Shown here: positions 1 through 64,000 of the stretch, in pieces | Layout: each line of letters starts with the position of its first letter | Numbering within the stretch: the stretch's first letter is position 1 | Assembly: GCF_032911225.1 (NCBI RefSeq) | Contig: NZ_CP136600.1 | Coordinates: 1,798,001-1,862,000, forward strand | Length of the DNA: 64,000 nt | Direction: 5' to 3' | From: Thalassotalea fonticola | Lineage (GTDB): Bacteria; Pseudomonadota; Gammaproteobacteria; Enterobacterales; Alteromonadaceae | Notes under the pieces: model-generated | What the model saw: only the letters and a program-made list of their open reading frames with translations | Told to the model about the DNA's origin: nothing | Database searches by the model: none | Translations under genes and position numbers: made by a program

Positions 1-1
1 T

Positions 2-112
2 TACGACACCTTTGGAATTACATCATTTGTTGAAGTGGTTTCTACGCTAAAACAAAAAAAATGTGCGAGCATTTTAAATTTATTCAGGGATACTTATTAT
101 AGCAGAGTTTAA
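2..112 (+). CDS. C-terminal fragment of an unidentified protein
   Basis: An open frame enters from the left edge and runs for 36 codons to a TAA at 110-112. The visible end reads YDTFGITSFVEVV and finishes at DTYYSRV. It looks like normal coding sequence, but it is too short to assign to a family. It lies on the opposite strand from the sulfate genes and is separated from them by the repeat array. The start and most of the gene lie outside the window. Confidence 0.4.
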   Translation, partial: YDTFGITSFVEVVSTLKQKKCASILNLFRDTYYSRV

Positions 113-180
113 GCCAAGTATAACTAATTCGAGTACAAATAATGTACAGGGTGCCCTGCCACTTCCACTTTCACATATTG

Positions 181-875
181 AAGAGATAATGGCTTAAAAA
201 TATGGATTACCGCCTCGGCTCTGGCATCCTGCTTCGCTCTATCTTCTCCATCCCTGGAGTCGTTCGCGGAAATGACGTAAACCAAAAGCATGGATTACCG
301 CCTCCGCGGTAATGACGGCTAGAAGGAGTCGTAAGCGGTAATGACGGTGAGACAGAGTAGTTCGCGGATACGTCATACCCAACTTGTTTGGGTATCCATT
401 AGGCAATTCAAAGTATGGATTACCGCCTGCGCGGTAATGACGGCGAGATGGAGTCGTACGCGGAAATGACGGCGAGACGGAGTCATACCCGGATACGTCA
501 TGCCCAACTTGTTTGGGTATCCATAAGGCACTTCAAAGTATGGATTACCGCCTGCGCGGAAATGACGGCGAGATGGAGTCGTACGCGGTAATGACGGCGA
601 GACGGAGTCATACCCGGATACGTCATGCCCAACTTATTTGGGTATCCATAAGGCACTTCAAAGCATGGATTACCGCCTGCGCGGTAATGACGGCGAGACG
701 GAGTCATACCCGGATACGTCATACCCAACTTGTTTAGGTATCCATAAGGCACTTCACAGCATGGATTACCGCCTGCGCGGTAATGACGGCTAGAAGGAGT
801 CGTACGCGGTAATGACGGGAGACAGAGTCGTTCGCGGTAATGACGGCGAGACCGAGTCGTTCGTGCTAATGACGG
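181..875 (+). repeat. Palindrome array 1
   Basis: Two short perfect or near-perfect palindromes alternate here. P1 is TACCCAACTTGTTTGGGTA (7-bp arms, 5-nt loop), at 376-394, 501-519, 626-644 and 722-740, with single-base changes in some copies. P2 is ATTACCGCCTGCGCGGTAAT (8-bp arms, CTGC loop), joined to degenerate copies by GACGGCGAGACGGAGTCGT linkers. Spacing between P1 copies is about 98-125 bp. The apparent open frames on both strands are made of repeat units and are not genes. The array fills the space between the left-edge gene and cysC. It resembles REP/MITE-type intergenic palindromes, and no transposase lies nearby. Confidence 0.9.
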
Positions 876-914
876 GGGTGTTTATGCACGTGCTAACCCT
901 ATGCTAACTTTGTG

Positions 915-1520
915 TTAGTTGATGTAGCCGTTTTTCTCTAAGTAACTCACTATTTGCAGCGCGCATTGTTCAATGCTTTGGTTTGCAGTTTTTACGTGAA
1001 TTTCAGGGGATGCAGGAACATCGTAAGTAGAGTCGATACCGGTAAAGTCTTTGATTTCACCAGCACGGGCCATTTTGTATAAGCCTTTTGGATCGCGTTG
1101 TTCACAAATTTCTATTGGTGTATCGATAAACACTTCAATAAATTCGCCCGGCTCTAACATGTCTCGCGCCATGTCTCGGTCAGATTGAAATGGCGAGATA
1201 AACGCAGTGCTGCAAATAAGGCCTGAATCGACAAATAATTTACCTACTTGGCTGATACGTCTGATGTTTTCGATGCGGTCTTCGTCAGAAAAGCCTAAGT
1301 CGCCATTTAAGCCATGGCGCACATTATCACCATCGAGTAAATAAGTGTGAGCTTTGCGTTGAAACAAAATATCGTCCACCGCATTTGCCACGGTAGATTT
1401 ACCTGAGCCACTTAAACCGGTATACCAAAGTAAACAAGGCTGTTGATTTTTTAATTGCGCTCGCTCGTTCTTAGTTACAAGGTGAGCATGCCAAACGGTG
1501 TTCTCGGTTTTTTGAGTCAT
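915..1520 (-). CDS. cysC: Adenylylsulfate kinase
   Basis: APS kinase phosphorylates adenosine 5'-phosphosulfate to PAPS, the second step of sulfate activation, in the cytoplasm. The 201-residue length is typical of stand-alone CysC. A P-loop GLSGSGKS sits at residues 35-42, followed by the family's DGDNVRHGLN and STAFISPF segments. The ATG at 1520 gives a full-length protein. It lies 11 bp downstream of the anion transporter and is probably co-transcribed with it. With cysD and cysN the module makes PAPS from sulfate; the downstream reductases (cysH, cysIJ) are not in the window. Array 1 starts about 40 bp after the stop codon. Confidence 0.95.
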   Translation of the reverse strand: MTQKTENTVWHAHLVTKNERAQLKNQQPCLLWYTGLSGSGKSTVANAVDDILFQRKAHTYLLDGDNVRHGLNGDLGFSDEDRIENIRRISQVGKLFVDSGLICSTAFISPFQSDRDMARDMLEPGEFIEVFIDTPIEICEQRDPKGLYKMARAGEIKDFTGIDSTYDVPASPEIHVKTANQSIEQCALQIVSYLEKNGYIN

Positions 1521-1531
1521 GATTTTAATCT

Positions 1532-3265
1532 TTAGTTAAACGGAAATATTAGTGGGATCATATATAACACCACGGCACTGTAAGTAATTGATATTGGCAA
1601 ACCAACTCTAACAAAGTCTTTTAATCGGTAGTTACCAGCATTGTACACCATTACGTTGGTTTGATAGCCATATGGGCTGATAAAACTACCACTGGCGCCA
1701 AACGCAACCGCCATAATAAACGGTAACGGATTAGCGTCTAATCCTAGAGCAATATTATAGGCAATAGGGAAAATAAGTGCAGCGGCGGCGTTATTAGTAA
1801 CGGCTTCGGTTAATACTAATGTAATTAAAAATACCGCGACAAAGGCGATCATAATACTTTTATCTTGCAAGAAACCATGCACAACATCGGCAATAACTTG
1901 TGACATGCCAGTGCTTTCTAAAGCCGTTGCTAATGTTAAGGCACTGACTACAATTAACCAAATTTCTAACGGAAAACGACGCTTTATTTCATTTATTGAT
2001 AAACAATTAAAGGCAAATAGCGCTGCCATGTAAAACAATAAACACTTAATTAACGATATTTCAAAAACTACCGATGAACTGATCGCCGCAATAAAACCAA
2101 AAAGAGTAAATTTATCACGCCAACCTGACAGCATATCTTCGGGTTCAACACCGGTTAAAATAAAAAAGTTTTTGGTTAAATTTGTTCGGCTAACAAAATC
2201 ACCACCGACAGCAAGTACTAAAAAATCGCCTGACTGAATGACTAAGTCACCCAACTTGCCTGATAAGGTAGAGCCTTCGCGTCTAATTGCAACAACCGCT
2301 GCGTCAAACCTAGCTCGAAAGCCCGCTTGTTTTAAATTCATGCCGATAATGGCTGAGCCAGGTTTAATTAATACTTCGGTAAGGTTATCGCGCAGTAATC
2401 CATCTTGCTCGGCAAACAGTTGCAAGCCATCAAATTGTTGCAGTACAAATACTTTGGAGATATCGCCGGTAAAAATAAGCTTATCGCCCGGCTGAATATA
2501 TTCTTCCGGGGTAACCGGGGAAATTAAATGACCGCGACGAATAATTTCGATTAAAAATAATGAGTCCATACTGCGCAAGCCATTATCTTCAATAGAACGC
2601 CCAATAAGCTTAGACTCACGCATTACTTCAGCTTCTACAAAGTAATGTTTGTCATCTTTGGGATCGGTAGCGGTTTTTGGTAACGCTCTAATACGAATAA
2701 ACAAAACCAGTAAACAGGCGCCCATTGCCGCTAAACCAACTAAGGTAAAGTCAAAGAATTTTAACCCGGGCAAGCCTCGTTCAATCAGCATTGAATTGAC
2801 AATAAGGTTAGTGGATGTACCCACTAATGTTAATGTACCGCCTAATATAGCGGCGTATGACAGTGGCAATAATAACCGCCCAGGGTTGATAAATTTATTG
2901 TTTTTTATCGGTGAAATTAAAGTTGCAACAACCGCGGTGTTATTAAGAATGGCCGATGCAAACGCGGTTGTTAATAATGTTTTAAGGTAAGATGCTGAAG
3001 CAGATTTACTGATTAATTTACTGGCCAATAACCGTAAAAAACTGGTACGTTCAAACGCAAATGAACAATTAATTAATAAAATCAAGGTTATCAAGCCAGG
3101 GTTAATGGCATTGTTGAAAATTTGTTCGGTAGTAACAAAGGATAAAGTAAGACAAGCCATAGTTGCAGCGGCAAAGACACGCTCAGGGCTATTTTGATAC
3201 TTCACTAATCCGATTAATGTGCCAGCAAAAATTGCTAGCATAAACCATTGATCAATGCTGAGCAT
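1532..3265 (-). CDS. SLC13-family anion transporter (probable sulfate permease) with two TrkA-C domains
   Basis: This 577-residue membrane protein has hydrophobic helices in its N- and C-terminal thirds and a soluble middle section, about residues 205-375, that looks like two successive TrkA-C (RCK_C) domains. This layout is known in SLC13/SAC1-like sodium-anion symporters, which are often found beside cysDN and cysC and annotated as sulfate transporters. A conserved-looking NNTAVVATLI segment lies near residue 108, with a matching TEAVTNNAAAALIF segment near the C terminus. The ATG at 3265 opens directly into the first helix. Its place between cysN and cysC supports sulfate as substrate, but this is inferred from context. 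Confidence 0.85.
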   Translation of the reverse strand: MLSIDQWFMLAIFAGTLIGLVKYQNSPERVFAAATMACLTLSFVTTEQIFNNAINPGLITLILLINCSFAFERTSFLRLLASKLISKSASASYLKTLLTTAFASAILNNTAVVATLISPIKNNKFINPGRLLLPLSYAAILGGTLTLVGTSTNLIVNSMLIERGLPGLKFFDFTLVGLAAMGACLLVLFIRIRALPKTATDPKDDKHYFVEAEVMRESKLIGRSIEDNGLRSMDSLFLIEIIRRGHLISPVTPEEYIQPGDKLIFTGDISKVFVLQQFDGLQLFAEQDGLLRDNLTEVLIKPGSAIIGMNLKQAGFRARFDAAVVAIRREGSTLSGKLGDLVIQSGDFLVLAVGGDFVSRTNLTKNFFILTGVEPEDMLSGWRDKFTLFGFIAAISSSVVFEISLIKCLLFYMAALFAFNCLSINEIKRRFPLEIWLIVVSALTLATALESTGMSQVIADVVHGFLQDKSIMIAFVAVFLITLVLTEAVTNNAAAALIFPIAYNIALGLDANPLPFIMAVAFGASGSFISPYGYQTNVMVYNAGNYRLKDFVRVGLPISITYSAVVLYMIPLIFPFN

Positions 3266-3620
3266 GGAAAACCTTTATGTGCATAAAACTGCATTATATT
3301 TACATAGCTGGTCGCTTAACCTCTATGACGTAAACACTTGCAGCTTCTTATAATTATTTAATAAACATATACCATGCATTTAATACTGGCAAGATAGATG
3401 TTAAAACTTCGCGATAACTTTCGAATAAAACCGAACCAACCCTGTTGGTCCGATTACAAGCAATCGTTGCTACTTATGGTTTCACCATTAAGTTCGCATA
3501 AAATAAAGCCGGGTTACCCCGACTTTTAGTTTGGTTACGAATTTAAATACTGCCCTAGTGAAACGTATTCGAATTAGCGAAGCTATGGATTCGCAGTGTT
3601 AACGTATTCGCGACTGTTGA
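3266..3620. other. cysN-transporter intergenic region
   Basis: This 355-bp gap holds no convincing open frame on either strand. It contains the putative cysDN terminator at 3498-3526. The rest is AT-rich and probably carries a separate promoter for the transporter and cysC; I could not identify confident -35/-10 boxes. Confidence 0.5.
3498..3526 (-). terminator. Rho-independent terminator after cysN
   Basis: On the minus strand a 9-bp stem AAAGTCGGG/CCCGGCTTT (one G-T pair) with a GTAA loop is followed by TTATTTT. It lies about 95 bp downstream of the cysN stop. It suggests that cysDN and the transporter-cysC pair are separate transcription units or are partly uncoupled. Confidence 0.65.
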
Positions 3621-5030
3621 TTAAACAGATTTACAGTTCCACTCAGGGAAGTTTTTACGTATAAACGCATTTAATTCCACTTCTGTTGGGCTGTATTCTC
3701 TTGACTCAACTTCAATGTCGCCATCAATGCTAGTGCTAGTGATCATACCGGCACCAACCGTAACGTTGGTTAAGCGGTCGATGATAACAAATGAACCTGT
3801 ACCTTCAACTTTGTCGTATCCATCAATAACAACAGGGCTATTAGTGGCAATATTACACGAGGCAATTTCATTCAGCTTCATCTCATCTTCTTGGACGTGC
3901 TCTAATGTATTTACATTGATTCGGTAATTAATATTGTCAATACGGCCATAGGTGTTTTTAGTACCAATTTTTAATTCGTACTCTTTACCCGGTTGCATGG
4001 CAGCATCACTCATCCACACAATAGTAGCGGTGAATTTATCAGAAACGGTGGCCAATTTATTTGAGCGAACAATCACGTCACCACGAGAAACATCAATTTC
4101 ATCGTTTAATGTTAACGTGATAGCTTGCCCTACATGCGATGATTCTAGCTCGCCATCGGCGGTAACAATTGCTTTTACCGATGAAGACTTGCCTGAAGGT
4201 AATGCGGTTACTACATCACCAATATTGATCACGCCGCCAGCAATGGTGCCACAAAAACCACGAAAATCTAGGTTCGGGCGAGTTACGTACTGTACCGGTA
4301 AACGGAAATCTTCAAAGTTTTTATCAGAGTCAATTTTAACTGTGTCTAACAAGCCCATTAATGTGGCGCCTGGGTACCAGTCCATCGCTTCTGAGCGATT
4401 AACTACGTTGTCGCCTTTAAGCGCAGAAATTGGCACAAAACGAATATCACTTAAATTAATTTGCTCGGCAAACTCTCGATATTCAGCTTTAATTTTACGG
4501 TACTCGTCTTGGCTGTACTCCACCAAGTCCATTTTATTTACCGCAACAATAATGTGCTTTATACCTAACAAAGAGGCAATGTAAGAGTGACGTTTGGTTT
4601 GAGTTTGTACGCCATAACGGGCGTCAATCATTACAATGGCTAAATCACAGTTTGACGCACCGGTTGCCATATTACGCGTGTATTGCTCATGGCCAGGACA
4701 ATCGGCAATGATAAATTTACGCTTTTCAGTGGCAAAGTAACGATACGCTACATCAATAGTGATGCCCTGCTCTCGCTCTGATTGTAAACCATCTACCAAT
4801 AACGCTAAGTCGAACTCTTCGTTGGTGGTATTGAATTTTTTTGAGTCATTTTTAATTGCGTCTAAATGATCTTCAAAAATTAGTTTTGAATCATGCAATA
4901 ATCGGCCAATCAGCGTAGATTTACCGTCGTCAACATTACCACACGTTAAAAAGCGCAACATGTCTTTGTTTTCGTGTACCTTTAAATATTCTTCAATATC
5001 GTTTTCTAATAAAGCTTGTTCTGTGCTCAT
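3621..5030 (-). CDS. cysN: Sulfate adenylyltransferase subunit 1 (GTPase)
   Basis: CysN is the regulatory GTPase subunit of ATP sulfurylase; GTP hydrolysis drives formation of APS from sulfate and ATP. The 469 residues match the stand-alone CysN length, so there is no fused CysC domain, in agreement with the separate cysC. The G1 motif GNVDDGKS is at residues 31-38, followed by DCPGHEQY (G3) and NKMD (G4), with elongation-factor-like beta-barrel domains behind. The ATG at 5030 lies 75 bp from the end of cysD in the same operon. Confidence 0.96.
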   Translation of the reverse strand: MSTEQALLENDIEEYLKVHENKDMLRFLTCGNVDDGKSTLIGRLLHDSKLIFEDHLDAIKNDSKKFNTTNEEFDLALLVDGLQSEREQGITIDVAYRYFATEKRKFIIADCPGHEQYTRNMATGASNCDLAIVMIDARYGVQTQTKRHSYIASLLGIKHIIVAVNKMDLVEYSQDEYRKIKAEYREFAEQINLSDIRFVPISALKGDNVVNRSEAMDWYPGATLMGLLDTVKIDSDKNFEDFRLPVQYVTRPNLDFRGFCGTIAGGVINIGDVVTALPSGKSSSVKAIVTADGELESSHVGQAITLTLNDEIDVSRGDVIVRSNKLATVSDKFTATIVWMSDAAMQPGKEYELKIGTKNTYGRIDNINYRINVNTLEHVQEDEMKLNEIASCNIATNSPVVIDGYDKVEGTGSFVIIDRLTNVTVGAGMITSTSIDGDIEVESREYSPTEVELNAFIRKNFPEWNCKSV

Positions 5031-5105
5031 TATTCTTTTCCTAGTGTTTAAAGCCTACATGAGCTTTAAAATAAATACTTAACTTAACTTGAATAAAAGT
5101 GATGG

Positions 5106-6005
5106 TTAGAAATAACCTTCCATCTTCTTTTTCTCCATAGAACCCGATGAGTCGTGATCGATCATACGGCCTTGGCGTTCAGAGGTTTTGGTTAATAGCA
5201 TTTCTTGAATAACTTCAGGAAGTGTTGTCGCTTGTGATTCAACGGCGCCAGTTAATGGGTAATCGCCTAGTGTTCTAAAGCGCACCATTTTCATCATCGG
5301 CTCTTCACCTTCTTCTAACGGCATACGCTCATCATCAACCATAATCAATGTACCGTCACGTTCAACTACTGGACGTTTTGCTGATAGGTATAAAGGTACA
5401 ATATCGATATTTTCTAAGTAGATGTATTGCCAAATATCAAGTTCAGTCCAGTTTGATAATGGAAAAACACGAATGCTTTCGCCTTTATTTACTTTACCGT
5501 TATAGCTATTCCACAATTCTGGGCGTTGGCTTTTTGGATCCCAACGATGGTTTTTATCACGGAATGAATAAACACGCTCTTTCGCCCGTGATTTTTCTTC
5601 ATCACGACGTGCACCACCAAAAGCAGCATCAAACTGATGTTTGTCTAGTGCTTGTTTTAAGCCTTGAGTTTTCATTACATCGGTAAATTTAGAACTGCCG
5701 TGATCAAATGGGTTCATCCCTGCCGCGCGGCCTTCTTCGTTGGTATGTACAATTAAGTCCATGCCACACTTTTCTGCCATCATATCGCGAAAGGCGATCA
5801 TCTCTTTAAATTTAAATGTAGTGTCGACATGCATTAATGGAAACGGTGGTTTAGCCGGGAAAAATGCTTTCATGGCTAAATGTAACATTACAGCTGAGTC
5901 TTTACCGACAGAGTAAAGCATTACCGGGTTGTCGAACTCTGCAGCTACTTCCCTGATGATATGGATTGATTCAGCTTCCAGCTGTTTTAAATGTGTTAAA
6001 TTCAT
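5106..6005 (-). CDS. cysD: Sulfate adenylyltransferase subunit 2
   Basis: CysD is the catalytic ATP-pyrophosphatase-type subunit of ATP sulfurylase. The PP-loop SVGKDS lies about 30 residues from the start, and the family signatures [15 protein letters not shown] and [13 protein letters not shown] are intact. I chose the ATG at 6005; an upstream TTG at 6011 would add only two residues. The start matches the usual N-terminal [16 protein letters not shown]. It is the first gene of the cys module, and array 2 lies upstream of it. Confidence 0.96.
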
Positions 6006-6224
6006 TGGCAACCATTATTTTAAGTTGATGAAAAATTGAAAATTTTAGAGGCTGTATTATTCCATAATTTCACCGTGCTTACTATATCAGGGCATATGTT
6101 TAGATCTGCCAATTCGCTATTAGATATAATAAAAAGGTAGGAGGAAGCAGATATTAGGAACGAAGTGTTATATATAAAAATAAGCCAAATAGGTACCGTA
6201 CAAGACTATTACGTAATAGGTTAT
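6006..6224. other. cysD upstream region
   Basis: The stretch between cysD and the second repeat array is AT-rich and should hold the cysD promoter. No operator or promoter element could be assigned with confidence. Confidence 0.35.
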
Positions 6225-6670
6225 TGTCATACTCAACTTGTTTGGGTACCCATAAGGCACTTCAAAACATGGATTACCGCCTCGGCTCTGGCATCCTGCT
6301 TCGCTCTACCTTCTCCATCCGTGGAGTCGTTCGCGGTAATGACGGCAAGAAGGAGTCGTACCCTGATACGTCATACCCAACTTGTTTGGGTATCCATAAT
6401 GTAAGTAAAAAAGCATAGATTACCGCCTGCACGGTAATGACGGTGAGACCGAGTCGTACGCTCTATTCACAACTACAATGGATTACCGCCTCCGCGGTAA
6501 TGACGGCAAGAAGGAGTCGTACCCTGATACGTCATACCCAACTTGTTTGGGTATCCATAATGTAAGTAAAAAAGCATGGATTACCGCCTGCACGGAAATG
6601 ACGGTGAGACGGAGTCGTTCGCGGCAATGACGTAATAAGTTACCGTCATACCCAACTTGTTTGGGTATCC
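6225..6670 (+). repeat. Palindrome array 2
   Basis: The same two-palindrome system as in array 1, in the same orientation. P1 copies are at 6230-6248 (one mismatch), 6374-6392, 6535-6553 and 6649-6667. P2 copies with ATTACCGC arms and CTGC, CTCC or similar loops lie between them. A fixed tail CATAATGTAAGTAAAAAA follows three of the P1 copies. No gene is supported in the stretch. It sits between the cysD promoter region and the deaD terminator. Confidence 0.88.
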
Positions 6671-6681
6671 ATAATGTAAGT

Positions 6682-6714
6682 AAAAAAAAAGGATGACCGA
6701 AGTCATCCTTTTTT
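6682..6714 (-). terminator. deaD terminator
   Basis: A 7-bp stem GGATGAC/GTCATCC is flanked by A and T runs. Read on the minus strand the loop is TTCG, a stable tetraloop, and nine T residues follow. It lies about 20 bp past the deaD stop. The flanking runs could let it also stop plus-strand transcripts coming from the array. Confidence 0.85.
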
Positions 6715-6734
6715 GATTTTATTTAAGCGAGTGC

Positions 6735-8537
6735 TTAGTGACGGGCAGAACGGTCATTACGTTGTTTACGGTCACTGTTCTCTCTGCGAGGCTTACGTGC
6801 TTGCGCTTCAACAGGTGCATCTGATACTGAGATGTCTAAACGTTGACGACGTACTTGTACACTACGTAACTTTTGGAATGCATCTTTTGGCATGCCTTTA
6901 GGTAACTGTACAATGGTGTGGTTGTCGTTCAAGTTGATTTGACCAATGTAAGCACTGTCTAGTGAAATTTCGTTAGCAATTGCGCCTACGATATCACCTG
7001 GACGAGCACCGTGGTCTTTACCCACTTCAATGCGGTATGCTTGCCAATCTACGTCTGGACGAGCACCTGACGACTGACGACGTTCTCTACGCTCACCACG
7101 ATCGCTGCGTTCGCCACGGCCATTGCGATCACGGCCACCACGGTCATTGCGGTCTCTGCCACGGGTATCACGAGAATCACGGTCTGAACGCTCACGACGA
7201 GGACGAGCATCTTCTTTCGGCTGTAACGGTTGCTTTAATTGTTTATCAAACAACAACGCTGCCGCTAAGTCAGCAATATCAACTTCTGAATCGCTAGCCA
7301 TTTTCTCTAAAATTTCACGCATGCTGGTTAAATCTTTTTCAGCAACTGAAGCAATTAACGATTGACGACAACGCTCGATACGAGATAAACCAATTTCTTG
7401 AATGGTCGGTAAGTTAAATTCTTTAACAGTACCTGCAGTAGCACGCTCGTAGTGACGAATATTATAAAATTCACGAGGGCGTACAAATGAAATTGCTGTC
7501 CCTTCACGGCCAGCACGGCCCGTACGACCAATACGGTGTACGTAAGATTCAGTTTCACCAGGTAAATCGTAGTTGATAACCAGGTCGATACGTTGAATAT
7601 CTAAACCACGAGCAACAACATCGGTTGCTACCATGATTGACAGCTTACCGTTTTTAAGTTGCTCAACTGTACGTTCACGTTGTGCTTGGTTCATGTCACC
7701 GTTTAACGCGGCACAAGGGTAACCTAAACGTTCTAATTGCTCAGCGATAGTAATAGTATCGTTACGAGTACGAACAAAGATAAGTACAGCGTCATAATCA
7801 AATGATTCGATGATGCGTTCAAGGGCAGTATTTTTAGTAATACCGCTTACACGCCATGAAAGCTGGGTAATGTTCTTTTTCGACTCTTTTTTCGCAGCAA
7901 TTTTTACATGTACCGGGGTATCTAAGAAACGATCAGCAATTTTCTTGATTGCCGGTGGCATAGTTGCAGAGAACAATGCCATTTGTGTTTCATCAGCTAA
8001 ATGATCAAGGATCCATTCGATGTCTTCTAAAAAGCCCATGTTAAGCATTTCATCAGCTTCATCAAGTGCGCAGAATTTAACATCGTTTAACTTTAATGTT
8101 TTGCGACGTAGGTGATCCATTAAGCGACCAGGCGTACCGACAACAACTTGTGCACCTTTTTCTAGTTGCGAAAGTTGTGGACCGTATGATTGACCACCAT
8201 AAAGTGTTGCTACACGCAAACCTTTCATGTTTTTAGCAAACTCTTCTAATGCTTCAGCTACTTGAATAGCAAGCTCACGAGTTGGTGCTAAAACCATCAT
8301 TTGTGGTTTGCGTAATTTAACGTCAATGTTAGCAAGTGCTGGTAAACCAAAAGCAGCAGTTTTACCAGTACCGGTTTGGGCTTCACCTAAAACGTCACGG
8401 CCTTCCATTAAAGGACCAATTGTTTTTTCTTGGATAGGTGTAGGGTTTACAAAACCCATGCCGTTTAGGGCAGATAATAATACTTCAGGCAAACCTAAAG
8501 ATTCAAAGCTAACAGTAGCGTTGTTTAATTCAGTCAT
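6735..8537 (-). CDS. deaD: ATP-dependent DEAD-box RNA helicase
   Basis: This 600-residue protein matches DeaD/CsdA, the helicase used in ribosome assembly and mRNA turnover, especially in the cold. A Q-motif lies in the first 36 residues. Walker A AQTGTGKT is at 53-60, followed by DEAD (LDEADEML), SAT and the HRIGRTGRAG motif VI. After the helicase core comes a basic RDSRDTRGRDRNDRGG-type tract, then a DbpA/CsdA-type RNA-binding domain and an Arg/Lys-rich tail. This order is that of CsdA rather than SrmB or RhlB. It is monocistronic, with a good terminator and an unusually long upstream region. Confidence 0.95.
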   Translation of the reverse strand: MTELNNATVSFESLGLPEVLLSALNGMGFVNPTPIQEKTIGPLMEGRDVLGEAQTGTGKTAAFGLPALANIDVKLRKPQMMVLAPTRELAIQVAEALEEFAKNMKGLRVATLYGGQSYGPQLSQLEKGAQVVVGTPGRLMDHLRRKTLKLNDVKFCALDEADEMLNMGFLEDIEWILDHLADETQMALFSATMPPAIKKIADRFLDTPVHVKIAAKKESKKNITQLSWRVSGITKNTALERIIESFDYDAVLIFVRTRNDTITIAEQLERLGYPCAALNGDMNQAQRERTVEQLKNGKLSIMVATDVVARGLDIQRIDLVINYDLPGETESYVHRIGRTGRAGREGTAISFVRPREFYNIRHYERATAGTVKEFNLPTIQEIGLSRIERCRQSLIASVAEKDLTSMREILEKMASDSEVDIADLAAALLFDKQLKQPLQPKEDARPRRERSDRDSRDTRGRDRNDRGGRDRNGRGERSDRGERRERRQSSGARPDVDWQAYRIEVGKDHGARPGDIVGAIANEISLDSAYIGQINLNDNHTIVQLPKGMPKDAFQKLRSVQVRRQRLDISVSDAPVEAQARKPRRENSDRKQRNDRSARH

Positions 8538-8966
8538 TAATTTTGTCTTCTCAACAGGCAGATCAATACCTTACGGTAAATAACTGCGAAAAAATTCAAA
8601 GTTATCCACCGGAAGACTTATGGCGAGATCGGTGCGCTACATGTGTACAAACTAAGTGCGCACATAGGCTTTTGGGATCTATAGCTAATTTGATGATCGA
8701 TGTCATAAGCATCACTGCTTATGGATTCATCTGGGCTAGCTCTTGGCAAGTCAGTTGGCGGAAATAACCACTCTAATTACTAATAATTTAATTAGTAAAG
8801 TAATCTCCTAGTAAATGCCGTTCGGTTGTGGCGTTAGGAGAAGTTGGCGCATCATACCGTTTTGTAAGAATAATGCAAGTAACATTGTGTAATATTCGTA
8901 CTAAAAATCGTGTTTTATCGATTTTTTAGGCAAAAACAGTGCCAAAAGTGAACTTTAGCTACGAAG
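8538..8966 (-). other. deaD leader/promoter region
   Basis: This 429-bp gap has no credible gene. It contains two clean inverted repeats: CATAAGCA-TCAC-TGCTTATG at 8704-8723 and TTACTAAT-AATTTA-ATTAGTAA at 8777-8798. Neither has a T-run on the deaD strand. They could fold in a long 5' untranslated leader, as is known for cold-shock mRNAs, or be protein-binding sites. Confidence 0.45.
8903..8926 (-). terminator. Weak terminator after the beta-propeller gene
   Basis: Arms AAAAATCG and CGATTTTT pair around an 8-nt loop about 40 bp beyond the stop of the beta-propeller gene. The stem is AT-rich, so the call is tentative. Confidence 0.35.
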
Positions 8967-9965
8967 TCAATTCAATTTCACTCGCCCTATGGTGTTAGCA
9001 TCAGTTCCAAACCAAACCTCATCAGTTGCAGGGTGATAATACATATAGCGAATTGAACCGGCCCCACTTGGTACGTTTACATTGGCAATGAATTGTTTGC
9101 TATTGCTATCAAACACTCTGATTTGATTCGGCGTTGTGCCAGTAAGGGCTAGCCAAATTCGATCATTGCGATCAATGGCTGAGCCATAAAGCTTTGCCTT
9201 GTTCTTTTCCGGCAACCGCCAGCGATCAATATGTTTTGCAGTAGGGTTATATTGACCAAGATAACCGAGGCGATGATCAAGGTAATACACGTGGTTGTTT
9301 TGAGTTATTTCTAATCGTCTTGGCCGTTCGGCATTATCCAGAAGAGGTATTTGTTCAACAGAATAATTTTCAGGATTTATGCGCGCAAGCTTGTTGCTGC
9401 CAAATAACACAACCCAAGGTACGTCATCGTAGTCAACTTTAATACCATAAGGTCTGGCCGAATCAAAAGGCATGGCCGTTAATTTCACCTCACCGGTTTG
9501 AGTATTTAAAAAACCTACTTTGTTACCCCACTGCGCGGTAAACCAAATATTTTCTGCCGAATTAAATACCAGCGTATGTGGATCTATTGGCGTTTCCTCT
9601 GGCATGGAGAATTGCTTAATTTTGCCATCAGTTGGATTTAATTTACCTATATGGCCATTTCGATTGCCGGCATACCAAACGTTATCTTTACTATCAATAA
9701 TGAGATTATGTGGGTTGGTGTTCGCACTTAATTCAAAACGCTTAAATTTTCCAGTTTTCGGATTGAGCATGGCAATATAATTACCTGATTGCCCACAAAA
9801 CCACACATTACCATTTGAGTCGAGTGCAGGATCTCTTGGGCGCGTGTTATCCCACGGCACTTGCCACTCTTTTATATCAATAGTTTTCGGCCATGAATTT
9901 TCGACACCACGGGAGGCTAAGGGCAAAAATAACAGAATAAAGACAACTGCAAGATAACGTTTCAT
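8967..9965 (-). CDS. Secreted Vgb/SMP-30-like beta-propeller protein
   Basis: About 332 residues with an N-terminal signal peptide (MKRYLAVVFILLFLPLASRG). Repeating blades follow, such as NVWFCGQSGNYIAMLNP, NVWYAGNRNGHIGKLNP and NIWFTAQWGNKVGFLNT. This is the pattern of the virginiamycin B lyase/streptogramin lyase-like propeller family. I placed the start at the ATG at 9965, because the longer open frame from 10091 would put 42 non-signal-like residues before the signal peptide. Family membership alone does not show lyase activity; many such proteins have unknown roles. It stands alone between deaD and the lipoprotein gene. Confidence 0.75.
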   Translation of the reverse strand: MKRYLAVVFILLFLPLASRGVENSWPKTIDIKEWQVPWDNTRPRDPALDSNGNVWFCGQSGNYIAMLNPKTGKFKRFELSANTNPHNLIIDSKDNVWYAGNRNGHIGKLNPTDGKIKQFSMPEETPIDPHTLVFNSAENIWFTAQWGNKVGFLNTQTGEVKLTAMPFDSARPYGIKVDYDDVPWVVLFGSNKLARINPENYSVEQIPLLDNAERPRRLEITQNNHVYYLDHRLGYLGQYNPTAKHIDRWRLPEKNKAKLYGSAIDRNDRIWLALTGTTPNQIRVFDSNSKQFIANVNVPSGAGSIRYMYYHPATDEVWFGTDANTIGRVKLN

Positions 9966-10184
9966 AATTGGTATTTTTTTAATTGATTCGTAGGAAAAGT
10001 ATAGTTTATAAAACGGAAGGTGCAGCTTGCGGTTCTTAAGAAGGCTTATGGTACGGATGAGAATGCATGGGCTGACTAATGCCCTCTCCACTTAACAGTC
10101 TCTGCCCTTAGCAGTCTCTCACCATTTGCTAGCGCCTCCCCTACTTACTGAACTGGTTTCAGTATCTTGCTTTAATTTAATGGA

Positions 10185-10203
10185 CCCTGAAATGAATTCA
10201 GGG
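10185..10203. repeat. Solitary short palindrome
   Basis: CCCTGAA-ATGAA-TTCAGGG is a perfect 7-bp inverted repeat preceded by TGGA and followed by AATGG. The flanks resemble those of the P2 palindromes in the arrays (TGGATT...AATGACG), so it may be a lone member of the same class of elements. Confidence 0.4.
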
Positions 10204-10248
10204 AATGGTATAGCTATGAGTTCTAGAAAAGTTATGGGTAAAAATGGG

Positions 10249-10285
10249 AAAACCCGCTGCGCTCGCTTAAAAGCACACCGGGTTT
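10249..10285 (-). terminator. Possible terminator of the DGSG-repeat lipoprotein gene
   Basis: Arms AAACCCG (10250-10256) and CGGGTTT (10279-10285) enclose a 22-nt partly paired loop, with TTTTCCCATTTTT following on the minus strand. It lies about 85 bp past the stop. The large loop lowers confidence. Confidence 0.35.
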
Positions 10286-10369
10286 AGGTTTTACTAATTT
10301 GTTTTACAGATTGACAGATCTTTAGGAATAAACAGTATTAGTAATATTTAGCTCTACTGAGGCTATGAT

Positions 10370-11131
10370 TTAAGAGTCGATATTAAACTCTCCTTTAACA
10401 CCTTTAATGTTTAAGCCACCAGAGCCGCTTTCTGTGATCGTTAAGCCACCGGCATCTTTCACTTCAATTGCACCTGAGCCATCATCGATAGTCACCATGC
10501 CGCCAATATGGCGCAAGATCATTTCACCAGAGCCATCTTCAACATTTACCGAGCCCGCGATATCAACCACCTTCATTTCGCCTGAGCCGTCTTTAATATC
10601 TACATCGCCACTCACATTACTAATGTCAAGTTCGCCCGAGCCATCATCAACAATTAAATCACCTTGAATATTTTTGACAAATAACGAGCCTGAACCATCT
10701 TCTACTTCAACAAAGTTATTCATGTCAGTAATTGAGATATCGCCTGAGCCGTCATCAATATCTAGTGCTAAGTTATTTGGCACTTGCACCGTTATATCAA
10801 TTGATGGTGTATTACCATTCCAAAAACCACTGGTAGAGCCATGCTTAGCAATTAATACCGCCTTTGAGCCTACTTTTGTTAATTCAAGTTCGTAATCACG
10901 TGCTTTAGTGGTAGTAATATCGGCCTTAACGGTAATTTCAGTAATACCTTCTACGCCGACTATATTTAAATAGCCTGAGCCAGTGTCAATTTCCAAACTG
11001 TTTACATCTGCACTGGCAATGACTAAGGTTTCTTCTAATTCTACGTCTGCACTTTGTGCTCCAACATGGATGACACAGCCTGGTAAAATAAGTACGGCAG
11101 ATAATAAAGCGGCAATTTGGGTTAGTTTCAT
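10370..11131 (-). CDS. Lipoprotein with DGSG beta-helical repeats (DUF4097-like)
   Basis: A 253-residue lipoprotein: its signal ends in the lipobox LPGC at about residues 16-19. From about residue 125 a roughly 18-20-residue unit recurs, each containing DGSG or ESGSG, for example DDGSGDISI, EDGSGSLFV, DDGSGELDI, KDGSGEMKV, EDGSGEMIL and DDGSGAIEV. Alternating hydrophobic residues between the turns suggest a parallel beta-helix, as in DUF4097/DUF2807-type proteins. The acidic DGSG turns could bind calcium, but that is inference. It has its own promoter region and no obvious partner gene. Confidence 0.75.
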   Translation of the reverse strand: MKLTQIAALLSAVLILPGCVIHVGAQSADVELEETLVIASADVNSLEIDTGSGYLNIVGVEGITEITVKADITTTKARDYELELTKVGSKAVLIAKHGSTSGFWNGNTPSIDITVQVPNNLALDIDDGSGDISITDMNNFVEVEDGSGSLFVKNIQGDLIVDDGSGELDISNVSGDVDIKDGSGEMKVVDIAGSVNVEDGSGEMILRHIGGMVTIDDGSGAIEVKDAGGLTITESGSGGLNIKGVKGEFNIDS

Positions 11132-11321
11132 TGTTAAATCCCTGATTTATATTTAGTATTTTTAACTAATATTGTTACGTATAAGTTAATACAATCAACA
11201 TTCAGGCCAACTTTTTAACCCATTGTTTTTAAAGAGTTTATAATAAACACGAGCATATACAGCTCAAAAACTAGTGGTGGTTACTACTAAATAGTGGTGA
11301 AAATGTTAAAACCAGGGTCAT

Positions 11322-11376
11322 AAAACCAGGGTCAGAGTCAGGTTTTAAAATAACCTGACTCTGACCCTAGTTTTTT
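11322..11376 (-). terminator. Strong terminator at the end of the nuo operon
   Basis: A perfect 17-bp inverted repeat, AGGGTCAGAGTCAGGTT at 11328-11344 and its complement at 11352-11368, has a 7-nt loop and is flanked by A and T runs, so it could work in both directions. It begins 12 bp after the nuoN stop. A partial extra copy, ACCAGGGTCATAAA, lies just beyond it. The GGGTCAGAGTCAGG arm resembles sequences I associate with REP-type repeats, from memory only. Confidence 0.8.
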
Positions 11377-11379
11377 GAG

Positions 11380-12846
11380 TTAGCCGAATTTTGATAAGGC
11401 GAAAAAGCGTACTTCATCGGAGATCACATCTGGCAAGATGCCAAAAATCAGTATGGTTATGCTTAAGCCGACGATAACTGCATGGGACAGGCGGTTCAGT
11501 TTGATCAGGTGTTGATTGTCTGCTTTGGCAAATAAGGTAAAAATAATACGCAGGTAATAGTACAAGCCTATACCGCTACCTATCACTAAACTTGCTAATA
11601 ACCACCAGGCGGAATTATCAACGGCGGTACTGATGATATAAAACTTACCAATAAAGCCTGCCGTTAACGGGATACCAGCAAGTGATAAGAGCGCGCACAT
11701 CATCGCCGCGGCTTGCACTGGTGCACGCCAGAATAAACCATTCCAATGTTGCCAGTTATCGTTATCTTGCTCGCTGTTTGCTTTTGATGTTTGACAAATA
11801 AAGGTGAATAAAAGTAACGTCGCTAAGCAATAGGCCAGTAAATAAAATAAGCCCGACTCCCATGCCAGCTGCAATGATTGTTGTGACATTACATTTAACA
11901 TGATCAACAAGTAGCCCATATGGGCAATGGATGAATATGCTAGTAAGCGTTTAATGTTGGTTTGTTGTAATGCCAACAGATTACCGACCAACATCGAAGC
12001 TATTGCAACAAAGGTGATGACATTAAGTAACTGATGTTCTCCTATGGGAGTTACATATTGCACCGAAAAAAACCAAAACTTGATCAATACGGCAAATATA
12101 GCGGTTTTAGATACGGTGGCCAGTAACATGCTTACCGGTGCAGGAGCCCCCTGATAAACATCAGGTGTCCACATGTGAAAAGGTGCTAATGACAATTTAA
12201 ATGCTAATCCTACAATAAATAACACTGAACCCGCATTAAACAATAATTGCATTTGTGGGTTATTAGCCGCTAAAAAACTATCGCTTATATGATGGAAATT
12301 TAGATTACCACTGTAGGCATAAATCATTGCCATACCAAACAATAAAATGCTTGACGCTGTGGCGCTTAAAATCAGGTATTTAAAACTGGCTTCTAACGTT
12401 TGCCGACGATTACGTAAGTACCCCACCATACCAATCAAGGCAATGCTTAATAATTCCAGACCTAAAAATACACTGGCAAAATGATTGCTTATCGCTAACA
12501 GGCTTGCTCCCAGAGTGACCAGTAATAACAAGACATAATACTCATCATGAACTTCTTGGCTTACTTTTAAATAACGACCACTGACTAAACAAACAATAAA
12601 CGCACAAAATAGCAGTAATACACTTATGGCAATGGAGAAACCATCAAGGTAAAACAATATAGTCGACTGAGTATTGATGGCCGGTAATATCAAGTAATGT
12701 GCACTGGCCGCCAAGACAATACTGATGGCGGTAAATGCTTGGATCATCAAGGTTGAACGTTTAATAGCGATTAACAATAATTGCAGTACAATCGCCAGCG
12801 ACAAGATTAACTGCGGCAATATGGCTAATAATTCTAAATTACTCAT
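11380..12846 (-). CDS. nuoN: NADH-quinone oxidoreductase subunit N
   Basis: NuoN is one of three antiporter-like proton-channel subunits in the membrane arm of complex I. The 488-residue protein is hydrophobic throughout. It carries the conserved helix YSSIAHMGYLLIML and the LSLAGIPLTAGFIGKFYI segment, with lysines in the channel helices (FKLSLAPFHMWTPDVYQGAP). It is the last gene of the operon, its start shares one base with the nuoM stop, and a strong hairpin follows it. Confidence 0.96.
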   Translation of the reverse strand: MSNLELLAILPQLILSLAIVLQLLLIAIKRSTLMIQAFTAISIVLAASAHYLILPAINTQSTILFYLDGFSIAISVLLLFCAFIVCLVSGRYLKVSQEVHDEYYVLLLLVTLGASLLAISNHFASVFLGLELLSIALIGMVGYLRNRRQTLEASFKYLILSATASSILLFGMAMIYAYSGNLNFHHISDSFLAANNPQMQLLFNAGSVLFIVGLAFKLSLAPFHMWTPDVYQGAPAPVSMLLATVSKTAIFAVLIKFWFFSVQYVTPIGEHQLLNVITFVAIASMLVGNLLALQQTNIKRLLAYSSIAHMGYLLIMLNVMSQQSLQLAWESGLFYLLAYCLATLLLFTFICQTSKANSEQDNDNWQHWNGLFWRAPVQAAAMMCALLSLAGIPLTAGFIGKFYIISTAVDNSAWWLLASLVIGSGIGLYYYLRIIFTLFAKADNQHLIKLNRLSHAVIVGLSITILIFGILPDVISDEVRFFALSKFG

Positions 12847-14342
12847 TATTTACTCCCTATTACGCTGGTACTGGTTAACTCACTAATTTTCATTTCATTT
12901 ACAGCTGCAACATACTGCTCTGGAAAATAGGCAAAGATCAGTTCCGGAAATAACCCTAAGCAAATCAGTAGCCCCAATAATGAGCCACAGATCAATAGCT
13001 CTCTTTTGCCTAAGTCAGTAATACTGTGCTTGGCTTCACCTTGAAAACTTTGCTGGAATAAATACATGCCATAAATGGCCGAGCCTATAAGCCCAAGTGC
13101 GGCAAAAACCACATGGACAGGATAAGATTTAAAGCTGCCGGTTAACACCATAAACTCACCGACAAAATTAAGCAGTCCGGGTAAGCCAAATGCTGCGGCG
13201 ACAAACGCCAACAGCATGCCGCCCATACGCGGTGCACTGCTATACATGCCGCCCATCAGAGATAAGTCTCGGCTATGCAAACGTTGATACAACATGCCTG
13301 CCATTGAAAACAGTGCGGCACTGCTCAAGCCGTGTGCGACAATAGTGAGTATCGCGCCATGATAGGCGATTTGCTGAAATGAGAATAATGCCAGCATAAC
13401 AAAGCCCATGTGCGAAATAGAGCTGTAAGCAACGAGTCGTTTGAAGTCGGTTTGCGCAAAGGCAAGTTTTGCTCCATAGATAATGCTAACAACACCAAGA
13501 ACAACAGCCACATTGGCAAAGTTACTACTGGCTTGGGGAAACATCTCTAAAACAAACCGAATAAGACCATAAGCGCCAGTTTTTAATAAAACGCCGGCAA
13601 GCAATACGCTACCTGCAGTTGGCGCTTGGGTATGAGCATCAGGTAACCAAGTGTGTACCGGAAATGACGGTAACTTAACGGCAAAAGCAATAAAGAAACC
13701 AAGCATGATGTAAAACTCTACCTCTGGGTTAATCGCCATTTGTTTTAAGGTAAAGTAATCAAAACTTAAATTGCCGGTTTGTTGTTGATGAATAAACGCT
13801 AACGCGACAATGGCAATAAGCATTAACAGGCTACTTACCTGGGTAAAGATAAAGAACTTTGTTGCTGCATAAATCCTGTTCTCATGCCCCCAAATCGCAA
13901 TTAATGCGGTCATTGGCAGTAGCATTACTTCCCAGAAAAAGAAGAATAAGAACAAGTCGGTGGCAATGAACACGCCCACGATACCGGCAATAGATGCCAT
14001 TAAATTAAAGTAATAGAAGCCGACCTTATCAGTAATTTCTTGCCAAGAAACTAACACACAAATAACGCCAAGCAATAATGTCAGTACAATTAAAACAAAG
14101 CTTAAACTATCGATACCCGTGGCATAATAAATGTTAAACGCTGAAATCCATTCACTATTGGCCAATTTTACATACTGATGAAAGACCAGTGGATTCTCAA
14201 CGGCAAACTCTGCAAGTAAGCCAAAGCTGAACAGTAACGCTAACAAACTGATCCAGCGGCCCATATTCGCACGATGATTCTCTGCTGCCCAGGCAATAAT
14301 GCCGCCAACGAATAACGCGATAAGAATTTGAGTTAAGATCAT
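12846..14342 (-). CDS. nuoM: NADH-quinone oxidoreductase subunit M
   Basis: NuoM (498 residues) is the second antiporter-like membrane subunit of complex I. Diagnostic stretches include FFFFWEVMLLPM with the key glutamate, KLPSFPVHTWLPDAHTQAP, and YSSISHMGFVML. The start overlaps the nuoL end by four bases (ATGA), indicating translational coupling. Confidence 0.96.
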   Translation of the reverse strand: MILTQILIALFVGGIIAWAAENHRANMGRWISLLALLFSFGLLAEFAVENPLVFHQYVKLANSEWISAFNIYYATGIDSLSFVLIVLTLLLGVICVLVSWQEITDKVGFYYFNLMASIAGIVGVFIATDLFLFFFFWEVMLLPMTALIAIWGHENRIYAATKFFIFTQVSSLLMLIAIVALAFIHQQQTGNLSFDYFTLKQMAINPEVEFYIMLGFFIAFAVKLPSFPVHTWLPDAHTQAPTAGSVLLAGVLLKTGAYGLIRFVLEMFPQASSNFANVAVVLGVVSIIYGAKLAFAQTDFKRLVAYSSISHMGFVMLALFSFQQIAYHGAILTIVAHGLSSAALFSMAGMLYQRLHSRDLSLMGGMYSSAPRMGGMLLAFVAAAFGLPGLLNFVGEFMVLTGSFKSYPVHVVFAALGLIGSAIYGMYLFQQSFQGEAKHSITDLGKRELLICGSLLGLLICLGLFPELIFAYFPEQYVAAVNEMKISELTSTSVIGSK

Positions 14343-16240
14343 AGCGCCCCCCCTCCCGCGTTAAACACGTTCGCGCTAAACAATACAATTGCGAGCAGTA
14401 GCACAACGCCAACACCTATCATCGCGCCATACCAACGCAGTTGACCATTTTGACTGGCTTTGAATACTTCATGCCAAGTTTGTACATTCCAGCGGATACC
14501 ATGGACTATTTGGTCGATAATGTCGTTTTTATTCAATTTACTGATAAACACAAAAGGCTTAACAAGCATATAGGTATATAATGTGTCGAACCCTAGCCCC
14601 CGTTGTAAGAACGAATATAAATTAACTCCGGAGCCAACGGCGGCGGATATGTTTTCGCTAGGATCTGAGATATCTTGACCAGTTTTTGGAAAATACCCAA
14701 CATAGGCAATAACAATACCAACAAATGGTGTCGCTATAGCAATTGTATGCAACCAGGCGGGATCATTATTAATTATTGAAATTGTTGGAAATAGAGCGGT
14801 TAAATCCAAGGTGATTAAGCCACCAACCAGTGCTAACAGCGCCAAGATAATTAAAGGTATTAATTGCAGCTTATCTGTCACCGGGTGAACGGATTCATTG
14901 CCTCGATATTCACCAAAGAAGGTAATAAATAGCATTCTAAAACTGTAAATGCTGGTGATAAGTGCGCCTATTACGCCTATCCACCAAAACACTGGTCCGG
15001 CTGTGGCTGACGAATACAGCTCAGCCAGTATTGCTTCTTTTGAAACAAAGCCAGAAGTGCCAGGAAACGCTATTAACGCAGCAATGCCAATAAAAAATAA
15101 AACGCTTATCAACGGCAGTTTTTTCAGTAAGCCGCCCATCTTGAACATATTTTGTTGATGATGCAAAGCCAGAATAATAGAGCCTGCTGTTAAGAACAAT
15201 AACGCTTTAAAAAATGCATGGGTCATTAAGTGCATCACACCAGCACTAAATGCGCCAGCACCTAAAGCCAGCATCATGTAGCCTATTTGGCTCATGGTAG
15301 AATAAGCCAGAACGCGCTTGATATCAGACTGGCCAAGCGCGGCAAGACCGGCGAGCAAGAGCGTTAGTGCACCAATCCAAGCAACAATGGTCATCACTTC
15401 TGGCGTTAACATAAACAAGCCTTGCATACGGGCGATTAAGTACACCCCAGCAGTTACCATGGTTGCGGCATGAATTAATGCACTTACTGGCGTTGGGCCA
15501 GCCATCGCGTCGGGCAACCAGGTTTGCAAAGGTAACTGCGCAGATTTACCAACTGCGCCGCCAACCAGTAATAAACAAATCCAAAACGCCATGTCGTTTT
15601 CAACGAGATAATTGCTGTGCGCCAATGCGGTCACATCATCTATGGTTAAACTGCCGGTTTCACGAAATAGTAAAAACAAACCTATCGCTAAAAAGGTATC
15701 GCCGACTCTTGTCACAATGAATGCTTTTTTGGCCGCCACAGCATTTTCTGGGTCCTGATACCAAAAGCCGATTAATAAAAAGCTGCATAAGCCAACACCT
15801 TCCCAACCAAGGTAAAGCAATACCAAATTATCAGCTAATACCAACAATAACATCGCAACAATAAACAAGTTCATATAAGCCATAAAGCGTGAATAGTTTT
15901 CATCATCTTTCATGTAAGCTGCTGCGTAGGCATGAATTAAAAAGCCCACACCACTGACGACAGAAATCATCACCATAGACAAACTATCAAGATGCAGAGC
16001 AAAATTAACGGCGACATCACCAAGCTTAAACCATTGCCACAGATGTGCCGTTAAAATGGTGTCCGGAGTTAGCATGGCGACTTGTAATAAATAGGCACTG
16101 CTTAATGCACTTAGTGCCATAGCTCCTACAGATAGAATTGTTGCCATCAGCCAAGATAAGCGCTTGCCCAATAACACGAGTAATAAAAAGCTTATTAACG
16201 GGTAAAACGGTAGATATGCAAGTATTTGAATGTTATCCAT
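14339..16240 (-). CDS. nuoL: NADH-quinone oxidoreductase subunit L
   Basis: NuoL (633 residues) is the distal antiporter-like subunit, with a long C-terminal lateral helix region. YLGWEGVGLCSFLLIGFW and KSAQLPLQTWLPDAMAGPTP are typical of the family, as is the MTHAFFKALLFL helix. It begins two bases after nuoK. Confidence 0.96.
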   Translation of the reverse strand: MDNIQILAYLPFYPLISFLLLVLLGKRLSWLMATILSVGAMALSALSSAYLLQVAMLTPDTILTAHLWQWFKLGDVAVNFALHLDSLSMVMISVVSGVGFLIHAYAAAYMKDDENYSRFMAYMNLFIVAMLLLVLADNLVLLYLGWEGVGLCSFLLIGFWYQDPENAVAAKKAFIVTRVGDTFLAIGLFLLFRETGSLTIDDVTALAHSNYLVENDMAFWICLLLVGGAVGKSAQLPLQTWLPDAMAGPTPVSALIHAATMVTAGVYLIARMQGLFMLTPEVMTIVAWIGALTLLLAGLAALGQSDIKRVLAYSTMSQIGYMMLALGAGAFSAGVMHLMTHAFFKALLFLTAGSIILALHHQQNMFKMGGLLKKLPLISVLFFIGIAALIAFPGTSGFVSKEAILAELYSSATAGPVFWWIGVIGALITSIYSFRMLFITFFGEYRGNESVHPVTDKLQLIPLIILALLALVGGLITLDLTALFPTISIINNDPAWLHTIAIATPFVGIVIAYVGYFPKTGQDISDPSENISAAVGSGVNLYSFLQRGLGFDTLYTYMLVKPFVFISKLNKNDIIDQIVHGIRWNVQTWHEVFKASQNGQLRWYGAMIGVGVVLLLAIVLFSANVFNAGGGAL

Positions 16241-16242
16241 TA

Positions 16243-16551
16243 TTACCCCTTCATCTCATTAAGTTCATCAATATCAAGCGATAACCGCTGTTGATGTAAA
16301 CGTATGAGTAATGCTAAACCAACGGCAACCTCAGCCGCTGCTAAGGTTAAAATTAAGATAAACATGATTTGGCCATCGGCTTCTTGCCAGGCACTGCCTG
16401 CTGCGATAAAAGCAATGCCGACAGAATTGAGCATGACTTCTAAACTCATTAACATAAACAAGGTATTGCGTCTGGCGATAACACCAATAAAACCGATAAC
16501 AAATAGAATGCCCGCTAAAATAAATGCATGCATTAATGGAATGTGACTCAT
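16243..16551 (-). CDS. nuoK: NADH-quinone oxidoreductase subunit K
   Basis: NuoK (102 residues) is a small three-helix membrane subunit with conserved buried glutamates, seen here in MLMSLEVMLNSVG and TLAAAEVAVGLALLI. Its length and three helices match the family. It overlaps nuoJ by four bases. Confidence 0.96.
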   Translation of the reverse strand: MSHIPLMHAFILAGILFVIGFIGVIARRNTLFMLMSLEVMLNSVGIAFIAAGSAWQEADGQIMFILILTLAAAEVAVGLALLIRLHQQRLSLDIDELNEMKG

Positions 16552-17087
16552 AAATGGCCTCCCATACTATCGTTGCTTTGGCCAATATCATCTGCACTTT
16601 TGGCAAAATGGTAACCGGCAATAAGGCCTGCTAACAATAAGAACGAGGCAATTTCTACCGCTAATAAATATGGCCCGTATAATAAAATTCCAACTTGCTT
16701 GGCTGACACAATGGATGAGGTATATTGCTGAGTATTGGCGCTATTGATGATTAAATAAACGACCTCTATTAATAATACTGATGCTAATAACACCGGGCCG
16801 AGCCAACGACTTAACCAGTGTTTCGAATAATGGATCGGGTCTTTATCGCCTTGTAAATCAAACATCATCACGGCAAATACAAACAACACTAAAATAGCCC
16901 CTGCATAGACAATAACCTCTAAACCAGCAGCAAAAGGTGCACCCATGAAGTAAAAACATACTGCCACAGCTAACAGTGACACCACTAAATACAACAATGC
17001 ATGAATCGCATTTGAGCCAGTAACCACCCGAATAGAGGCAATGATGGCAATGGTTGCAGCAATGTAAAATGGCAATTGGCTTATCAT
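16548..17087 (-). CDS. nuoJ: NADH-quinone oxidoreductase subunit J
   Basis: NuoJ (179 residues) is a five-helix membrane subunit of complex I; GLEVIVYAGAILVLFVFAVMM is the conserved pi-bulge helix region (GAILVLF visible). I placed the start at the ATG at 17087, because an AGGAAG ribosome-binding site precedes it. The longer frame from 17201 would translate the palindromic repeat (ASYPTCLGIYK) as an N-terminal extension. The intervening array separates it from nuoI by about 600 bp. Confidence 0.93.
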   Translation of the reverse strand: MISQLPFYIAATIAIIASIRVVTGSNAIHALLYLVVSLLAVAVCFYFMGAPFAAGLEVIVYAGAILVLFVFAVMMFDLQGDKDPIHYSKHWLSRWLGPVLLASVLLIEVVYLIINSANTQQYTSSIVSAKQVGILLYGPYLLAVEIASFLLLAGLIAGYHFAKSADDIGQSNDSMGGHL

Positions 17088-17099
17088 TAGTCTTCCTGT

Positions 17100-17690
17100 T
17101 ATTATTTTTTTCGTCATTCCCATGACTATTTTTTTATAGATACCCAAACAAGTTGGGTATGACGCTGTCTTTGTTCCTGCATTCCTATAACTATCCGTCA
17201 TTCCCGCGACGGCGGGAATCCATGCTTTTCGTTTCTCGTTTCTAACTTCTAGCTTCTAGCTTCTCGCTCCAATATGGATACCCAAACAAGTTGGGTATGA
17301 CGCTGTCTACTTTCGTCATTCCCGCGCAGGCGGGAATCCATACTTTTCGTTTCTCGTTTCTCGTTTCTCGTTTCTAGCTTCTCGTTCCATTATGGATACC
17401 CAAACAAGTTGGGCATGACGCTGTCTACTTTCGTCATTCCCGCGCAGGCGGGAATCCATACTTTTCGTTTCTCGTTTCTCGTTTCTAGCTTCTCGTTCCA
17501 TTATGGATACCCAAACAAGTTGGGTATGACGCTGTCTACTTTCGTCATTCCCGCGCAGGCGGGAATCCATACTTTTCGTTTCCCGTTTCTCGTTTCTCGT
17601 TTCTCGTTTCTCGTTTCTCGTTTCTCGTTTCTCGTTTCTAGCTTCTCGTTCCATTATGGATACCCAAACAAGTTGGGCATGGCGATGTCT
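17100..17690 (-). repeat. Palindrome array 3, inside the nuo operon
   Basis: Five P1 copies on the minus strand (at 17141-17159, 17279-17297, 17397-17415, 17508-17526 and 17661-17679) alternate with a variant of P2 whose arms are ATTCCCGC/GCGGGAAT instead of ATTACCGC/GCGGTAAT. Unit length is about 110-150 bp. Units also contain runs of the heptamer TTTCTCG in differing copy number. The array is in the opposite orientation to arrays 1 and 2 and fills the whole nuoI-nuoJ gap. The frames across it are repeat-derived and not genes. Confidence 0.9.
17575..17640. repeat. Heptamer tandem repeat
   Basis: About nine consecutive copies of the 7-mer TTTCTCG, with one base change near the left end. Shorter runs of the same heptamer occur in the neighbouring array units near 17345-17375 and 17465-17485, so copy number differs among units. 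Confidence 0.85.
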
Positions 17691-17697
17691 AATTTTT

Positions 17698-18225
17698 CTA
17701 CGGCATCAAGTCTTTGACATTAACGGGTGCTTTCTCGTGTTCACCTGCGCCTCTTTCTTTCACACCTGCAGCAACACCTGACTGCCGGTAAAAATTGTAA
17801 TCCGGGTATTTTCCCGGGCCGCTGATGAGTAAATTTTCTTTCTCATAGACCAAATTTTGTCTATCGTATTCAGCAAGTTCGATATCTGGCGTAAGCTGTA
17901 TGGCATACGTGGGACACGCTTCTTCACAAAAGCCGCACAAGATGCAACGGGAGAAATTAATTCTAAAAAACTCAGCCCGCTTTCGACCATCAGGATCTAT
18001 GGTTTGTTGCAAGGCGATACAATCTACAGGGCAAGCAACAGCGCACAAATTACAGGCTACACAGCGCTCTTCGCCATCAGGATCACGAGTAAGCACAATT
18101 CGGCCTCGATAACGTGGCGCTAAATACGGTTTTTGCTCAGGATATTGCACGGTATCGGCTTTGGTAAACGTATGTTTAAGCACTAACCACATAGTGCGAA
18201 GCTGGCTGTAAAACATTTTAAGCAT
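17698..18225 (-). CDS. nuoI: NADH-quinone oxidoreductase subunit I
   Basis: NuoI carries the two [4Fe-4S] clusters N6a and N6b next to the quinone site. Both ferredoxin motifs are intact: [15 protein letters not shown] and [16 protein letters not shown] chose the ATG at 18225, which has a GGAGG site at good spacing and overlaps the nuoH stop by eight bases; the upstream TTG at 18237 is unlikely. The 175 residues fit the family. Its stop is only a few bases from array 3. Confidence 0.95.
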
Positions 18226-19207
18226 GCACGCCTCCAATTACGCCGGTAAGCTTTAATACTGCGGTTAGTAATAAATTAAATAGTGCTAGTGGCAACATCA
18301 CCTTCCAACCAAACTCGAGTAATTGATCAAACCTTGGCCGTGGTAGAGATGTTCTTAACAAGATGAAAAACATAATAAGAATAAATACTTTCCCGATAAA
18401 CCATACGAGTGATGGGATCATATTGGCCCATTCGCTAGGAAGAAACCCTGGCGGCAAATAACCACCAAAAAATAACGTTACAGACATAGCTGATATTAAG
18501 GTGACGCCTAAATATTCACCTAAGAAGAACAGGGCAAATTTAAGGCCTGAATATTCGGTATGAAATCCAGCGGTAAGTTCGGTTTCTGCTTCAGGTAAGT
18601 CAAACGGTAAGCGATGACTTTCAGCAATTCCCGCCACTAGAAACACCACAAAACCGATCAATTGAGATTGAATAAACCAACCATCTTGCTGTGCAACAAC
18701 AATGTCACGTAAGTTAAAACTACCGGTAATAAGCACAACGCCCATTACCGACAAGCCCATAAACACTTCATAACTAATGGTTTGCGCCGCCGCCCTCATA
18801 CTACCGAGTAATGCATATTTGTTTTTTGAAGCCCAACCAGCTAACACAACGCCATAAACAGCAAGAGACGTCATTGCTAAAAAGAACAACACGCCAATAT
18901 TCAGATCTGAAATACCTATAGTGTCGGAAAACGGTACCACAACAAAGCTCATTAATACTGTAGTTGCGGCAATTACCGGCGCCGCAATAAAAATAACTTT
19001 ATCGGCAAACTTAGGGGTGAACTCATCCTTACCTAGTATTTTTAATAAATCAGCAAGGGATTGTAAAATGCCGAATGGCCCTACCCGATTTGGGCCCAGT
19101 CGGTCTTGCCAAATACCAATTAATCGCCGCTCTACCCACACCAACATAGCGGCAATAGGAATAAGCAATGCGAGTATGACACTCAGTTCAATCAGCTTAT
19201 AGATCAT
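18218..19207 (-). CDS. nuoH: NADH-quinone oxidoreductase subunit H
   Basis: NuoH (329 residues) is the membrane subunit that forms much of the quinone-binding chamber. Conserved loops include [52 protein letters not shown] and [13 protein letters not shown]. It overlaps nuoG by 11 bases. Confidence 0.96.
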
Positions 19208-22205
19208 CTAAACCTCCCGCCATTAGTCGAATAGGAATAAATTGATCGTTTTGTTTTAAGCGAGCCAGCAGATTTTGCTTATTTTCTTCAGCACAGGAAA
19301 GTTTATTGGCTAACGCTTGCTCAAATTCCAAAACTTGTTCAGTAGTCGCTGGAGTTAATTGACTATTACTTAACTCAATATATTTACGGTCACTTTCAAA
19401 TAGATAAACCAAAGCGCAATTGGCGGCTATGTTACTGGTCAGTTTTAACTGACACGTTTGCGTTGAATCCGTTAATTGCATATTTATATGTGAGCAATCA
19501 CTTAGCCCTAAATGCTTTGCTAAACTATTGCTTAGCTCTACGTAGGGTATGGGCGATAACATCTCAAACTCTATGCCTTTAAGACCTAAATAGTCATTCG
19601 CAAAAATATGTTTGGCCGGAATAAACGTTATATTGTCACTACCCTCTTCGCCATTATTTTCTATTTGATCTGTTAAATTATCGATAGACTCCGGTGACAC
19701 TTGTTTTATGCCTTTACCGGCTTGCTCTGCAGAAATGGTATCCGGAGCCGATTGACTGTGTGTATTAGGATCATATATCTGCACTTCAGGAGAGCGGGTA
19801 ACTAGGCCTTCACCGACCTGCTGTTGATATTTACTGATTGATTGATTCGAATTCCAACCTGGAGCCCAGGTATATGGCATGGCATTAGCTGCACTTGAGT
19901 TTAAAGAATGATCATTTTGCGGGTGAATTCCTTCCATTGAAAACTTATAAGGAGAGCTATTATCAATGGTTGCTTTACTTTCATGAACGCTTTGATTTGC
20001 TGTCATTGCTGTGCGACCAGAAGCGCGATGGGTTTGTCTTGCCGTTTTAAGCAAAAATTGTTCGGCAATAAATGCCGAAGTATCGGGAAATCTAGCTTCA
20101 ATTCGCTGTAAAGTTTGCCAAAAATCATTAATGGTGAAGTTATCAATGCTCGTTGGAGAATCAGCCAATTTCCCCTTACCAATAATGGCATCTAGCATAG
20201 TGATAATACGCCAGGAAGGTAATATTGGCAGTTTCGGCGCGAAAGACGGATAAAAGCACTGTGCCCGACCTTGATAATTAACCAACAAGCCCTGTGATTC
20301 ACTAAAGGCAGCAACAGGCAAGATCACATCTGCATGGTCAGTGACCACGCTTTGGTTGTGATCAAGTGCAATTATGGTAGATACCGAAGCAAATAGTTTA
20401 TTGCGAACGGTGTCACTAAGGTTTGCTAATTCGTTTTCGCATACCAGCAAGCCATCAATTTGATTAGCACTTGCTTGCTGACACACTTGCTCAAGTGTTA
20501 AACAGGTATCACTAAGTAAACTGGCAAGCCCTAAGCTATTGGCTTGTTTCGGCATTATGGCAAAATTCAGCCTGGTTTTTTCATCTTGTTCAGCACTAGA
20601 TTTGCCATTAGGCTCAGCTGAAGATAAAGCCGCAAAGCCAGTTGCTAAGTTCAAACACTGCTCAGCAAGCCCGACATGTTCTAAGGAATGACCACTGATA
20701 ACTAATGGTTGTTTAGCGCTTGCCAGCGCGGTTGCTGCTTGTTCAACAAATTCAAGCTGCGTAGTTGTTAATGACTTGCTCAGTGAAGCAAATAGCGTTT
20801 TATGGTGTGATAATTTGGCATTAATCGCTTGGGTGATATTGGCAATATCATCAGGGCTAGAATAATTTACTGTGCTGGCCACATCATCAAGCTTGCTTGC
20901 GCCCACATCACAAATAAACAACGGCGTTAAGGTTTTACCTGCCGCAGTTCTAACCGCTTCATCTTGCCACCTTGGGATACGTAATTTATCGGCAACATCA
21001 AGCCCGGCATTACGGACAGTTTGACGAAGTGCTAGGGCAATTCTTGGTGATGTTTGAGTAAGATCTTCACCTAGCACCAGCACGCAATCGGCTTGTTCAA
21101 TTTGTTTGACGCTCAGCATACTGACATGATTGAGCATTTGTGTATTTATACTGAGTAATTGGCTTTGTTTTATCGTTAGGCCTGAACAAAAATTTTCTGC
21201 ACCGAATAAATGTTTTAATGCGGTATTGGTTTCAAGGGAAGCTCGCTCTGAGCCAATAGCGACAAAACGTTGACCTTTATATTTAGCTAAAGATAATTGC
21301 ACATCTTTAGTGGAGAGTTTGTTATTAATTTCCTGGTTTATACCTTTTGCGGTGTGAATTCTGTCATCGCTATTTACATAGCCAAAACCAAATCGGCCCT
21401 TGTCACATAAGAAATAACCATTAATATCATCGTTATAACGGTTTACCACCCGGCGCACACAGCCATAACGCTCACCGACACTAATGTTGCAACCAACCGC
21501 ACAGCCTTTGCATATTGACGGCGCCGATTGCAGATCCCACTTGCGGGCATAATGGGCTGAAAATGGTTTATCGGTAAACACTCCGGTTGGGCAGACTTCA
21601 ACTAAGTTACCAGCAAACTCCGATTCTAAAACACCATCTTGTTGACGGCCAAAGTACACCCTATTTTTAGAGCCATACACGCCAAAGTCTTTACCGCCGG
21701 CGTAATCTTTATAGAAACGCACACAACGATAGCACGTTATACAGCGATTCATTTCATGACTAATGTGCGGCCCTAAGTCTTGATTTGTAAATGTGCGCTT
21801 GTCGCCTACGTATTCACGTTGGTTATGACCCGTCATTACCGTCATATCTTGTAAGTGGCATTCCCCACCCTCAGCACACACGGGGCAATCATGAGGATGA
21901 TTTGTCATCATTGCGGCAATGACTTGCTCACGAAAGTGACTTGAGTAATTATCGCCTAATCCGATTCGCATTCCGTCGGTGATGGGAGTCATACAGGCCA
22001 TAGCTAAACGGCCCTGTTGCTGGGTTTCGTCGTTATAGACGGTTACTGCACATTGACGACAGGCGCCAACAGAGCCCATGGAAGGGTGCCAACAAAAATA
22101 CGGTAAATCTAATTTACTCGATAATACACCGGCCAACAGGTTATCACTGCCATCAACTTGATAAGGCACGCCATCAACATAAATAGTCACGCTATTATCA
22201 CTCAT
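19197..22205 (-). CDS. nuoG: NADH-quinone oxidoreductase subunit G
   Basis: NuoG is the large iron-sulfur subunit in the peripheral arm of complex I. The N terminus has the [2Fe-2S] motif (CWHPSMGSVGACRQC), the His-ligated cluster motif HPHDCPVCAEGGEC, and CITCYRC. CKGCAVGC follows, then a molybdopterin-oxidoreductase-like domain. A PYTWAPGWNSNQS segment near residue 800 resembles that of enterobacterial NuoG. I chose the ATG at 22205, preceded by AGGAGG and overlapping the nuoF stop by eight bases; the frame upstream to 22268 lies within nuoF. At about 1002 residues it is somewhat longer than the E. coli protein, because of variable linkers. Confidence 0.95.
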   Translation of the reverse strand: MSDNSVTIYVDGVPYQVDGSDNLLAGVLSSKLDLPYFCWHPSMGSVGACRQCAVTVYNDETQQQGRLAMACMTPITDGMRIGLGDNYSSHFREQVIAAMMTNHPHDCPVCAEGGECHLQDMTVMTGHNQREYVGDKRTFTNQDLGPHISHEMNRCITCYRCVRFYKDYAGGKDFGVYGSKNRVYFGRQQDGVLESEFAGNLVEVCPTGVFTDKPFSAHYARKWDLQSAPSICKGCAVGCNISVGERYGCVRRVVNRYNDDINGYFLCDKGRFGFGYVNSDDRIHTAKGINQEINNKLSTKDVQLSLAKYKGQRFVAIGSERASLETNTALKHLFGAENFCSGLTIKQSQLLSINTQMLNHVSMLSVKQIEQADCVLVLGEDLTQTSPRIALALRQTVRNAGLDVADKLRIPRWQDEAVRTAAGKTLTPLFICDVGASKLDDVASTVNYSSPDDIANITQAINAKLSHHKTLFASLSKSLTTTQLEFVEQAATALASAKQPLVISGHSLEHVGLAEQCLNLATGFAALSSAEPNGKSSAEQDEKTRLNFAIMPKQANSLGLASLLSDTCLTLEQVCQQASANQIDGLLVCENELANLSDTVRNKLFASVSTIIALDHNQSVVTDHADVILPVAAFSESQGLLVNYQGRAQCFYPSFAPKLPILPSWRIITMLDAIIGKGKLADSPTSIDNFTINDFWQTLQRIEARFPDTSAFIAEQFLLKTARQTHRASGRTAMTANQSVHESKATIDNSSPYKFSMEGIHPQNDHSLNSSAANAMPYTWAPGWNSNQSISKYQQQVGEGLVTRSPEVQIYDPNTHSQSAPDTISAEQAGKGIKQVSPESIDNLTDQIENNGEEGSDNITFIPAKHIFANDYLGLKGIEFEMLSPIPYVELSNSLAKHLGLSDCSHINMQLTDSTQTCQLKLTSNIAANCALVYLFESDRKYIELSNSQLTPATTEQVLEFEQALANKLSCAEENKQNLLARLKQNDQFIPIRLMAGGLDDL

Positions 22206-23628
22206 GAGCAGCCTCCTGATTGTTAGTGCCAGTCGTATTGCTATCAGTATTGATAGTGCTATTGGCAACGGCCGCGATATTGATAGCGCCGCTTTTACTC
22301 TTGGTTAAAGTAGCAGGTTTATTACCATGCTTGATTGGACAACAACCCTTATCTATATGCTCTAAAAAGTCATCATGAAAATACTTTAATGCACTTCTTA
22401 GGGGTTCAACAGCACCTGGGGCTAATGCGCAATGGGTTTTACCAATCCACATGAAGTCACAGAGTTTTTCTAAGCTGTCAATGTCGGCTAATGTGCCATT
22501 GCCCTGTTCAATACGTGTTAAAATTTCAACGACCCAAGGGGTACCATCTCGACATGGCGTACAGTAGCCACAAGACTCTTGCGCAAAAAATTGCAGCAAG
22601 TTTAATACCATACCGACCGGACAATTATGATCATCTAGCACTATTAGCCCGGCAGTGCCTAAACGACTGCCGGCTTTGGCAATATTGTCATAATCCATTG
22701 GCGTATCAAGATGTTCTTCCACCAGAAAGTCTGTGGATGCGCCGCCGGGCAATAACCCTCTAAATTTAAGCCCGTCTTGCATACCTTTGGCTTTATCATT
22801 AAGCACATGGCCAATTGTCATCCCCATTGGCATTTCCCAAAGCCCTGGATTTTTAACTCGGCCGCTGGCACCATAAATTTTGCTGCCCGGATCGCTGTTC
22901 GGTGAAAAGTCTTTAAACCAGTCGCCACCATGTTTAAAAATGTGCGGTAAGTTACATAGCGTTTCAACATTGTTGACGATAGTCGGTTTACCAAATAAAC
23001 CACTCACCTGCGGAAATGGCGGCTTTGCTCTCGGGTTGGCGCGTTTTCCTTCAAGGGCATTGATCAGTGCCGTTTCTTCACCGCAAATATAGCGCCCAGC
23101 ACTGGTGTGCAAATATAAATCGAGTTGATAGTTACTGCCTTGAATATTTGTGCCTAACCAACCGGCTTTATAGGCTTCGTCTATCGCTGTTTGTATGCGC
23201 TTAGCAGCTAGGAAGTACTCACCGCGCAAAAATATATAGGCTTTATTTGCGCCTATGGTATATGCGCCAATGAGCATCGACTCAACCAGTTGCTGCGGAT
23301 TACCTTCAATCAATAACCGGTCTTTAAAAGTGCCGGGTTCCATTTCATCAGCGTTACAAACCAGGTATTTATTATCAGGGGCGTTTACATCATCCTCAGC
23401 AAACATAGGCACAAAGCTCCATTTCATCCCGGTTGGAAATCCGGCGCCGCCGCGACCTTTTAAACCTGAATCTTTAACCACATCCAAACATTGTGCAGAG
23501 CTCATCTTGAGTGCTTTTTGTGCACCTTGATAGCCTCCGCTTGCTTGATAACCAGCGAAACTTAGTGGTTGTGCAAGGTTAATTAGCCCTGTTAATGGCA
23601 TGCTGGGGTCAACAATAAAATTACTCAT
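22198..23628 (-). CDS. nuoF: NADH-quinone oxidoreductase subunit F
   Basis: NuoF binds NADH, FMN and a [4Fe-4S] cluster at the entry of complex I. GLKGRGGAGFPTGMKW is the FMN/NADH glycine-rich region, and ESCGYCTPCRDG with a later cysteine (KTHCALAPGA) ligates the cluster. The start at 23628 has AAGGAG upstream and overlaps nuoE by eight bases; the track-like extension to 23652 lies inside nuoE. The C-terminal tail after residue 440 is variable and rich in N and T. Confidence 0.96.
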   Translation of the reverse strand: MSNFIVDPSMPLTGLINLAQPLSFAGYQASGGYQGAQKALKMSSAQCLDVVKDSGLKGRGGAGFPTGMKWSFVPMFAEDDVNAPDNKYLVCNADEMEPGTFKDRLLIEGNPQQLVESMLIGAYTIGANKAYIFLRGEYFLAAKRIQTAIDEAYKAGWLGTNIQGSNYQLDLYLHTSAGRYICGEETALINALEGKRANPRAKPPFPQVSGLFGKPTIVNNVETLCNLPHIFKHGGDWFKDFSPNSDPGSKIYGASGRVKNPGLWEMPMGMTIGHVLNDKAKGMQDGLKFRGLLPGGASTDFLVEEHLDTPMDYDNIAKAGSRLGTAGLIVLDDHNCPVGMVLNLLQFFAQESCGYCTPCRDGTPWVVEILTRIEQGNGTLADIDSLEKLCDFMWIGKTHCALAPGAVEPLRSALKYFHDDFLEHIDKGCCPIKHGNKPATLTKSKSGAINIAAVANSTINTDSNTTGTNNQEAAHE

Positions 23629-24208
23629 TGTTATCTCCTTGTCCAGCATCACTAGTTCTGGCTTGCTCGCGTAAGTCTTTCAACAGCGTTTTTACCTTGT
23701 CACTATCAAGGTTTTGATAGTGTTGCTCACCTATCATTAATGTTGGGCCTTTATCACACCCCCCCAAACAGGCATTGGTGATCAAGGTGAATAAACCATC
23801 ATCGGTGGTTTGCCCATAATCGATGCCAAGTTCGCGCTTGATCGTATCGCTGATCGTTTCATAACCGGTTAAGTAACAGCTGATGCTGTTACATAAATGA
23901 ATAACGTATTTACCCACCGGTTGGCGGTAAATTAAATTGTAAAACGTCGCGACGCCTTCAAGTTGGGCAGCGCTCATCTGCAGTAAATCAGCGATGGCAT
24001 ATAAGCTTTCATCCGAGATCCAGCCACGGCTTTTTTGCACTATTTTCAAACCTTCAATACCTGCCGCTTCGCGATACTCTAAAATAGTGGTTTCGTGCTC
24101 TATTTCATTTATTTCGGCTGCGCTTAAATAGCTTTTATAATCAATATTAAGCACATCAATTTGCGCATCTGCAGCAGTTGGCTTTGTTTTTATTGAAAGT
24201 AAGGTCAT
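23621..24208 (-). CDS. nuoE: NADH-quinone oxidoreductase subunit E
   Basis: NuoE (195 residues) holds the [2Fe-2S] cluster N1a in a thioredoxin-like fold. The cysteines appear in HLCNSISCYLTG and NACLGGCDKGP. It carries a roughly 20-residue N-terminal extension relative to E. coli. It lies 18 bp after nuoCD. Confidence 0.95.
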   Translation of the reverse strand: MTLLSIKTKPTAADAQIDVLNIDYKSYLSAAEINEIEHETTILEYREAAGIEGLKIVQKSRGWISDESLYAIADLLQMSAAQLEGVATFYNLIYRQPVGKYVIHLCNSISCYLTGYETISDTIKRELGIDYGQTTDDGLFTLITNACLGGCDKGPTLMIGEQHYQNLDSDKVKTLLKDLREQARTSDAGQGDNNE

Positions 24209-24226
24209 AATTTTATCTATTAGCCT

Positions 24227-26014
24227 CTATCTATCTACGTCGGCCATTACGTAGTCGATACTACCTAATGTGGCGATTAAATCGGCAACCATTTGCCCTT
24301 GCGAAATTAATGGGATCATTTGCAAATGGGCAAACGACGGGGTGCGAATACGGGTTCGATAACTCATAGTGCTGCCATCACTTACTAAGTGATAGGCCAT
24401 AATGCCTTTGGTTGCTTCCACGCTCACAGATACTTCTCCAGCAGGGATCACCGGTCCCCACGACACATTGACAAAGTGTGGGATCAAAGTATCGATATCT
24501 TGCATGGTGCGTGATTTATCGGGTGGAGTAGTTTGTGGATGGTCGGCTTTATAAGGACCTGATGGCATGTTATTTAAGCATTGCTCGATAATGCGAATAC
24601 TTTGGCGCATTTCTTCAACCCTTACCCGACATCGGTCATAACAATCGCCGTTTTGGCCAACAGGCACGTCAAAATCAAATTGATCATAGCCGCCATATGG
24701 GCGCTGCTTACGTAAATCCCAAGAGTAGCCAGTAGCACGAAGGCCTGGGCCGGTGATCCCCCACTCTATTGCTTCTTTGGTAGAATAAGCACCAACATTA
24801 ACGGTTCGCGCTTTGAGTAATTCATTTTGCATGACCATTTTTTCGTACTGATCTAACCGCTTTGGAAGGTAGTTCACGTATTCACGGACTAAGCTGTCCC
24901 AACCTTTCGGTAAATCAGCGGCAACGCCACCAACTCTAAAATAGCTTGGATGCATACGCGCACCAGTAAAGGCTTCAATAATGCCAAACAGTTTTTCGCG
25001 GTCGATAAACATATAAAATATGGGTGATAAGGCACCAATATCTTGGGCGAATGTCCCGTAAAATAGCAGGTGCGATAATATGCGAAACATTTCAGCCGTC
25101 ATGATGCGTATGACTTTTGCTCTATCGGGTACGGTGATGCCGGCAAGTTGTTCAACGGCCATCACATAGGGGAAATTATTCATTACCCCGCCTAAATAAT
25201 CGATGCGATCGGTATAAGGAATATAACTATGCCAAGATTGTCGTTCGCCCATTTTTTCAGCGCCGCGATGGTGATAGCCAATATCAGGGACCGAGTCGAC
25301 AATTTCTTCACCTTCCATTTGCAGCACAATACGAAACGCACCGTGAACACTGGGGTGGTTAGGGCCAAGGTTTAAAAAACTAAAATCGCTGGTTTTACTT
25401 TGTCGCTTCATTCCCCAAGCTTCAGGGTTAAATTTTAACGCTTCTTGCTCAATATCTTGTTGGGCATCAGGCAGGGTAAAAGGATCCATTTCAGTGGCCC
25501 GCGCAGGATGATCTTTTAGTAATGGATGTCCCACCCAAGTATCTGGCATTAGTATGCGGGCAAGATGGGGGTGATTATTAAAGGTGATACCAAACATATC
25601 CCATACTTCACGCTCATACCAATTGGCATTCGGCCAAATATTACTCACTGTTTCGACGCTTTTATCATGGCTTGTTAATGCCACTTTAATACGGACATCA
25701 CGATTACGAGCGTATGAGCGCAAATGATACACCAAGGTAAAATCTGCAACTTGTGCGCACAACTTATTTTCACGCACCCGTTCATCAATCGCGGTAATGT
25801 CGAAACAGAAATCAAACCCATCATCAAGTTGCTGTTTGAGTAAATACATCAACATGGTTAAGTGCTTTTTTGCTACCCAATAGGTTTCAATGTTGTCGAT
25901 CAACACTTGTTTTTGCAGGCTAAGCTCACTATTAATGTTGGCGACTTCTTCGCTAATACTAAACTGTGCTTGCTCTTGCCAGTCTTTTGAATTTTTTAAA
26001 AAAGAGCTACTCAT
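24227..26014 (-). CDS. nuoCD: NADH-quinone oxidoreductase fused subunits C and D
   Basis: A natural fusion of NuoC (about residues 1-190) and NuoD (about residues 205-595), as found in gammaproteobacteria. The NuoC part contains [11 protein letters not shown] and [16 protein letters not shown]. The NuoD part contains [14 protein letters not shown] and [14 protein letters not shown], the quinone-site motifs. It ends with the [19 protein letters not shown] tail. It shares one base with the nuoB stop. Confidence 0.97.
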
Positions 26015-26652
26015 TATATGCTATCCGGCTCGTCTAATACGGTGACTTCAATACGGCTCTGTTGCTTAATATCACGTAAAGACGGCTTAACCACTTCAGT
26101 CATACCTTGCTCACCAACTACCCAGCTTAATGGTCTAGGCTGATTAGCGATTTTAGTTTGTAGTAATAATAAGCCTTCAAGTAATGCTTCCGGCCTAGGC
26201 GGACAACCCGGTACATACACATCAACAGGGATAAATTTGTCAACGCCTTGCACCACGGAATAAATATCGTACATGCCACCTGAATTGGCACACGAGCCCA
26301 TGGAAATGATCCAGCGAGGTTCCATTAATTGATCGTAGAGGTGGCGAATAACCGGCGCCATTTTGCGAAAACAGGTACCGGATATCACCATTAAATCGGC
26401 TTGCCTTGGTGTAGCACGAATCACTTCGGCGCCAAACCTGGCGATATCATGTCTTGAAGTAAAGCCCGTCGCCATTTCCACGTAGCAACAAGATAGACCA
26501 AAATTAAACGGCCAGATCGAATTTTTACGGCCCCAATTGATCATGTCATCGAGCTTGGCAAACATCACATTACGCTTTAAATCATCTTCTGAGATATTAC
26601 GAGAATCGAGCATTTCTTTGTCGATGGCGGCTTTTGTCATGGACCATTCCAT
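26014..26652 (-). CDS. nuoB: NADH-quinone oxidoreductase subunit B
   Basis: NuoB (212 residues) carries the terminal cluster N2 that reduces quinone. The ligand cysteines are visible in [20 protein letters not shown] and [10 protein letters not shown]. The ATG at 26652 has AAGGAG about nine bases upstream; a second ATG four codons later is possible. It follows nuoA by one base. Confidence 0.97.
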
Positions 26653-26653
26653 A

Positions 26654-27202
26654 CTACAGTTCTCCTTTAGAAGTTGAGTCAGCAGTTATACCGCTTAAAT
26701 TATCAGCTTTCGCTGCGCTGGCGCGTAACAACTCTCGTGCCGGTAGGTGTTTGTGTTTTAATTGTAAGGCGCCAATGCGCCAAACATAAATCAAGGCGAC
26801 GAGTAAAATACCGATAAAAATTGCCGCTTCGATAAATCCGGCTATGCCAACTTCATCAAAAGCGATAACCCAGGCAAATAAGAAAATGGTTTCTAAGTCA
26901 AAAATAACAAAGAATATGGCGTATAAAAAAAAGTGATTGGTAAAGCGACTTTTCGGTGCATCAACGGCAATGATGCCAGATTCGTAGGGGGTATGGGTAT
27001 GACGACGGTTTGTTTTTGGCCCTAAAACAGCAGAGAGACCAAGCATAATGGCAAGTAAAACCATTAACAAAATAAAATAAGCCGCTATCGGCCAAATTTG
27101 TTCAAATTGTTGTTCGCCAATGGTTAACGCATTAGCGGTGACATCAGTGGCTGACTCAACAGCTACAGTTAATAGTACAACGGACAGATCTATCGCGCTC
27201 AC
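26654..27202 (-). CDS. nuoA: NADH-quinone oxidoreductase subunit A
   Basis: NuoA is a three-helix membrane subunit. The conserved [17 protein letters not shown] loop and the [14 protein letters not shown] helix are intact. The start is uncertain: there is no ATG near the expected position. GTG at 27202 follows a G-rich GGGGGGTT stretch and gives 182 residues; another GTG at 27229 is possible. It is the first gene of the thirteen-gene operon. Confidence 0.92.
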
Positions 27203-27612
27203 GCAACCCCCCAATGTACGATAGACCACAATGTTTTATTCATAAAGCCAGCTGTATTTTGCAAAAAAGCAATAACAATAGGCAAAACGTATAATACATA
27301 CTTATCGCGCGCTCTAAGCCGTTATTTTTATAGAAACGTTAGCTCAGAGATAATTTATATTTTATTAATAAGTTTGTTTTTTCAAATAGTTACTGAATAA
27401 AGAATAGACAAGTTTTATAAAAAAGAAAAGGCTATTTTAAGATTGTTTTAAATAATTTTTAGCTGGTATTTTTAAATGCATGCGATAACGAAGTGATCGA
27501 TATTCGAAGCTAAATAGCCATAACGCCTTCATCTGGTAAAGTGTGCTGACAGACGACTAGACGTCGAAATACTACGTCCCTGTAATTTCGACATACCTTC
27601 ATCCATGAAGGC
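27203..27612. other. nuo promoter region
   Basis: This roughly 410-bp AT-rich gap separates nuoA from the pit terminator. It should hold the nuo promoter. An imperfectly placed inverted pair GTCGAAAT...ATTTCGAC lies near 27565-27595. No binding site for a known regulator could be assigned, and there is no gene. Confidence 0.4.
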
Positions 27613-27641
27613 AAAAAAAAGGCCAAGCAGTGCTTGGCCTT
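27613..27641 (-). terminator. pit terminator
   Basis: Arms AAGGCCAAGCA (27619-27629) and TGCTTGGCCTT (27631-27641) are fully complementary, and on the minus strand eight T residues follow. It lies about 20 bp after the pit stop. Confidence 0.9.
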
Positions 27642-27661
27642 CCTCTTCGAATCAAAAGCGT

Positions 27662-28927
27662 TTACATGAACGCGCCTTTAATCATCCAATAGAACATAAT
27701 TGATAAACCGGCACCTACCGGTAAGGTAACAACCCAAGAAACAACAATGTTGCGCACAACACCTAAGTTTATTGCGGCAATACCACGAGCCATACCTACA
27801 CCTAACACAGCACCAACTAGTGTTTGTGTGGTTGAAATTGGTAAACCTGTACCTGATGCGACTACAACAGTACACGCTGCTGCAAGTTCCGCGGCAAAGC
27901 CACGGCTAGGCGTTAAATGAGTAATGCCAGTACCGATTGTTTTCATTACACGGTGACCGAATAACGCCAAACCGGCAACAATACCTATACCACCAAGCGG
28001 TAATATCCACCATGCCAGTGCAGCTTTAGAAGCGATTTCACCATCATTACCAACAATAGATACTACCGCTGCTAATGGGCCAATAGCATTGGCTACATCA
28101 TTTGAACCGTGGGCAAAGGCCATACCACACGCGGTAATAACCATTAATACGGCGAATACTTTTTCAACGTTAATGTAATTAGCTCGACGGTTTTTAGACT
28201 CTTTAAACTTCAGGCGAGAGATAAAGAACTTACCTATAACAGCCACTAAAATGGCAACACCTATGGCATACATGTAACCTTCTGCCGAACCGATGTTTAA
28301 ACCAATGTGCTTTAAACCTTTTTTGATTGTTACTAATGACAATACAAAACCCGCTAAAAACATATAAAGCGGAACCCACTTTTTAGCTGAGTCTAATGGG
28401 TTATCTGTGTCAAATATAAGCTTTTGTGCACTGTTAAATATCACAAAGGAGAACACCCCGGCAATGAGCGGCGTTATTATCCAACTGCCAACAATACCAC
28501 CAACAGAGCCCCAATCAACCGTATGTACCCCTACACCAATTGCAGAGAAGCCGACAATAGCACCAACAATTGAATGCGTAGTAGATACTGGCCACCCCAT
28601 ATAAGAGGCAATAAGTAACCAGGTACCGGCAGCAAGCAGTGCTGAGATCATGCCGAAAACAAGCAGTTCAGGCGTATCTATATAAAAACTTGAATCTATG
28701 ATGCCTTTTCGAATCGTAGAGGTAACCTCACCACCGGCAAGATATGCACCGGCAAATTCAAAAATCATCGCAATAATAATTGCTTGCTTAATTGTTAAAG
28801 CTTTAGAGCCTACTGATGTTCCCATGGCGTTTGCTACGTCATTGGCACCAATACCCCAAGCCATAATAAAACCAACAATTGCGGCAAAAATTACTAAGGT
28901 AGAGCCGTAATTCGCTAAAATATCCAT
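27662..28927 (-). CDS. pit: PiT-family inorganic phosphate transporter
   Basis: A 421-residue membrane protein with the duplicated PiT signature: GANDVANAMGTSVGSKAL near residue 27 and HGSNDVANAIGPLAAV in the second half. PiT proteins take up phosphate, usually as a metal-phosphate complex driven by protons or sodium. The gene follows the DUF47 gene by 11 bp, the standard pairing. A good terminator ends the unit. Confidence 0.93.
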   Translation of the reverse strand: MDILANYGSTLVIFAAIVGFIMAWGIGANDVANAMGTSVGSKALTIKQAIIIAMIFEFAGAYLAGGEVTSTIRKGIIDSSFYIDTPELLVFGMISALLAAGTWLLIASYMGWPVSTTHSIVGAIVGFSAIGVGVHTVDWGSVGGIVGSWIITPLIAGVFSFVIFNSAQKLIFDTDNPLDSAKKWVPLYMFLAGFVLSLVTIKKGLKHIGLNIGSAEGYMYAIGVAILVAVIGKFFISRLKFKESKNRRANYINVEKVFAVLMVITACGMAFAHGSNDVANAIGPLAAVVSIVGNDGEIASKAALAWWILPLGGIGIVAGLALFGHRVMKTIGTGITHLTPSRGFAAELAAACTVVVASGTGLPISTTQTLVGAVLGVGMARGIAAINLGVVRNIVVSWVVTLPVGAGLSIMFYWMIKGAFM

Positions 28928-28938
28928 TAGTATCTACC

Positions 28939-29616
28939 TTATCTTGCTAACATAATTTCTAGTCGAGCACCTACGCGCTCAGCCAGATCTGCTAAATCAC
29001 CAACCCATTCGATAATTTGATATAAAAACATTACATCAACAGGGTTCATACCTTCTTCGATGGCCATTAAGGCGCGGCGAAGTTTAATTTGCATAAAGTC
29101 GGTATCATCTTCAATAGAAGCCAACTCGATGATCATTTTTTCCACCAGCTTGACTTCACGACCGCGAAAGCCAGTTTCGAGCAAATCATCTAATTCATTA
29201 ATTGCATCAGCGGCTTGCTTTATCGCATCAATACAACGCGTTAAGTAGCTATTGAAATCATCTGACAATTCGGCAGGAATAACTAATTTACGTCCTAGAA
29301 TTCGTCCTGAGATATCTTTTGCTTTGTTGGCAATTTTATCTTGTTGGCTAACCAACTCTAATACATCGGTACGCTGAACCGGCATAAAAATACCACCCGG
29401 TAATTCATTACGAATATCGCGTTTCATTGTATCGGCTGCTCTTTCAAGCGAAGAAATATCTTTACGAATTTTTTCAGCTTTGTCCCAGTCACCTGCGGTA
29501 CAAGCAACAAAGAAAGAAGGAAGAAGATCAGCACATTCATTAACTTTACGAATATGTTGTTCTAACGGTTTTAACGGCGATTTTGCAAAAACGCCAAGAA
29601 TTGTATTTCCACTCAT
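28939..29616 (-). CDS. DUF47/PhoU-like partner of the phosphate transporter
   Basis: A 225-residue, mostly helical protein of the DUF47 (TIGR00153) family, distant relatives of PhoU. Such proteins are encoded next to Pit transporters and are thought to modulate them. The family-like EIRNELPGGIF-type segment appears here as RDIRNELPGGIFMPV. No signal peptide or membrane helix is present. It heads the two-gene unit with pit; the roughly 245-bp upstream gap is AT-rich and has no recognised operator. Confidence 0.88.
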   Translation of the reverse strand: MSGNTILGVFAKSPLKPLEQHIRKVNECADLLPSFFVACTAGDWDKAEKIRKDISSLERAADTMKRDIRNELPGGIFMPVQRTDVLELVSQQDKIANKAKDISGRILGRKLVIPAELSDDFNSYLTRCIDAIKQAADAINELDDLLETGFRGREVKLVEKMIIELASIEDDTDFMQIKLRRALMAIEEGMNPVDVMFLYQIIEWVGDLADLAERVGARLEIMLAR

Positions 29617-29861
29617 ATTTTTTATCCTGCAACTCTTATATGTTGCTTGTTAAAAATCTTGGCAAATATACCTTATTTGCCAGATAATTTAAAAGTTTAA
29701 CTGATGATAAAACACGATATTTTTTCTAACATACCCTAATATGTATAAAAAAAATACAACTTGTTCTAAACGGCTTAACTTTGCAACAAGTTTAGCGTAC
29801 TTATTGCAAACACGAATAATTTAAAATGTTAGCTTTAAACGATTCAAATTTACTTATTTAA

Positions 29862-30566
29862 TTAAAAAATTCCTGGTACATCTTCCTCTGAAATATGACG
29901 AATAACTTTACCTTTAACAAAGTAGATAACGTATTCGCAGATGTTTTGGCATCTGTCACCAATACGCTCTAGCGCTCTAGCAGACCAAATAACCGACATA
30001 ATTGATGGTATTGAACGAGGATCTTCCATCATATAAGTCATTAATTGCCGCATTAACGCTTCGTATTCACGATCAATGCGATTGTCACTTTGATGTACTT
30101 TTAATGCCGCGTCAAAATCCATACGGGTAAACGCATCGAGTGTGTCATGTAGTGTTGTTAATACTAAACGACCTAGGTTATCCAAGTTTAATAATAAATC
30201 TTGTTGTTTAGCACTAAATTGTTCTAAGGCTACTTTCGCTATTTTTTCAGCTTCATCAGCAATACGCTCTAAATCAGCAATGGTTTTAATAATCGCCATC
30301 ACTAACCGTAAATCGCTGGCTGCCGGTTGGCGCTTAGCAATAATACGGGTACATTCTTCATCAATGGTTACTTCCATTAAATTTATTTTGTAATCACTAG
30401 AGAGTACTTTGCGAGCGAGTTCTTCGTTATTGTCACTCACTGCCGTTAAGGCATTTTTAAGTTGTTGCTCTACTAGGCCGCCCATGTTCATCACATTATT
30501 ACGAACGGCATCAAGTTCTTGGTTAAACTGGCCAGAAATATGACGACCGGTATCAAACGTTTCCAT
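29862..30566 (-). CDS. phoU: Phosphate signalling protein PhoU
   Basis: PhoU (234 residues) links the Pst transporter to PhoR/PhoB signalling and restrains phosphate uptake. Two PhoU repeats of three helices are recognisable; conserved stretches are QPAASDLRLVMAIIKTIADLERI and ARALERIGDRCQNI. It lies 16 bp after pstB, in the usual final place of the operon. PhoB and PhoR are not in the window. Confidence 0.95.
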   Translation of the reverse strand: METFDTGRHISGQFNQELDAVRNNVMNMGGLVEQQLKNALTAVSDNNEELARKVLSSDYKINLMEVTIDEECTRIIAKRQPAASDLRLVMAIIKTIADLERIADEAEKIAKVALEQFSAKQQDLLLNLDNLGRLVLTTLHDTLDAFTRMDFDAALKVHQSDNRIDREYEALMRQLMTYMMEDPRSIPSIMSVIWSARALERIGDRCQNICEYVIYFVKGKVIRHISEEDVPGIF

Positions 30567-30582
30567 TATTATTTCTCCTCAA

Positions 30583-31407
30583 TTAACCGTAACGGCCGGT
30601 AATATAATCTTCGGTTTTTTTCTTATTTGGGGTAGTAAATAAGGTATTGGTATCACTATATTCAATTAGGTCGCCCATATACATAAATGCAGTTTGATCT
30701 GACACTCGGGCAGCTTGCTGCATATTATGAGTTACGATTACCACAGTATATTTATCTTTAAGTTCAGTGATCAACTCTTCAATCACTAAAGTAGATATTG
30801 GATCAAGAGCCGATGTCGGCTCATCCAATAAAAGCACTTCAGGTTCAATTGCAATTGCTCGGGCAATAACCAAGCGTTGTTGTTGACCACCAGATAACCC
30901 TAAAGCACTGTCATGAATTCTGTCTTTCACTTCATCCCAAAGCGCCGCAGCACGCAAGGATTTTTCACAGGCTTCATCTAAAACCCGGCGGTTATTTTGG
31001 CCAATTAATCGTAAGCCATAAACCACATTCTCGTAAATTGATTTAGGGAATGGATTCGGGCGTTGAAATACCATCCCCACTTTTCGGCGAAGTTGGGCAA
31101 CATCAACATGCTTACCGTAGATATTCTCTCCATGTAAATCGATTTCACCGTCAATTTTACAAATATCAACTAAGTCGTTCATTCGATTGATACAACGTAA
31201 TAACGTTGATTTACCACAGCCACTTGGGCCGATAAAAGCAGTGACCTTGCCTTTTGGGATCTTCATTGAAATATTATTTAATGCTTGCTTATCACCGTAG
31301 TGAAGATTCAAGCCTTTAATTTCCAGGGCAACTTGATCAGCGGGTAAATCATTGATATTTACCGCTTGCTGGTTTTGCATTAATACTTCTGGAGCTACAT
31401 TAATCAT
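30583..31407 (-). CDS. pstB: Phosphate ABC transporter ATP-binding protein
   Basis: PstB (274 residues) powers the high-affinity phosphate importer. Walker A is GPSGCGKST, the ABC signature LSGGQQQRL, and Walker [13 protein letters not shown]. The [10 protein letters not shown] segment after Walker A is characteristic of PstB. It sits 46 bp after pstA. Confidence 0.97.
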
Positions 31408-31453
31408 CGTAAATTTTACTCAGTTTAAATTTTTAAATATTCTGTGTTAGTTA

Positions 31454-33097
31454 CTAGTGTTCTAAAGAACGATACTTTTCACGTAATTTGTTTCGAATAG
31501 ACACGGCGGTCATATTCAGGCCAACAATAATGGTGACCAATAAAAATGCTGTGGCATAAACTAATGGCCTTGCGGCTTCAACATTCGGGCTTTGAAAGCC
31601 GACATCATAGATATGAAAACCTAAGTGCATGAACTTACGCTCTAAGTGTAAGAACGGGAAGTTGCCATCAAGTGGTAATGTTGGCGCCATCTTCACCACG
31701 CCAACTAACATTAATGGTGCTACTTCACCGGCGGCGCGGGCAATGGCTAATATAATGCCGGTCATGATTGCCGGACTTGCAATCGGTAAAATAATACGCC
31801 ATAGCGTTTCCGCTTTGGTTGCGCCCAATGCTAATGAGCCATGACGCATGTTTGATGGAATACGTGCTAAACCCTCTTCAGTAGAAACAATAACTACCGG
31901 TAACGTTAGTATCGCTAACGTAAGTGCTGACCATAGTACGCCTGGCGAGCCAAATGTTGGGTTTGGTAACGATTCTGGGTAGAAAATCTGGTCAAGCGAA
32001 CCACCAACCATATATACGAAGAAGCCTAAGCCAAATACCCCATAAACAATTGACGGTACACCGGCTAAATTTATTACCGCAATTCGCAGTAATTTAGTAA
32101 AGCCATTGTTGCCCGCATATTCGTGTAAATATATAGCGGCAACAACACCAAGTGGCGCCACAATAACAGTCATCAGCAAGACCATTAATACCGTACCAAA
32201 TATTGCCGGAAACACCCCGCCTTCGGTATTAGCTTCTCTTGGGTCATCAACTAAAAAGCTGCTTATTTGACTGAAGAACTTAGCAATTTTAGTGAGCAAA
32301 CTTAATTGGTTGTTAAAACTAATTTGCATTACTTGTTCAAGATTAATCTCGACCAGCTCGCCGCCCATAGCACGAACAACAACCTTGTCGCGTTGCACGT
32401 CGGTGCGCATCACGTTAAGCTGCTCTTCTAAGGCAAGGTATTTATTGTTTAACGCTTTGCGCTCAACGGCAAACTCAGCTTTTAGCTGTGCCGTTAGTTT
32501 GCCATCAATTTCAGCTTTACGTTCTTGCAAGCGAATGCGTTCTAAATTGTAATTGATTGCGCCTATATCCGTTTTTTGCAATTCTGCGATATCATCTTGT
32601 AAATCGTTTACTCTTTCTAAAAAATTATCAAGCTGGGCAGCAGGTACAAGTTTACCATCCATATAAACTTGCTCAATAAAGCCATAAAAATTACCGTTGG
32701 TGCGACGCTCAATAACCACCACATTTTCAGGTTGGCTTTGTTTCGTGATCAGCGGTTCAACAATCCAGCGAAAGTCCAAGCTGACTAATTCACGGTTACC
32801 GGTTTTGATCAAAAAGCGTTCAATAGTAATCGCATCTTTTGTGTCAATATTAGTGTGAGCCAGTTGCTCTACTGGAATACGCTCCACGTCATATATTTCA
32901 CCAATAACGGTCGATGTAACACCACTTGGATCTTGGATTTCAAATTGATGAATTTGCGCCGGCCAAAAGTACGTTAAACCACGAGATGCGATCAACCACA
33001 ATAAACCAACGACCGAAATCAAACTAATTGATACACCTGCGGCACTTAGCCATACCCAAGGTGAACCCGATTTAAACCATTTATTCATATTATTCAT
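31454..33097 (-). CDS. pstA: Phosphate ABC transporter permease PstA, long form
   Basis: At 547 residues it is nearly twice the length of E. coli PstA. The C-terminal half is the normal permease, with the EAA loop GSLALGATKAETLWRIILP. The N-terminal half has one membrane helix, then a soluble stretch of about 240 residues that includes a probable coiled coil (about residues 155-230, rich in E, L, K, Q). Long PstA proteins are known in Vibrio- and Shewanella-like bacteria. It follows pstC by 11 bp. Confidence 0.93.
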   Translation of the reverse strand: MNNMNKWFKSGSPWVWLSAAGVSISLISVVGLLWLIASRGLTYFWPAQIHQFEIQDPSGVTSTVIGEIYDVERIPVEQLAHTNIDTKDAITIERFLIKTGNRELVSLDFRWIVEPLITKQSQPENVVVIERRTNGNFYGFIEQVYMDGKLVPAAQLDNFLERVNDLQDDIAELQKTDIGAINYNLERIRLQERKAEIDGKLTAQLKAEFAVERKALNNKYLALEEQLNVMRTDVQRDKVVVRAMGGELVEINLEQVMQISFNNQLSLLTKIAKFFSQISSFLVDDPREANTEGGVFPAIFGTVLMVLLMTVIVAPLGVVAAIYLHEYAGNNGFTKLLRIAVINLAGVPSIVYGVFGLGFFVYMVGGSLDQIFYPESLPNPTFGSPGVLWSALTLAILTLPVVIVSTEEGLARIPSNMRHGSLALGATKAETLWRIILPIASPAIMTGIILAIARAAGEVAPLMLVGVVKMAPTLPLDGNFPFLHLERKFMHLGFHIYDVGFQSPNVEAARPLVYATAFLLVTIIVGLNMTAVSIRNKLREKYRSLEH

Positions 33098-33108
33098 TTG
33101 GGTAATCC

Positions 33109-35349
33109 TTACAGCGAACTATATTTTTCACGTAAACGCTGACGAACAAACTCAGCTAACGTATTAAAGATAAAGGTGAATACAAACAACACAAAGGCTG
33201 CTAAGAATAAAATCCGATAATGTGAACTACCCACTTCTGATTCCGGCATTTCAACGGCAATATTAGCCGATAAGGTACGCATGCCCTGGAATATACTCCA
33301 ATCGATAACCGGGGTATTACCCGTTGCCATGAGCACGATCATAGTTTCACCTACAGCGCGCCCCAAGCCCATCATTACAGCGGAGAAAATACCTGGACTT
33401 GCGGTAAGTAATACAACTTTAATTAAGGTTTGCCATTGAGTTGCACCCAGTGCTAATGAACCAGAGGTTAAATGCTTGGGTACAGAAAAGATTGCGTCTT
33501 CGGTCATTGAAAAAATAGTAGGAATAACCGCAAAGCCCATAGCAATGCCGACAACGAGTGCATTACGTTGGTCAAAATCAATGCCTAAATCGTTGGTAAT
33601 GTATTGACGCATATCGCCGCCAAACATCACATCTTCAACAAATGGCGAGAACTCAAATGCCAGTAGGCCGGTAATGATTAATACAGGTATTAAAATAATT
33701 GGTGCGAATGCTTCCGGTAAAATTAACTTAACTTTTTTCGGTGTATTGTGCCAGGCAAAGGCAGTTAAAAAGGTTGTCAGTGGCAACAGTATCACCAGCA
33801 AAAATACTGCCGGTAAATACTCTTCCATCAGTGGTGCTAACCAAAGGCCGGCTAAGAAACCTAAAATAACCGTTGGTAGTGCTTCCATCAGTTCAATGGT
33901 TGGTTTAACGGTTTTACGCATCGCTGGCGGCATAAAGTAAGCGGTATAAATAGCCGCAGAAATTGCAATTGGCACGGCAAATAACATCGCATAAAATGCC
34001 GCTTTCATGGTGCCAAATGATATTGGCACTAATGAGAATTTAGATTCAAAATCATCTGAGCCAGAAGTAGATTGCCAAATGTAGGCAGGCTCAGGGTAAC
34101 CTTCATACCAAACTTCTTGCCACAATGCCGACCAAGTCACTTCCGGGTGTTCATTATGGACGGTAAAAAGTTCAATCGATTGTTCACTGCCAATCACCAC
34201 ACCATTAGCACGAGGGGCGATAGCAAAAGGCTGCTTGGCATCGTCGAGTAATTTACCCTGCCAAAGTTTAGCCTCAGAAGTTGTATAATAAACACCAACA
34301 TGCCCTGATGGCGTTACCGTATAAAAACTTTTGCGATAGGTTTCAGGATAAATAGCGGCAACGGCTTCATTGCTGCTTACTGCAAATGAACGAATTAGTT
34401 GAAAGCTTCTGCCCGTTTTACCAGCAACCTCAAAGTATTGATGCACTTTACCTGCACTGGTACCGAATAATATTGAACTACTGCCCGATAATAATGTTGT
34501 TGAGGTAATATCAGCACCCGATTTATAAACCGGATTAAATACCGCTCTTACTGGCACATCATATTCATCGGTTAAATCAAAAATACTCACTGCGTTATTT
34601 TCAACTGCAATAGCCATCGATAAATCAGGGGTGATCTCAACAAAATCAAGGCTTTCGACATCGTCTTTAATTAATTGGAATTCGGTTGAAAATTCAGAGT
34701 CATAATAAAAATTATCTTCGGCAATTAACGACGTTTTAATCAAGCGATTATCATTAGTTAGTGCTACAACAACTGCACGCTCTTCGGTCATGGCAAACGA
34801 AAATATTGATAATGCATTTTCATTTTCATCAATAACAATAGGCTTTTCACCTAATGGATAACCGACACTTGGGTGAATCGTGCGAATGTCCGCGGCAAAG
34901 GTCGCATTAAAGGTAGGTTGGATAACCCTGATTAACCCATCAGAGGTTAACAATACATATTGATTGGTATTAGTGGTAAATACATCAAGCAGTGTATCTT
35001 GCTCTGCAATCAGCTTTTCAGTAAGTAATAAATCGCCAGTTTGATGAGTGTCATTGGGTTTTAATTGGTAAAAATTGATCTCGCCATTGCTGTTAATATT
35101 GAACGTTATCTCTTTCAATTCATCAACACCAACAGCTAAATTTGTCGCACCTTTAGTTTCAGCTTTAGTTTCAATCAGCGCAAGTGATTCAACTCTTGCG
35201 GATTCAAACACTGGTTTAACTACATACACTAAATACATAAAGATCAGTACTAGGGTAAACAAAACGCTCACACCGCCGACTGAAATAAGCCATTTAGCTA
35301 AAGTGTTTTTAACTTGTCTTGGCTCAAAAGATTTTGCAGAAATTGTCAC
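33109..35349 (-). CDS. pstC: Phosphate ABC transporter permease PstC, long form
   Basis: PstC here has 746 residues, against about 320 in E. coli. After one N-terminal helix comes a soluble region of about 400 residues with beta-propeller-like WD-type character (for example YVLLTSDGLIRVIQP and ILFGTSAGKVHQYFEV). The permease domain follows, with the EAA loop GSLALGATQWQTLIKVVL. The start is GTG at 35349, with AAGG a few bases upstream. A Pho box lies about 50 bp upstream. The substrate-binding protein gene pstS is not adjacent. Confidence 0.92.
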   Translation of the reverse strand: MTISAKSFEPRQVKNTLAKWLISVGGVSVLFTLVLIFMYLVYVVKPVFESARVESLALIETKAETKGATNLAVGVDELKEITFNINSNGEINFYQLKPNDTHQTGDLLLTEKLIAEQDTLLDVFTTNTNQYVLLTSDGLIRVIQPTFNATFAADIRTIHPSVGYPLGEKPIVIDENENALSIFSFAMTEERAVVVALTNDNRLIKTSLIAEDNFYYDSEFSTEFQLIKDDVESLDFVEITPDLSMAIAVENNAVSIFDLTDEYDVPVRAVFNPVYKSGADITSTTLLSGSSSILFGTSAGKVHQYFEVAGKTGRSFQLIRSFAVSSNEAVAAIYPETYRKSFYTVTPSGHVGVYYTTSEAKLWQGKLLDDAKQPFAIAPRANGVVIGSEQSIELFTVHNEHPEVTWSALWQEVWYEGYPEPAYIWQSTSGSDDFESKFSLVPISFGTMKAAFYAMLFAVPIAISAAIYTAYFMPPAMRKTVKPTIELMEALPTVILGFLAGLWLAPLMEEYLPAVFLLVILLPLTTFLTAFAWHNTPKKVKLILPEAFAPIILIPVLIITGLLAFEFSPFVEDVMFGGDMRQYITNDLGIDFDQRNALVVGIAMGFAVIPTIFSMTEDAIFSVPKHLTSGSLALGATQWQTLIKVVLLTASPGIFSAVMMGLGRAVGETMIVLMATGNTPVIDWSIFQGMRTLSANIAVEMPESEVGSSHYRILFLAAFVLFVFTFIFNTLAEFVRQRLREKYSSL

Positions 35350-35395
35350 TGTACAACCTTAAAATAAGTGTTCTTTATTAGACACTGGAGATTAT

Positions 35396-35413
35396 AAGAC
35401 AGTTATGTGACAG
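35396..35413 (-). promoter_or_regulatory. Pho box upstream of pstC
   Basis: On the minus strand CTGTCAC-ATAA-CTGTCTT matches the PhoB consensus of two CTGTCAT-like direct repeats 11 bp apart. A TATAAT follows directly, overlapping the end of the box. The usual spacing to the -10 would instead favour an AT-rich stretch about 11 bp further on, so the exact -10 is unclear. It predicts induction of pstCAB-phoU in phosphate limitation. Confidence 0.85.
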
Positions 35414-35442
35414 TTTTATTACAACAGATAAATAGTCGTTAT

Positions 35443-36078
35443 TTAGCTGAGATTAACTTGTTCAGTTGGTAAATACGCGATTACAGCTTCATAGCTAACT
35501 TGCCAGTGCTGATAATCAATTGCTATCGACTTTAGCTCTCCATTAATTGATAACACTAATGATGGGAACCCTTGTATCGGCATATTCCGAACGAAAGCAA
35601 CTTCATCGGTTAATTGCAGCTGTATATCCTCACTTAAGATTTTTTTTTCAAACTTGACAACATCAAGGCCTAACTCAGCTGCAATGTTAACTAAAGTATC
35701 AATATTAGCAGGGTTCTTTGCCTGTAAATAATAAGCTTGCTGAATTGCTAAATACATATCTTGTTCAAGGTTGTATTCGCGTGCAATTAATACAGCACGA
35801 CATGCCGGATAGGTGGAGCGGATTGGCTGGCACTGAGTCCAAAAATCAAAATTAAATTCGGTGCCCAGCTGCGCAGCGATCTTATGCCAAGTCTGCTGCA
35901 AAAAATGCTGCATTTCGATAGACATTGCTTCGTTACTGTCTGGGGCTAAGCCACCAACTCGATATTGCACCTCAATCGTAGATTTAAGCTTCTCTTGCAA
36001 GGCCTGCCAAGTAGGACGATAGCCCCAGCACCAACTGCACATAGGATCATAAATATAATACAATACAGGTTTAATCAT
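35443..36078 (-). CDS. DsbA-family thioredoxin-fold protein
   Basis: A 211-residue protein whose N terminus reads YDPMCSWCWGYRPTW: a CSWC redox motif right after the first strand, as in FrnE-like DsbA-family proteins. The cis-Pro region appears as IQGFPSLVLSING. There is no signal peptide, so it is probably cytoplasmic. It ends the unit starting with the response regulator and kinase, 19 bp downstream of the kinase gene. Its substrate is unknown. Confidence 0.8.
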   Translation of the reverse strand: MIKPVLYYIYDPMCSWCWGYRPTWQALQEKLKSTIEVQYRVGGLAPDSNEAMSIEMQHFLQQTWHKIAAQLGTEFNFDFWTQCQPIRSTYPACRAVLIAREYNLEQDMYLAIQQAYYLQAKNPANIDTLVNIAAELGLDVVKFEKKILSEDIQLQLTDEVAFVRNMPIQGFPSLVLSINGELKSIAIDYQHWQVSYEAVIAYLPTEQVNLS

Positions 36079-36097
36079 GCTTTCAACTTTTAGTGCT

Positions 36098-37450
36098 CTA
36101 GAATGTTAATCGAAATAATGCGCCACCTAATGGGCTCCGCTCTAATTTGACATTACCACCATGGGCAACCATCACTTGTCGAGTTAAAGCCAGCCCAACA
36201 CCGGAGCCTTCTTTTTTGGTGGTAAAAAATGGCACAAATATTTTCTTGGCAATATCATCAGGCACACCTGCGCCATTATCGCTTATGTCGATAACCACAT
36301 GGCCACGTTTATTTAACGACGCATTCATTGTAACAGTTGGGTTTGTGACCGACATTAAAGCTTGCTCAGCATTTTGTAACAGATTTATCAGTAGCTGTTC
36401 AATCATATCTTTGTCAACGTTAATGTCTAACTCAGACGGTTCAATATTAGCGTTAAACGATATACCTTTTTCTAACCATTGTTGGGTAGCGAGTGTACTA
36501 ACCTGGCTGAATATATCACGGAGCTTTACAACTTGTTTATTTGGTGGTGGTAGCCTGGTCAAACGTCGGTAGCTGCCGACAAACTTTGTTAAACCGTCAC
36601 TTCTGCGCGCTACAGTTTGTACGGCATCAGATACATCGACCAATGATTCAACTAAATCTGGGTGGTCAATTATTTTACTTTTAGCATCCTCTAATAAATC
36701 CACCGCAGTTTTTGATAATGAGGCTACTGGGGTGATGCTATTCATGATCTCATGGGTTAACACTCGCACTAAATCTTGCCAGGCTTGCAGTTGCACCACA
36801 TCTAATTCACTTTGAATGTTTTGCATACTGAGCAGTCTTTCTTGCTTATCTGCAATTATTATTTGCGTAGATAAAATGGTTAATTGCTGTTCCATGTCGT
36901 CTACTTCAAAGGTAACCAAACGGCGTTCACCAGCACCAACAGATTTAATATGTCGGGAAAATTGTTCACCAAATTGCGCTAGATCTTCCACCTTGGTGAC
37001 ATGGTTTGAGCCAAATAGTCGACGAGCACTATTATTCCACAGTGTTAACGTGCTATCTGCATGTACACTCATTAATGGCACTGGCACATGTTCTATTAAC
37101 GCTTTTAAGTGGCGTAGCTCTTTTTCTTGGCTAGTACGTACCGCTTGAAAGCGTTTAAGGATATCGGTAAATGCGCTGCCTAGTTCGCCAAAGCCTGAAC
37201 CCAATTCTTTCAATTCAAAGCGTTGTGAAAAATCGGCATAACGAGCAGCATCTAAAAATCGTGCTAATTCAGCATTAGTTTTAGTAATAAAGCGAAACAC
37301 CAAAATGCATTGCACAATTAGAAACAACGAGGTTAATAAAGTTGCAGCATGATAACCAGGAGTGGTCAGAAGAAATGTTAGAAAAATAAGCGTCAACATT
37401 ATCAATGCTGTACGCATGGCGATCATTAATGAGAATTTTTTAAAAGCCAT
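36098..37450 (-). CDS. NtrY-like sensor histidine kinase
   Basis: A 450-residue kinase with two N-terminal helices (about residues 10-55), a HAMP-like linker and a PAS-like domain (about residues 112-200). The H-box THEIMNSITPVASL carries the phosphoacceptor His at about 233. N-box LLINLLQNAEQALM and G-boxes DNGAGVPDD and GSGVGLALT are intact. Very little protein lies outside the membrane, so it probably senses a membrane or internal signal. Its start overlaps the end of the response regulator gene by 11 bases, and the pair should work together on the ABC operon across the divergent promoter. Confidence 0.9.
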   Translation of the reverse strand: MAFKKFSLMIAMRTALIMLTLIFLTFLLTTPGYHAATLLTSLFLIVQCILVFRFITKTNAELARFLDAARYADFSQRFELKELGSGFGELGSAFTDILKRFQAVRTSQEKELRHLKALIEHVPVPLMSVHADSTLTLWNNSARRLFGSNHVTKVEDLAQFGEQFSRHIKSVGAGERRLVTFEVDDMEQQLTILSTQIIIADKQERLLSMQNIQSELDVVQLQAWQDLVRVLTHEIMNSITPVASLSKTAVDLLEDAKSKIIDHPDLVESLVDVSDAVQTVARRSDGLTKFVGSYRRLTRLPPPNKQVVKLRDIFSQVSTLATQQWLEKGISFNANIEPSELDINVDKDMIEQLLINLLQNAEQALMSVTNPTVTMNASLNKRGHVVIDISDNGAGVPDDIAKKIFVPFFTTKKEGSGVGLALTRQVMVAHGGNVKLERSPLGGALFRLTF

Positions 37451-38858
37451 GTTTTTCCATCCTTCTATAGAGCGCAGCTCGGGTTAAGCCTAAATCTTTG
37501 GCTGCATGACTAATGTTATAACGATGTTTCTGTAAGGCCTGTTTAATTGCGCCCTTTTCCAATCGATCAAGATTCAAATCCTCGTTTTCAATGGTGTTAC
37601 TGTTAGCAACGTTTACTGATACTGGGGCAACCACATCTCCAGCCTGATTAGGTTGGGGATCTAATTGAAAGTCTATAGGCTCCAACTCTAGCCCTTGCGA
37701 TAATATAATCGCTCTTTCAATGGCATGTCTTAGTGCTCTTACATTGCCTGGCCAAGGATAGTTTTCTATTGCTGTTAATGCCTTTGCTGATAGCAACTTA
37801 ACGGGTTTATGATATTTTCGAGCATATAGATTAATATAGTGGTTGGCGATAACGGCAATATCTTGGTGACGCTTTCTTAATGGTGGTAACTCAATTTCCA
37901 CCGTATTTAAGCGAAACAATAAATCTTGCCTAAATTTAGACTCTAAGGATAAATCTTGTTTACTCACATTAGTTGCGGTGATCACTCTTACATCGATTGG
38001 TACAGCTAAATTAGCACCTATAGGTGTGACCATGCGTTGCTCAAGTACTGTTAATAGTTTGGCTTGTAAATGCAGAGGCAAGTTACCTATTTCATCCAAA
38101 AATAAGCTGCCACCATTAGCCGCTTGTAGGCGCCCTACTCGGTCTTCTTTAGCGCCGGTAAAAGCGCCTTTTTTATGACCGAACAATTCGCTTTCAAATA
38201 ACGTTTCAGACAATGAGCCTAAATCAACCGACATAAATACTTTATTAGAGCGTAGGCTTTGCGCATGAATTTCTCTTGCAATAAGTTCTTTACCGGTACC
38301 ATTTTCACCAAGTATCAACACATTGGCATCGGTTGGTGCAGTGCGCTCGATTAATGAGAACACGGTTTTCATTGCAGGAGAATTCCCCAACAAAGCCTGC
38401 CCTGAGCTTGCCCCACTTACTTCGGCCAATACTTTATTGGTATTCCTCAGATCTTTTGCCTCGGTTCTTGTTCGACCCAATTGCACCGCAGCAGAAAGTG
38501 TTGCGACTACCTTTTCATTTTGCCAAGGTTTAGCAATAAAGTCGGTGGCGCCTAATTTCATCGCATCAACCGCAACATCAACCCCTCCGTGGGCGGTGAT
38601 CATAATCACCACCGATTGCGGATCAATTTCAAGGATTTTTTCAAGCCACAAGTAACCTTGTGCGCCACTACTTTCACCAGGGCCAAAATTCATATCCAAT
38701 AAAATAGCATCGAATTTTTGTTCACTCAGTAAACGCGGAATATTCTCCGGTTGATTACATATTTGCACACTGGAAAAGTGTCTTTTTAGCAGCAGCTTAC
38801 CCGCCACTAAAATATCTTCATCATCATCAACAATGAGTATTACGCCATCTTGTTTCAC
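37440..38858 (-). CDS. NtrC-family sigma-54-dependent response regulator
   Basis: A 472-residue activator with a receiver domain (acidic DDDED near 11-15, phosphoacceptor Asp at about 55 in ILLDMNF). The AAA+ domain has Walker A GENGTGKE and the intact sigma-54 contact loop ELFGHKKGAFTGA. A Fis-type helix-turn-helix ends it (NISHAAKDLGLTRAALYRRM). The start is GTG at 38858. It reads divergently from the MacA-like gene, whose promoter has sigma-54 elements and three palindromes, so that operon is the obvious target. Confidence 0.93.
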   Translation of the reverse strand: MKQDGVILIVDDDEDILVAGKLLLKRHFSSVQICNQPENIPRLLSEQKFDAILLDMNFGPGESSGAQGYLWLEKILEIDPQSVVIMITAHGGVDVAVDAMKLGATDFIAKPWQNEKVVATLSAAVQLGRTRTEAKDLRNTNKVLAEVSGASSGQALLGNSPAMKTVFSLIERTAPTDANVLILGENGTGKELIAREIHAQSLRSNKVFMSVDLGSLSETLFESELFGHKKGAFTGAKEDRVGRLQAANGGSLFLDEIGNLPLHLQAKLLTVLEQRMVTPIGANLAVPIDVRVITATNVSKQDLSLESKFRQDLLFRLNTVEIELPPLRKRHQDIAVIANHYINLYARKYHKPVKLLSAKALTAIENYPWPGNVRALRHAIERAIILSQGLELEPIDFQLDPQPNQAGDVVAPVSVNVANSNTIENEDLNLDRLEKGAIKQALQKHRYNISHAAKDLGLTRAALYRRMEKHGF

Positions 38859-38891
38859 GCTATCGCCTTATGCAGTAAAGGTAAAATCAAC

Positions 38892-38907
38892 TGTTCATTA
38901 TCGTACA
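38892..38907. promoter_or_regulatory. Upstream activator site 1
   Basis: TGTTCATTATCGTACA is an imperfect palindrome of the form TGTTCR-N4-CGKACA. It is the most distal of three copies, about 100 bp upstream of the sigma-54 promoter. Confidence 0.65.
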
Positions 38908-38912
38908 CCAAC

Positions 38913-38928
38913 TGTTCGTAAGCGTACA
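38913..38928. promoter_or_regulatory. Upstream activator site 2
   Basis: TGTTCGTAAGCGTACA, same motif, 21 bp from site 1, that is about two helical turns. Confidence 0.65.
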
Positions 38929-38936
38929 GTAGATAA

Positions 38937-38952
38937 TGTTCGATATCGGACA
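38937..38952. promoter_or_regulatory. Upstream activator site 3
   Basis: TGTTCGATATCGGACA, same motif and closest to a perfect palindrome (TGTTCG/CGGACA). It lies 24 bp from site 2 and about 40 bp from the -24 element. Confidence 0.65.
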
Positions 38953-38991
38953 CATTATAATTTTTCCATTGAAAATCAACAACTAAAAATA

Positions 38992-39007
38992 TGGCACAAC
39001 GTTTGCA
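38992..39007 (+). promoter_or_regulatory. Sigma-54 (-24/-12) promoter
   Basis: TGGCACAACGTTTGCA has GG and GC exactly 10 bases apart and matches the TGGCAC-N5-TTGCA consensus closely. Transcription would start near 39018. That rules out translation from the start at 38833 of the longer frame and supports the ATG at 39085. Confidence 0.85.
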
Positions 39008-39084
39008 ACATATTATTTACATTGAAAGCAACAGCAAATGTTTTCGCAAAGCACAGCACTCAGCTTGATGAGGACATACAACAT

Positions 39085-40431
39085 ATGGGTACGATCACAC
39101 CAATGGAACAAACAACGAAAGCCAAAAAAGAGATTAAAATGCCAGCTAAAAAAGCAGGCAATTCTTCTAAAGCTGTGTCGGGTGCCGGTATGGACCGCAA
39201 AGTAAGCCGCAAACAAAATCCCCTGAAGAAATGGCCTGGGATCACCGTTTTAGCAGTAGTTATTGGCTATTTTGGTTATCAATCAATCACCACAAATGGT
39301 GGCAGGTCGTTAAGCGTGGATCAAAACCGAATTGTCGTATCAACGGTTACCAGCGGCACGTTTGAAGATTTCATCCCAGTGCGAGGCCGCGTAACGCCAG
39401 CAAAAACCGTCTATTTAGATGCCGTTGAAGGTGGTCGTGTAGAACGCATATTGGTTGAAGATGGTGCAACTTTAAATAATGGTGATTTAATTGTTGAATT
39501 GTCGAATGCCTCACTACAACTTAATGTGCTAGGTAACGAAGCGAGAGTTGCTGAGCAGTTGAATAATATGCGTTCAATTGAGTTATCGCTTGAGCAAAAT
39601 CGCCTACAACACAAACGTAACCTGGTAGATATTAATTACCAAATAAAGATGCTTACTCGCCAGTTAGAACGAGAACAGCAACTAGTTACTACCGGGTCTG
39701 TTGCTCAAACCAAGTATGAAGATACTAGCGACACCCTACAATGGTATAAAAACCGCCTTACCATCACTCTTGAAAGCCAAGCCTCTGATACTCGCATGCA
39801 AACCGAGCAATTAAAGTTTTTAAAAGATACCAGCAACCGCCTTGAAGGTAACTTAGAGATCTCACGTAAAAATTTGGAAAATATGAACGTTCGTGCCCCG
39901 GTTAATGGCAAGTTATCAGGTTTTAATGTGGAAGTGGGGCAAAGTATTGGCCGTGGCGAGCGCCTTGGGCAAATAGATACGCCTAACGATTATAAACTTA
40001 CTGCCAATATTGATGAGTTTTATTTGGGCCGTGTCGATCTTGGTCAAAAGGCGAAGTTTGATGATTACCAATTGGTGATTTCCAAAATATACCCGCAGGT
40101 AATAAATGGTCAGTTTGAAGTCGACTTCAAATTTATTGGTGAACAGCCATCTAATATTCGCCGCGGCCAAACCATTCAAACCAAATTGACCTTAGGTGAT
40201 GAAACTAAAGCCTTGTTAATACCTAATGGTGCATTTTTTCAAGATACTGGCGGTAATTGGATATTCGTAGTCACTGCTGATAAAACCGAGGCGGTTAAAC
40301 GCACGGTTCGTTTAGGGCGCAGAAACAGTCGCTATATCGAAGTACTGGATGGTTTGGACGAAGGCGAGCAAGTGATAACTAGTCCGTACAGCAGCTATCA
40401 AGATATGGAACGCCTGAACTTAAACAATTAA
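39085..40431 (+). CDS. MacA/HlyD-like membrane fusion protein
   Basis: About 448 residues: a short cytoplasmic segment, one membrane anchor (PGITVLAVVIGYFGYQSI), then a periplasmic adaptor with a lipoyl-like half (VEGGRVERILVEDGATLNNGD), coiled-coil hairpin, the second lipoyl half (NVRAPVNGKLSGFNVEVGQ) and beta-barrel. It would link the ABC permease to an outer membrane channel or deliver substrate in the periplasm. I chose the ATG at 39085 because it lies downstream of the predicted sigma-54 transcription start and has TGAGGA about 10 bases upstream; ATG codons at 39103 and 39139 are alternatives. It is first in a three-gene operon. Confidence 0.85.
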   Translation: MGTITPMEQTTKAKKEIKMPAKKAGNSSKAVSGAGMDRKVSRKQNPLKKWPGITVLAVVIGYFGYQSITTNGGRSLSVDQNRIVVSTVTSGTFEDFIPVRGRVTPAKTVYLDAVEGGRVERILVEDGATLNNGDLIVELSNASLQLNVLGNEARVAEQLNNMRSIELSLEQNRLQHKRNLVDINYQIKMLTRQLEREQQLVTTGSVAQTKYEDTSDTLQWYKNRLTITLESQASDTRMQTEQLKFLKDTSNRLEGNLEISRKNLENMNVRAPVNGKLSGFNVEVGQSIGRGERLGQIDTPNDYKLTANIDEFYLGRVDLGQKAKFDDYQLVISKIYPQVINGQFEVDFKFIGEQPSNIRRGQTIQTKLTLGDETKALLIPNGAFFQDTGGNWIFVVTADKTEAVKRTVRLGRRNSRYIEVLDGLDEGEQVITSPYSSYQDMERLNLNN

Positions 40432-40531
40432 TTTGGGCCATTAGCTTAGTACCGTTAACGCAAACAAATTTTAAAATTAAATAACTTTTAATTTAAATAA
40501 GAAATCAACATCGAAATAAGGAAAATGAATT

Positions 40532-41212
40532 ATGTTAAAGCTACACAATCTTTCAAGAGTATATCAAACAGACGAAGTTGAAACGGCCGCATTAAACAGT
40601 GTCAACATTGAAATTGAACAAGGCGAATTTGTTGCCATTATGGGGCCTTCTGGTTGCGGTAAATCAACCTTATTGAATATTGTTGGCATGTTAGATAATC
40701 CTTCGGATGGTCAATATATGTTTATGGACGAAGACATTTCAGGTTATAGCGAAGCGCAACTGGCCAACATTCGTAAACAAAACATTGGTTTTATTTTCCA
40801 GAATTTCAATTTAATTGAAGAGCTTTCAGTGCAGGAAAACATTGAGCTGGCGTTGCTTTATCACAACATTCCAACAGCTGAGCGTAAAACGCGTGTTGCA
40901 AGAGTAATGGACAAAGTGGGGATTGCCCATAGAGCTAAGCATATGCCAAGTCAATTGTCTGGTGGACAGCAACAACGTGTAGCGGTTGCCCGTGCTGTGG
41001 TTGGCGATCAAGCGATGATCTTAGCCGATGAACCTACCGGAAATTTAGACAGCGCCCATGGCCAAGAGGTCATGGAGATGTTGCAACAGTTAAATCAAGA
41101 AGGTACCACCATAGTTATGGTAACGCATAGCCCAGCTCATGCGGACTACGCGCGTCGTACTATCAATCTGTTTGATGGCCATGTGGTGACTGAAAATGTA
41201 CGTGCGGCGTAG
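40532..41212 (+). CDS. MacB/LolD-type ABC transporter ATPase
   Basis: A 226-residue stand-alone nucleotide-binding protein: Walker [10 protein letters not shown], signature [14 protein letters not shown], Walker B MILADEPTGNLDS. These match the class that works with FtsX-type permeases (MacB, LolD, FtsE). It lies between the adaptor and the permease, spaced 100 and 51 bp, with AAGGAA before the start. Confidence 0.93.
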   Translation: MLKLHNLSRVYQTDEVETAALNSVNIEIEQGEFVAIMGPSGCGKSTLLNIVGMLDNPSDGQYMFMDEDISGYSEAQLANIRKQNIGFIFQNFNLIEELSVQENIELALLYHNIPTAERKTRVARVMDKVGIAHRAKHMPSQLSGGQQQRVAVARAVVGDQAMILADEPTGNLDSAHGQEVMEMLQQLNQEGTTIVMVTHSPAHADYARRTINLFDGHVVTENVRAA

Positions 41213-41263
41213 CATAACGTACAGAGAAAAGTTAAATAGTTACAGATTATTAAAGGAACTAGC

Positions 41264-43696
41264 ATGTTTCAGAATTACATAAAAATAGCGATACGGGCAT
41301 TAGCAAAAAATAAACTTTATGCCGCCATCAACGTTATTGGCTTAGCCATTGGCCTTACCGTTTATTTATTCGGAGGCATTATTGCCGAATACGAGCGTAA
41401 TCATGACACTATGTATAAAAACCATCAGCGAATTTATACCGTAGGATCTGTTTTGTCCCCTACAGCTAATATTGGCGTGAGCCAACTCGATAACACTTAT
41501 TCGGCATTGGGACCACTAATTGGCGCAGAACTTGAAGAGTTAGACACAGTTGCCCGTACGATAAGGCGCGGTTATTTACTGACGATTGCTGATAACCACT
41601 TTCATGAAACACTAAGGTTTGCCGACAAAGAGTTACTGAGCATTTTTGATTTTGATTATATCTCAGGTGATGCTAGCGCTTTGGCTGACCCAAAAGGTTT
41701 AGTACTTACTCGTGAAACGGCAATAAAGTTTTTTGGCCGAATAGATGTTGTTGGTGAAACCGTAATGCTTAATCACGAGCACGACTTACACGTAACGGCG
41801 GTTATAGAAGAAATACCGCAAAACAGCCATTTTAATTCATCCCTTATCACCGATGCGATAACAATGTTTGCGCCCTTAGAAGCACTTAACCGGATAGAAG
41901 ACTGGGATTTGGCAGGTAACTGGAACAACATTAGCACTGGTAATCATGTTTATGTGATGACCAAAGAATCGATGAGTACAGCTGATTTAAATCGAAAATT
42001 AAATGCAATTTTTGACCGTCATGTTGAAGCTGAAATGAAAGAAAAATTCATGACGTCATTAAGCGTTCGCCAACTTAAAAACACCAATGCTTCATTTTGG
42101 GATATGGTGGGCATGCCAGTCATTGAAACTATTCAAATATTAGGTGTATTGGTACTTCTCATCGCGATTGTTAATTACACTAATCTAGCCACAGCTCAGA
42201 GCATTGGCCGTGCCAAAGAAGTAGGTTTGCGCAAAACATTAGGGGCGGGCCGAGGCCAACTAATGACGCAATTTTTAACCGAGAGTATGACCATAGCTTT
42301 TATATCAATGATCTTGGCCATAGTATTTTTAGAATTATTGGTGCCATTATTTAATGGTGCAACCGATAAAGTTGTAGCAATAAAATACGTAGCTCTCTTA
42401 CCTTGGTTATTAAGCACAACAATTATCGTTGGACTTATTGCTGGTGCTTACCCAAGTTTTCTTATTACCAAGACCACACCCATAGATGCATTACGGGATG
42501 TAAATGGTAAAGGTGCAAAAGGTAACTTTTTCCGTTCATTAATGATCGGCACGCAATTTATGTTGTCTATTTTTATGCTCGCTCTGGTAATGATAGTATT
42601 TTTTCAAAATGAAAAAGTTCAACAAAGCAGTGATATCTATCCAAAAGATGAAGTATTGTTACTTGAAAAAATGGCAGTAGAGTCGATACGTACAAGAGAA
42701 AATACGTTACGCAACGAATTACTACAATTAGATGATGTCAGAAGTGTTACTTTCGCCGCACAAGTGCCATTTGAACAAAGCAACAGTCAACGAGAAGTAA
42801 GTAGAATTAAAGGAGAGAAAAACAGTGACGTGCAAGCAAATGTGAATGAAGTTGATCATGATTTTTTGACAACTTTTGACGTGCCTTTAATTGCTGGTAG
42901 AGACTTTTCAAGAGATGTTCTTGGCGATGAAAGACGCGATATTGAAAATCGTAGGGCTAATGTTATCGTTAACGAATTATTGACTAAGAAACTCGGTTTT
43001 GCCACACCAGACGATGCTGTAGGGGAAACATTTTGGGGCGAACAAGGAGAAGAAACAGAATCATTCCAATACGACATTGTTGGGGTGATGGAAGATCAAA
43101 ACTTGTTAGGTCTACATAATAAAATGAAAGCGTGGATTTTTATTAATAATCCCGAACCACATCGCTATGGTGCAATTCGTATTCGTAAAGGTGCTTCAGC
43201 CAATATCATTACTGAAATAGAGGAAGCGTGGAAAAGAGTATTACCCGACTACCCTATTCAACATAGATTTTTAGATGGATTGTTTAACCAAATCTATCAA
43301 ATTTATAAAACCATGAATGGTGTTTTAGCAGGCTTTGCTGGCCTTGCACTGCTATTAGCATTAATCGGGTTATTTGGCTTGGCTGCTTTTATGGCACGCT
43401 CTCGCACTAAAGAGATAGGCATTCGCAAAGTAATGGGCGCTTCATTACCACAAATTGTTAAATTGTTATTATGGCAATTCTCTAAGCCGGTGATGTGGGC
43501 TATTATTTTTGCCCTACCATTAGCTTATTTTACCTCAAACATGTACTTGCAATTTTTTGCTGAACGCATTGATTTACAGATCCCGATTATTTTTATGTCG
43601 GGCATTATAGCGGTAGGTTTAGCTTGGGTTGTTATTGCGCTACATGCATTTAAAGTTGCGAGCGCAAACCCAATAAGTGCATTACGTTACGAATAA
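41264..43696 (+). CDS. MacB-like ABC permease with duplicated FtsX domains
   Basis: An 810-residue permease with two similar halves. Each half starts with a membrane helix and a periplasmic MacB_PCD-like domain followed by a three-helix FtsX domain. The FtsX regions contain RAKEVGLRKTLGAGRGQL and RTKEIGIRKVMGASLPQI. This is the large permease form paired with separate ATPases for peptide, antibiotic or lipid export; the substrate is unknown. An AAGGAAC site precedes the ATG. Confidence 0.9.
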   Translation: MFQNYIKIAIRALAKNKLYAAINVIGLAIGLTVYLFGGIIAEYERNHDTMYKNHQRIYTVGSVLSPTANIGVSQLDNTYSALGPLIGAELEELDTVARTIRRGYLLTIADNHFHETLRFADKELLSIFDFDYISGDASALADPKGLVLTRETAIKFFGRIDVVGETVMLNHEHDLHVTAVIEEIPQNSHFNSSLITDAITMFAPLEALNRIEDWDLAGNWNNISTGNHVYVMTKESMSTADLNRKLNAIFDRHVEAEMKEKFMTSLSVRQLKNTNASFWDMVGMPVIETIQILGVLVLLIAIVNYTNLATAQSIGRAKEVGLRKTLGAGRGQLMTQFLTESMTIAFISMILAIVFLELLVPLFNGATDKVVAIKYVALLPWLLSTTIIVGLIAGAYPSFLITKTTPIDALRDVNGKGAKGNFFRSLMIGTQFMLSIFMLALVMIVFFQNEKVQQSSDIYPKDEVLLLEKMAVESIRTRENTLRNELLQLDDVRSVTFAAQVPFEQSNSQREVSRIKGEKNSDVQANVNEVDHDFLTTFDVPLIAGRDFSRDVLGDERRDIENRRANVIVNELLTKKLGFATPDDAVGETFWGEQGEETESFQYDIVGVMEDQNLLGLHNKMKAWIFINNPEPHRYGAIRIRKGASANIITEIEEAWKRVLPDYPIQHRFLDGLFNQIYQIYKTMNGVLAGFAGLALLLALIGLFGLAAFMARSRTKEIGIRKVMGASLPQIVKLLLWQFSKPVMWAIIFALPLAYFTSNMYLQFFAERIDLQIPIIFMSGIIAVGLAWVVIALHAFKVASANPISALRYE

Positions 43697-43761
43697 TTAT
43701 TTTTATCGTACTTTTACAGATCATTATACGGATTGGTATTAGTCGTAGCACATAGCAGAAC

Positions 43762-43799
43762 AAAGGGGCGATACGTTAATTTAACAGCGTGCCCCTTTT
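43762..43799 (+). terminator. Possible terminator between convergent genes
   Basis: AAAGGGGC and GCCCCTTT pair around a 22-nt loop, with TTTTGATATT following on the plus strand. The second arm lies inside the last codons of the exporter gene on the other strand. The loop is large, so confidence is modest. Confidence 0.4.
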
Positions 43800-46096
43800 G
43801 ATATTGTTTGCTGGTTGGTTTTTATTTGCGGTAAAGCATACAGTGCTGGTAGCAAGAGTATATCGGCCAACAACGCCGCGACAAAGGTAACGCTGGCAAT
43901 AACACCCATATCGTTAATCGCAATAAGTTGATTACTCAGCATAGATAAAAAACCCGCCACTAATGCAAATGTTGTATAGATAACGCCTTTACCGGCACTG
44001 TCTAACATTAATTGAATTTGTGCCTGCACCGGCATGTTTTCTTTAGCTAACGATCTTAACTTGGTCAATAAATGAAAGCTATTATCAACCACAATACCAA
44101 TGGCGATAGCTAACACTACCGCTGTGCCAATTCTTACTTTTATTCCGGTTAAAGCCATGAAGGCTAAAGGTATTAAAATGGGTAAAAAATTTATAATAAT
44201 GGCAATAATCACCAATCGTTTTTCTTTTAACGCGACAATAACAATTGGAATTATGATGACAAAAGCAGTGCATAGAGTAATGATCATATCGATTAAAATT
44301 TGATTCATACCTTGTTGGGCAAGCCACCACTGCCCGACAATATCGACTTTAAATTCACTGCCTAAATGTTGCTTCGCCAAATCTTGTATGTGTTTGGTAT
44401 ACAGCATTGCTTGCTTAGAGCCTATATCAGCAATACGAATTTGCAGGGCAACAACGGTATTACTTTCATTAATCAGTTCAGCAAGATTTAATTGCTCAGA
44501 AGGTAAATGTCGCAGTTGTTCTATCGAGTTTTTGTATTGCAATTCATTATTCAGACTGGGTAACAAGTGAAATATAGAATGAATTGTGCCGGTATGCTCT
44601 AACGCTTTAATTGCGTCTATAAATGTTGTTAGTTTATTGACAGAGTTATGTGTAAAAACGTGCTCACCGTCAACTCGTTTAACTCTGATATCAGGCCCTA
44701 AGAAGCCAGTAAATTTTTGCTCTAATAAGGTTTGCGCAACTCTTATGGGGTGCTGCTGAGCTAACTCTTCGTTAAACTTTTGCTCGATATTTATGAAATT
44801 AAAACTGAGCAGGCAAACAACAATAACTCCCCCGGTGCCGCACATAACCTTGTATGGTTGTATCGTGGCAAAGTTAGCCATTTTATACATAAAGCTAACC
44901 GTTGTTTTGGCGAATTTATTATCGATAATGTTTGGCTGTAACAAAATTTTCCGAAGTAAAAATGGGATCAATAGCTGATTTGCCAACCAGAGTTGGATAA
45001 CGGCAACAGCGACGACTAAACCAAAATTTTGAATAATAATGAGTTTGGCCATAAGCAAAGAGAAAAAACCGGCAGCGGTAGAAATTGAGGTGTAAAAACA
45101 CGCTGGCGAGGTAGTAAAGAGCATATCCTCAATCGCAACGTCTGTTTTACGCTCTAGCGAATATTTTCGTAAATATGCTAGGACCATATGAATGGCATCG
45201 GCCACTCCAATAACCAGTATAACGGCTGGCACAACACTATTGATAATGGTTACCGGAATATTTAACCAGCCCATAACCCCAAGACACGAAACAATCACCA
45301 AAAACACCGGCGTAAGTACAATCAATAATACCCGCCATTGTTTTAATACTAGATAAACCAGCATTGCGACAAATACAGTGGTAAGAACTGTGGCAATGAA
45401 TTGATCGATTAGGATCTGTTCAGCATAGGTTGCTTCGACTATTGAAACACCTGATTTATAGACTTGGGTATTTTCAGGTAAATGGTTATTAATTTTACTT
45501 GTTATATTTTCAATAATGAACTGACGTTGCTGCAAGTCACTCAATGGCGGAATAAGCTTTACGGCTAATAAGGTATATTGTTTGTCCTTTGATAACACCA
45601 ATCGATAAGCATCAATATTATCAGCAATTTGCTGTAAACGTTTTTGTAAATCTAGCTCTTCGTTGAAGGATTCTACAGGAAACGCCGGCATTAGTTTTAA
45701 GGTAGGATATTGTTTCGATGATGGCTCGGTAACCAGGTTGTGCAAGGTTGTTAAACTTAGCACTCGAGCAACGCCATTAACCTCTGTTATCTGCGTAGAC
45801 AACTCATTTAAGTTTAAAATAAAGCCCGGCTGTAAGATATTTTGATTATGCAAAATAAAAGTTACATAACTGCCAGACGCTTGGCCAAATGTTTGCTCAA
45901 ATTGTTGGGTAATTTGATATTGCGAGCTTTGTGTTAAAAAAAATGGTTTGAATGAAAAATCATAGCGCAGCTGAAAAATTCCCAGGCTTAATATCAGCCA
46001 AATGATAAAACATGGCACTAAGATCAAACGCTGATTTTTGCCTATCAACTTTTGCAGGTTTAGATAATTTTGATGAACCTTAGTAGAAAAATCCAT
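43781..46096 (-). CDS. MMPL/RND-type exporter
   Basis: A roughly 771-residue membrane protein with two similar halves. Each has one helix, a large periplasmic loop and a bundle of five helices. Conserved helix segments are GVADAIHMVLAYLRKY in the first half and IAIGIVVDNSFHLLTKL in the second, as in MMPL/hydrophobe-exporter RND proteins. The ATG at 46096 was preferred to a TTG at 46102; both give the same protein apart from two residues. It is the last gene of the carrier-protein operon and is the likely route for the product or a lipid intermediate out of the cytoplasm. Confidence 0.88.
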   Translation of the reverse strand: MDFSTKVHQNYLNLQKLIGKNQRLILVPCFIIWLILSLGIFQLRYDFSFKPFFLTQSSQYQITQQFEQTFGQASGSYVTFILHNQNILQPGFILNLNELSTQITEVNGVARVLSLTTLHNLVTEPSSKQYPTLKLMPAFPVESFNEELDLQKRLQQIADNIDAYRLVLSKDKQYTLLAVKLIPPLSDLQQRQFIIENITSKINNHLPENTQVYKSGVSIVEATYAEQILIDQFIATVLTTVFVAMLVYLVLKQWRVLLIVLTPVFLVIVSCLGVMGWLNIPVTIINSVVPAVILVIGVADAIHMVLAYLRKYSLERKTDVAIEDMLFTTSPACFYTSISTAAGFFSLLMAKLIIIQNFGLVVAVAVIQLWLANQLLIPFLLRKILLQPNIIDNKFAKTTVSFMYKMANFATIQPYKVMCGTGGVIVVCLLSFNFINIEQKFNEELAQQHPIRVAQTLLEQKFTGFLGPDIRVKRVDGEHVFTHNSVNKLTTFIDAIKALEHTGTIHSIFHLLPSLNNELQYKNSIEQLRHLPSEQLNLAELINESNTVVALQIRIADIGSKQAMLYTKHIQDLAKQHLGSEFKVDIVGQWWLAQQGMNQILIDMIITLCTAFVIIIPIVIVALKEKRLVIIAIIINFLPILIPLAFMALTGIKVRIGTAVVLAIAIGIVVDNSFHLLTKLRSLAKENMPVQAQIQLMLDSAGKGVIYTTFALVAGFLSMLSNQLIAINDMGVIASVTFVAALLADILLLPALYALPQIKTNQQTISKGARC

Positions 46097-46103
46097 ACTC
46101 AAA

Positions 46104-46328
46104 TTAATCTATATTAAAGAGATCCTGCAATTGACCAACATTTTCAACACTTTTCAATTCTATTTGGCCAAAACTGATCCCGTATAACTCTTGCATTTCG
46201 ATGATCAGTTCAACTAAGGTGAATGAATTATCGACTAAATCAAGCATTTTGGTTTTTGCACTAATCTTATCTTCCGGGCAGGCCAAAATATTTGCCATGT
46301 CTGAAAAAAACTGTTTTTCATCTACCAT
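46104..46328 (-). CDS. Acyl carrier protein 2
   Basis: A 74-residue acidic helical protein with the phosphopantetheine site LVDNSFTLVELI (Ser at the usual DS position, about residue 35). It would hold thioester-bound intermediates. An AGGAGA site precedes the ATG. It stands between the ferritin-like gene and the exporter, away from carrier protein 1, so the two probably load different substrates. Confidence 0.88.
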   Translation of the reverse strand: MVDEKQFFSDMANILACPEDKISAKTKMLDLVDNSFTLVELIIEMQELYGISFGQIELKSVENVGQLQDLFNID

Positions 46329-46347
46329 TGTTTATCTCCTAAATGAC

Positions 46348-46902
46348 CTACGCTGTCATCATAGTTTCAATTCGGTCTTGATATTCATCCGTTACTTTAA
46401 GATACGCGGCTTTGTCAGCCTCCATAAACCGCTTAATGGTTGACTGTACTTCATTAACACCGTACTCAATTTCCATATTTTTTAAAGCCTTACGTACCCA
46501 CTTTAAGTGCCATACTTCTTCACCAATAATAGTCTCTAATGTTTGAAGTACAATTTTTGGTTGTGAAATTATTTTTTTATGGTGCGAGTATTGCTCGAAA
46601 ACTCTTAATTCAAATACATGGGTAATGGCTAAAACCTCCATTAAATTAGACGGTAAACCCGCGGCCTTTAAATAGTAATCCTGATAACTTCGGGCCAGCT
46701 TAAATGGCTCCATATCTAACTTATTTAAGCAATCTGTCCAATACCTTGAATGTTGTGCTTCATCGGCAAATTGTTGCGTCATATTATGCTGGATTATGCC
46801 AGGCTTCATGCTGCGCGCCAGTTGACCAAAAAATAAGGCGCCGGAAATTTCGGAGGTACGGTAGAAACTCAATAACCAACGGATATTTTCATTTATATTC
46901 AT
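46348..46902 (-). CDS. Ferritin-like diiron protein
   Basis: A 184-residue four-helix protein. Metal ligands fit the ferritin-like pattern: Glu18, Glu48-x-x-His51 (DEAQH), Glu98 and Glu129-x-x-His132 (EEVWH). Such proteins act as oxidases or oxygenases or bind iron; a catalytic role is likely here given the neighbours. I chose the ATG at 46902, which has AAGGAG upstream and overlaps the PPTase stop by four bases; the frame to 46932 would run into that gene. I do not recognise a characterised homologue. Confidence 0.78.
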   Translation of the reverse strand: MNINENIRWLLSFYRTSEISGALFFGQLARSMKPGIIQHNMTQQFADEAQHSRYWTDCLNKLDMEPFKLARSYQDYYLKAAGLPSNLMEVLAITHVFELRVFEQYSHHKKIISQPKIVLQTLETIIGEEVWHLKWVRKALKNMEIEYGVNEVQSTIKRFMEADKAAYLKVTDEYQDRIETMMTA

Positions 46903-47516
46903 AATGTACTCCTTTGCGAGAATGCCACGCATAATGCCCCGACATCATCAACAATGCATTTATAGTAAAATAACCAACTAGGATGATTATCAACCGTAGC
47001 TATGCCTGTCATCGCGCTCGGTTGGTCTAGTTGAAAATCAATTAACGCCAACTGTTCATTATTCATTGCCGCTTTGAATAACGCTTCTTTTACCGTCCAA
47101 AGGCGAACAAACTCTTTATCATATTGCTCACTGCTTAACGTTGATAGCCAAGATTGTTCGGTGTTATTAAGAAACCAGTGTGCCATTTGGGGTTTTACTT
47201 TATGCCATGCTTCAAAATCGACTCCGACCCCAGCAACATCATTCATGGTAATGGCTATTGCCAGGCCGTCATTGTGGGTTAAAGAAAACGCTTGGTTAGG
47301 AAAACTTAATCGCTGTGTATCTGAGCTTTGACCATTTTTTAGCAACAACTCTTTTAAAGCGTTACGTCCTTTTAACCAGTCAGTTTTACGCGATTGGGTC
47401 AAAAAAGAATCATAAACCTTTCTTTCATTAAGGCTCAATTGGCTTAAAGGCAACGGCTGTTCACACTTTTTCAGTGACACGTGTTTACCTGACCATTGGC
47501 TGAGAATTTTATCCAT
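46899..47516 (-). CDS. Sfp-type 4'-phosphopantetheinyl transferase
   Basis: A 205-residue PPTase that converts apo carrier proteins to the holo form. The Mg-binding VGVDFEAW and the WTVKEALFKA motif are intact. It presumably activates the two carrier proteins of the operon. It overlaps the preceding gene by eight bases. A dedicated Sfp-type enzyme marks the locus as secondary metabolism. Confidence 0.93.
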   Translation of the reverse strand: MDKILSQWSGKHVSLKKCEQPLPLSQLSLNERKVYDSFLTQSRKTDWLKGRNALKELLLKNGQSSDTQRLSFPNQAFSLTHNDGLAIAITMNDVAGVGVDFEAWHKVKPQMAHWFLNNTEQSWLSTLSSEQYDKEFVRLWTVKEALFKAAMNNEQLALIDFQLDQPSAMTGIATVDNHPSWLFYYKCIVDDVGALCVAFSQRSTL

Positions 47517-48642
47517 TAACTTTTACCCCTTGCGTAACTGTGAAAGAAGTTTGTTTGTTATCCGTTAGTCGGCCCCATTTATTTGCAATTAAATAACAAC
47601 ACACTTTCGGCAGCAGTGTATTCACATCAAAATTTAGTTCTACATTCGAACAATCTCTGGCACGTTTATTATCAACCGCTTTATTAACGTATAACTGCTG
47701 ACTAAACGGCGACATAACCTCTAGTGCCTGCCCTAATATACTGCCTAACGATTGAGTACCATCAATTAGTACCTTAAATGCCGGCCAACTGGCAAAGCGC
47801 GGTTTCAAAATGCGTTTCTGCACAAATTCATCATGCAAATTAAATTGCAGATACACTTCATCAATAAGCTTACCCAACGCCAAAGAATGTTGCTCATCAA
47901 TTGATGAATGAAAAAAACCACGGCTTTCATTAAGTAATAATTGGCCACATAAATCGGCCGATTGATCTCTAGTGGTTAAATAAATTTTTGTTGACTCATT
48001 GCCGGGCATTACGGCCAACAAGCCATAAAAAAGTAACCGTAAGGTTTGATGAAACACATTGTATTGATGTACTTCACCTAAATCATTATCAGCAACTATG
48101 GTGGCCACGCGCACAATTTGCCATGGCAAATCAGCAAATTCTTCAATCAATATTTTTTCAGCATTAAATTTTGACCACTCATAATAATTGGCAAATTCCG
48201 GTGTTGGATGAATAGCGGTTTCATTTAACGCTTTGTTATCTAAACCTGCTGCATATAATGTGCTGATTAATGAAATACATTTTAGCTTTTGGCATTTTTC
48301 GGCGAACAACAATAACTTGCGTGTACCTAATACGTTTACTTGATAGGCATCATCTTTTTCAACGGCAAAGTTGGTAATGGCTGCACAATGCACAATATGA
48401 GTGATTTCTGTGGCGTTTATATCAGCAAATACCGCTTCATCCGCCAGTTCACCAAAGGCTATTTTACAACGAGGGTCGGTTAACAATGAGGCTAACCGTT
48501 GTTTTTTAATTGCTTTAGATTGTTCACTGCTTGCTTTAACCCACAAACATATTTGCAAATTACTATTGCTTAACAAATAGCTAGCAATTGCATAGCCAAG
48601 ATAGCCATCAGCGCCGGTAATTAAAACAACACCTTTACTCAT
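47509..48642 (-). CDS. Thioester-reductase-like extended SDR
   Basis: A roughly 377-residue NAD(P)-binding protein: glycine motif ITGADGYLGYAIA at about residues 8-20, and catalytic YEWSKFNAEK. Its length and the NAD-binding-4-like shape suggest a reductase that releases a carrier-bound acyl or aminoacyl group as an aldehyde or alcohol. A plain epimerase/dehydrogenase function is the alternative. The ATG at 48642 has AGGAGA upstream and forms an ATGA overlap with the previous gene. Confidence 0.8.
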   Translation of the reverse strand: MSKGVVLITGADGYLGYAIASYLLSNSNLQICLWVKASSEQSKAIKKQRLASLLTDPRCKIAFGELADEAVFADINATEITHIVHCAAITNFAVEKDDAYQVNVLGTRKLLLFAEKCQKLKCISLISTLYAAGLDNKALNETAIHPTPEFANYYEWSKFNAEKILIEEFADLPWQIVRVATIVADNDLGEVHQYNVFHQTLRLLFYGLLAVMPGNESTKIYLTTRDQSADLCGQLLLNESRGFFHSSIDEQHSLALGKLIDEVYLQFNLHDEFVQKRILKPRFASWPAFKVLIDGTQSLGSILGQALEVMSPFSQQLYVNKAVDNKRARDCSNVELNFDVNTLLPKVCCYLIANKWGRLTDNKQTSFTVTQGVKVNG

Positions 48643-49565
48643 AATGTCTCTCCTAATGGCCACTTATCAAAATTATTACCATGTTGACTCAACAAGGCAA
48701 ACAACCACCGCTCGAGTCCAAACGCAACACAAGCAGTTCTCGCTGGCTTACCATTTAAGCTAATGTTGTAGCAATCACTAAAGAAACTGCGATGATTATT
48801 GGTTGATGCTATCGCCAAACCATTTTTCAGGCATAACTCCTGTTTTACCGGCTCAACAAGTTGACTGATAGCTTTGCTGTCATTAGAGGGGTCAAAAAAT
48901 GGATCACTCGCTTGTTGCCATGATGCGTTCAGCCCAAGCTCGTTAGCAAAAGTGCTGATAAACGCCTGCGCTGTTTCGATAAACTTGTCTATCCCGTTCG
49001 GATCGGACAAACATACGACTTCACGCATGGTAAAATTCCATTGTCGTTGTAATGGCGCATAAAATTCTTCGCGGCGATGACAGGTGCATTTGGTGGTTAA
49101 GTACCTTGTCTCATCAAGGCTATGGTTTTTAAAGCGATGATAAAAGTGATAGCACGAGGCTGGCGTTAATACTTGCTTCGTTGCTTGCCAGTCGACATTT
49201 TCATTTACAGAACTTGGGGTTGTTGCATTTGAATTGATTGCACTTTGCTTAAACTTATTTAAATTGTCGCTTTCAGGCTCTGGCGTATAGGCAAAGGTTG
49301 CAAGGTGAGGGAACGAATCACAATAACCGGTTGGCGCTAAATCTGCTATTGAGATAAAATTTGGGAACAAATATTGAACTGCATTTAACTGCTCTGCCCA
49401 TTGCTCAATCCGTGCATCAAGCAAGTTTAAATATTTCAATAAGTCACCAGACAACGCAGCATAGCCATCGCTATGCCATTGTAGATCGTGCCATTGCAGA
49501 TCCCCCCCGTGTAAATCGTCTAATTGTTCTGCTTTATACTTGCTTTTATTCTCGACAAAACACAT
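48639..49565 (-). CDS. Amino acid:[carrier protein] ligase, SerRS-like
   Basis: A 308-residue protein of the truncated class II seryl-tRNA-synthetase family that lacks a tRNA-binding arm and charges a carrier protein with glycine or alanine. Motif 2 is CHRREEFYAPLQRQWNF and motif 3 ACVAFGLERWLFALL. Cys138, Glu182 and Cys279 fit the three-ligand zinc site described for these ligases. About residues 95-130 are a Ser/Asn-rich insertion that looks like a flexible linker. The start overlaps carrier protein 1 by 20 bases, so the two are tightly coupled. The amino acid is not readable from sequence. Confidence 0.85.
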   Translation of the reverse strand: MCFVENKSKYKAEQLDDLHGGDLQWHDLQWHSDGYAALSGDLLKYLNLLDARIEQWAEQLNAVQYLFPNFISIADLAPTGYCDSFPHLATFAYTPEPESDNLNKFKQSAINSNATTPSSVNENVDWQATKQVLTPASCYHFYHRFKNHSLDETRYLTTKCTCHRREEFYAPLQRQWNFTMREVVCLSDPNGIDKFIETAQAFISTFANELGLNASWQQASDPFFDPSNDSKAISQLVEPVKQELCLKNGLAIASTNNHRSFFSDCYNISLNGKPARTACVAFGLERWLFALLSQHGNNFDKWPLGETL

Positions 49566-49818
49566 CTTCGGCCTCCAACGTAAAAAAGCTATTTACAATC
49601 ACCGCGATATTTTTAAAACAACCTGGTAGCAACTGCTGGGCGGTAATTCTATTACCACTGCTTTGTTCAAGTAATAGTAATAAATCAAGTACTTGAAAAG
49701 AGGTAATGAATCGATTTTCAAGCAAAGACGTTTCATTACTCACAGTATTGAAGTCAGTATTTGGATTAACTCGCTGTAAGCATTCGCGTACTAATGTTTC
49801 GGCGTCTGATTTATTCAT
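49546..49818 (-). CDS. Aminoacyl carrier protein 1
   Basis: A 90-residue carrier-like protein. The stretch ENRFITSFQVLDLL aligns with the usual DSLxxVEL region, so the serine after IT (about residue 39) is the likely phosphopantetheine site, although the preceding Asp is replaced by Thr. It lies directly before the SerRS-like ligase and is its likely partner. The ATG overlaps the oxygenase stop (ATGA). Confidence 0.8.
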   Translation of the reverse strand: MNKSDAETLVRECLQRVNPNTDFNTVSNETSLLENRFITSFQVLDLLLLLEQSSGNRITAQQLLPGCFKNIAVIVNSFFTLEAEDVFCRE

Positions 49819-50672
49819 CCTACATCCCCTAAAAGTTGCTGTTGGTAAAGCCAGCCAAGCCTTTTTTGTTGCAAGGCATCTCGATGCAGCTTGGCACGTT
49901 CACTATTAAATACAGCCATGCTTAAACCGGCACAATCGGTTAAACCAGCGTCGAAATAGGCGTCAGGGCAATAAAACTGTTTCCAGGTAGTGAGTAAAAA
50001 ACCATTTAGGTGCTGATTTATTTTGAGTAGTTGCTGTTCATCAATATTATTTTTCTGTTCATTAAACCAATATTTTAAAAAGCCTAAGCCAAAAGCTAAA
50101 TGTCGAGACTCTTCTAGATGATGCAAACGGTTAATATCGGCAACAATAGCAACTACATTTTTATCATTCGCAATACGGCGGTTATATTCATCGACAACAG
50201 TTTCAAAAATATAAATTCGAGCAAACAGCAATAACAGCTCTATGTCACCATGGGGTTCAGCAGCAATATCCAAAGCACGTAATGGGTAAACTTTATTAGC
50301 ATACTGGATACAAAACCGTGAAAAATACATCATGTGCTTGGCTTCTTCTTCAATAAAATGCAACAAATACTCAGACATTGCTATTGATGGAAAATTAAAT
50401 AAGTGACTGCTAACAGCGTTAATCAAGTATTTTTCACCATGTACGTTTAAGCTAAAAAAGTTTACTGCTTCATAAAAGCTTAACCGTATTTGCTGTTGCT
50501 CAGTTAATTCATGCCATTGCTTGCTGCCAAATATTGAGATTAATTCAGCAGAAAAAAACCACTGATTCTCAGGCAAGTGTTCAGGCCAAGTAATCGCGTC
50601 AGGCGTTAAAAATTGTTGCTCAGACATGTGCGTTAATTTTTTTAATTGCGTGGTAAACGTTGCAATATTCAT
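49815..50672 (-). CDS. AurF-like diiron oxygenase
   Basis: A 285-residue helical protein with ligands expected of the AurF/p-aminobenzoate N-oxygenase group: Glu80, Glu110-x-x-His113, Glu157, and Glu188-x-x-His191, the last within HHLEESRHLAFG. Members oxidise amines to hydroxylamine, nitroso or nitro groups; others have different roles. The ATG at 50672 forms an ATGA overlap with the KAS gene. Next to an amino-acid-loading pair, oxidation of the amino nitrogen of a carrier-bound amino acid is an attractive guess. Confidence 0.75.
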   Translation of the reverse strand: MNIATFTTQLKKLTHMSEQQFLTPDAITWPEHLPENQWFFSAELISIFGSKQWHELTEQQQIRLSFYEAVNFFSLNVHGEKYLINAVSSHLFNFPSIAMSEYLLHFIEEEAKHMMYFSRFCIQYANKVYPLRALDIAAEPHGDIELLLLFARIYIFETVVDEYNRRIANDKNVVAIVADINRLHHLEESRHLAFGLGFLKYWFNEQKNNIDEQQLLKINQHLNGFLLTTWKQFYCPDAYFDAGLTDCAGLSMAVFNSERAKLHRDALQQKRLGWLYQQQLLGDVG

Positions 50673-51619
50673 ACTTTTTCTACCACCATACATTGCCAAT
50701 TACTGCCAAATCCGGCCATAAAAAGTAACACCAGCTCACCTTTTTTCATTTTCCCGCTGTTATCAAGACGAGACAGGTTAATGATATTGTCGCTGCTGAT
50801 CACATGACCCACATGCGCTAAGGAATCAAACCACGCCTTCTGCTCATCAATCCCTAACAGGCTGGCAAGAATAGCCCAGGCTTTGGCATTGGTATTTTGC
50901 GGAACCACCCAATCGATATCGGTCACCGCCAGATTTATTTGTTGCAGGGTAGCGCTTATTAACTGATGCAAATAAGAGAAGTAACTGCCGACGGTTTCAT
51001 CATCACTGGCACTGACCTGGGCACCATTAGTAAGATGCCGAACCGTTAAAATGCGAAAACCTCGCGGCTTTCGTGACACTAAACAGGCGGCGCCACCATC
51101 TGAAATTAAATTATACGCTTGCTCGTAATAAGCGTTTCTGGGAAAGTTATCAGCGCTGATACACAAAATATTATTGATATTATCTTCTGCCGTTAAGAAG
51201 TTGTTAGCGATACGTATACTGCCGAGCATGCAAGTACATGCTTGCTGAGTTAAGCCAATAACAAAAGCGTTATCCATACCAAATTCAACTTGTAATTTAC
51301 TGGCAGGAAACACCATTAAATCTTTTACGTCTCGGCTGCTTTCAAATTCTTCGCTTTGATGACTATTGGCATTTTGCGGTAAACAATTTGCGTAAATAAT
51401 ACAATCAATTTCAGCAGTATCGATTTGACTGTCAACAAGCGCCTGACACGCCAGTTGATAAGCAGTTTCACCTTTCGAACAAACAAAATGCTGTTCAAAA
51501 CCTGACTCTTTAAGTGCTTGCATAGTTGAGAGCAAAACACCGGCTTGTTCAGCTTGTTTTAACGAACGACATTCACTGCCTAATGAATACCCCAATTGTT
51601 GTAAATAGCTATCAGTCAT
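50669..51619 (-). CDS. KAS III-like acyltransferase with altered active site
   Basis: A 316-residue thiolase-fold protein of the FabH family. The nucleophile Cys128 is present in QQACTCML. The usual VPHQAN histidine is replaced by Gln241 (VVPQNTN), and the usual GN asparagine by His272 (VGHVISSD). The fold therefore looks intact while the standard Cys-His-Asn triad is not. Decarboxylative condensation is doubtful; transfer of an acyl group to an amine or hydroxyl is possible. AGGAG precedes the ATG. Confidence 0.82.
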   Translation of the reverse strand: MTDSYLQQLGYSLGSECRSLKQAEQAGVLLSTMQALKESGFEQHFVCSKGETAYQLACQALVDSQIDTAEIDCIIYANCLPQNANSHQSEEFESSRDVKDLMVFPASKLQVEFGMDNAFVIGLTQQACTCMLGSIRIANNFLTAEDNINNILCISADNFPRNAYYEQAYNLISDGGAACLVSRKPRGFRILTVRHLTNGAQVSASDDETVGSYFSYLHQLISATLQQINLAVTDIDWVVPQNTNAKAWAILASLLGIDEQKAWFDSLAHVGHVISSDNIINLSRLDNSGKMKKGELVLLFMAGFGSNWQCMVVEKV

Positions 51620-51628
51620 AATTAACTC

Positions 51629-52195
51629 CTACAGCAAACCGGCAGGAATAAAACGACCCGTTGTGCTCATATAACACTGATAGCTCCCGCCAAACACCTG
51701 TGTTAAGCGAGTTTCTTCACGTTTGGCTGTTACAGTTAAAACAATGATGCCATAAGCCAAGCAGCCAAAGAGCAAGTAATGCGGAAATAGCATTACACTT
51801 GCGCAAAATGCTAAAAGAAACGCCGAATAAAATGGGTGCCTAATGCTTTTATATGGACCCCAGGTAACTAACTCCTGTGGTTGGTCATTGACTTGATGCC
51901 ATAACGCCGGCTTAAATTCATGTGCATGAATAGTGCAGGCAATCAGCCCAATTGAGGCAATGCTAAATATTGCCGCACTGATTTGAGCAAGCTCGAATAA
52001 TAGTGCTGAATACATCTGTAGAGAGATTAACTGCTCAACATAGCCCATAATCAACACCACAACGACCACCAAGAAAGGTAATGCGGTAATACACCACTTC
52101 AGATTAAATGAGCCATCTCGGCGAAATATTATCAAAGGTAACACGGCAATTACGATAAAGTTACTCATCACCATCACAAAAGATACGGTATTCAT
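51629..52195 (-). CDS. ICMT/PEMT-like membrane methyltransferase
   Basis: A 188-residue integral membrane protein with about five helices. The C-terminal motif GPYKSIRHPFYSAFLL and the KREETRLTQVFG segment match isoprenylcysteine carboxyl methyltransferase/phospholipid methyltransferase-like proteins. It could O-methylate or N-methylate the lipid-like product at the membrane, using S-adenosylmethionine. AGGAG precedes the ATG, two bases after the ligase gene. Confidence 0.8.
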   Translation of the reverse strand: MNTVSFVMVMSNFIVIAVLPLIIFRRDGSFNLKWCITALPFLVVVVVLIMGYVEQLISLQMYSALLFELAQISAAIFSIASIGLIACTIHAHEFKPALWHQVNDQPQELVTWGPYKSIRHPFYSAFLLAFCASVMLFPHYLLFGCLAYGIIVLTVTAKREETRLTQVFGGSYQCYMSTTGRFIPAGLL

Positions 52196-52197
52196 AA

Positions 52198-53964
52198 TTA
52201 GCTCTCCTGTTGTTGATGGGGCTGATTTGCATACTGTTCAATAAGTTGCTCCACCTGCAAACGCTTAATTTTGCGAGTGGTGGAACGGGGCAAATCTTGA
52301 GCAAGCACAATGACTTTAGTCGGCCGTTTCCAGCGCACCAATTTTTCACTGCGCTGCTCGATGATCTGCTGCAGTTTTTGTTGTAAGGCGTATTGATCTT
52401 GCTTAAATTCTTCGCTGAGTTGTTCACTGGCAACCAGTACTGCACATACTTGTAATCTACCTTGATATAGCCCTTCATTTGCTTTTAACGCAACAACGCA
52501 GCCTTCTTTAATGTCTGGGTGCGAAAATAACTGCGGCTCAATTTGCTCTGGTTGTAAATTTTGGCCATCGGCTAACACTATGGTGTTTTTCTTCCTGCCG
52601 GTTACATAAAGAAAACCTTTTTTGTCGATATAACCAAGATCGCCAGTATGCAACCAACCTTGTTGATCAATCGTTTTTGCCGTTAAAGTTTCATCGCCAT
52701 AATACCCTGCCATTACATGATGGCCACGGGTAAGGATTTCACCTACAGCGTAGGTGTCTAATTGATTTTTTTTGTCTATTTTAACTTGGCAACCTGGTAA
52801 GGGTTTGCCAACTGAGCCATAACGGTTTTTATAAGGTGTATTGGCGCTAATAACCGGACTGGTTTCAGTCATGCCATAACCTTGATATACGGTAAAGCCA
52901 AGATCAGTAAAAAACCTTAAGGTGGTTTTATCCAGTGGTGCGCCACCACACACAAAGTGCTTAAACTTGTTACCAAACTTTTTATGAACCTGGTGAAATA
53001 TTGTTTTCCTAAGGGCTACTGGTAGGTATTTACTGATATGTAAAAACGAGTTAAACAGTAGCTGTTTAGCTTTAGACTCTTTGGCGACTTGCTGTAAAAT
53101 AGACTTTTTCATCAATGATAAAAACAATGGTACGGCAATTAGAAACGTTGCGTTTTGAGCTCGCATGGTTTTTAACAGATCGTCGGGAATTAAGCTGTTT
53201 AAATAACAAACCTGCCCACCTCCCCATAACACGCCTAACAATCCGGCTGACAGCTCTAATAAATGATGCAATGGCAAAATAGATACACATACTTCAGCGC
53301 CATCAGTTTTCATCAATCGATTTAAGTTTTCAACTTGGCCGACAATGTTTCTAAAGGTGATCTCTACGCCTTTGAACTTACCGGTAGTGCCCGAGGTGTA
53401 ACAGATCACGGCTTTACTGTTTAATTTAACACGTTGATGATATTTGCTTAACGAGTTAATAGAAGATTCGAGTGCTGTTAACTGGCTTTTATAACATTCA
53501 AGTTCAACAACAAAATTAATACTAGTCATTTGTTTTTGCAGGGTTAAACCTGTGGCTAGCATTTTACTAGAAGCAATAAGCGCTTTCGGTTTGGCATCTG
53601 TTAAAATGAGCAGCAGCTCTACTTCAGTTAACTGTGGATCAACGGGGACCACAATTGCGCCGCAAGATAGAATGGCTAAAAATGCGATGGCCCAATGTGG
53701 GCGCGCTTCACTTAACAACGCGACCCGATCAGCTCTGCGTATACCTTTAGCAAGTAATAATTTAGAAAACTGCTTTACCTCATCAGCCAGTTCCGCATAG
53801 GTAAATTGATCATCAACGTTAAGCTCACCACCTAACAAATGTCCAGACAAAGCGATTTGCGAAGCAAATTCATTCGCCTTAGCTCGTAGCGTCGCCGCAA
53901 CATCAACTTTAAACTCCGATTGCGAGTACTGCTCTAATTTATCTACCAATAATGCTGTATTCAT
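52198..53964 (-). CDS. Acyl-AMP ligase (ANL superfamily)
   Basis: A 588-residue adenylating enzyme. The phosphate loop is YTSGTTGKFKG. YGMTETSP and the hinge region WLHTGDLGYIDKKGFLYVTGRKKN are intact, and a C-terminal Lys lies near RSTTRKIKR. It would activate a fatty or other carboxylic acid and pass it to CoA or a carrier protein. I chose the ATG at 53964, with GGAGAAGG upstream; the frame to 54033 has a weak N terminus. It is the first gene of the operon. Confidence 0.88.
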   Translation of the reverse strand: MNTALLVDKLEQYSQSEFKVDVAATLRAKANEFASQIALSGHLLGGELNVDDQFTYAELADEVKQFSKLLLAKGIRRADRVALLSEARPHWAIAFLAILSCGAIVVPVDPQLTEVELLLILTDAKPKALIASSKMLATGLTLQKQMTSINFVVELECYKSQLTALESSINSLSKYHQRVKLNSKAVICYTSGTTGKFKGVEITFRNIVGQVENLNRLMKTDGAEVCVSILPLHHLLELSAGLLGVLWGGGQVCYLNSLIPDDLLKTMRAQNATFLIAVPLFLSLMKKSILQQVAKESKAKQLLFNSFLHISKYLPVALRKTIFHQVHKKFGNKFKHFVCGGAPLDKTTLRFFTDLGFTVYQGYGMTETSPVISANTPYKNRYGSVGKPLPGCQVKIDKKNQLDTYAVGEILTRGHHVMAGYYGDETLTAKTIDQQGWLHTGDLGYIDKKGFLYVTGRKKNTIVLADGQNLQPEQIEPQLFSHPDIKEGCVVALKANEGLYQGRLQVCAVLVASEQLSEEFKQDQYALQQKLQQIIEQRSEKLVRWKRPTKVIVLAQDLPRSTTRKIKRLQVEQLIEQYANQPHQQQES

Positions 53965-54560
53965 GATTTCACCTTCTCCTAACAAGCCCATGCTCATTTT
54001 GAAAGTTCGATAGAGATCAAATTTTTTAGTCAAAATTCAATCTCCTTTAACCAATATTCAGTTTTAATTTGCAGATTTTGTGCCACATAATCATAATTCA
54101 GTAAGTTGTTGTTTTTACAGCATTGTTAAAAATTGAGCTTCACACACCAGACAAATCTGGCATACATAAGTGTGTTTTCATGCACATAAATGTACTTTCA
54201 TTATCAGTAATCGTTATTGCAGTTACCTAGCCATTAGTACTGCTGTGCGTATCAGTTAGTTTAATCACCTTACCTCGTACAAATTTGCATAACCATTTAG
54301 CAATTATGTACACCAACAATTCTTCACTTAACAATCAATCAAATATTAATACCTATATAAAACAATCTATTAAGCGTATTTATAAAATCGGTTCAGTTCT
54401 TGCTCTTAGGTATTACGAGTGAAAGTGTATTTTGTACACCTTACAAAATACATGTAGCGAAGAAGGTAATTTGATCAATAAAGAATAGTTGAAAATTTGA
54501 TGTTTTGCTTTCTAACAATTCCGGCAATAAACGCCGGGTAACTAACTGGAGACAACACTG
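53965..54560. other. Divergent promoter region of the biosynthetic operon and the hydrolase
   Basis: About 600 bp of AT-rich DNA with no supported gene. It must contain promoters for the biosynthetic operon (minus) and the secreted hydrolase (plus). The clearest element is the inverted repeat at 54427-54451. A short hairpin CCGGC...GCCGG lies just before the hydrolase ribosome-binding site. Confidence 0.5.
54427..54451. promoter_or_regulatory. Perfect 10-bp inverted repeat, possible operator
   Basis: GTATTTTGTA-CACCT-TACAAAATAC: arms are perfect complements with a 5-bp spacer, a typical size for a dimeric regulator. It lies about 110 bp upstream of the hydrolase start. No T-run follows, so it is not a terminator. 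The regulator is unknown. Confidence 0.5.
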
Positions 54561-55883
54561 ATGAAAACCTTAATGTTATTAATTTCAATAGCTTTTATGA
54601 GCTTTACTGCAACAACTAATGCCGCTTCTAGCTATTTTATTGATCAAACTAAACTGCCCTTCACAGCATTGCCGGGGGCAACAGCCTATTGGGGGGTACA
54701 CACCAATGCGGGTTATCATATTGAAGTACCCGATGACTGGAATGGTGAGCTGGTAGTATGGGCACACGGGTTTAGAGGTTTTGGTAAAACAGAGCTTACT
54801 GTTGATGACCATCCAATGCGTCACTTTTTGATTGCCCAAGGTTATGCCTGGGCAGCATCATCTTACAGTAGAAATGACTACGATGTGACCACGGGAGTGC
54901 AAGACACCTTGGCTTTGCTAAAAAGGTTCAATGGTATTGCTGCAAAGCCGGATAAAATTTATATGACTGGCTTATCGATGGGTGGCCATATTACTGCGGT
55001 AATTATTGAGCAGTTCCCGAAATTATTTGCCGGAGCCATGCCTATTTGTGGCGCCGTAGGTGACTATGAAACCTTTGATTTTGTATTGGATTTCAACTTA
55101 GCCGCGCAGCAGTTAGGTACCGATACTTCTATTTTCCCAGTAGAACCATTTACTTATGTCACCGCAACGGTACCAAGTATCAAGGCCAATTTAGAATCTG
55201 CACCTAATACGTGGCCTGTGGGATTAAATCAACAAGGCGAAAACTTGAAAAATTTAGTGATGTTGCATTCAGGTGGCGATCGTCCAAATTTTGACAGTGC
55301 TTGGTTTTTCTGGAATAACTTTGCTGAAGTTGAGTCAGGGACAGGGCCAGGAAACTTTCTATTTGATTTAGGCTTAAGCGATGGCGTAATGCCAAGAAAT
55401 CCTGGGAATACAGCTGAAAATATCGATGTGGTGTATCAGTTTGATACTAACCCTGAGCTAAGCCCTGAAGAACAAGCGTTTAATGACTCAATATTTAGAG
55501 TGGCACTAGCACCACAAAGCAAAAATCCAAACGGCTTATCGCAAGTACCCGTGATCAACGGCAACCTGCCTATCCCGGTACTGACTATGCACAACATCGG
55601 CGATTTATTCGTACCAATTAAGAATGAAATTGCCTATGCCACAAAAGTTAAACAACAGGGTAAACAAGACTTGCTAGTAACTAGGGCTTACAGAGGTGTA
55701 ATGCACTGTGATTTCACTGCAAATGAAATGGTATCGTCATTCTTAGACTTGGTTGACTGGGTTGAAAATGGCAATAAACCAGCTGGTGATGATTTCCTGG
55801 ATGCTAACAATGTTGCGGCTGATGACTTTGGTTGTCAATTTACTTATGGTAACCACCCCTTTGACACTGCATGCCCAGGGTAA
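54561..55883 (+). CDS. Secreted alpha/beta hydrolase
   Basis: A 440-residue protein with a signal peptide (MKTLMLLISIAFMSFTATTNA). The nucleophile motif GLSMGGH and the VVWAHGFRGF oxyanion-hole-type segment identify an alpha/beta hydrolase; a late histidine in RGVMHCDFT may complete the triad. Esterase or peptidase function cannot be separated by sequence. TGGAG precedes the ATG. A strong terminator follows, shared in position with the convergent protease gene. Confidence 0.78.
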   Translation: MKTLMLLISIAFMSFTATTNAASSYFIDQTKLPFTALPGATAYWGVHTNAGYHIEVPDDWNGELVVWAHGFRGFGKTELTVDDHPMRHFLIAQGYAWAASSYSRNDYDVTTGVQDTLALLKRFNGIAAKPDKIYMTGLSMGGHITAVIIEQFPKLFAGAMPICGAVGDYETFDFVLDFNLAAQQLGTDTSIFPVEPFTYVTATVPSIKANLESAPNTWPVGLNQQGENLKNLVMLHSGGDRPNFDSAWFFWNNFAEVESGTGPGNFLFDLGLSDGVMPRNPGNTAENIDVVYQFDTNPELSPEEQAFNDSIFRVALAPQSKNPNGLSQVPVINGNLPIPVLTMHNIGDLFVPIKNEIAYATKVKQQGKQDLLVTRAYRGVMHCDFTANEMVSSFLDLVDWVENGNKPAGDDFLDANNVAADDFGCQFTYGNHPFDTACPG

Positions 55884-55905
55884 AGTAAATATTACCGAGT
55901 AAGCT

Positions 55906-55938
55906 AAACCAGCCTGACCTAGTCAGGCTGGTTTTATT
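55906..55938 (+). terminator. Terminator between hydrolase and protease genes
   Basis: Arms AAACCAGCCTGAC and GTCAGGCTGGTTT pair around a 3-nt CTA loop, with TTATTT following on the plus strand. It lies 23 bp past the hydrolase stop. On the minus strand the tail is less T-rich, so it serves the hydrolase best. Confidence 0.88.
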
Positions 55939-55955
55939 TGAATTATGATCTTTTA

Positions 55956-58900
55956 TTATTGATTAACCTCTACCGGGTTATCCAATACAGTTGTTACAAA
56001 GGTATTTCCCTCCCGTTCAATACTACCAAAAGTGAAAGTTACACTTGAAACATTCTGCTTTAAGTTAGCCTTTTTAATGGTACATGTGCCGTCAGCTTCA
56101 GTTGTGCAGCTGCCACTGCCGCTAGTACCATTACTCCAGTTACCACTAATCACCGCACTTTCAACAGCATTTTCGGATCCATTATTTTCCATCACAGAAA
56201 CCGTTATGATTGCATCCCACCTAGATGGCTTATTTCTAATTTCAGAACTTCCTGATAGGTCTATATCGACTGCAACCTCTGTAGGTTGTGGCGGTTCCGG
56301 TGGTTCAGGAGGTTCAGTGACACTGCCTTCATAGATTGCAAGGTAATCAACAAATAGACTGGCATTATTATTATTGCCTTTTGTTCTGTCTGTATCTTCA
56401 ACGCGCAAGTAAAATGCGCCTGCACTGTGATCAGGTATTGGCACTGTGAGTGTATTTGAGCTGCTAGTGGAGCTCAGTGTATAAAAAGGAATATAGTTGC
56501 TATTATCACTTGAATAGGAAAATTGAATGGTTTCTCCATCGCCGCCGTCATTTCGCATCCAAGCGTTAGCATTAATTTCCAAGCCAGTACCATTATCTAA
56601 TTGAAAACTCCACGTATGTAGCAGTTTATCTCGATTACCACCAACACGAACTTCAGTTATTTCTTCTGACGCACCATCATCTACATGGGTATCAACAAAG
56701 GTGCCAGTAATTACTCCTTTGTTCGCAATTTCAGCCGTTGCCTGTTGCTCTGTTGTGGCGCTAGGATCGTATACGGTCAAAGTTAGAGGTACTGTTAAAG
56801 GCGAGTTAACACTGTCATTACTATAAATACAAAGTACTCCATTGTACTCATTTAGCGCCAAACCAGTTGAATTGAAAGTTACAGTAACATCATTAGGGAG
56901 CGTTCCATCGGTACTGTCAGCAATAGGAGAGACGCTAGCCCAAGATAAGCTAATATTATCAGGCGCTAAGCAATTATCAGCAGTGTCGGTTTCAATACTC
57001 CAAGTCAATAGTTCACTACCAGTATTAGCTATGATTAAAGCTTGGAACGTTTCAACATCGACACCTTGCTCTGATGATAGACTCGCTGGGTTAACTGCAA
57101 TGTGAGGAGCAGGAATACTAGTGACAGTATTATGTACAGTATCGCAATCGTTATCGCCTTCAATAGCCGTTACACACGCTTGATTGGAAAGTAACGCATC
57201 ATCAATAATTTCCACATCGTCTATGTACCATCCCACACCGCCTACTAAGCCATCGGTAGCCATTCTAAATCGAATTTGTACAGTTTCACCTGCGTAGCTA
57301 CTAAGATCAACATTGGTTTGAATGTAACCTCCGCTGTTTCCAGAGAATGCTTTACGTCCACTAATAGCACTAGCCGGATTTGAAGTGATAGTACTGTTAT
57401 AAGGTCCCTTATACATATGTTGACCTGCATCGTCCCAATCAACTCCATTTATAGAAATTTCAACAACACCACCATCCCAATTGGCCTCAGTGTCATAATG
57501 ATGCCAGAATTTTAAAATTGCATCACCGGTTAGTTCTACAGGACTGTTCAAAGTTAGGTACTGATCGGTACTTGTGGCGATATCTTCTGCAAAAGCAGCA
57601 TAAACAGGGCTATGAGCACTTTCAGTGGAAAGCGACCAATCATCTGTACCACTACCGTGGTTAATAATCCATTGGCTGCTACCACTTTCCATATCGTCTA
57701 AAACAATTGGTGTTGCTGCAGAGGAGTCTACTATTACTTCGAATGAACAGTTTTGACTTCCAGCAATTGCCATATCCCCAATCGGGAAGGTAACAATTTC
57801 ACTTACCAATGAACCGCCACAAGTAGCAGAACCATTAATGTAGCTTGTATGATTGGGGACCGGGTTTGTTACTGTAACACCACTTAATGAACCAGGAGTG
57901 TTATTTTCAATTTGCAAATAATAAGTTAATGTTGCCCCTGCCTCCACAGACTCAGAACTGGAAGTAGTTGTAATTTTTAATATCTCTTGGCAAAAAAGCG
58001 GCACATCAAATGCTTCTATTCCATCGCTACGATTTGATGCACTGCCTTGTTCAGCACTAAAGCCCAGACCTCGTTCGGCAAAGGCTTCCCAGATAATACA
58101 TTGATTAGCACCCGCATTGTTATTTTGGTCAGCTAAGAGTATGGCGTTTCTGGCATCGACAAAGCCCGGTGAACAGGGCTGCATTTTCAAGCCATCAATC
58201 ACCAGTTGTAATGCAATATTATTACCGCCGCTACCGGTATATAAATCAAGTTCAAATCCATGCTCATTAATTAAAGCCCAGGTCATTTGCCAAAGCATGG
58301 CTGCCCAGGTTGAGCCCACACCATGAGGGACAGCTGCAGTTTTAATCGAGTCGTAAGTACGAGGGTCAATCGACATATCTGTGCTGTATGGATAATCTCG
58401 AATACCATCACCCTCTATCGACTCGCCAAGAACATAAGTACCTATCCCTCGACTATCACTACCTTCATCGCCAGCTTCAATAGTCATAATCAAGGCAAAG
58501 TAATCGCTCCATCCTTCCCCTGCTTGTTCGGTATTATTCAAGCAAGTAGCAGCAGATGGTCCGCCGGTAAGACGGTTTGAAATACCATGGCCATATTCAT
58601 GGACAATAATACCGTTATCCAGATCGCCATCACGCATAGGGCTGGTTTGGTTCCACAAGTACATTTGCATACGTGGAGCTTGACCATCTGGCGGGGTTGC
58701 AAAATTGGCATTGTTTGTACCTCCGCCATCCTGAGCCTCGGCATTTACTGCGTCATTGCCTAATCCACCATTATCACTGTTATCATTTTGAAAATTACCA
58801 CTATTTTCATCAAAACCATATTGGTAGAAAACGTCATGAATAATGTTATTCCAATAGAATAGATTAGTAACGGCTGCATCCTGATATTGATTAGGCTCTT

Positions 58901-59792
58901 GAAAAAGTTCCAAAGAAAAAGAAAAATCTAGGCCAGAATTACAAGCTCGCGCATTATTTCCTCCCGTAGGGGAATTGCTGTTATCTGTATCAAGATAGGC
59001 ATCTACATTGTTACCTGATGTACATTGGTCACTTACCCAGGTAGTAGATGTGCCAATAGGCATGCTCAAATAATCACGAACTCCATGATTAGGACTTTCT
59101 AAGGGCACCGGATAGATTTCATATACCTCATGGGCAACGTAATTCTTTCGATCCAAAACCGCACCATTGATAGCATCAACTCTCATGCTCCACCAGTTTT
59201 TGGCATCAAGCTCATAAATCTCCATATCCCATGCCAAGCGCAGCATGTTTTTAGCAACTGGCTGATAAACCAGTTTGGTTTGTATTGGATTACGAGATAT
59301 AGGACCTAAGTTAGGGTCTATCCCTAAACTTTTGGCCGCGGCAGAAATCGCTTGCCCACGAGGCACTAACGCCAATGTTGAATTTACCGCAGTATCTATA
59401 CTCGCCATAAAGCGATTACCAAGGTTAATAACACTGCCATCAGCAGCAATATTTATATTAATGCTGGCATTATGTACTCCAATACCCTGGTAATGTTGCT
59501 GAAAATAAATATGAGTAACGCCATTATGCGATGAAGTGTACTGATTAGTTACTACCATACCGGCAATATCAATATTTGAGAGGCCTAATTCACCTTTGTT
59601 TTGATCTATATACCTACGTGCTATCGCCAGCGGTTTTCCTGCATTAGGGCCGGTTAGAAATGTTGCAGGATTCCCTTTAGCTGCGGAGTTCGAGGATACG
59701 GCTTGGACATATGAGGAAGTAATGCTTAGTACTGCAACTAACACAAAACCAAACAAAGTATTAACAGAAATTAATTTCTTACATTCAGGCAT
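55956..59792 (-). CDS. Secreted M36-family (fungalysin) metalloprotease
   Basis: A 1278-residue secreted zinc protease. A signal peptide is followed by an FTP-like propeptide (about residues 40-210) and the M36 catalytic domain with HEYGHG at 398-403 and the third ligand region GEGWSD. C-terminal modules follow: a DUF11-like beta domain (about 600-690), an immune-inhibitor-A/MAM-like domain (about 695-870), further beta domains and a proline-rich EPPEPPEPP linker before the end. There is no GlyGly-CTERM anchor, so it is probably released, perhaps by type II secretion. A c-di-GMP riboswitch sits directly upstream of its ribosome-binding site. Confidence 0.9.
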   Translation of the reverse strand: MPECKKLISVNTLFGFVLVAVLSITSSYVQAVSSNSAAKGNPATFLTGPNAGKPLAIARRYIDQNKGELGLSNIDIAGMVVTNQYTSSHNGVTHIYFQQHYQGIGVHNASININIAADGSVINLGNRFMASIDTAVNSTLALVPRGQAISAAAKSLGIDPNLGPISRNPIQTKLVYQPVAKNMLRLAWDMEIYELDAKNWWSMRVDAINGAVLDRKNYVAHEVYEIYPVPLESPNHGVRDYLSMPIGTSTTWVSDQCTSGNNVDAYLDTDNSNSPTGGNNARACNSGLDFSFSLELFQEPNQYQDAAVTNLFYWNNIIHDVFYQYGFDENSGNFQNDNSDNGGLGNDAVNAEAQDGGGTNNANFATPPDGQAPRMQMYLWNQTSPMRDGDLDNGIIVHEYGHGISNRLTGGPSAATCLNNTEQAGEGWSDYFALIMTIEAGDEGSDSRGIGTYVLGESIEGDGIRDYPYSTDMSIDPRTYDSIKTAAVPHGVGSTWAAMLWQMTWALINEHGFELDLYTGSGGNNIALQLVIDGLKMQPCSPGFVDARNAILLADQNNNAGANQCIIWEAFAERGLGFSAEQGSASNRSDGIEAFDVPLFCQEILKITTTSSSESVEAGATLTYYLQIENNTPGSLSGVTVTNPVPNHTSYINGSATCGGSLVSEIVTFPIGDMAIAGSQNCSFEVIVDSSAATPIVLDDMESGSSQWIINHGSGTDDWSLSTESAHSPVYAAFAEDIATSTDQYLTLNSPVELTGDAILKFWHHYDTEANWDGGVVEISINGVDWDDAGQHMYKGPYNSTITSNPASAISGRKAFSGNSGGYIQTNVDLSSYAGETVQIRFRMATDGLVGGVGWYIDDVEIIDDALLSNQACVTAIEGDNDCDTVHNTVTSIPAPHIAVNPASLSSEQGVDVETFQALIIANTGSELLTWSIETDTADNCLAPDNISLSWASVSPIADSTDGTLPNDVTVTFNSTGLALNEYNGVLCIYSNDSVNSPLTVPLTLTVYDPSATTEQQATAEIANKGVITGTFVDTHVDDGASEEITEVRVGGNRDKLLHTWSFQLDNGTGLEINANAWMRNDGGDGETIQFSYSSDNSNYIPFYTLSSTSSSNTLTVPIPDHSAGAFYLRVEDTDRTKGNNNNASLFVDYLAIYEGSVTEPPEPPEPPQPTEVAVDIDLSGSSEIRNKPSRWDAIITVSVMENNGSENAVESAVISGNWSNGTSGSGSCTTEADGTCTIKKANLKQNVSSVTFTFGSIEREGNTFVTTVLDNPVEVNQ

Positions 59793-59813
59793 AGGGCGAC
59801 CACTCAGGTATAT

Positions 59814-59907
59814 GCAGCCTGGCTATCTTGTTTCCTTACCGCTTACATAGGACACGAGGACCCGTGGCTTTCCGTCCTCGCCTTTCGACGAGTTTGGCTT
59901 TGTCGTT
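59814..59907 (-). ncRNA. c-di-GMP-I (GEMM) riboswitch
   Basis: On the minus strand GCCAAAC, CGAAAG, GGACGGAAAGCC, ACGGGTC and the closing AGCCAGGCTGC occur in the order and spacing of the GEMM class I consensus. The GAAA-type loop and its receptor-like segments are recognisable. The 3' end is about 21 bases from the ATG of the M36 protease, so the switch could mask the ribosome-binding site or alter transcription. The direction of control cannot be read from sequence. Confidence 0.9.
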
Positions 59908-59953
59908 AAACTCTATAAAGCATAGTACAACGTTAACCATTTTGTAGCTGGTT

Positions 59954-60604
59954 TTACATATATCCGGTTTTCACTAAAATAATGCAGCCTTGTTTGCTAA
60001 AGGGGTTATGCTTTGAATAATTTGGTGAACGCAGCCATGTGCCTTTCGGGTACTTGCCATACTCATCTTCAAATACCCCATCCAATACAAATATCTCCTC
60101 TCCTCCTGCATGAACATGAGGTTTAAAATGCGTTTCAGGTTGCCAACGAACCAGAGCTGTATGCTCGGTGCCAAAAGAATGCAATGGCATTACCGATAAA
60201 CCATTAACCAAGCCAGGTAACCATTCTTGTTTTGTGGTTTCTATTTTCACAAACTCTTTATCAATAGGTTGAAATTGATTAAGCTTAACAAATAACTCGC
60301 AACCTTCAGGGCTTTTCGGTGAGTGAGAACTCCCCGGAGGATTACGAAAATAGGTACCCTTTGGAAACTTGCCATGTTCATCTTCAAACACACCTTCGAG
60401 TACAAAGATTTCTTCGCCGCCGGGGTGCGAATGCGCTGAAAAGCCAGTGCCTACATCATATTTAACCACGCTAGTCGTTAAACCAGATTCCGCGCCTTCA
60501 CGTTCCAGTTTTTTGCGATAGACACCTTTACTAGGAGATTCCTCCCATGCCATCTCAGTGGTGTTTATTGCCAAAGCAACACTACGATCTAAATTTAAAT
60601 TCAT
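59954..60604 (-). CDS. Double-cupin protein (ChrR-like cupins)
   Basis: A 216-residue protein with two similar cupin domains. Each has the metal-site motif HxHxGGEE (HSHPGGEEIFVLEGVFEDE and HVHAGGEEIFVLDGVFEDE) and a later histidine in SSHSP or SKHNP. The halves are close to each other in sequence, consistent with internal duplication. It resembles the cupin part of ChrR anti-sigma factors but lacks their zinc-binding N-terminal domain, and no sigma factor gene is nearby. Function unknown. Confidence 0.8.
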   Translation of the reverse strand: MNLNLDRSVALAINTTEMAWEESPSKGVYRKKLEREGAESGLTTSVVKYDVGTGFSAHSHPGGEEIFVLEGVFEDEHGKFPKGTYFRNPPGSSHSPKSPEGCELFVKLNQFQPIDKEFVKIETTKQEWLPGLVNGLSVMPLHSFGTEHTALVRWQPETHFKPHVHAGGEEIFVLDGVFEDEYGKYPKGTWLRSPNYSKHNPFSKQGCIILVKTGYM

Positions 60605-60773
60605 TACATCTACCTAGGTGTTTTTCTTATTATGGCTTAGATAATTTATTAACTGTAATTATTTCGTAACAGGCGCGTATTATTTCGTTACAAATTTAGT
60701 ATTATTCTTATAGCTAAAAGTTTTACAACGCTACGATTTTGTTATAAAAACAATGTCGAATAATAATTTTTAG

Positions 60774-60799
60774 CCTAAGTAGATCATATCTAACTTAGG
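60774..60799 (+). promoter_or_regulatory. Hairpin in the peptidase leader
   Basis: CCTAAGT and ACTTAGG form perfect 7-bp arms, and AGAT/ATCT extends the stem with one bulged base and a CAT loop. It lies about 30 bp upstream of the M3 peptidase start, before its GGGGAA ribosome-binding site. It could be an RNA hairpin or operator. Confidence 0.4.
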
Positions 60800-60829
60800 T
60801 AATAGTAAGCATTACGGGGAATACCTTAA

Positions 60830-62989
60830 ATGAAAGCACGCATTTTAACGCCAATTGCGCTGGCAATTGCACTTGCAGGTTGTAACTCTGCAACAACTGA
60901 AACAGCAAACAAAGAAGTGACACAACAAACAGTAAACGTTGAAGCATCAAATCCATTTTATCAACAATGGGACACACCATTTGGCATGCCTCCTTTTGAT
61001 AAAATCAAAATTGAGCATTATAAGCCGGCAATGGAAAAAGGTATCGCTGAGCAAATTGCCCAAATTGATGCTATTACTAACAATCCTGATGCACCTACTT
61101 TTGAAAATACTATTGAAGCCATGGAAAAAAGTGGTGACTTATTAGATAACACGACTAATGTTTTCTATGGTTTAATCGGTTCAATGTCGACACCTGAAAT
61201 GCAAGCCATTTCAAAAGAAATGTCACCTAAATTCTCGGCAATGAGCGATGACATCAACTTAAACGCAAAATTATTTGTTCGCGTTAAAGCAGTATTTGAT
61301 GCAAAAGATTCATTAACGCTTAACACTGAACAAAAAACATTATTAGAAAAAACATATAAAGGTTTTGTTCGCGCCGGTGCAAATTTAAACGAAGCGGATA
61401 AAGAAACTTTACGTGGTTTGAATCAACAAATTTCGGCATTAAGCATTCAATTTGGTGAAAATTTATTAAACGAAACCAATGGTTTTGAATTAGTGATTGA
61501 TGATGTAAAAGACTTAGACGGTTTACCAGAATCAATTATTGCAGCAGCAGTAGCAACAGCAGCTGAAAGAGGCCATGAGGGCAAGTGGGTATTCACCACA
61601 CATCGTCCAAGTTTCTACCCGTTTTTAACATATTCGACAAACCGTAAATTACGTGAGCAACTATTTTACGCCTACACGCATCGTGGGGATAACGACAATG
61701 CCAACGATAACAAAGCAATTGCCTCAGAAATGGCATCGCTTCGTTACCAACGCGCACAAGTTCTAGGTTATAAAACTCACGCTCATTACGTGCTTGAAAA
61801 CAACATGGCTAAAACACCAGAAAATGCTTACGGATTATTAAATAAAGTTTGGCCGGCATCACTAGAGCGTGCCAAGCAAGAAGTTGCTGATATGCAAGAC
61901 TTCGCCAACACTCAAGGTGCAGACTTTGAATTAGAAGCCTGGGATTGGTGGTACTACTCTGAAAAAGTTAAAAAGATGAAATACGCTTTAGACGAGTCTA
62001 TTACAAAGCCATACTTTGAATTAAACAACACCATGCAAGGCGTATTTTACACCGCTAATCAATTATGGGGCGTTGAGTTTAAACAGCGTGATGACTTACC
62101 TAAGTATCACCCTGATGTAACGACTTATGAAGTGTTTGATAAAGACGGCTCTTCAATTGGTATTTACATGACCGATTTCTACGTACGTGAATCTAAACGC
62201 GGCGGAGCTTGGATGAGCTCATTTCGTAAACAATTCAAAATGTACGGCGAAAACGTTCAGCCTATTATTTATAACGTGTTGAACTACCCTGCGCCTGTAA
62301 ATGGTGAGCCGGTACTATTAACATTTGATCAAGCATCAACGTTATTCCACGAATTTGGCCATGCAATTCAAGGCTTATTATCTGATGGTTACTATCGTTC
62401 ATTAACTGGTACATCTTTACCTCGTGATTATGTTGAATACCCATCACAAGTGATGGAAAACTGGATGACCGAGCCACAAGTATTAAACAACTTTGCAAAA
62501 CACTATAAAACTGGTGAAGTTATTCCTGCCGAGTTAGTTGAGAAAATCCAAGCTTCAGGTAAATTTAACCAAGGCTTTGCTACAACTGAGTACATGGCAG
62601 CCGCACTACTTGACTTAAAATGGCACACGCTTGAAACTGCCGAGTTACAAGATGCTGATAAGTTTGAAGCTGATACCTTAGCTGAATTAGGCTTAATTAA
62701 CGAAATCGCGCCGCGCTATCGTTCAACTTACTTCTCGCATATATTCGCTGGTGGTTATTCTTCAGGTTACTACGGCTACATTTGGTCAAACATTTTTGAT
62801 GCCGACACGTGGGAGGTATTTAAAGACAAAGGTATTTTCAACCAAGATGCTGCTACAGGATATCGTGTAAACGTATTGCAAAGTGGTGGTACTGAAGATC
62901 CGATGACTATGTACAAACGCTTCCGTGGTAAAGAGCCAAACCCTCAATATTTATTAGAGCGTCGTGGTTTAGTTTCAGAAAGCAAATAA
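60830..62989 (+). CDS. dcp: M3-family metallopeptidase lipoprotein (Dcp-like)
   Basis: A 719-residue zinc peptidase with a lipoprotein signal (ALAGC lipobox at about residues 14-18), so it is anchored in the cell envelope. The M3 zinc motif HEFGH begins at residue 507 (FHEFGHAIQGLLSDG). Substrate-binding conserved stretches include SGYYGYIWS near the C terminus. Length and motifs match peptidyl-dipeptidase Dcp/oligopeptidase. It is monocistronic, with a terminator just after it. Confidence 0.9.
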   Translation: MKARILTPIALAIALAGCNSATTETANKEVTQQTVNVEASNPFYQQWDTPFGMPPFDKIKIEHYKPAMEKGIAEQIAQIDAITNNPDAPTFENTIEAMEKSGDLLDNTTNVFYGLIGSMSTPEMQAISKEMSPKFSAMSDDINLNAKLFVRVKAVFDAKDSLTLNTEQKTLLEKTYKGFVRAGANLNEADKETLRGLNQQISALSIQFGENLLNETNGFELVIDDVKDLDGLPESIIAAAVATAAERGHEGKWVFTTHRPSFYPFLTYSTNRKLREQLFYAYTHRGDNDNANDNKAIASEMASLRYQRAQVLGYKTHAHYVLENNMAKTPENAYGLLNKVWPASLERAKQEVADMQDFANTQGADFELEAWDWWYYSEKVKKMKYALDESITKPYFELNNTMQGVFYTANQLWGVEFKQRDDLPKYHPDVTTYEVFDKDGSSIGIYMTDFYVRESKRGGAWMSSFRKQFKMYGENVQPIIYNVLNYPAPVNGEPVLLTFDQASTLFHEFGHAIQGLLSDGYYRSLTGTSLPRDYVEYPSQVMENWMTEPQVLNNFAKHYKTGEVIPAELVEKIQASGKFNQGFATTEYMAAALLDLKWHTLETAELQDADKFEADTLAELGLINEIAPRYRSTYFSHIFAGGYSSGYYGYIWSNIFDADTWEVFKDKGIFNQDAATGYRVNVLQSGGTEDPMTMYKRFRGKEPNPQYLLERRGLVSESK

Positions 62990-63015
62990 GTAAATAAGAA
63001 AACTTTCGCAAAATC

Positions 63016-63046
63016 AAAAGCCAGCATGAGAATGCTGGCTTTTTTA
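63016..63046 (+). terminator. Terminator after the M3 peptidase gene
   Basis: AAAAGCCAGCAT and ATGCTGGCTTTT pair around a GAGA loop and six T residues follow. It lies 27 bp past the stop. Confidence 0.92.
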
Positions 63047-63182
63047 TTGAAATAAACGCACAAAACTTTATATTTTTATTTAGCTTTTCTTGCCCGAAAG
63101 CCAATAGTTTCCTATGCTTTATGCTACGACGTTATTAATAAGAGGGAGCAGTACTTATTAAATAATAAGCTCAAGGAATAAC

Positions 63183-64000
63183 ATGGAAAAGCCAGATAAG
63201 TTAAACAGAGCAAAAGAACGCACAGTTCTGTGTTTTAACTTTGAACATGCCAAAATGAACTGGCAGAGGAAGTTGAGTCCGTTTAAATGGAAAGTTCATA
63301 ATGTAACAACTCTTTCCCAGGCAGTTAACCTCCTAAAAGGAAATACAATACTTGTCGCGATAGCCATTTTAACGGCCAGTACGCAAAAACAGGCCATTTC
63401 GATAATCGCTAATTTAGTTAGCTCATTCCCACAGATAAAATGGATCGCTTACTCTCTAGATGATAATTTAAAGAACTCAGCTGTTTCGGCAAAATTCTCT
63501 GAATATTGTATCGATTATTTTCATTACCCTATTTGTATAGAAAGACTTGCCCATACATTAGGGCATGCTTATGGCATGGCCCAATTGCAGCCGCAAATAA
63601 AGGCAAAAAACATAGCTTCTTACGATACGGCAACTCTTATTGGCAAATCAAATGAGTTACGGCAATTAAATAATCACATAAAAAAAATAGCCAAGGTTGA
63701 CAGTTCGTTACTAATTACTGGCGAAACAGGCACTGGCAAAGACTTGTGTGCTCAGTTAATTCATCAACAATCGGCTAGAGCTAATAGCCCGCTAATTAAC
63801 ATTAACTGCGGTGCATTACCTGAAAGCCTGATCCACAGCGAATTGTTTGGCCACGAAAAAGGCGCATTCACTGGCGCCATAGACAAATACATTGGCCATA
63901 TTGAACGAGCCCACCAAGGTACATTATTTCTCGATGAAATAGGTGACTTACCGTTAGAGTTGCAAGTTAACCTATTACACTTTTTAGAAAATCACACTAT
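63183..64000 (+). CDS. vpsR: VpsR-like sigma-54-family regulator, 5' part
   Basis: The first 272 residues of a regulator that continues past the right edge. An N-terminal receiver-like domain (about 1-130) contains [13 protein letters not shown] and [10 protein letters not shown], which I recognise as similar to VpsR. The AAA+ domain has Walker A GETGTGKD and an intact [13 protein letters not shown] loop. In my hand alignment the receiver's phosphoacceptor position is not Asp (ILTAS), so activation may not depend on phosphorylation. VpsR binds c-di-GMP in Vibrio. The ATG at 63183 has AAGGA upstream; the palindrome CTTATTA-AA-TAATAAG lies at 63154-63169. Confidence 0.8.

Follow-up and report, generated by a model that had tools for sequence, protein, structure and literature searches.

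Eleven genes on the minus strand of Thalassotalea fonticola contig NZ_CP136600.1 (positions 43781-53964 of the window, the 64,000-nt stretch of DNA that was analysed) form one unit and, judged from sequence comparison, belong to an unnamed cluster family that is present in several phyla and retains a five-gene core. We give about an even chance to the reading that these genes specify an assembly line of dissociated proteins, free of NRPS, in which an acyl chain would be transferred to the nitrogen (or N-O group) of an amino acid bound to a first carrier protein, CP1. Each function of an NRPS module, that is activation, carriage, N-oxidation, acylation and reductive release, would seemingly be held by one small separate protein, and the line would probably yield a new lipid-like, N-oxidised metabolite that might bind metals or be chemically reactive. 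The reactions, amino acid, order of steps and product given below are those suggested by gene linkage, gene families and conserved residues. A literature search of an open-licence paper collection retrieved no description of this gene set.

The ORF calls bear out the initial annotation, which had placed eleven minus-strand genes with overlaps or gaps below 25 bp at these coordinates: neighbouring genes overlap or sit at most 19 bp apart throughout, with junctions, from g11 upwards, of +1, +19, -34, -8, -25, -20, -4, -31, +9 and +2 bp. Its gene-family calls are likewise backed by profile matches, g09 and g02 lying near the cut-off and the carriers being called on a serine. Scanning the operon for promoters and terminators gave no signal above that of shuffled sequence.

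Genome comparison showed that all eleven genes recur in two congeners. They were also found contiguously, at 20-45% identity, in a genome of another order (G615), and because of these two observations they are treated as one unit. The orthology of the G615 acyl ligase and MMPL genes to g01 and g11 is less sure, since identity is only 25% and 20%, respectively. A scan using the KAS III gene and two short peptide patterns retrieved 31 further loci from several phyla, most of which retain the KAS III, AurF, carrier, ligase and reductase genes; as the KAS III gene was the entry point to them, the KAS III-AurF linkage is conditional on that gene. The core order is KAS III-AurF-CP1-ligase-SDR, the successive pairs being adjacent (same strand, -200 to 400 bp) in 31/33, 32/32, 29/29 and 25/28 loci holding both genes. 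Five loci (L083-L086 and L089) retain this core while lacking the acyl-side genes. Beyond it the order varies, with SDR-PPTase adjacent in 13/23 loci, PPTase-ferritin-like in 13/23 and ferritin-like-CP2 in 15/24. L071 has a weak PPTase match of 30 bits, located on the opposite strand, and contig ends cut the ferritin-like gene of L077 and the ligase of L081. The alignments took in 35 KAS III, 25 g09, 29/32 SDR and 27/34 AurF sequences, and wide neighbourhoods were examined for 4/27 other genomes with an AurF match. Nothing useful came from scanning genome contigs with g06 alone, nor from g09 queries against viral contigs and against plasmids.

The block is patchily distributed, being present in 3/15 genomes of the genus (this one included), in 1/250 genomes of the order of G615 and in 2/398 of a phylum sample, and it is absent from the corresponding site in one congener. 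Such patchiness and the empty site would fit genes that are merely adjacent, unrelated or decaying, but the ORFs are intact, a genome of another order has the whole set with 20-45% identity, the core order persists in other phyla, and catalytic residues are kept; this explanation appears highly improbable. Chance adjacency is ruled out by the contiguous recurrence in another order and by the core in other phyla. The earlier claim that the genes belong together is thus upheld, and conservation in relatives, which it had named as a check, was found in the two congeners, in another order and, for the core, in other phyla, so that the block is not unique to this genome.

On the nitrogen side, g06 (48639-49565) encodes a putative 308-aa SerRS-like amino acid:carrier protein ligase (tRNA-synt_2b, 33.1 bits). 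On the archaeal-type serS model, 518 residues long, its alignment covers 234-498, that is the catalytic core only, with no tRNA-binding part, and it is homologous to Bll0957 (3mey; E 3.7e-25, residues 31-303). C162, E182 and C279 were present in 33/33 aligned sequences and presumably form the Cys/Glu/Cys metal site of SerRS-like ligases. Its score against the amino acid--[ACP] ligase model NF005479 (131.7 bits, cut-off 357) assigns it to the same superfamily but, because it falls under that cut-off, to a different subfamily. The carrier proteins CP1 (g05, 49546-49818) and CP2 (g10, 46104-46328) had zero Pfam matches and were called on their invariant serine, S40 in 31/31 and S35 in 24/24 aligned sequences, with weak ACP matches (17 bits) in addition for g10. 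The CP1 gene sits between the AurF and ligase genes in 29/29 loci having both neighbours, and we propose CP1 as the amino acid carrier and CP2 as the acyl carrier. Both would be armed by the 4'-phosphopantetheinyl transferase g08 (46899-47516; ACPS PF01648, 44.7 bits), whose D100, E102 and K148 are kept in 20 sequences.

The ligase g06 would load CP1 with a small amino acid, which is suspected to be glycine. Three loci (L061, L064 and L079) contain no SerRS-like ligase within about 20 kb and instead hold a free-standing AMP-binding/adenylation protein. Of these proteins, those of L061 and L079 were scanned and both exceeded the TIGR01733 cut-off, and the L064 protein aligns to both; all three agree around the specificity motifs. 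The best solved match of the replacement adenylation protein, run for L061 only, was LgrA.

The AurF-like diiron oxygenase g04 (49815-50699) matched AurF PF11583 with 100.3 bits against a cut-off of 29.6. E77, E119, H122, E166, H193, E197 and H200, which we take to be the AurF-type metal ligands, are kept in at least 40/41 sequences. By sequence, one search against solved structures gave no match and another gave two weak ones (E 0.0014 and 0.0047). We propose that g04 is an N-oxygenase acting on CP1, where it would oxygenate the carrier-bound nitrogen before or just after acylation. Azoxy pathways of the valanimycin type require a tRNA-dependent transferase, and such a pathway was rejected on that account; azirine lipids were also rejected, the literature search having given nothing usable.

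The AurF-like enzyme, CP1 and the ligase could take part in another chemistry, which we judge possible but rather unlikely. Here, g04 would convert glycyl-CP1 to nitroacetyl-CP1, g03 would do no more than esterify the nitroacetyl unit or shuttle it between the two carriers, and the ICMT-like protein would be a membrane nitronate O-methyltransferase. Three plasmid records (L048-L050) have the AurF-CP-SerRS-like ligase triad but not this KAS III, and L052 has AurF and ligase; a nitronate monooxygenase gene adjoins in 3/4 of these loci, L048 having a methyltransferase gene as well. In an AurF tree whose bootstrap is unsettled and whose branches are long, a 100/100 branch places their AurFs with those of the block; that side of the tree is unresolved and also contains L034-L036. 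In line with a shuttle, ChlB3 is reported, in the part of the literature available, to transfer an acyl group to a carrier. Nevertheless, none of the eleven genes encodes a nitronate monooxygenase, and the acyl ligase, CP2 and the SDR are explained less simply.

For the KAS III-fold protein g03 (50669-51619; ACP_syn_III_C, 61.6 bits), profile alignments to FabH and ChlB3 revealed a C128-H272-D277 triad, with Q241 occupying the FabH His position. The FabH Cys-His-Asn triad is absent, g03 having C-Q-H at those columns, whereas the genome's own FabH, used as a control, has C-H-N and T in the same alignment columns. Among ungapped homologues, the cysteine was found in 35/35, the glutamine in 35/35, the histidine in 34/34 and the aspartate in 34/34. 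H272 and D277 align to His296 and Asp301 of ChlB3 (7eqi), five residues apart in both proteins, at a low overall similarity (20% over 288 residues). A Cys-His-Asp triad has been reported, in the sources available in part, for acyltransferases forming C-N, C-O and C-S bonds, and AfcL, which has it, is described as moving a chain onto an aminoacyl thioester, lysyl-S-CoA (available text of PMC12186527). Since this triad is present, g03 is probably a joining enzyme, an acyltransferase rather than a ketosynthase. Of the earlier designation as a variant KAS III, the fold stands, and the ChlB3/CerJ-type triad makes an acyltransferase role more probable than that of a ketosynthase.

In the preferred assembly line, g03 would accept the acyl chain on Cys128 and, assisted by His272-Asp277, hand it to the nitrogen (or N-O group) of the CP1-bound amino acid, giving a hydroxamate-like acyl amino acid. 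If so, a ketosynthase-fold acyltransferase would replace the condensation domain, and the parts would be small enough for one-by-one reconstitution.

A thiolase-like C-C bond site made of Gln241 and His272 was also considered. It was demoted and kept only for a nitroacetyl Claisen case, because the ChlB3 alignment puts His272 and Asp277 on the acyltransferase pair. In this non-malonyl Claisen condensation, which we find quite doubtful, g03 would form a bond between the alpha-carbon of nitroacetyl-CP1 and the acyl chain; that glycine N-oxidation would drive it, with nitroacetyl-CP1 as carbon nucleophile in place of malonate decarboxylation, seems equally improbable. The KAS III fold, the acidification of the alpha-carbon expected on chemical grounds from oxidation to nitro, and the replacement of the FabH decarboxylation His by Gln in all homologues would suit it, but C128-H272-D277 corresponds to the triad described for acyltransferases that make C-N, C-O and C-S bonds. 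Were it true, SDR reduction would lead to a sphingoid-base-like 2-nitro (or 2-amino) 1,3-diol without a PLP enzyme.

For the acyl side of the preferred assembly line, the AMP-dependent acyl ligase g01 (52198-53964; AMP-binding PF00501, 265.9 bits) has family members in 29/34 loci. Its 41%-identical relative in L068 belongs to a fusion protein that also has MFS and PlsC-type acyltransferase domains, presumably the layout of Aas acyl-ACP synthetases. We propose that g01 charges CP2 with a fatty acid, which the ferritin-like diiron protein g09 (46348-46932) would perhaps modify. The sole family match of g09 is Rubrerythrin (22.7 bits, slightly below the cut-off of 22.8); by sequence, it had no match at E 0.1 among solved structures in one search and a best E of 0.0053 in another. 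The ICMT-like integral-membrane methyltransferase g02 (51629-52195; PEMT/ICMT 25.9/24.1 bits, barely over cut-off) belongs to a family found in 24/34 loci, conserves R119 H120 P121 and E160 E161 across 25 sequences, and would methylate. Export would fall to the MMPL-family protein g11 (43781-46102; MMPL PF03176, 75.6 bits), the least constant member among the loci: six loci that scored high for it were seeds of its profile, and 16 further loci reached 21-50 bits. An ICMT-like protein is fused to MMPL in L061.

Finally, g07 (47509-48663; NAD_binding_4 PF07993, 102.8 bits) had been annotated as a reductase-like SDR. The SDR family stands, and the extended SDR is now placed nearest to NRPS thioester-reductase (R) domains, which matched best in a profile search (6vtj 82.4, MxaA 81.0, 8v1x 68.1 and AusA 63.5 bits), UDP-galactose epimerases reaching at most 40.9 bits. 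Against TIGR01746 it scored 81.4 bits, under the curated cut-off of 213.35, and Y161 and K165 were present in 32/32 sequences. Its proposed role is reductive release, in which thioester reduction would free the product as an aldehyde or alcohol. The single pathway first suggested, leading to an N-oxidised amino acid joined to an acyl chain, possibly methylated or reduced and then exported, is in part supported by comparative genomics and conserved active-site residues.

Individual parts have precedents. Glycine-derived nitronate pathways, reportedly treated by He and Ryan in 2021, probably share the AurF-CP-ligase triad on carrier-bound glycine, as neighbouring genes suggest; unlike them, this operon lacks a nitronate monooxygenase and adds the KAS III-fold protein, the R-type SDR and the acyl-side genes. 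Among Bll0957-type SerRS-like ligases (3mey), to which g06 is homologous, a rhizobial relative (L099) has ACP, acyl-CoA dehydrogenase and DUF1839 neighbours. The ham/pvf/mgo systems of Burkholderia and Pseudomonas (fragin, valdiazen) likewise use a carrier-bound amino acid, an AurF-type N-oxygenase and reductase release; the AurF homologue HamC reportedly oxidises valine tethered to a carrier, an R domain releasing the product (available portions of PMC5878181 and PMC11659414). There, according to the same portions, A-T-R lie in one NRPS-like protein with valine as substrate, whereas ligase, carrier and reductase are separate here and are joined by a KAS III-fold protein, a second carrier, an acyl ligase and a methyltransferase. 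None of the eleven genes is of the HamA (heme-oxygenase-like), HamB or HamE type or encodes an A-T-R protein. In the lipothrenin lit cluster, an AurF-like enzyme, an acyl ligase and an ACP lead to N-hydroxy N-acyl threonine. Besides the fatty acyl ligase, the ACP and the AurF-like N-oxygenase, this cluster shares a KAS III-like gene with the operon, but its gene table, in the part available, lists no SerRS-like ligase or R-type reductase, calls the KAS III FabH-like, and the amide is formed by other enzymes (PMC10616846). The afc cluster (AFC-BC11), in whose available description neither a SerRS-like ligase nor an AurF-type N-oxygenase appears and whose product is a beta-alanine-type lipopeptide, resembles the operon in its NRPS-like assembly without condensation domains, its C/H/D AfcL, its fatty acyl-AMP ligase and its lone carrier (PMC12186527).

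Eleven tightly packed minus-strand genes occupy window 43781-53964, as stated in the initial annotation. Neighbouring genes overlap by up to 34 bp or lie no more than 19 bp apart, and the gene families named in that annotation were borne out by family searches. A single sequence identifies the ICMT-like and ferritin-like proteins only weakly, and conserved relatives strengthen both assignments. The Thalassotalea fonticola genome is a single 4.9 Mb contig, and ordinary respiratory complex I (nuo) genes lie at window 12846-26014.

Conservation in related species, which the initial annotation had proposed as a check, was found in two congeners and in G615, a genome of another order. All eleven genes are present in 2 of 14 other genomes of the genus, with 66-93% identity per gene. 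In G615 all eleven are contiguous at 20-45% identity; the eight genes from KAS III to the second carrier protein (CP2) keep the order of the window and MMPL is last in both blocks, while the acyl ligase and methyltransferase genes have changed positions. The block is rare in the samples scanned, being found in 1/250 genomes of G615's order and in 2/398 genomes of a phylum sample, both previously found carriers. Scanning 295 genomes of the window's order with the ligase returned the ligase itself and three weak matches, whose neighbourhoods contained no KAS III or AurF of the block type.

In congener G670, homologues of the flank genes at window 41264 and 59954 are separated by 76 bp, so that a segment of about 16.3 kb is absent. 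Window 43697-59953, which carries the block together with genes for an esterase-like protein and an M36 peptidase, is thus an accessory stretch in a fixed location. Another congener without the block, G666, has a 784-aa ORF after the first flank gene.

Searching named genomes with four KAS III sequences yielded 31 loci. They belong to Streptomyces, Catellatospora and other actinomycetes, Myxococcales, a Ketobacter and other gammaproteobacterial MAGs, Omnitrophota, Obscuribacterales/Melainabacteria, Vicinamibacteria and Bdellovibrionaceae; the three relatives bring the total to 34. AurF occurs in 33, the first carrier protein (CP1) in 32, the SDR in 31, the SerRS-like ligase and the acyl ligase in 29 each, the ferritin-like protein in 25, CP2 and ICMT in 24 each and the PPTase in 23. 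The three loci lacking AurF, CP1 or SDR (L080, L081, L091) end near the KAS III gene. Same-strand adjacency is the rule for KAS III-AurF (31/33), AurF-CP1 (32/32), CP1-ligase (29/29) and ligase-SDR (25/28). The block represents a genuine biosynthetic family that recurs and has no name. In L074 and L077, AurF and ligase diverge from acyl ligase-KAS III-SDR, which points to two modules. Five loci (L083-L086, L089) carry a smaller version with KAS III, AurF, CP1, ligase and SDR alone. In the single one of these scanned (L083, Catellatospora, 13960-16139), DUF3419 and GNAT genes follow this core in place of the acyl-side genes; DUF3419 includes BtaA-type enzymes. At L068 (1423-4968) a relative of the acyl ligase carries fused MFS and PlsC-type acyltransferase domains; an enolase-like gene and a GH3-type gene lie nearby.

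The ligase Cys/Glu/Cys is kept in 33/33 sequences and the conserved serine in both carrier proteins. At L061, L064 and L079 no SerRS-like ligase was found in the roughly 20 kb examined, and one may lie elsewhere on these contigs. A free-standing adenylation protein is present instead; it exceeds the TIGR01733 cut-off in L061 and L079, and in L064 it is assigned by alignment to those two. This swap is the best evidence that the ligase step would be amino acid loading.

At least 40 of 41 sequences retain the AurF-type ligand positions; we take the conserved AurF, ferritin-like and ligase residues to be metal ligands. AurF-CP-ligase sets without block-type KAS III were found in Tistrella and on two Streptomyces plasmids (L048-L050), and an AurF-ligase pair on a plasmid of Agrobacterium vitis F2/5. 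These plasmid sets (L048 12730-17040, L049 12863-17509, L050 12819-15556, L052 12103-15659) are related but different pathways. A nitronate monooxygenase gene adjoins the set in three of the four, and a PPTase gene in three. In the AurF tree a 100/100 branch separates 20 of 22 more distant AurF-like proteins from the block, and the AurFs of these plasmid sets lie on the same side as the block. Because of this adjacency and grouping, oxidation of the nitrogen of a small amino acid bound to a carrier is a reasonable step, with glycine as the leading guess. An Azospirillum plasmid cluster (L053 7073-18179) combines an AurF-like oxygenase with NRPS, PKS and a gene annotated as arginine 2,3-aminomutase.

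Profile searches with the SDR ranked NRPS thioester-reductase domains first (82, 81, 68 and 63 bits; epimerases at most 41). Family searches found that none of the eleven genes encodes a thioesterase, so the product probably leaves by reductive release. The ferritin-like protein, with ligand positions kept in 25/25 sequences and a good structure model (87.9), is nearest to 3ez0, of unknown function, and to aldehyde-deformylating oxygenases. Such kinship beside a predicted aldehyde-forming reductase is suggestive, not decisive. In L061, ICMT and MMPL form a single fusion protein, linking methylation to export; the ICMT ORFs of L064 and L079 are as long as this fusion, and both loci score high for MMPL.

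The gene combination had no match in the open-licence literature searched, and its individual pieces are already known. The block is best read, with an even chance of being correct, as a dissociated assembly line, with a KAS III-fold acyltransferase taking the place of the condensation domain.
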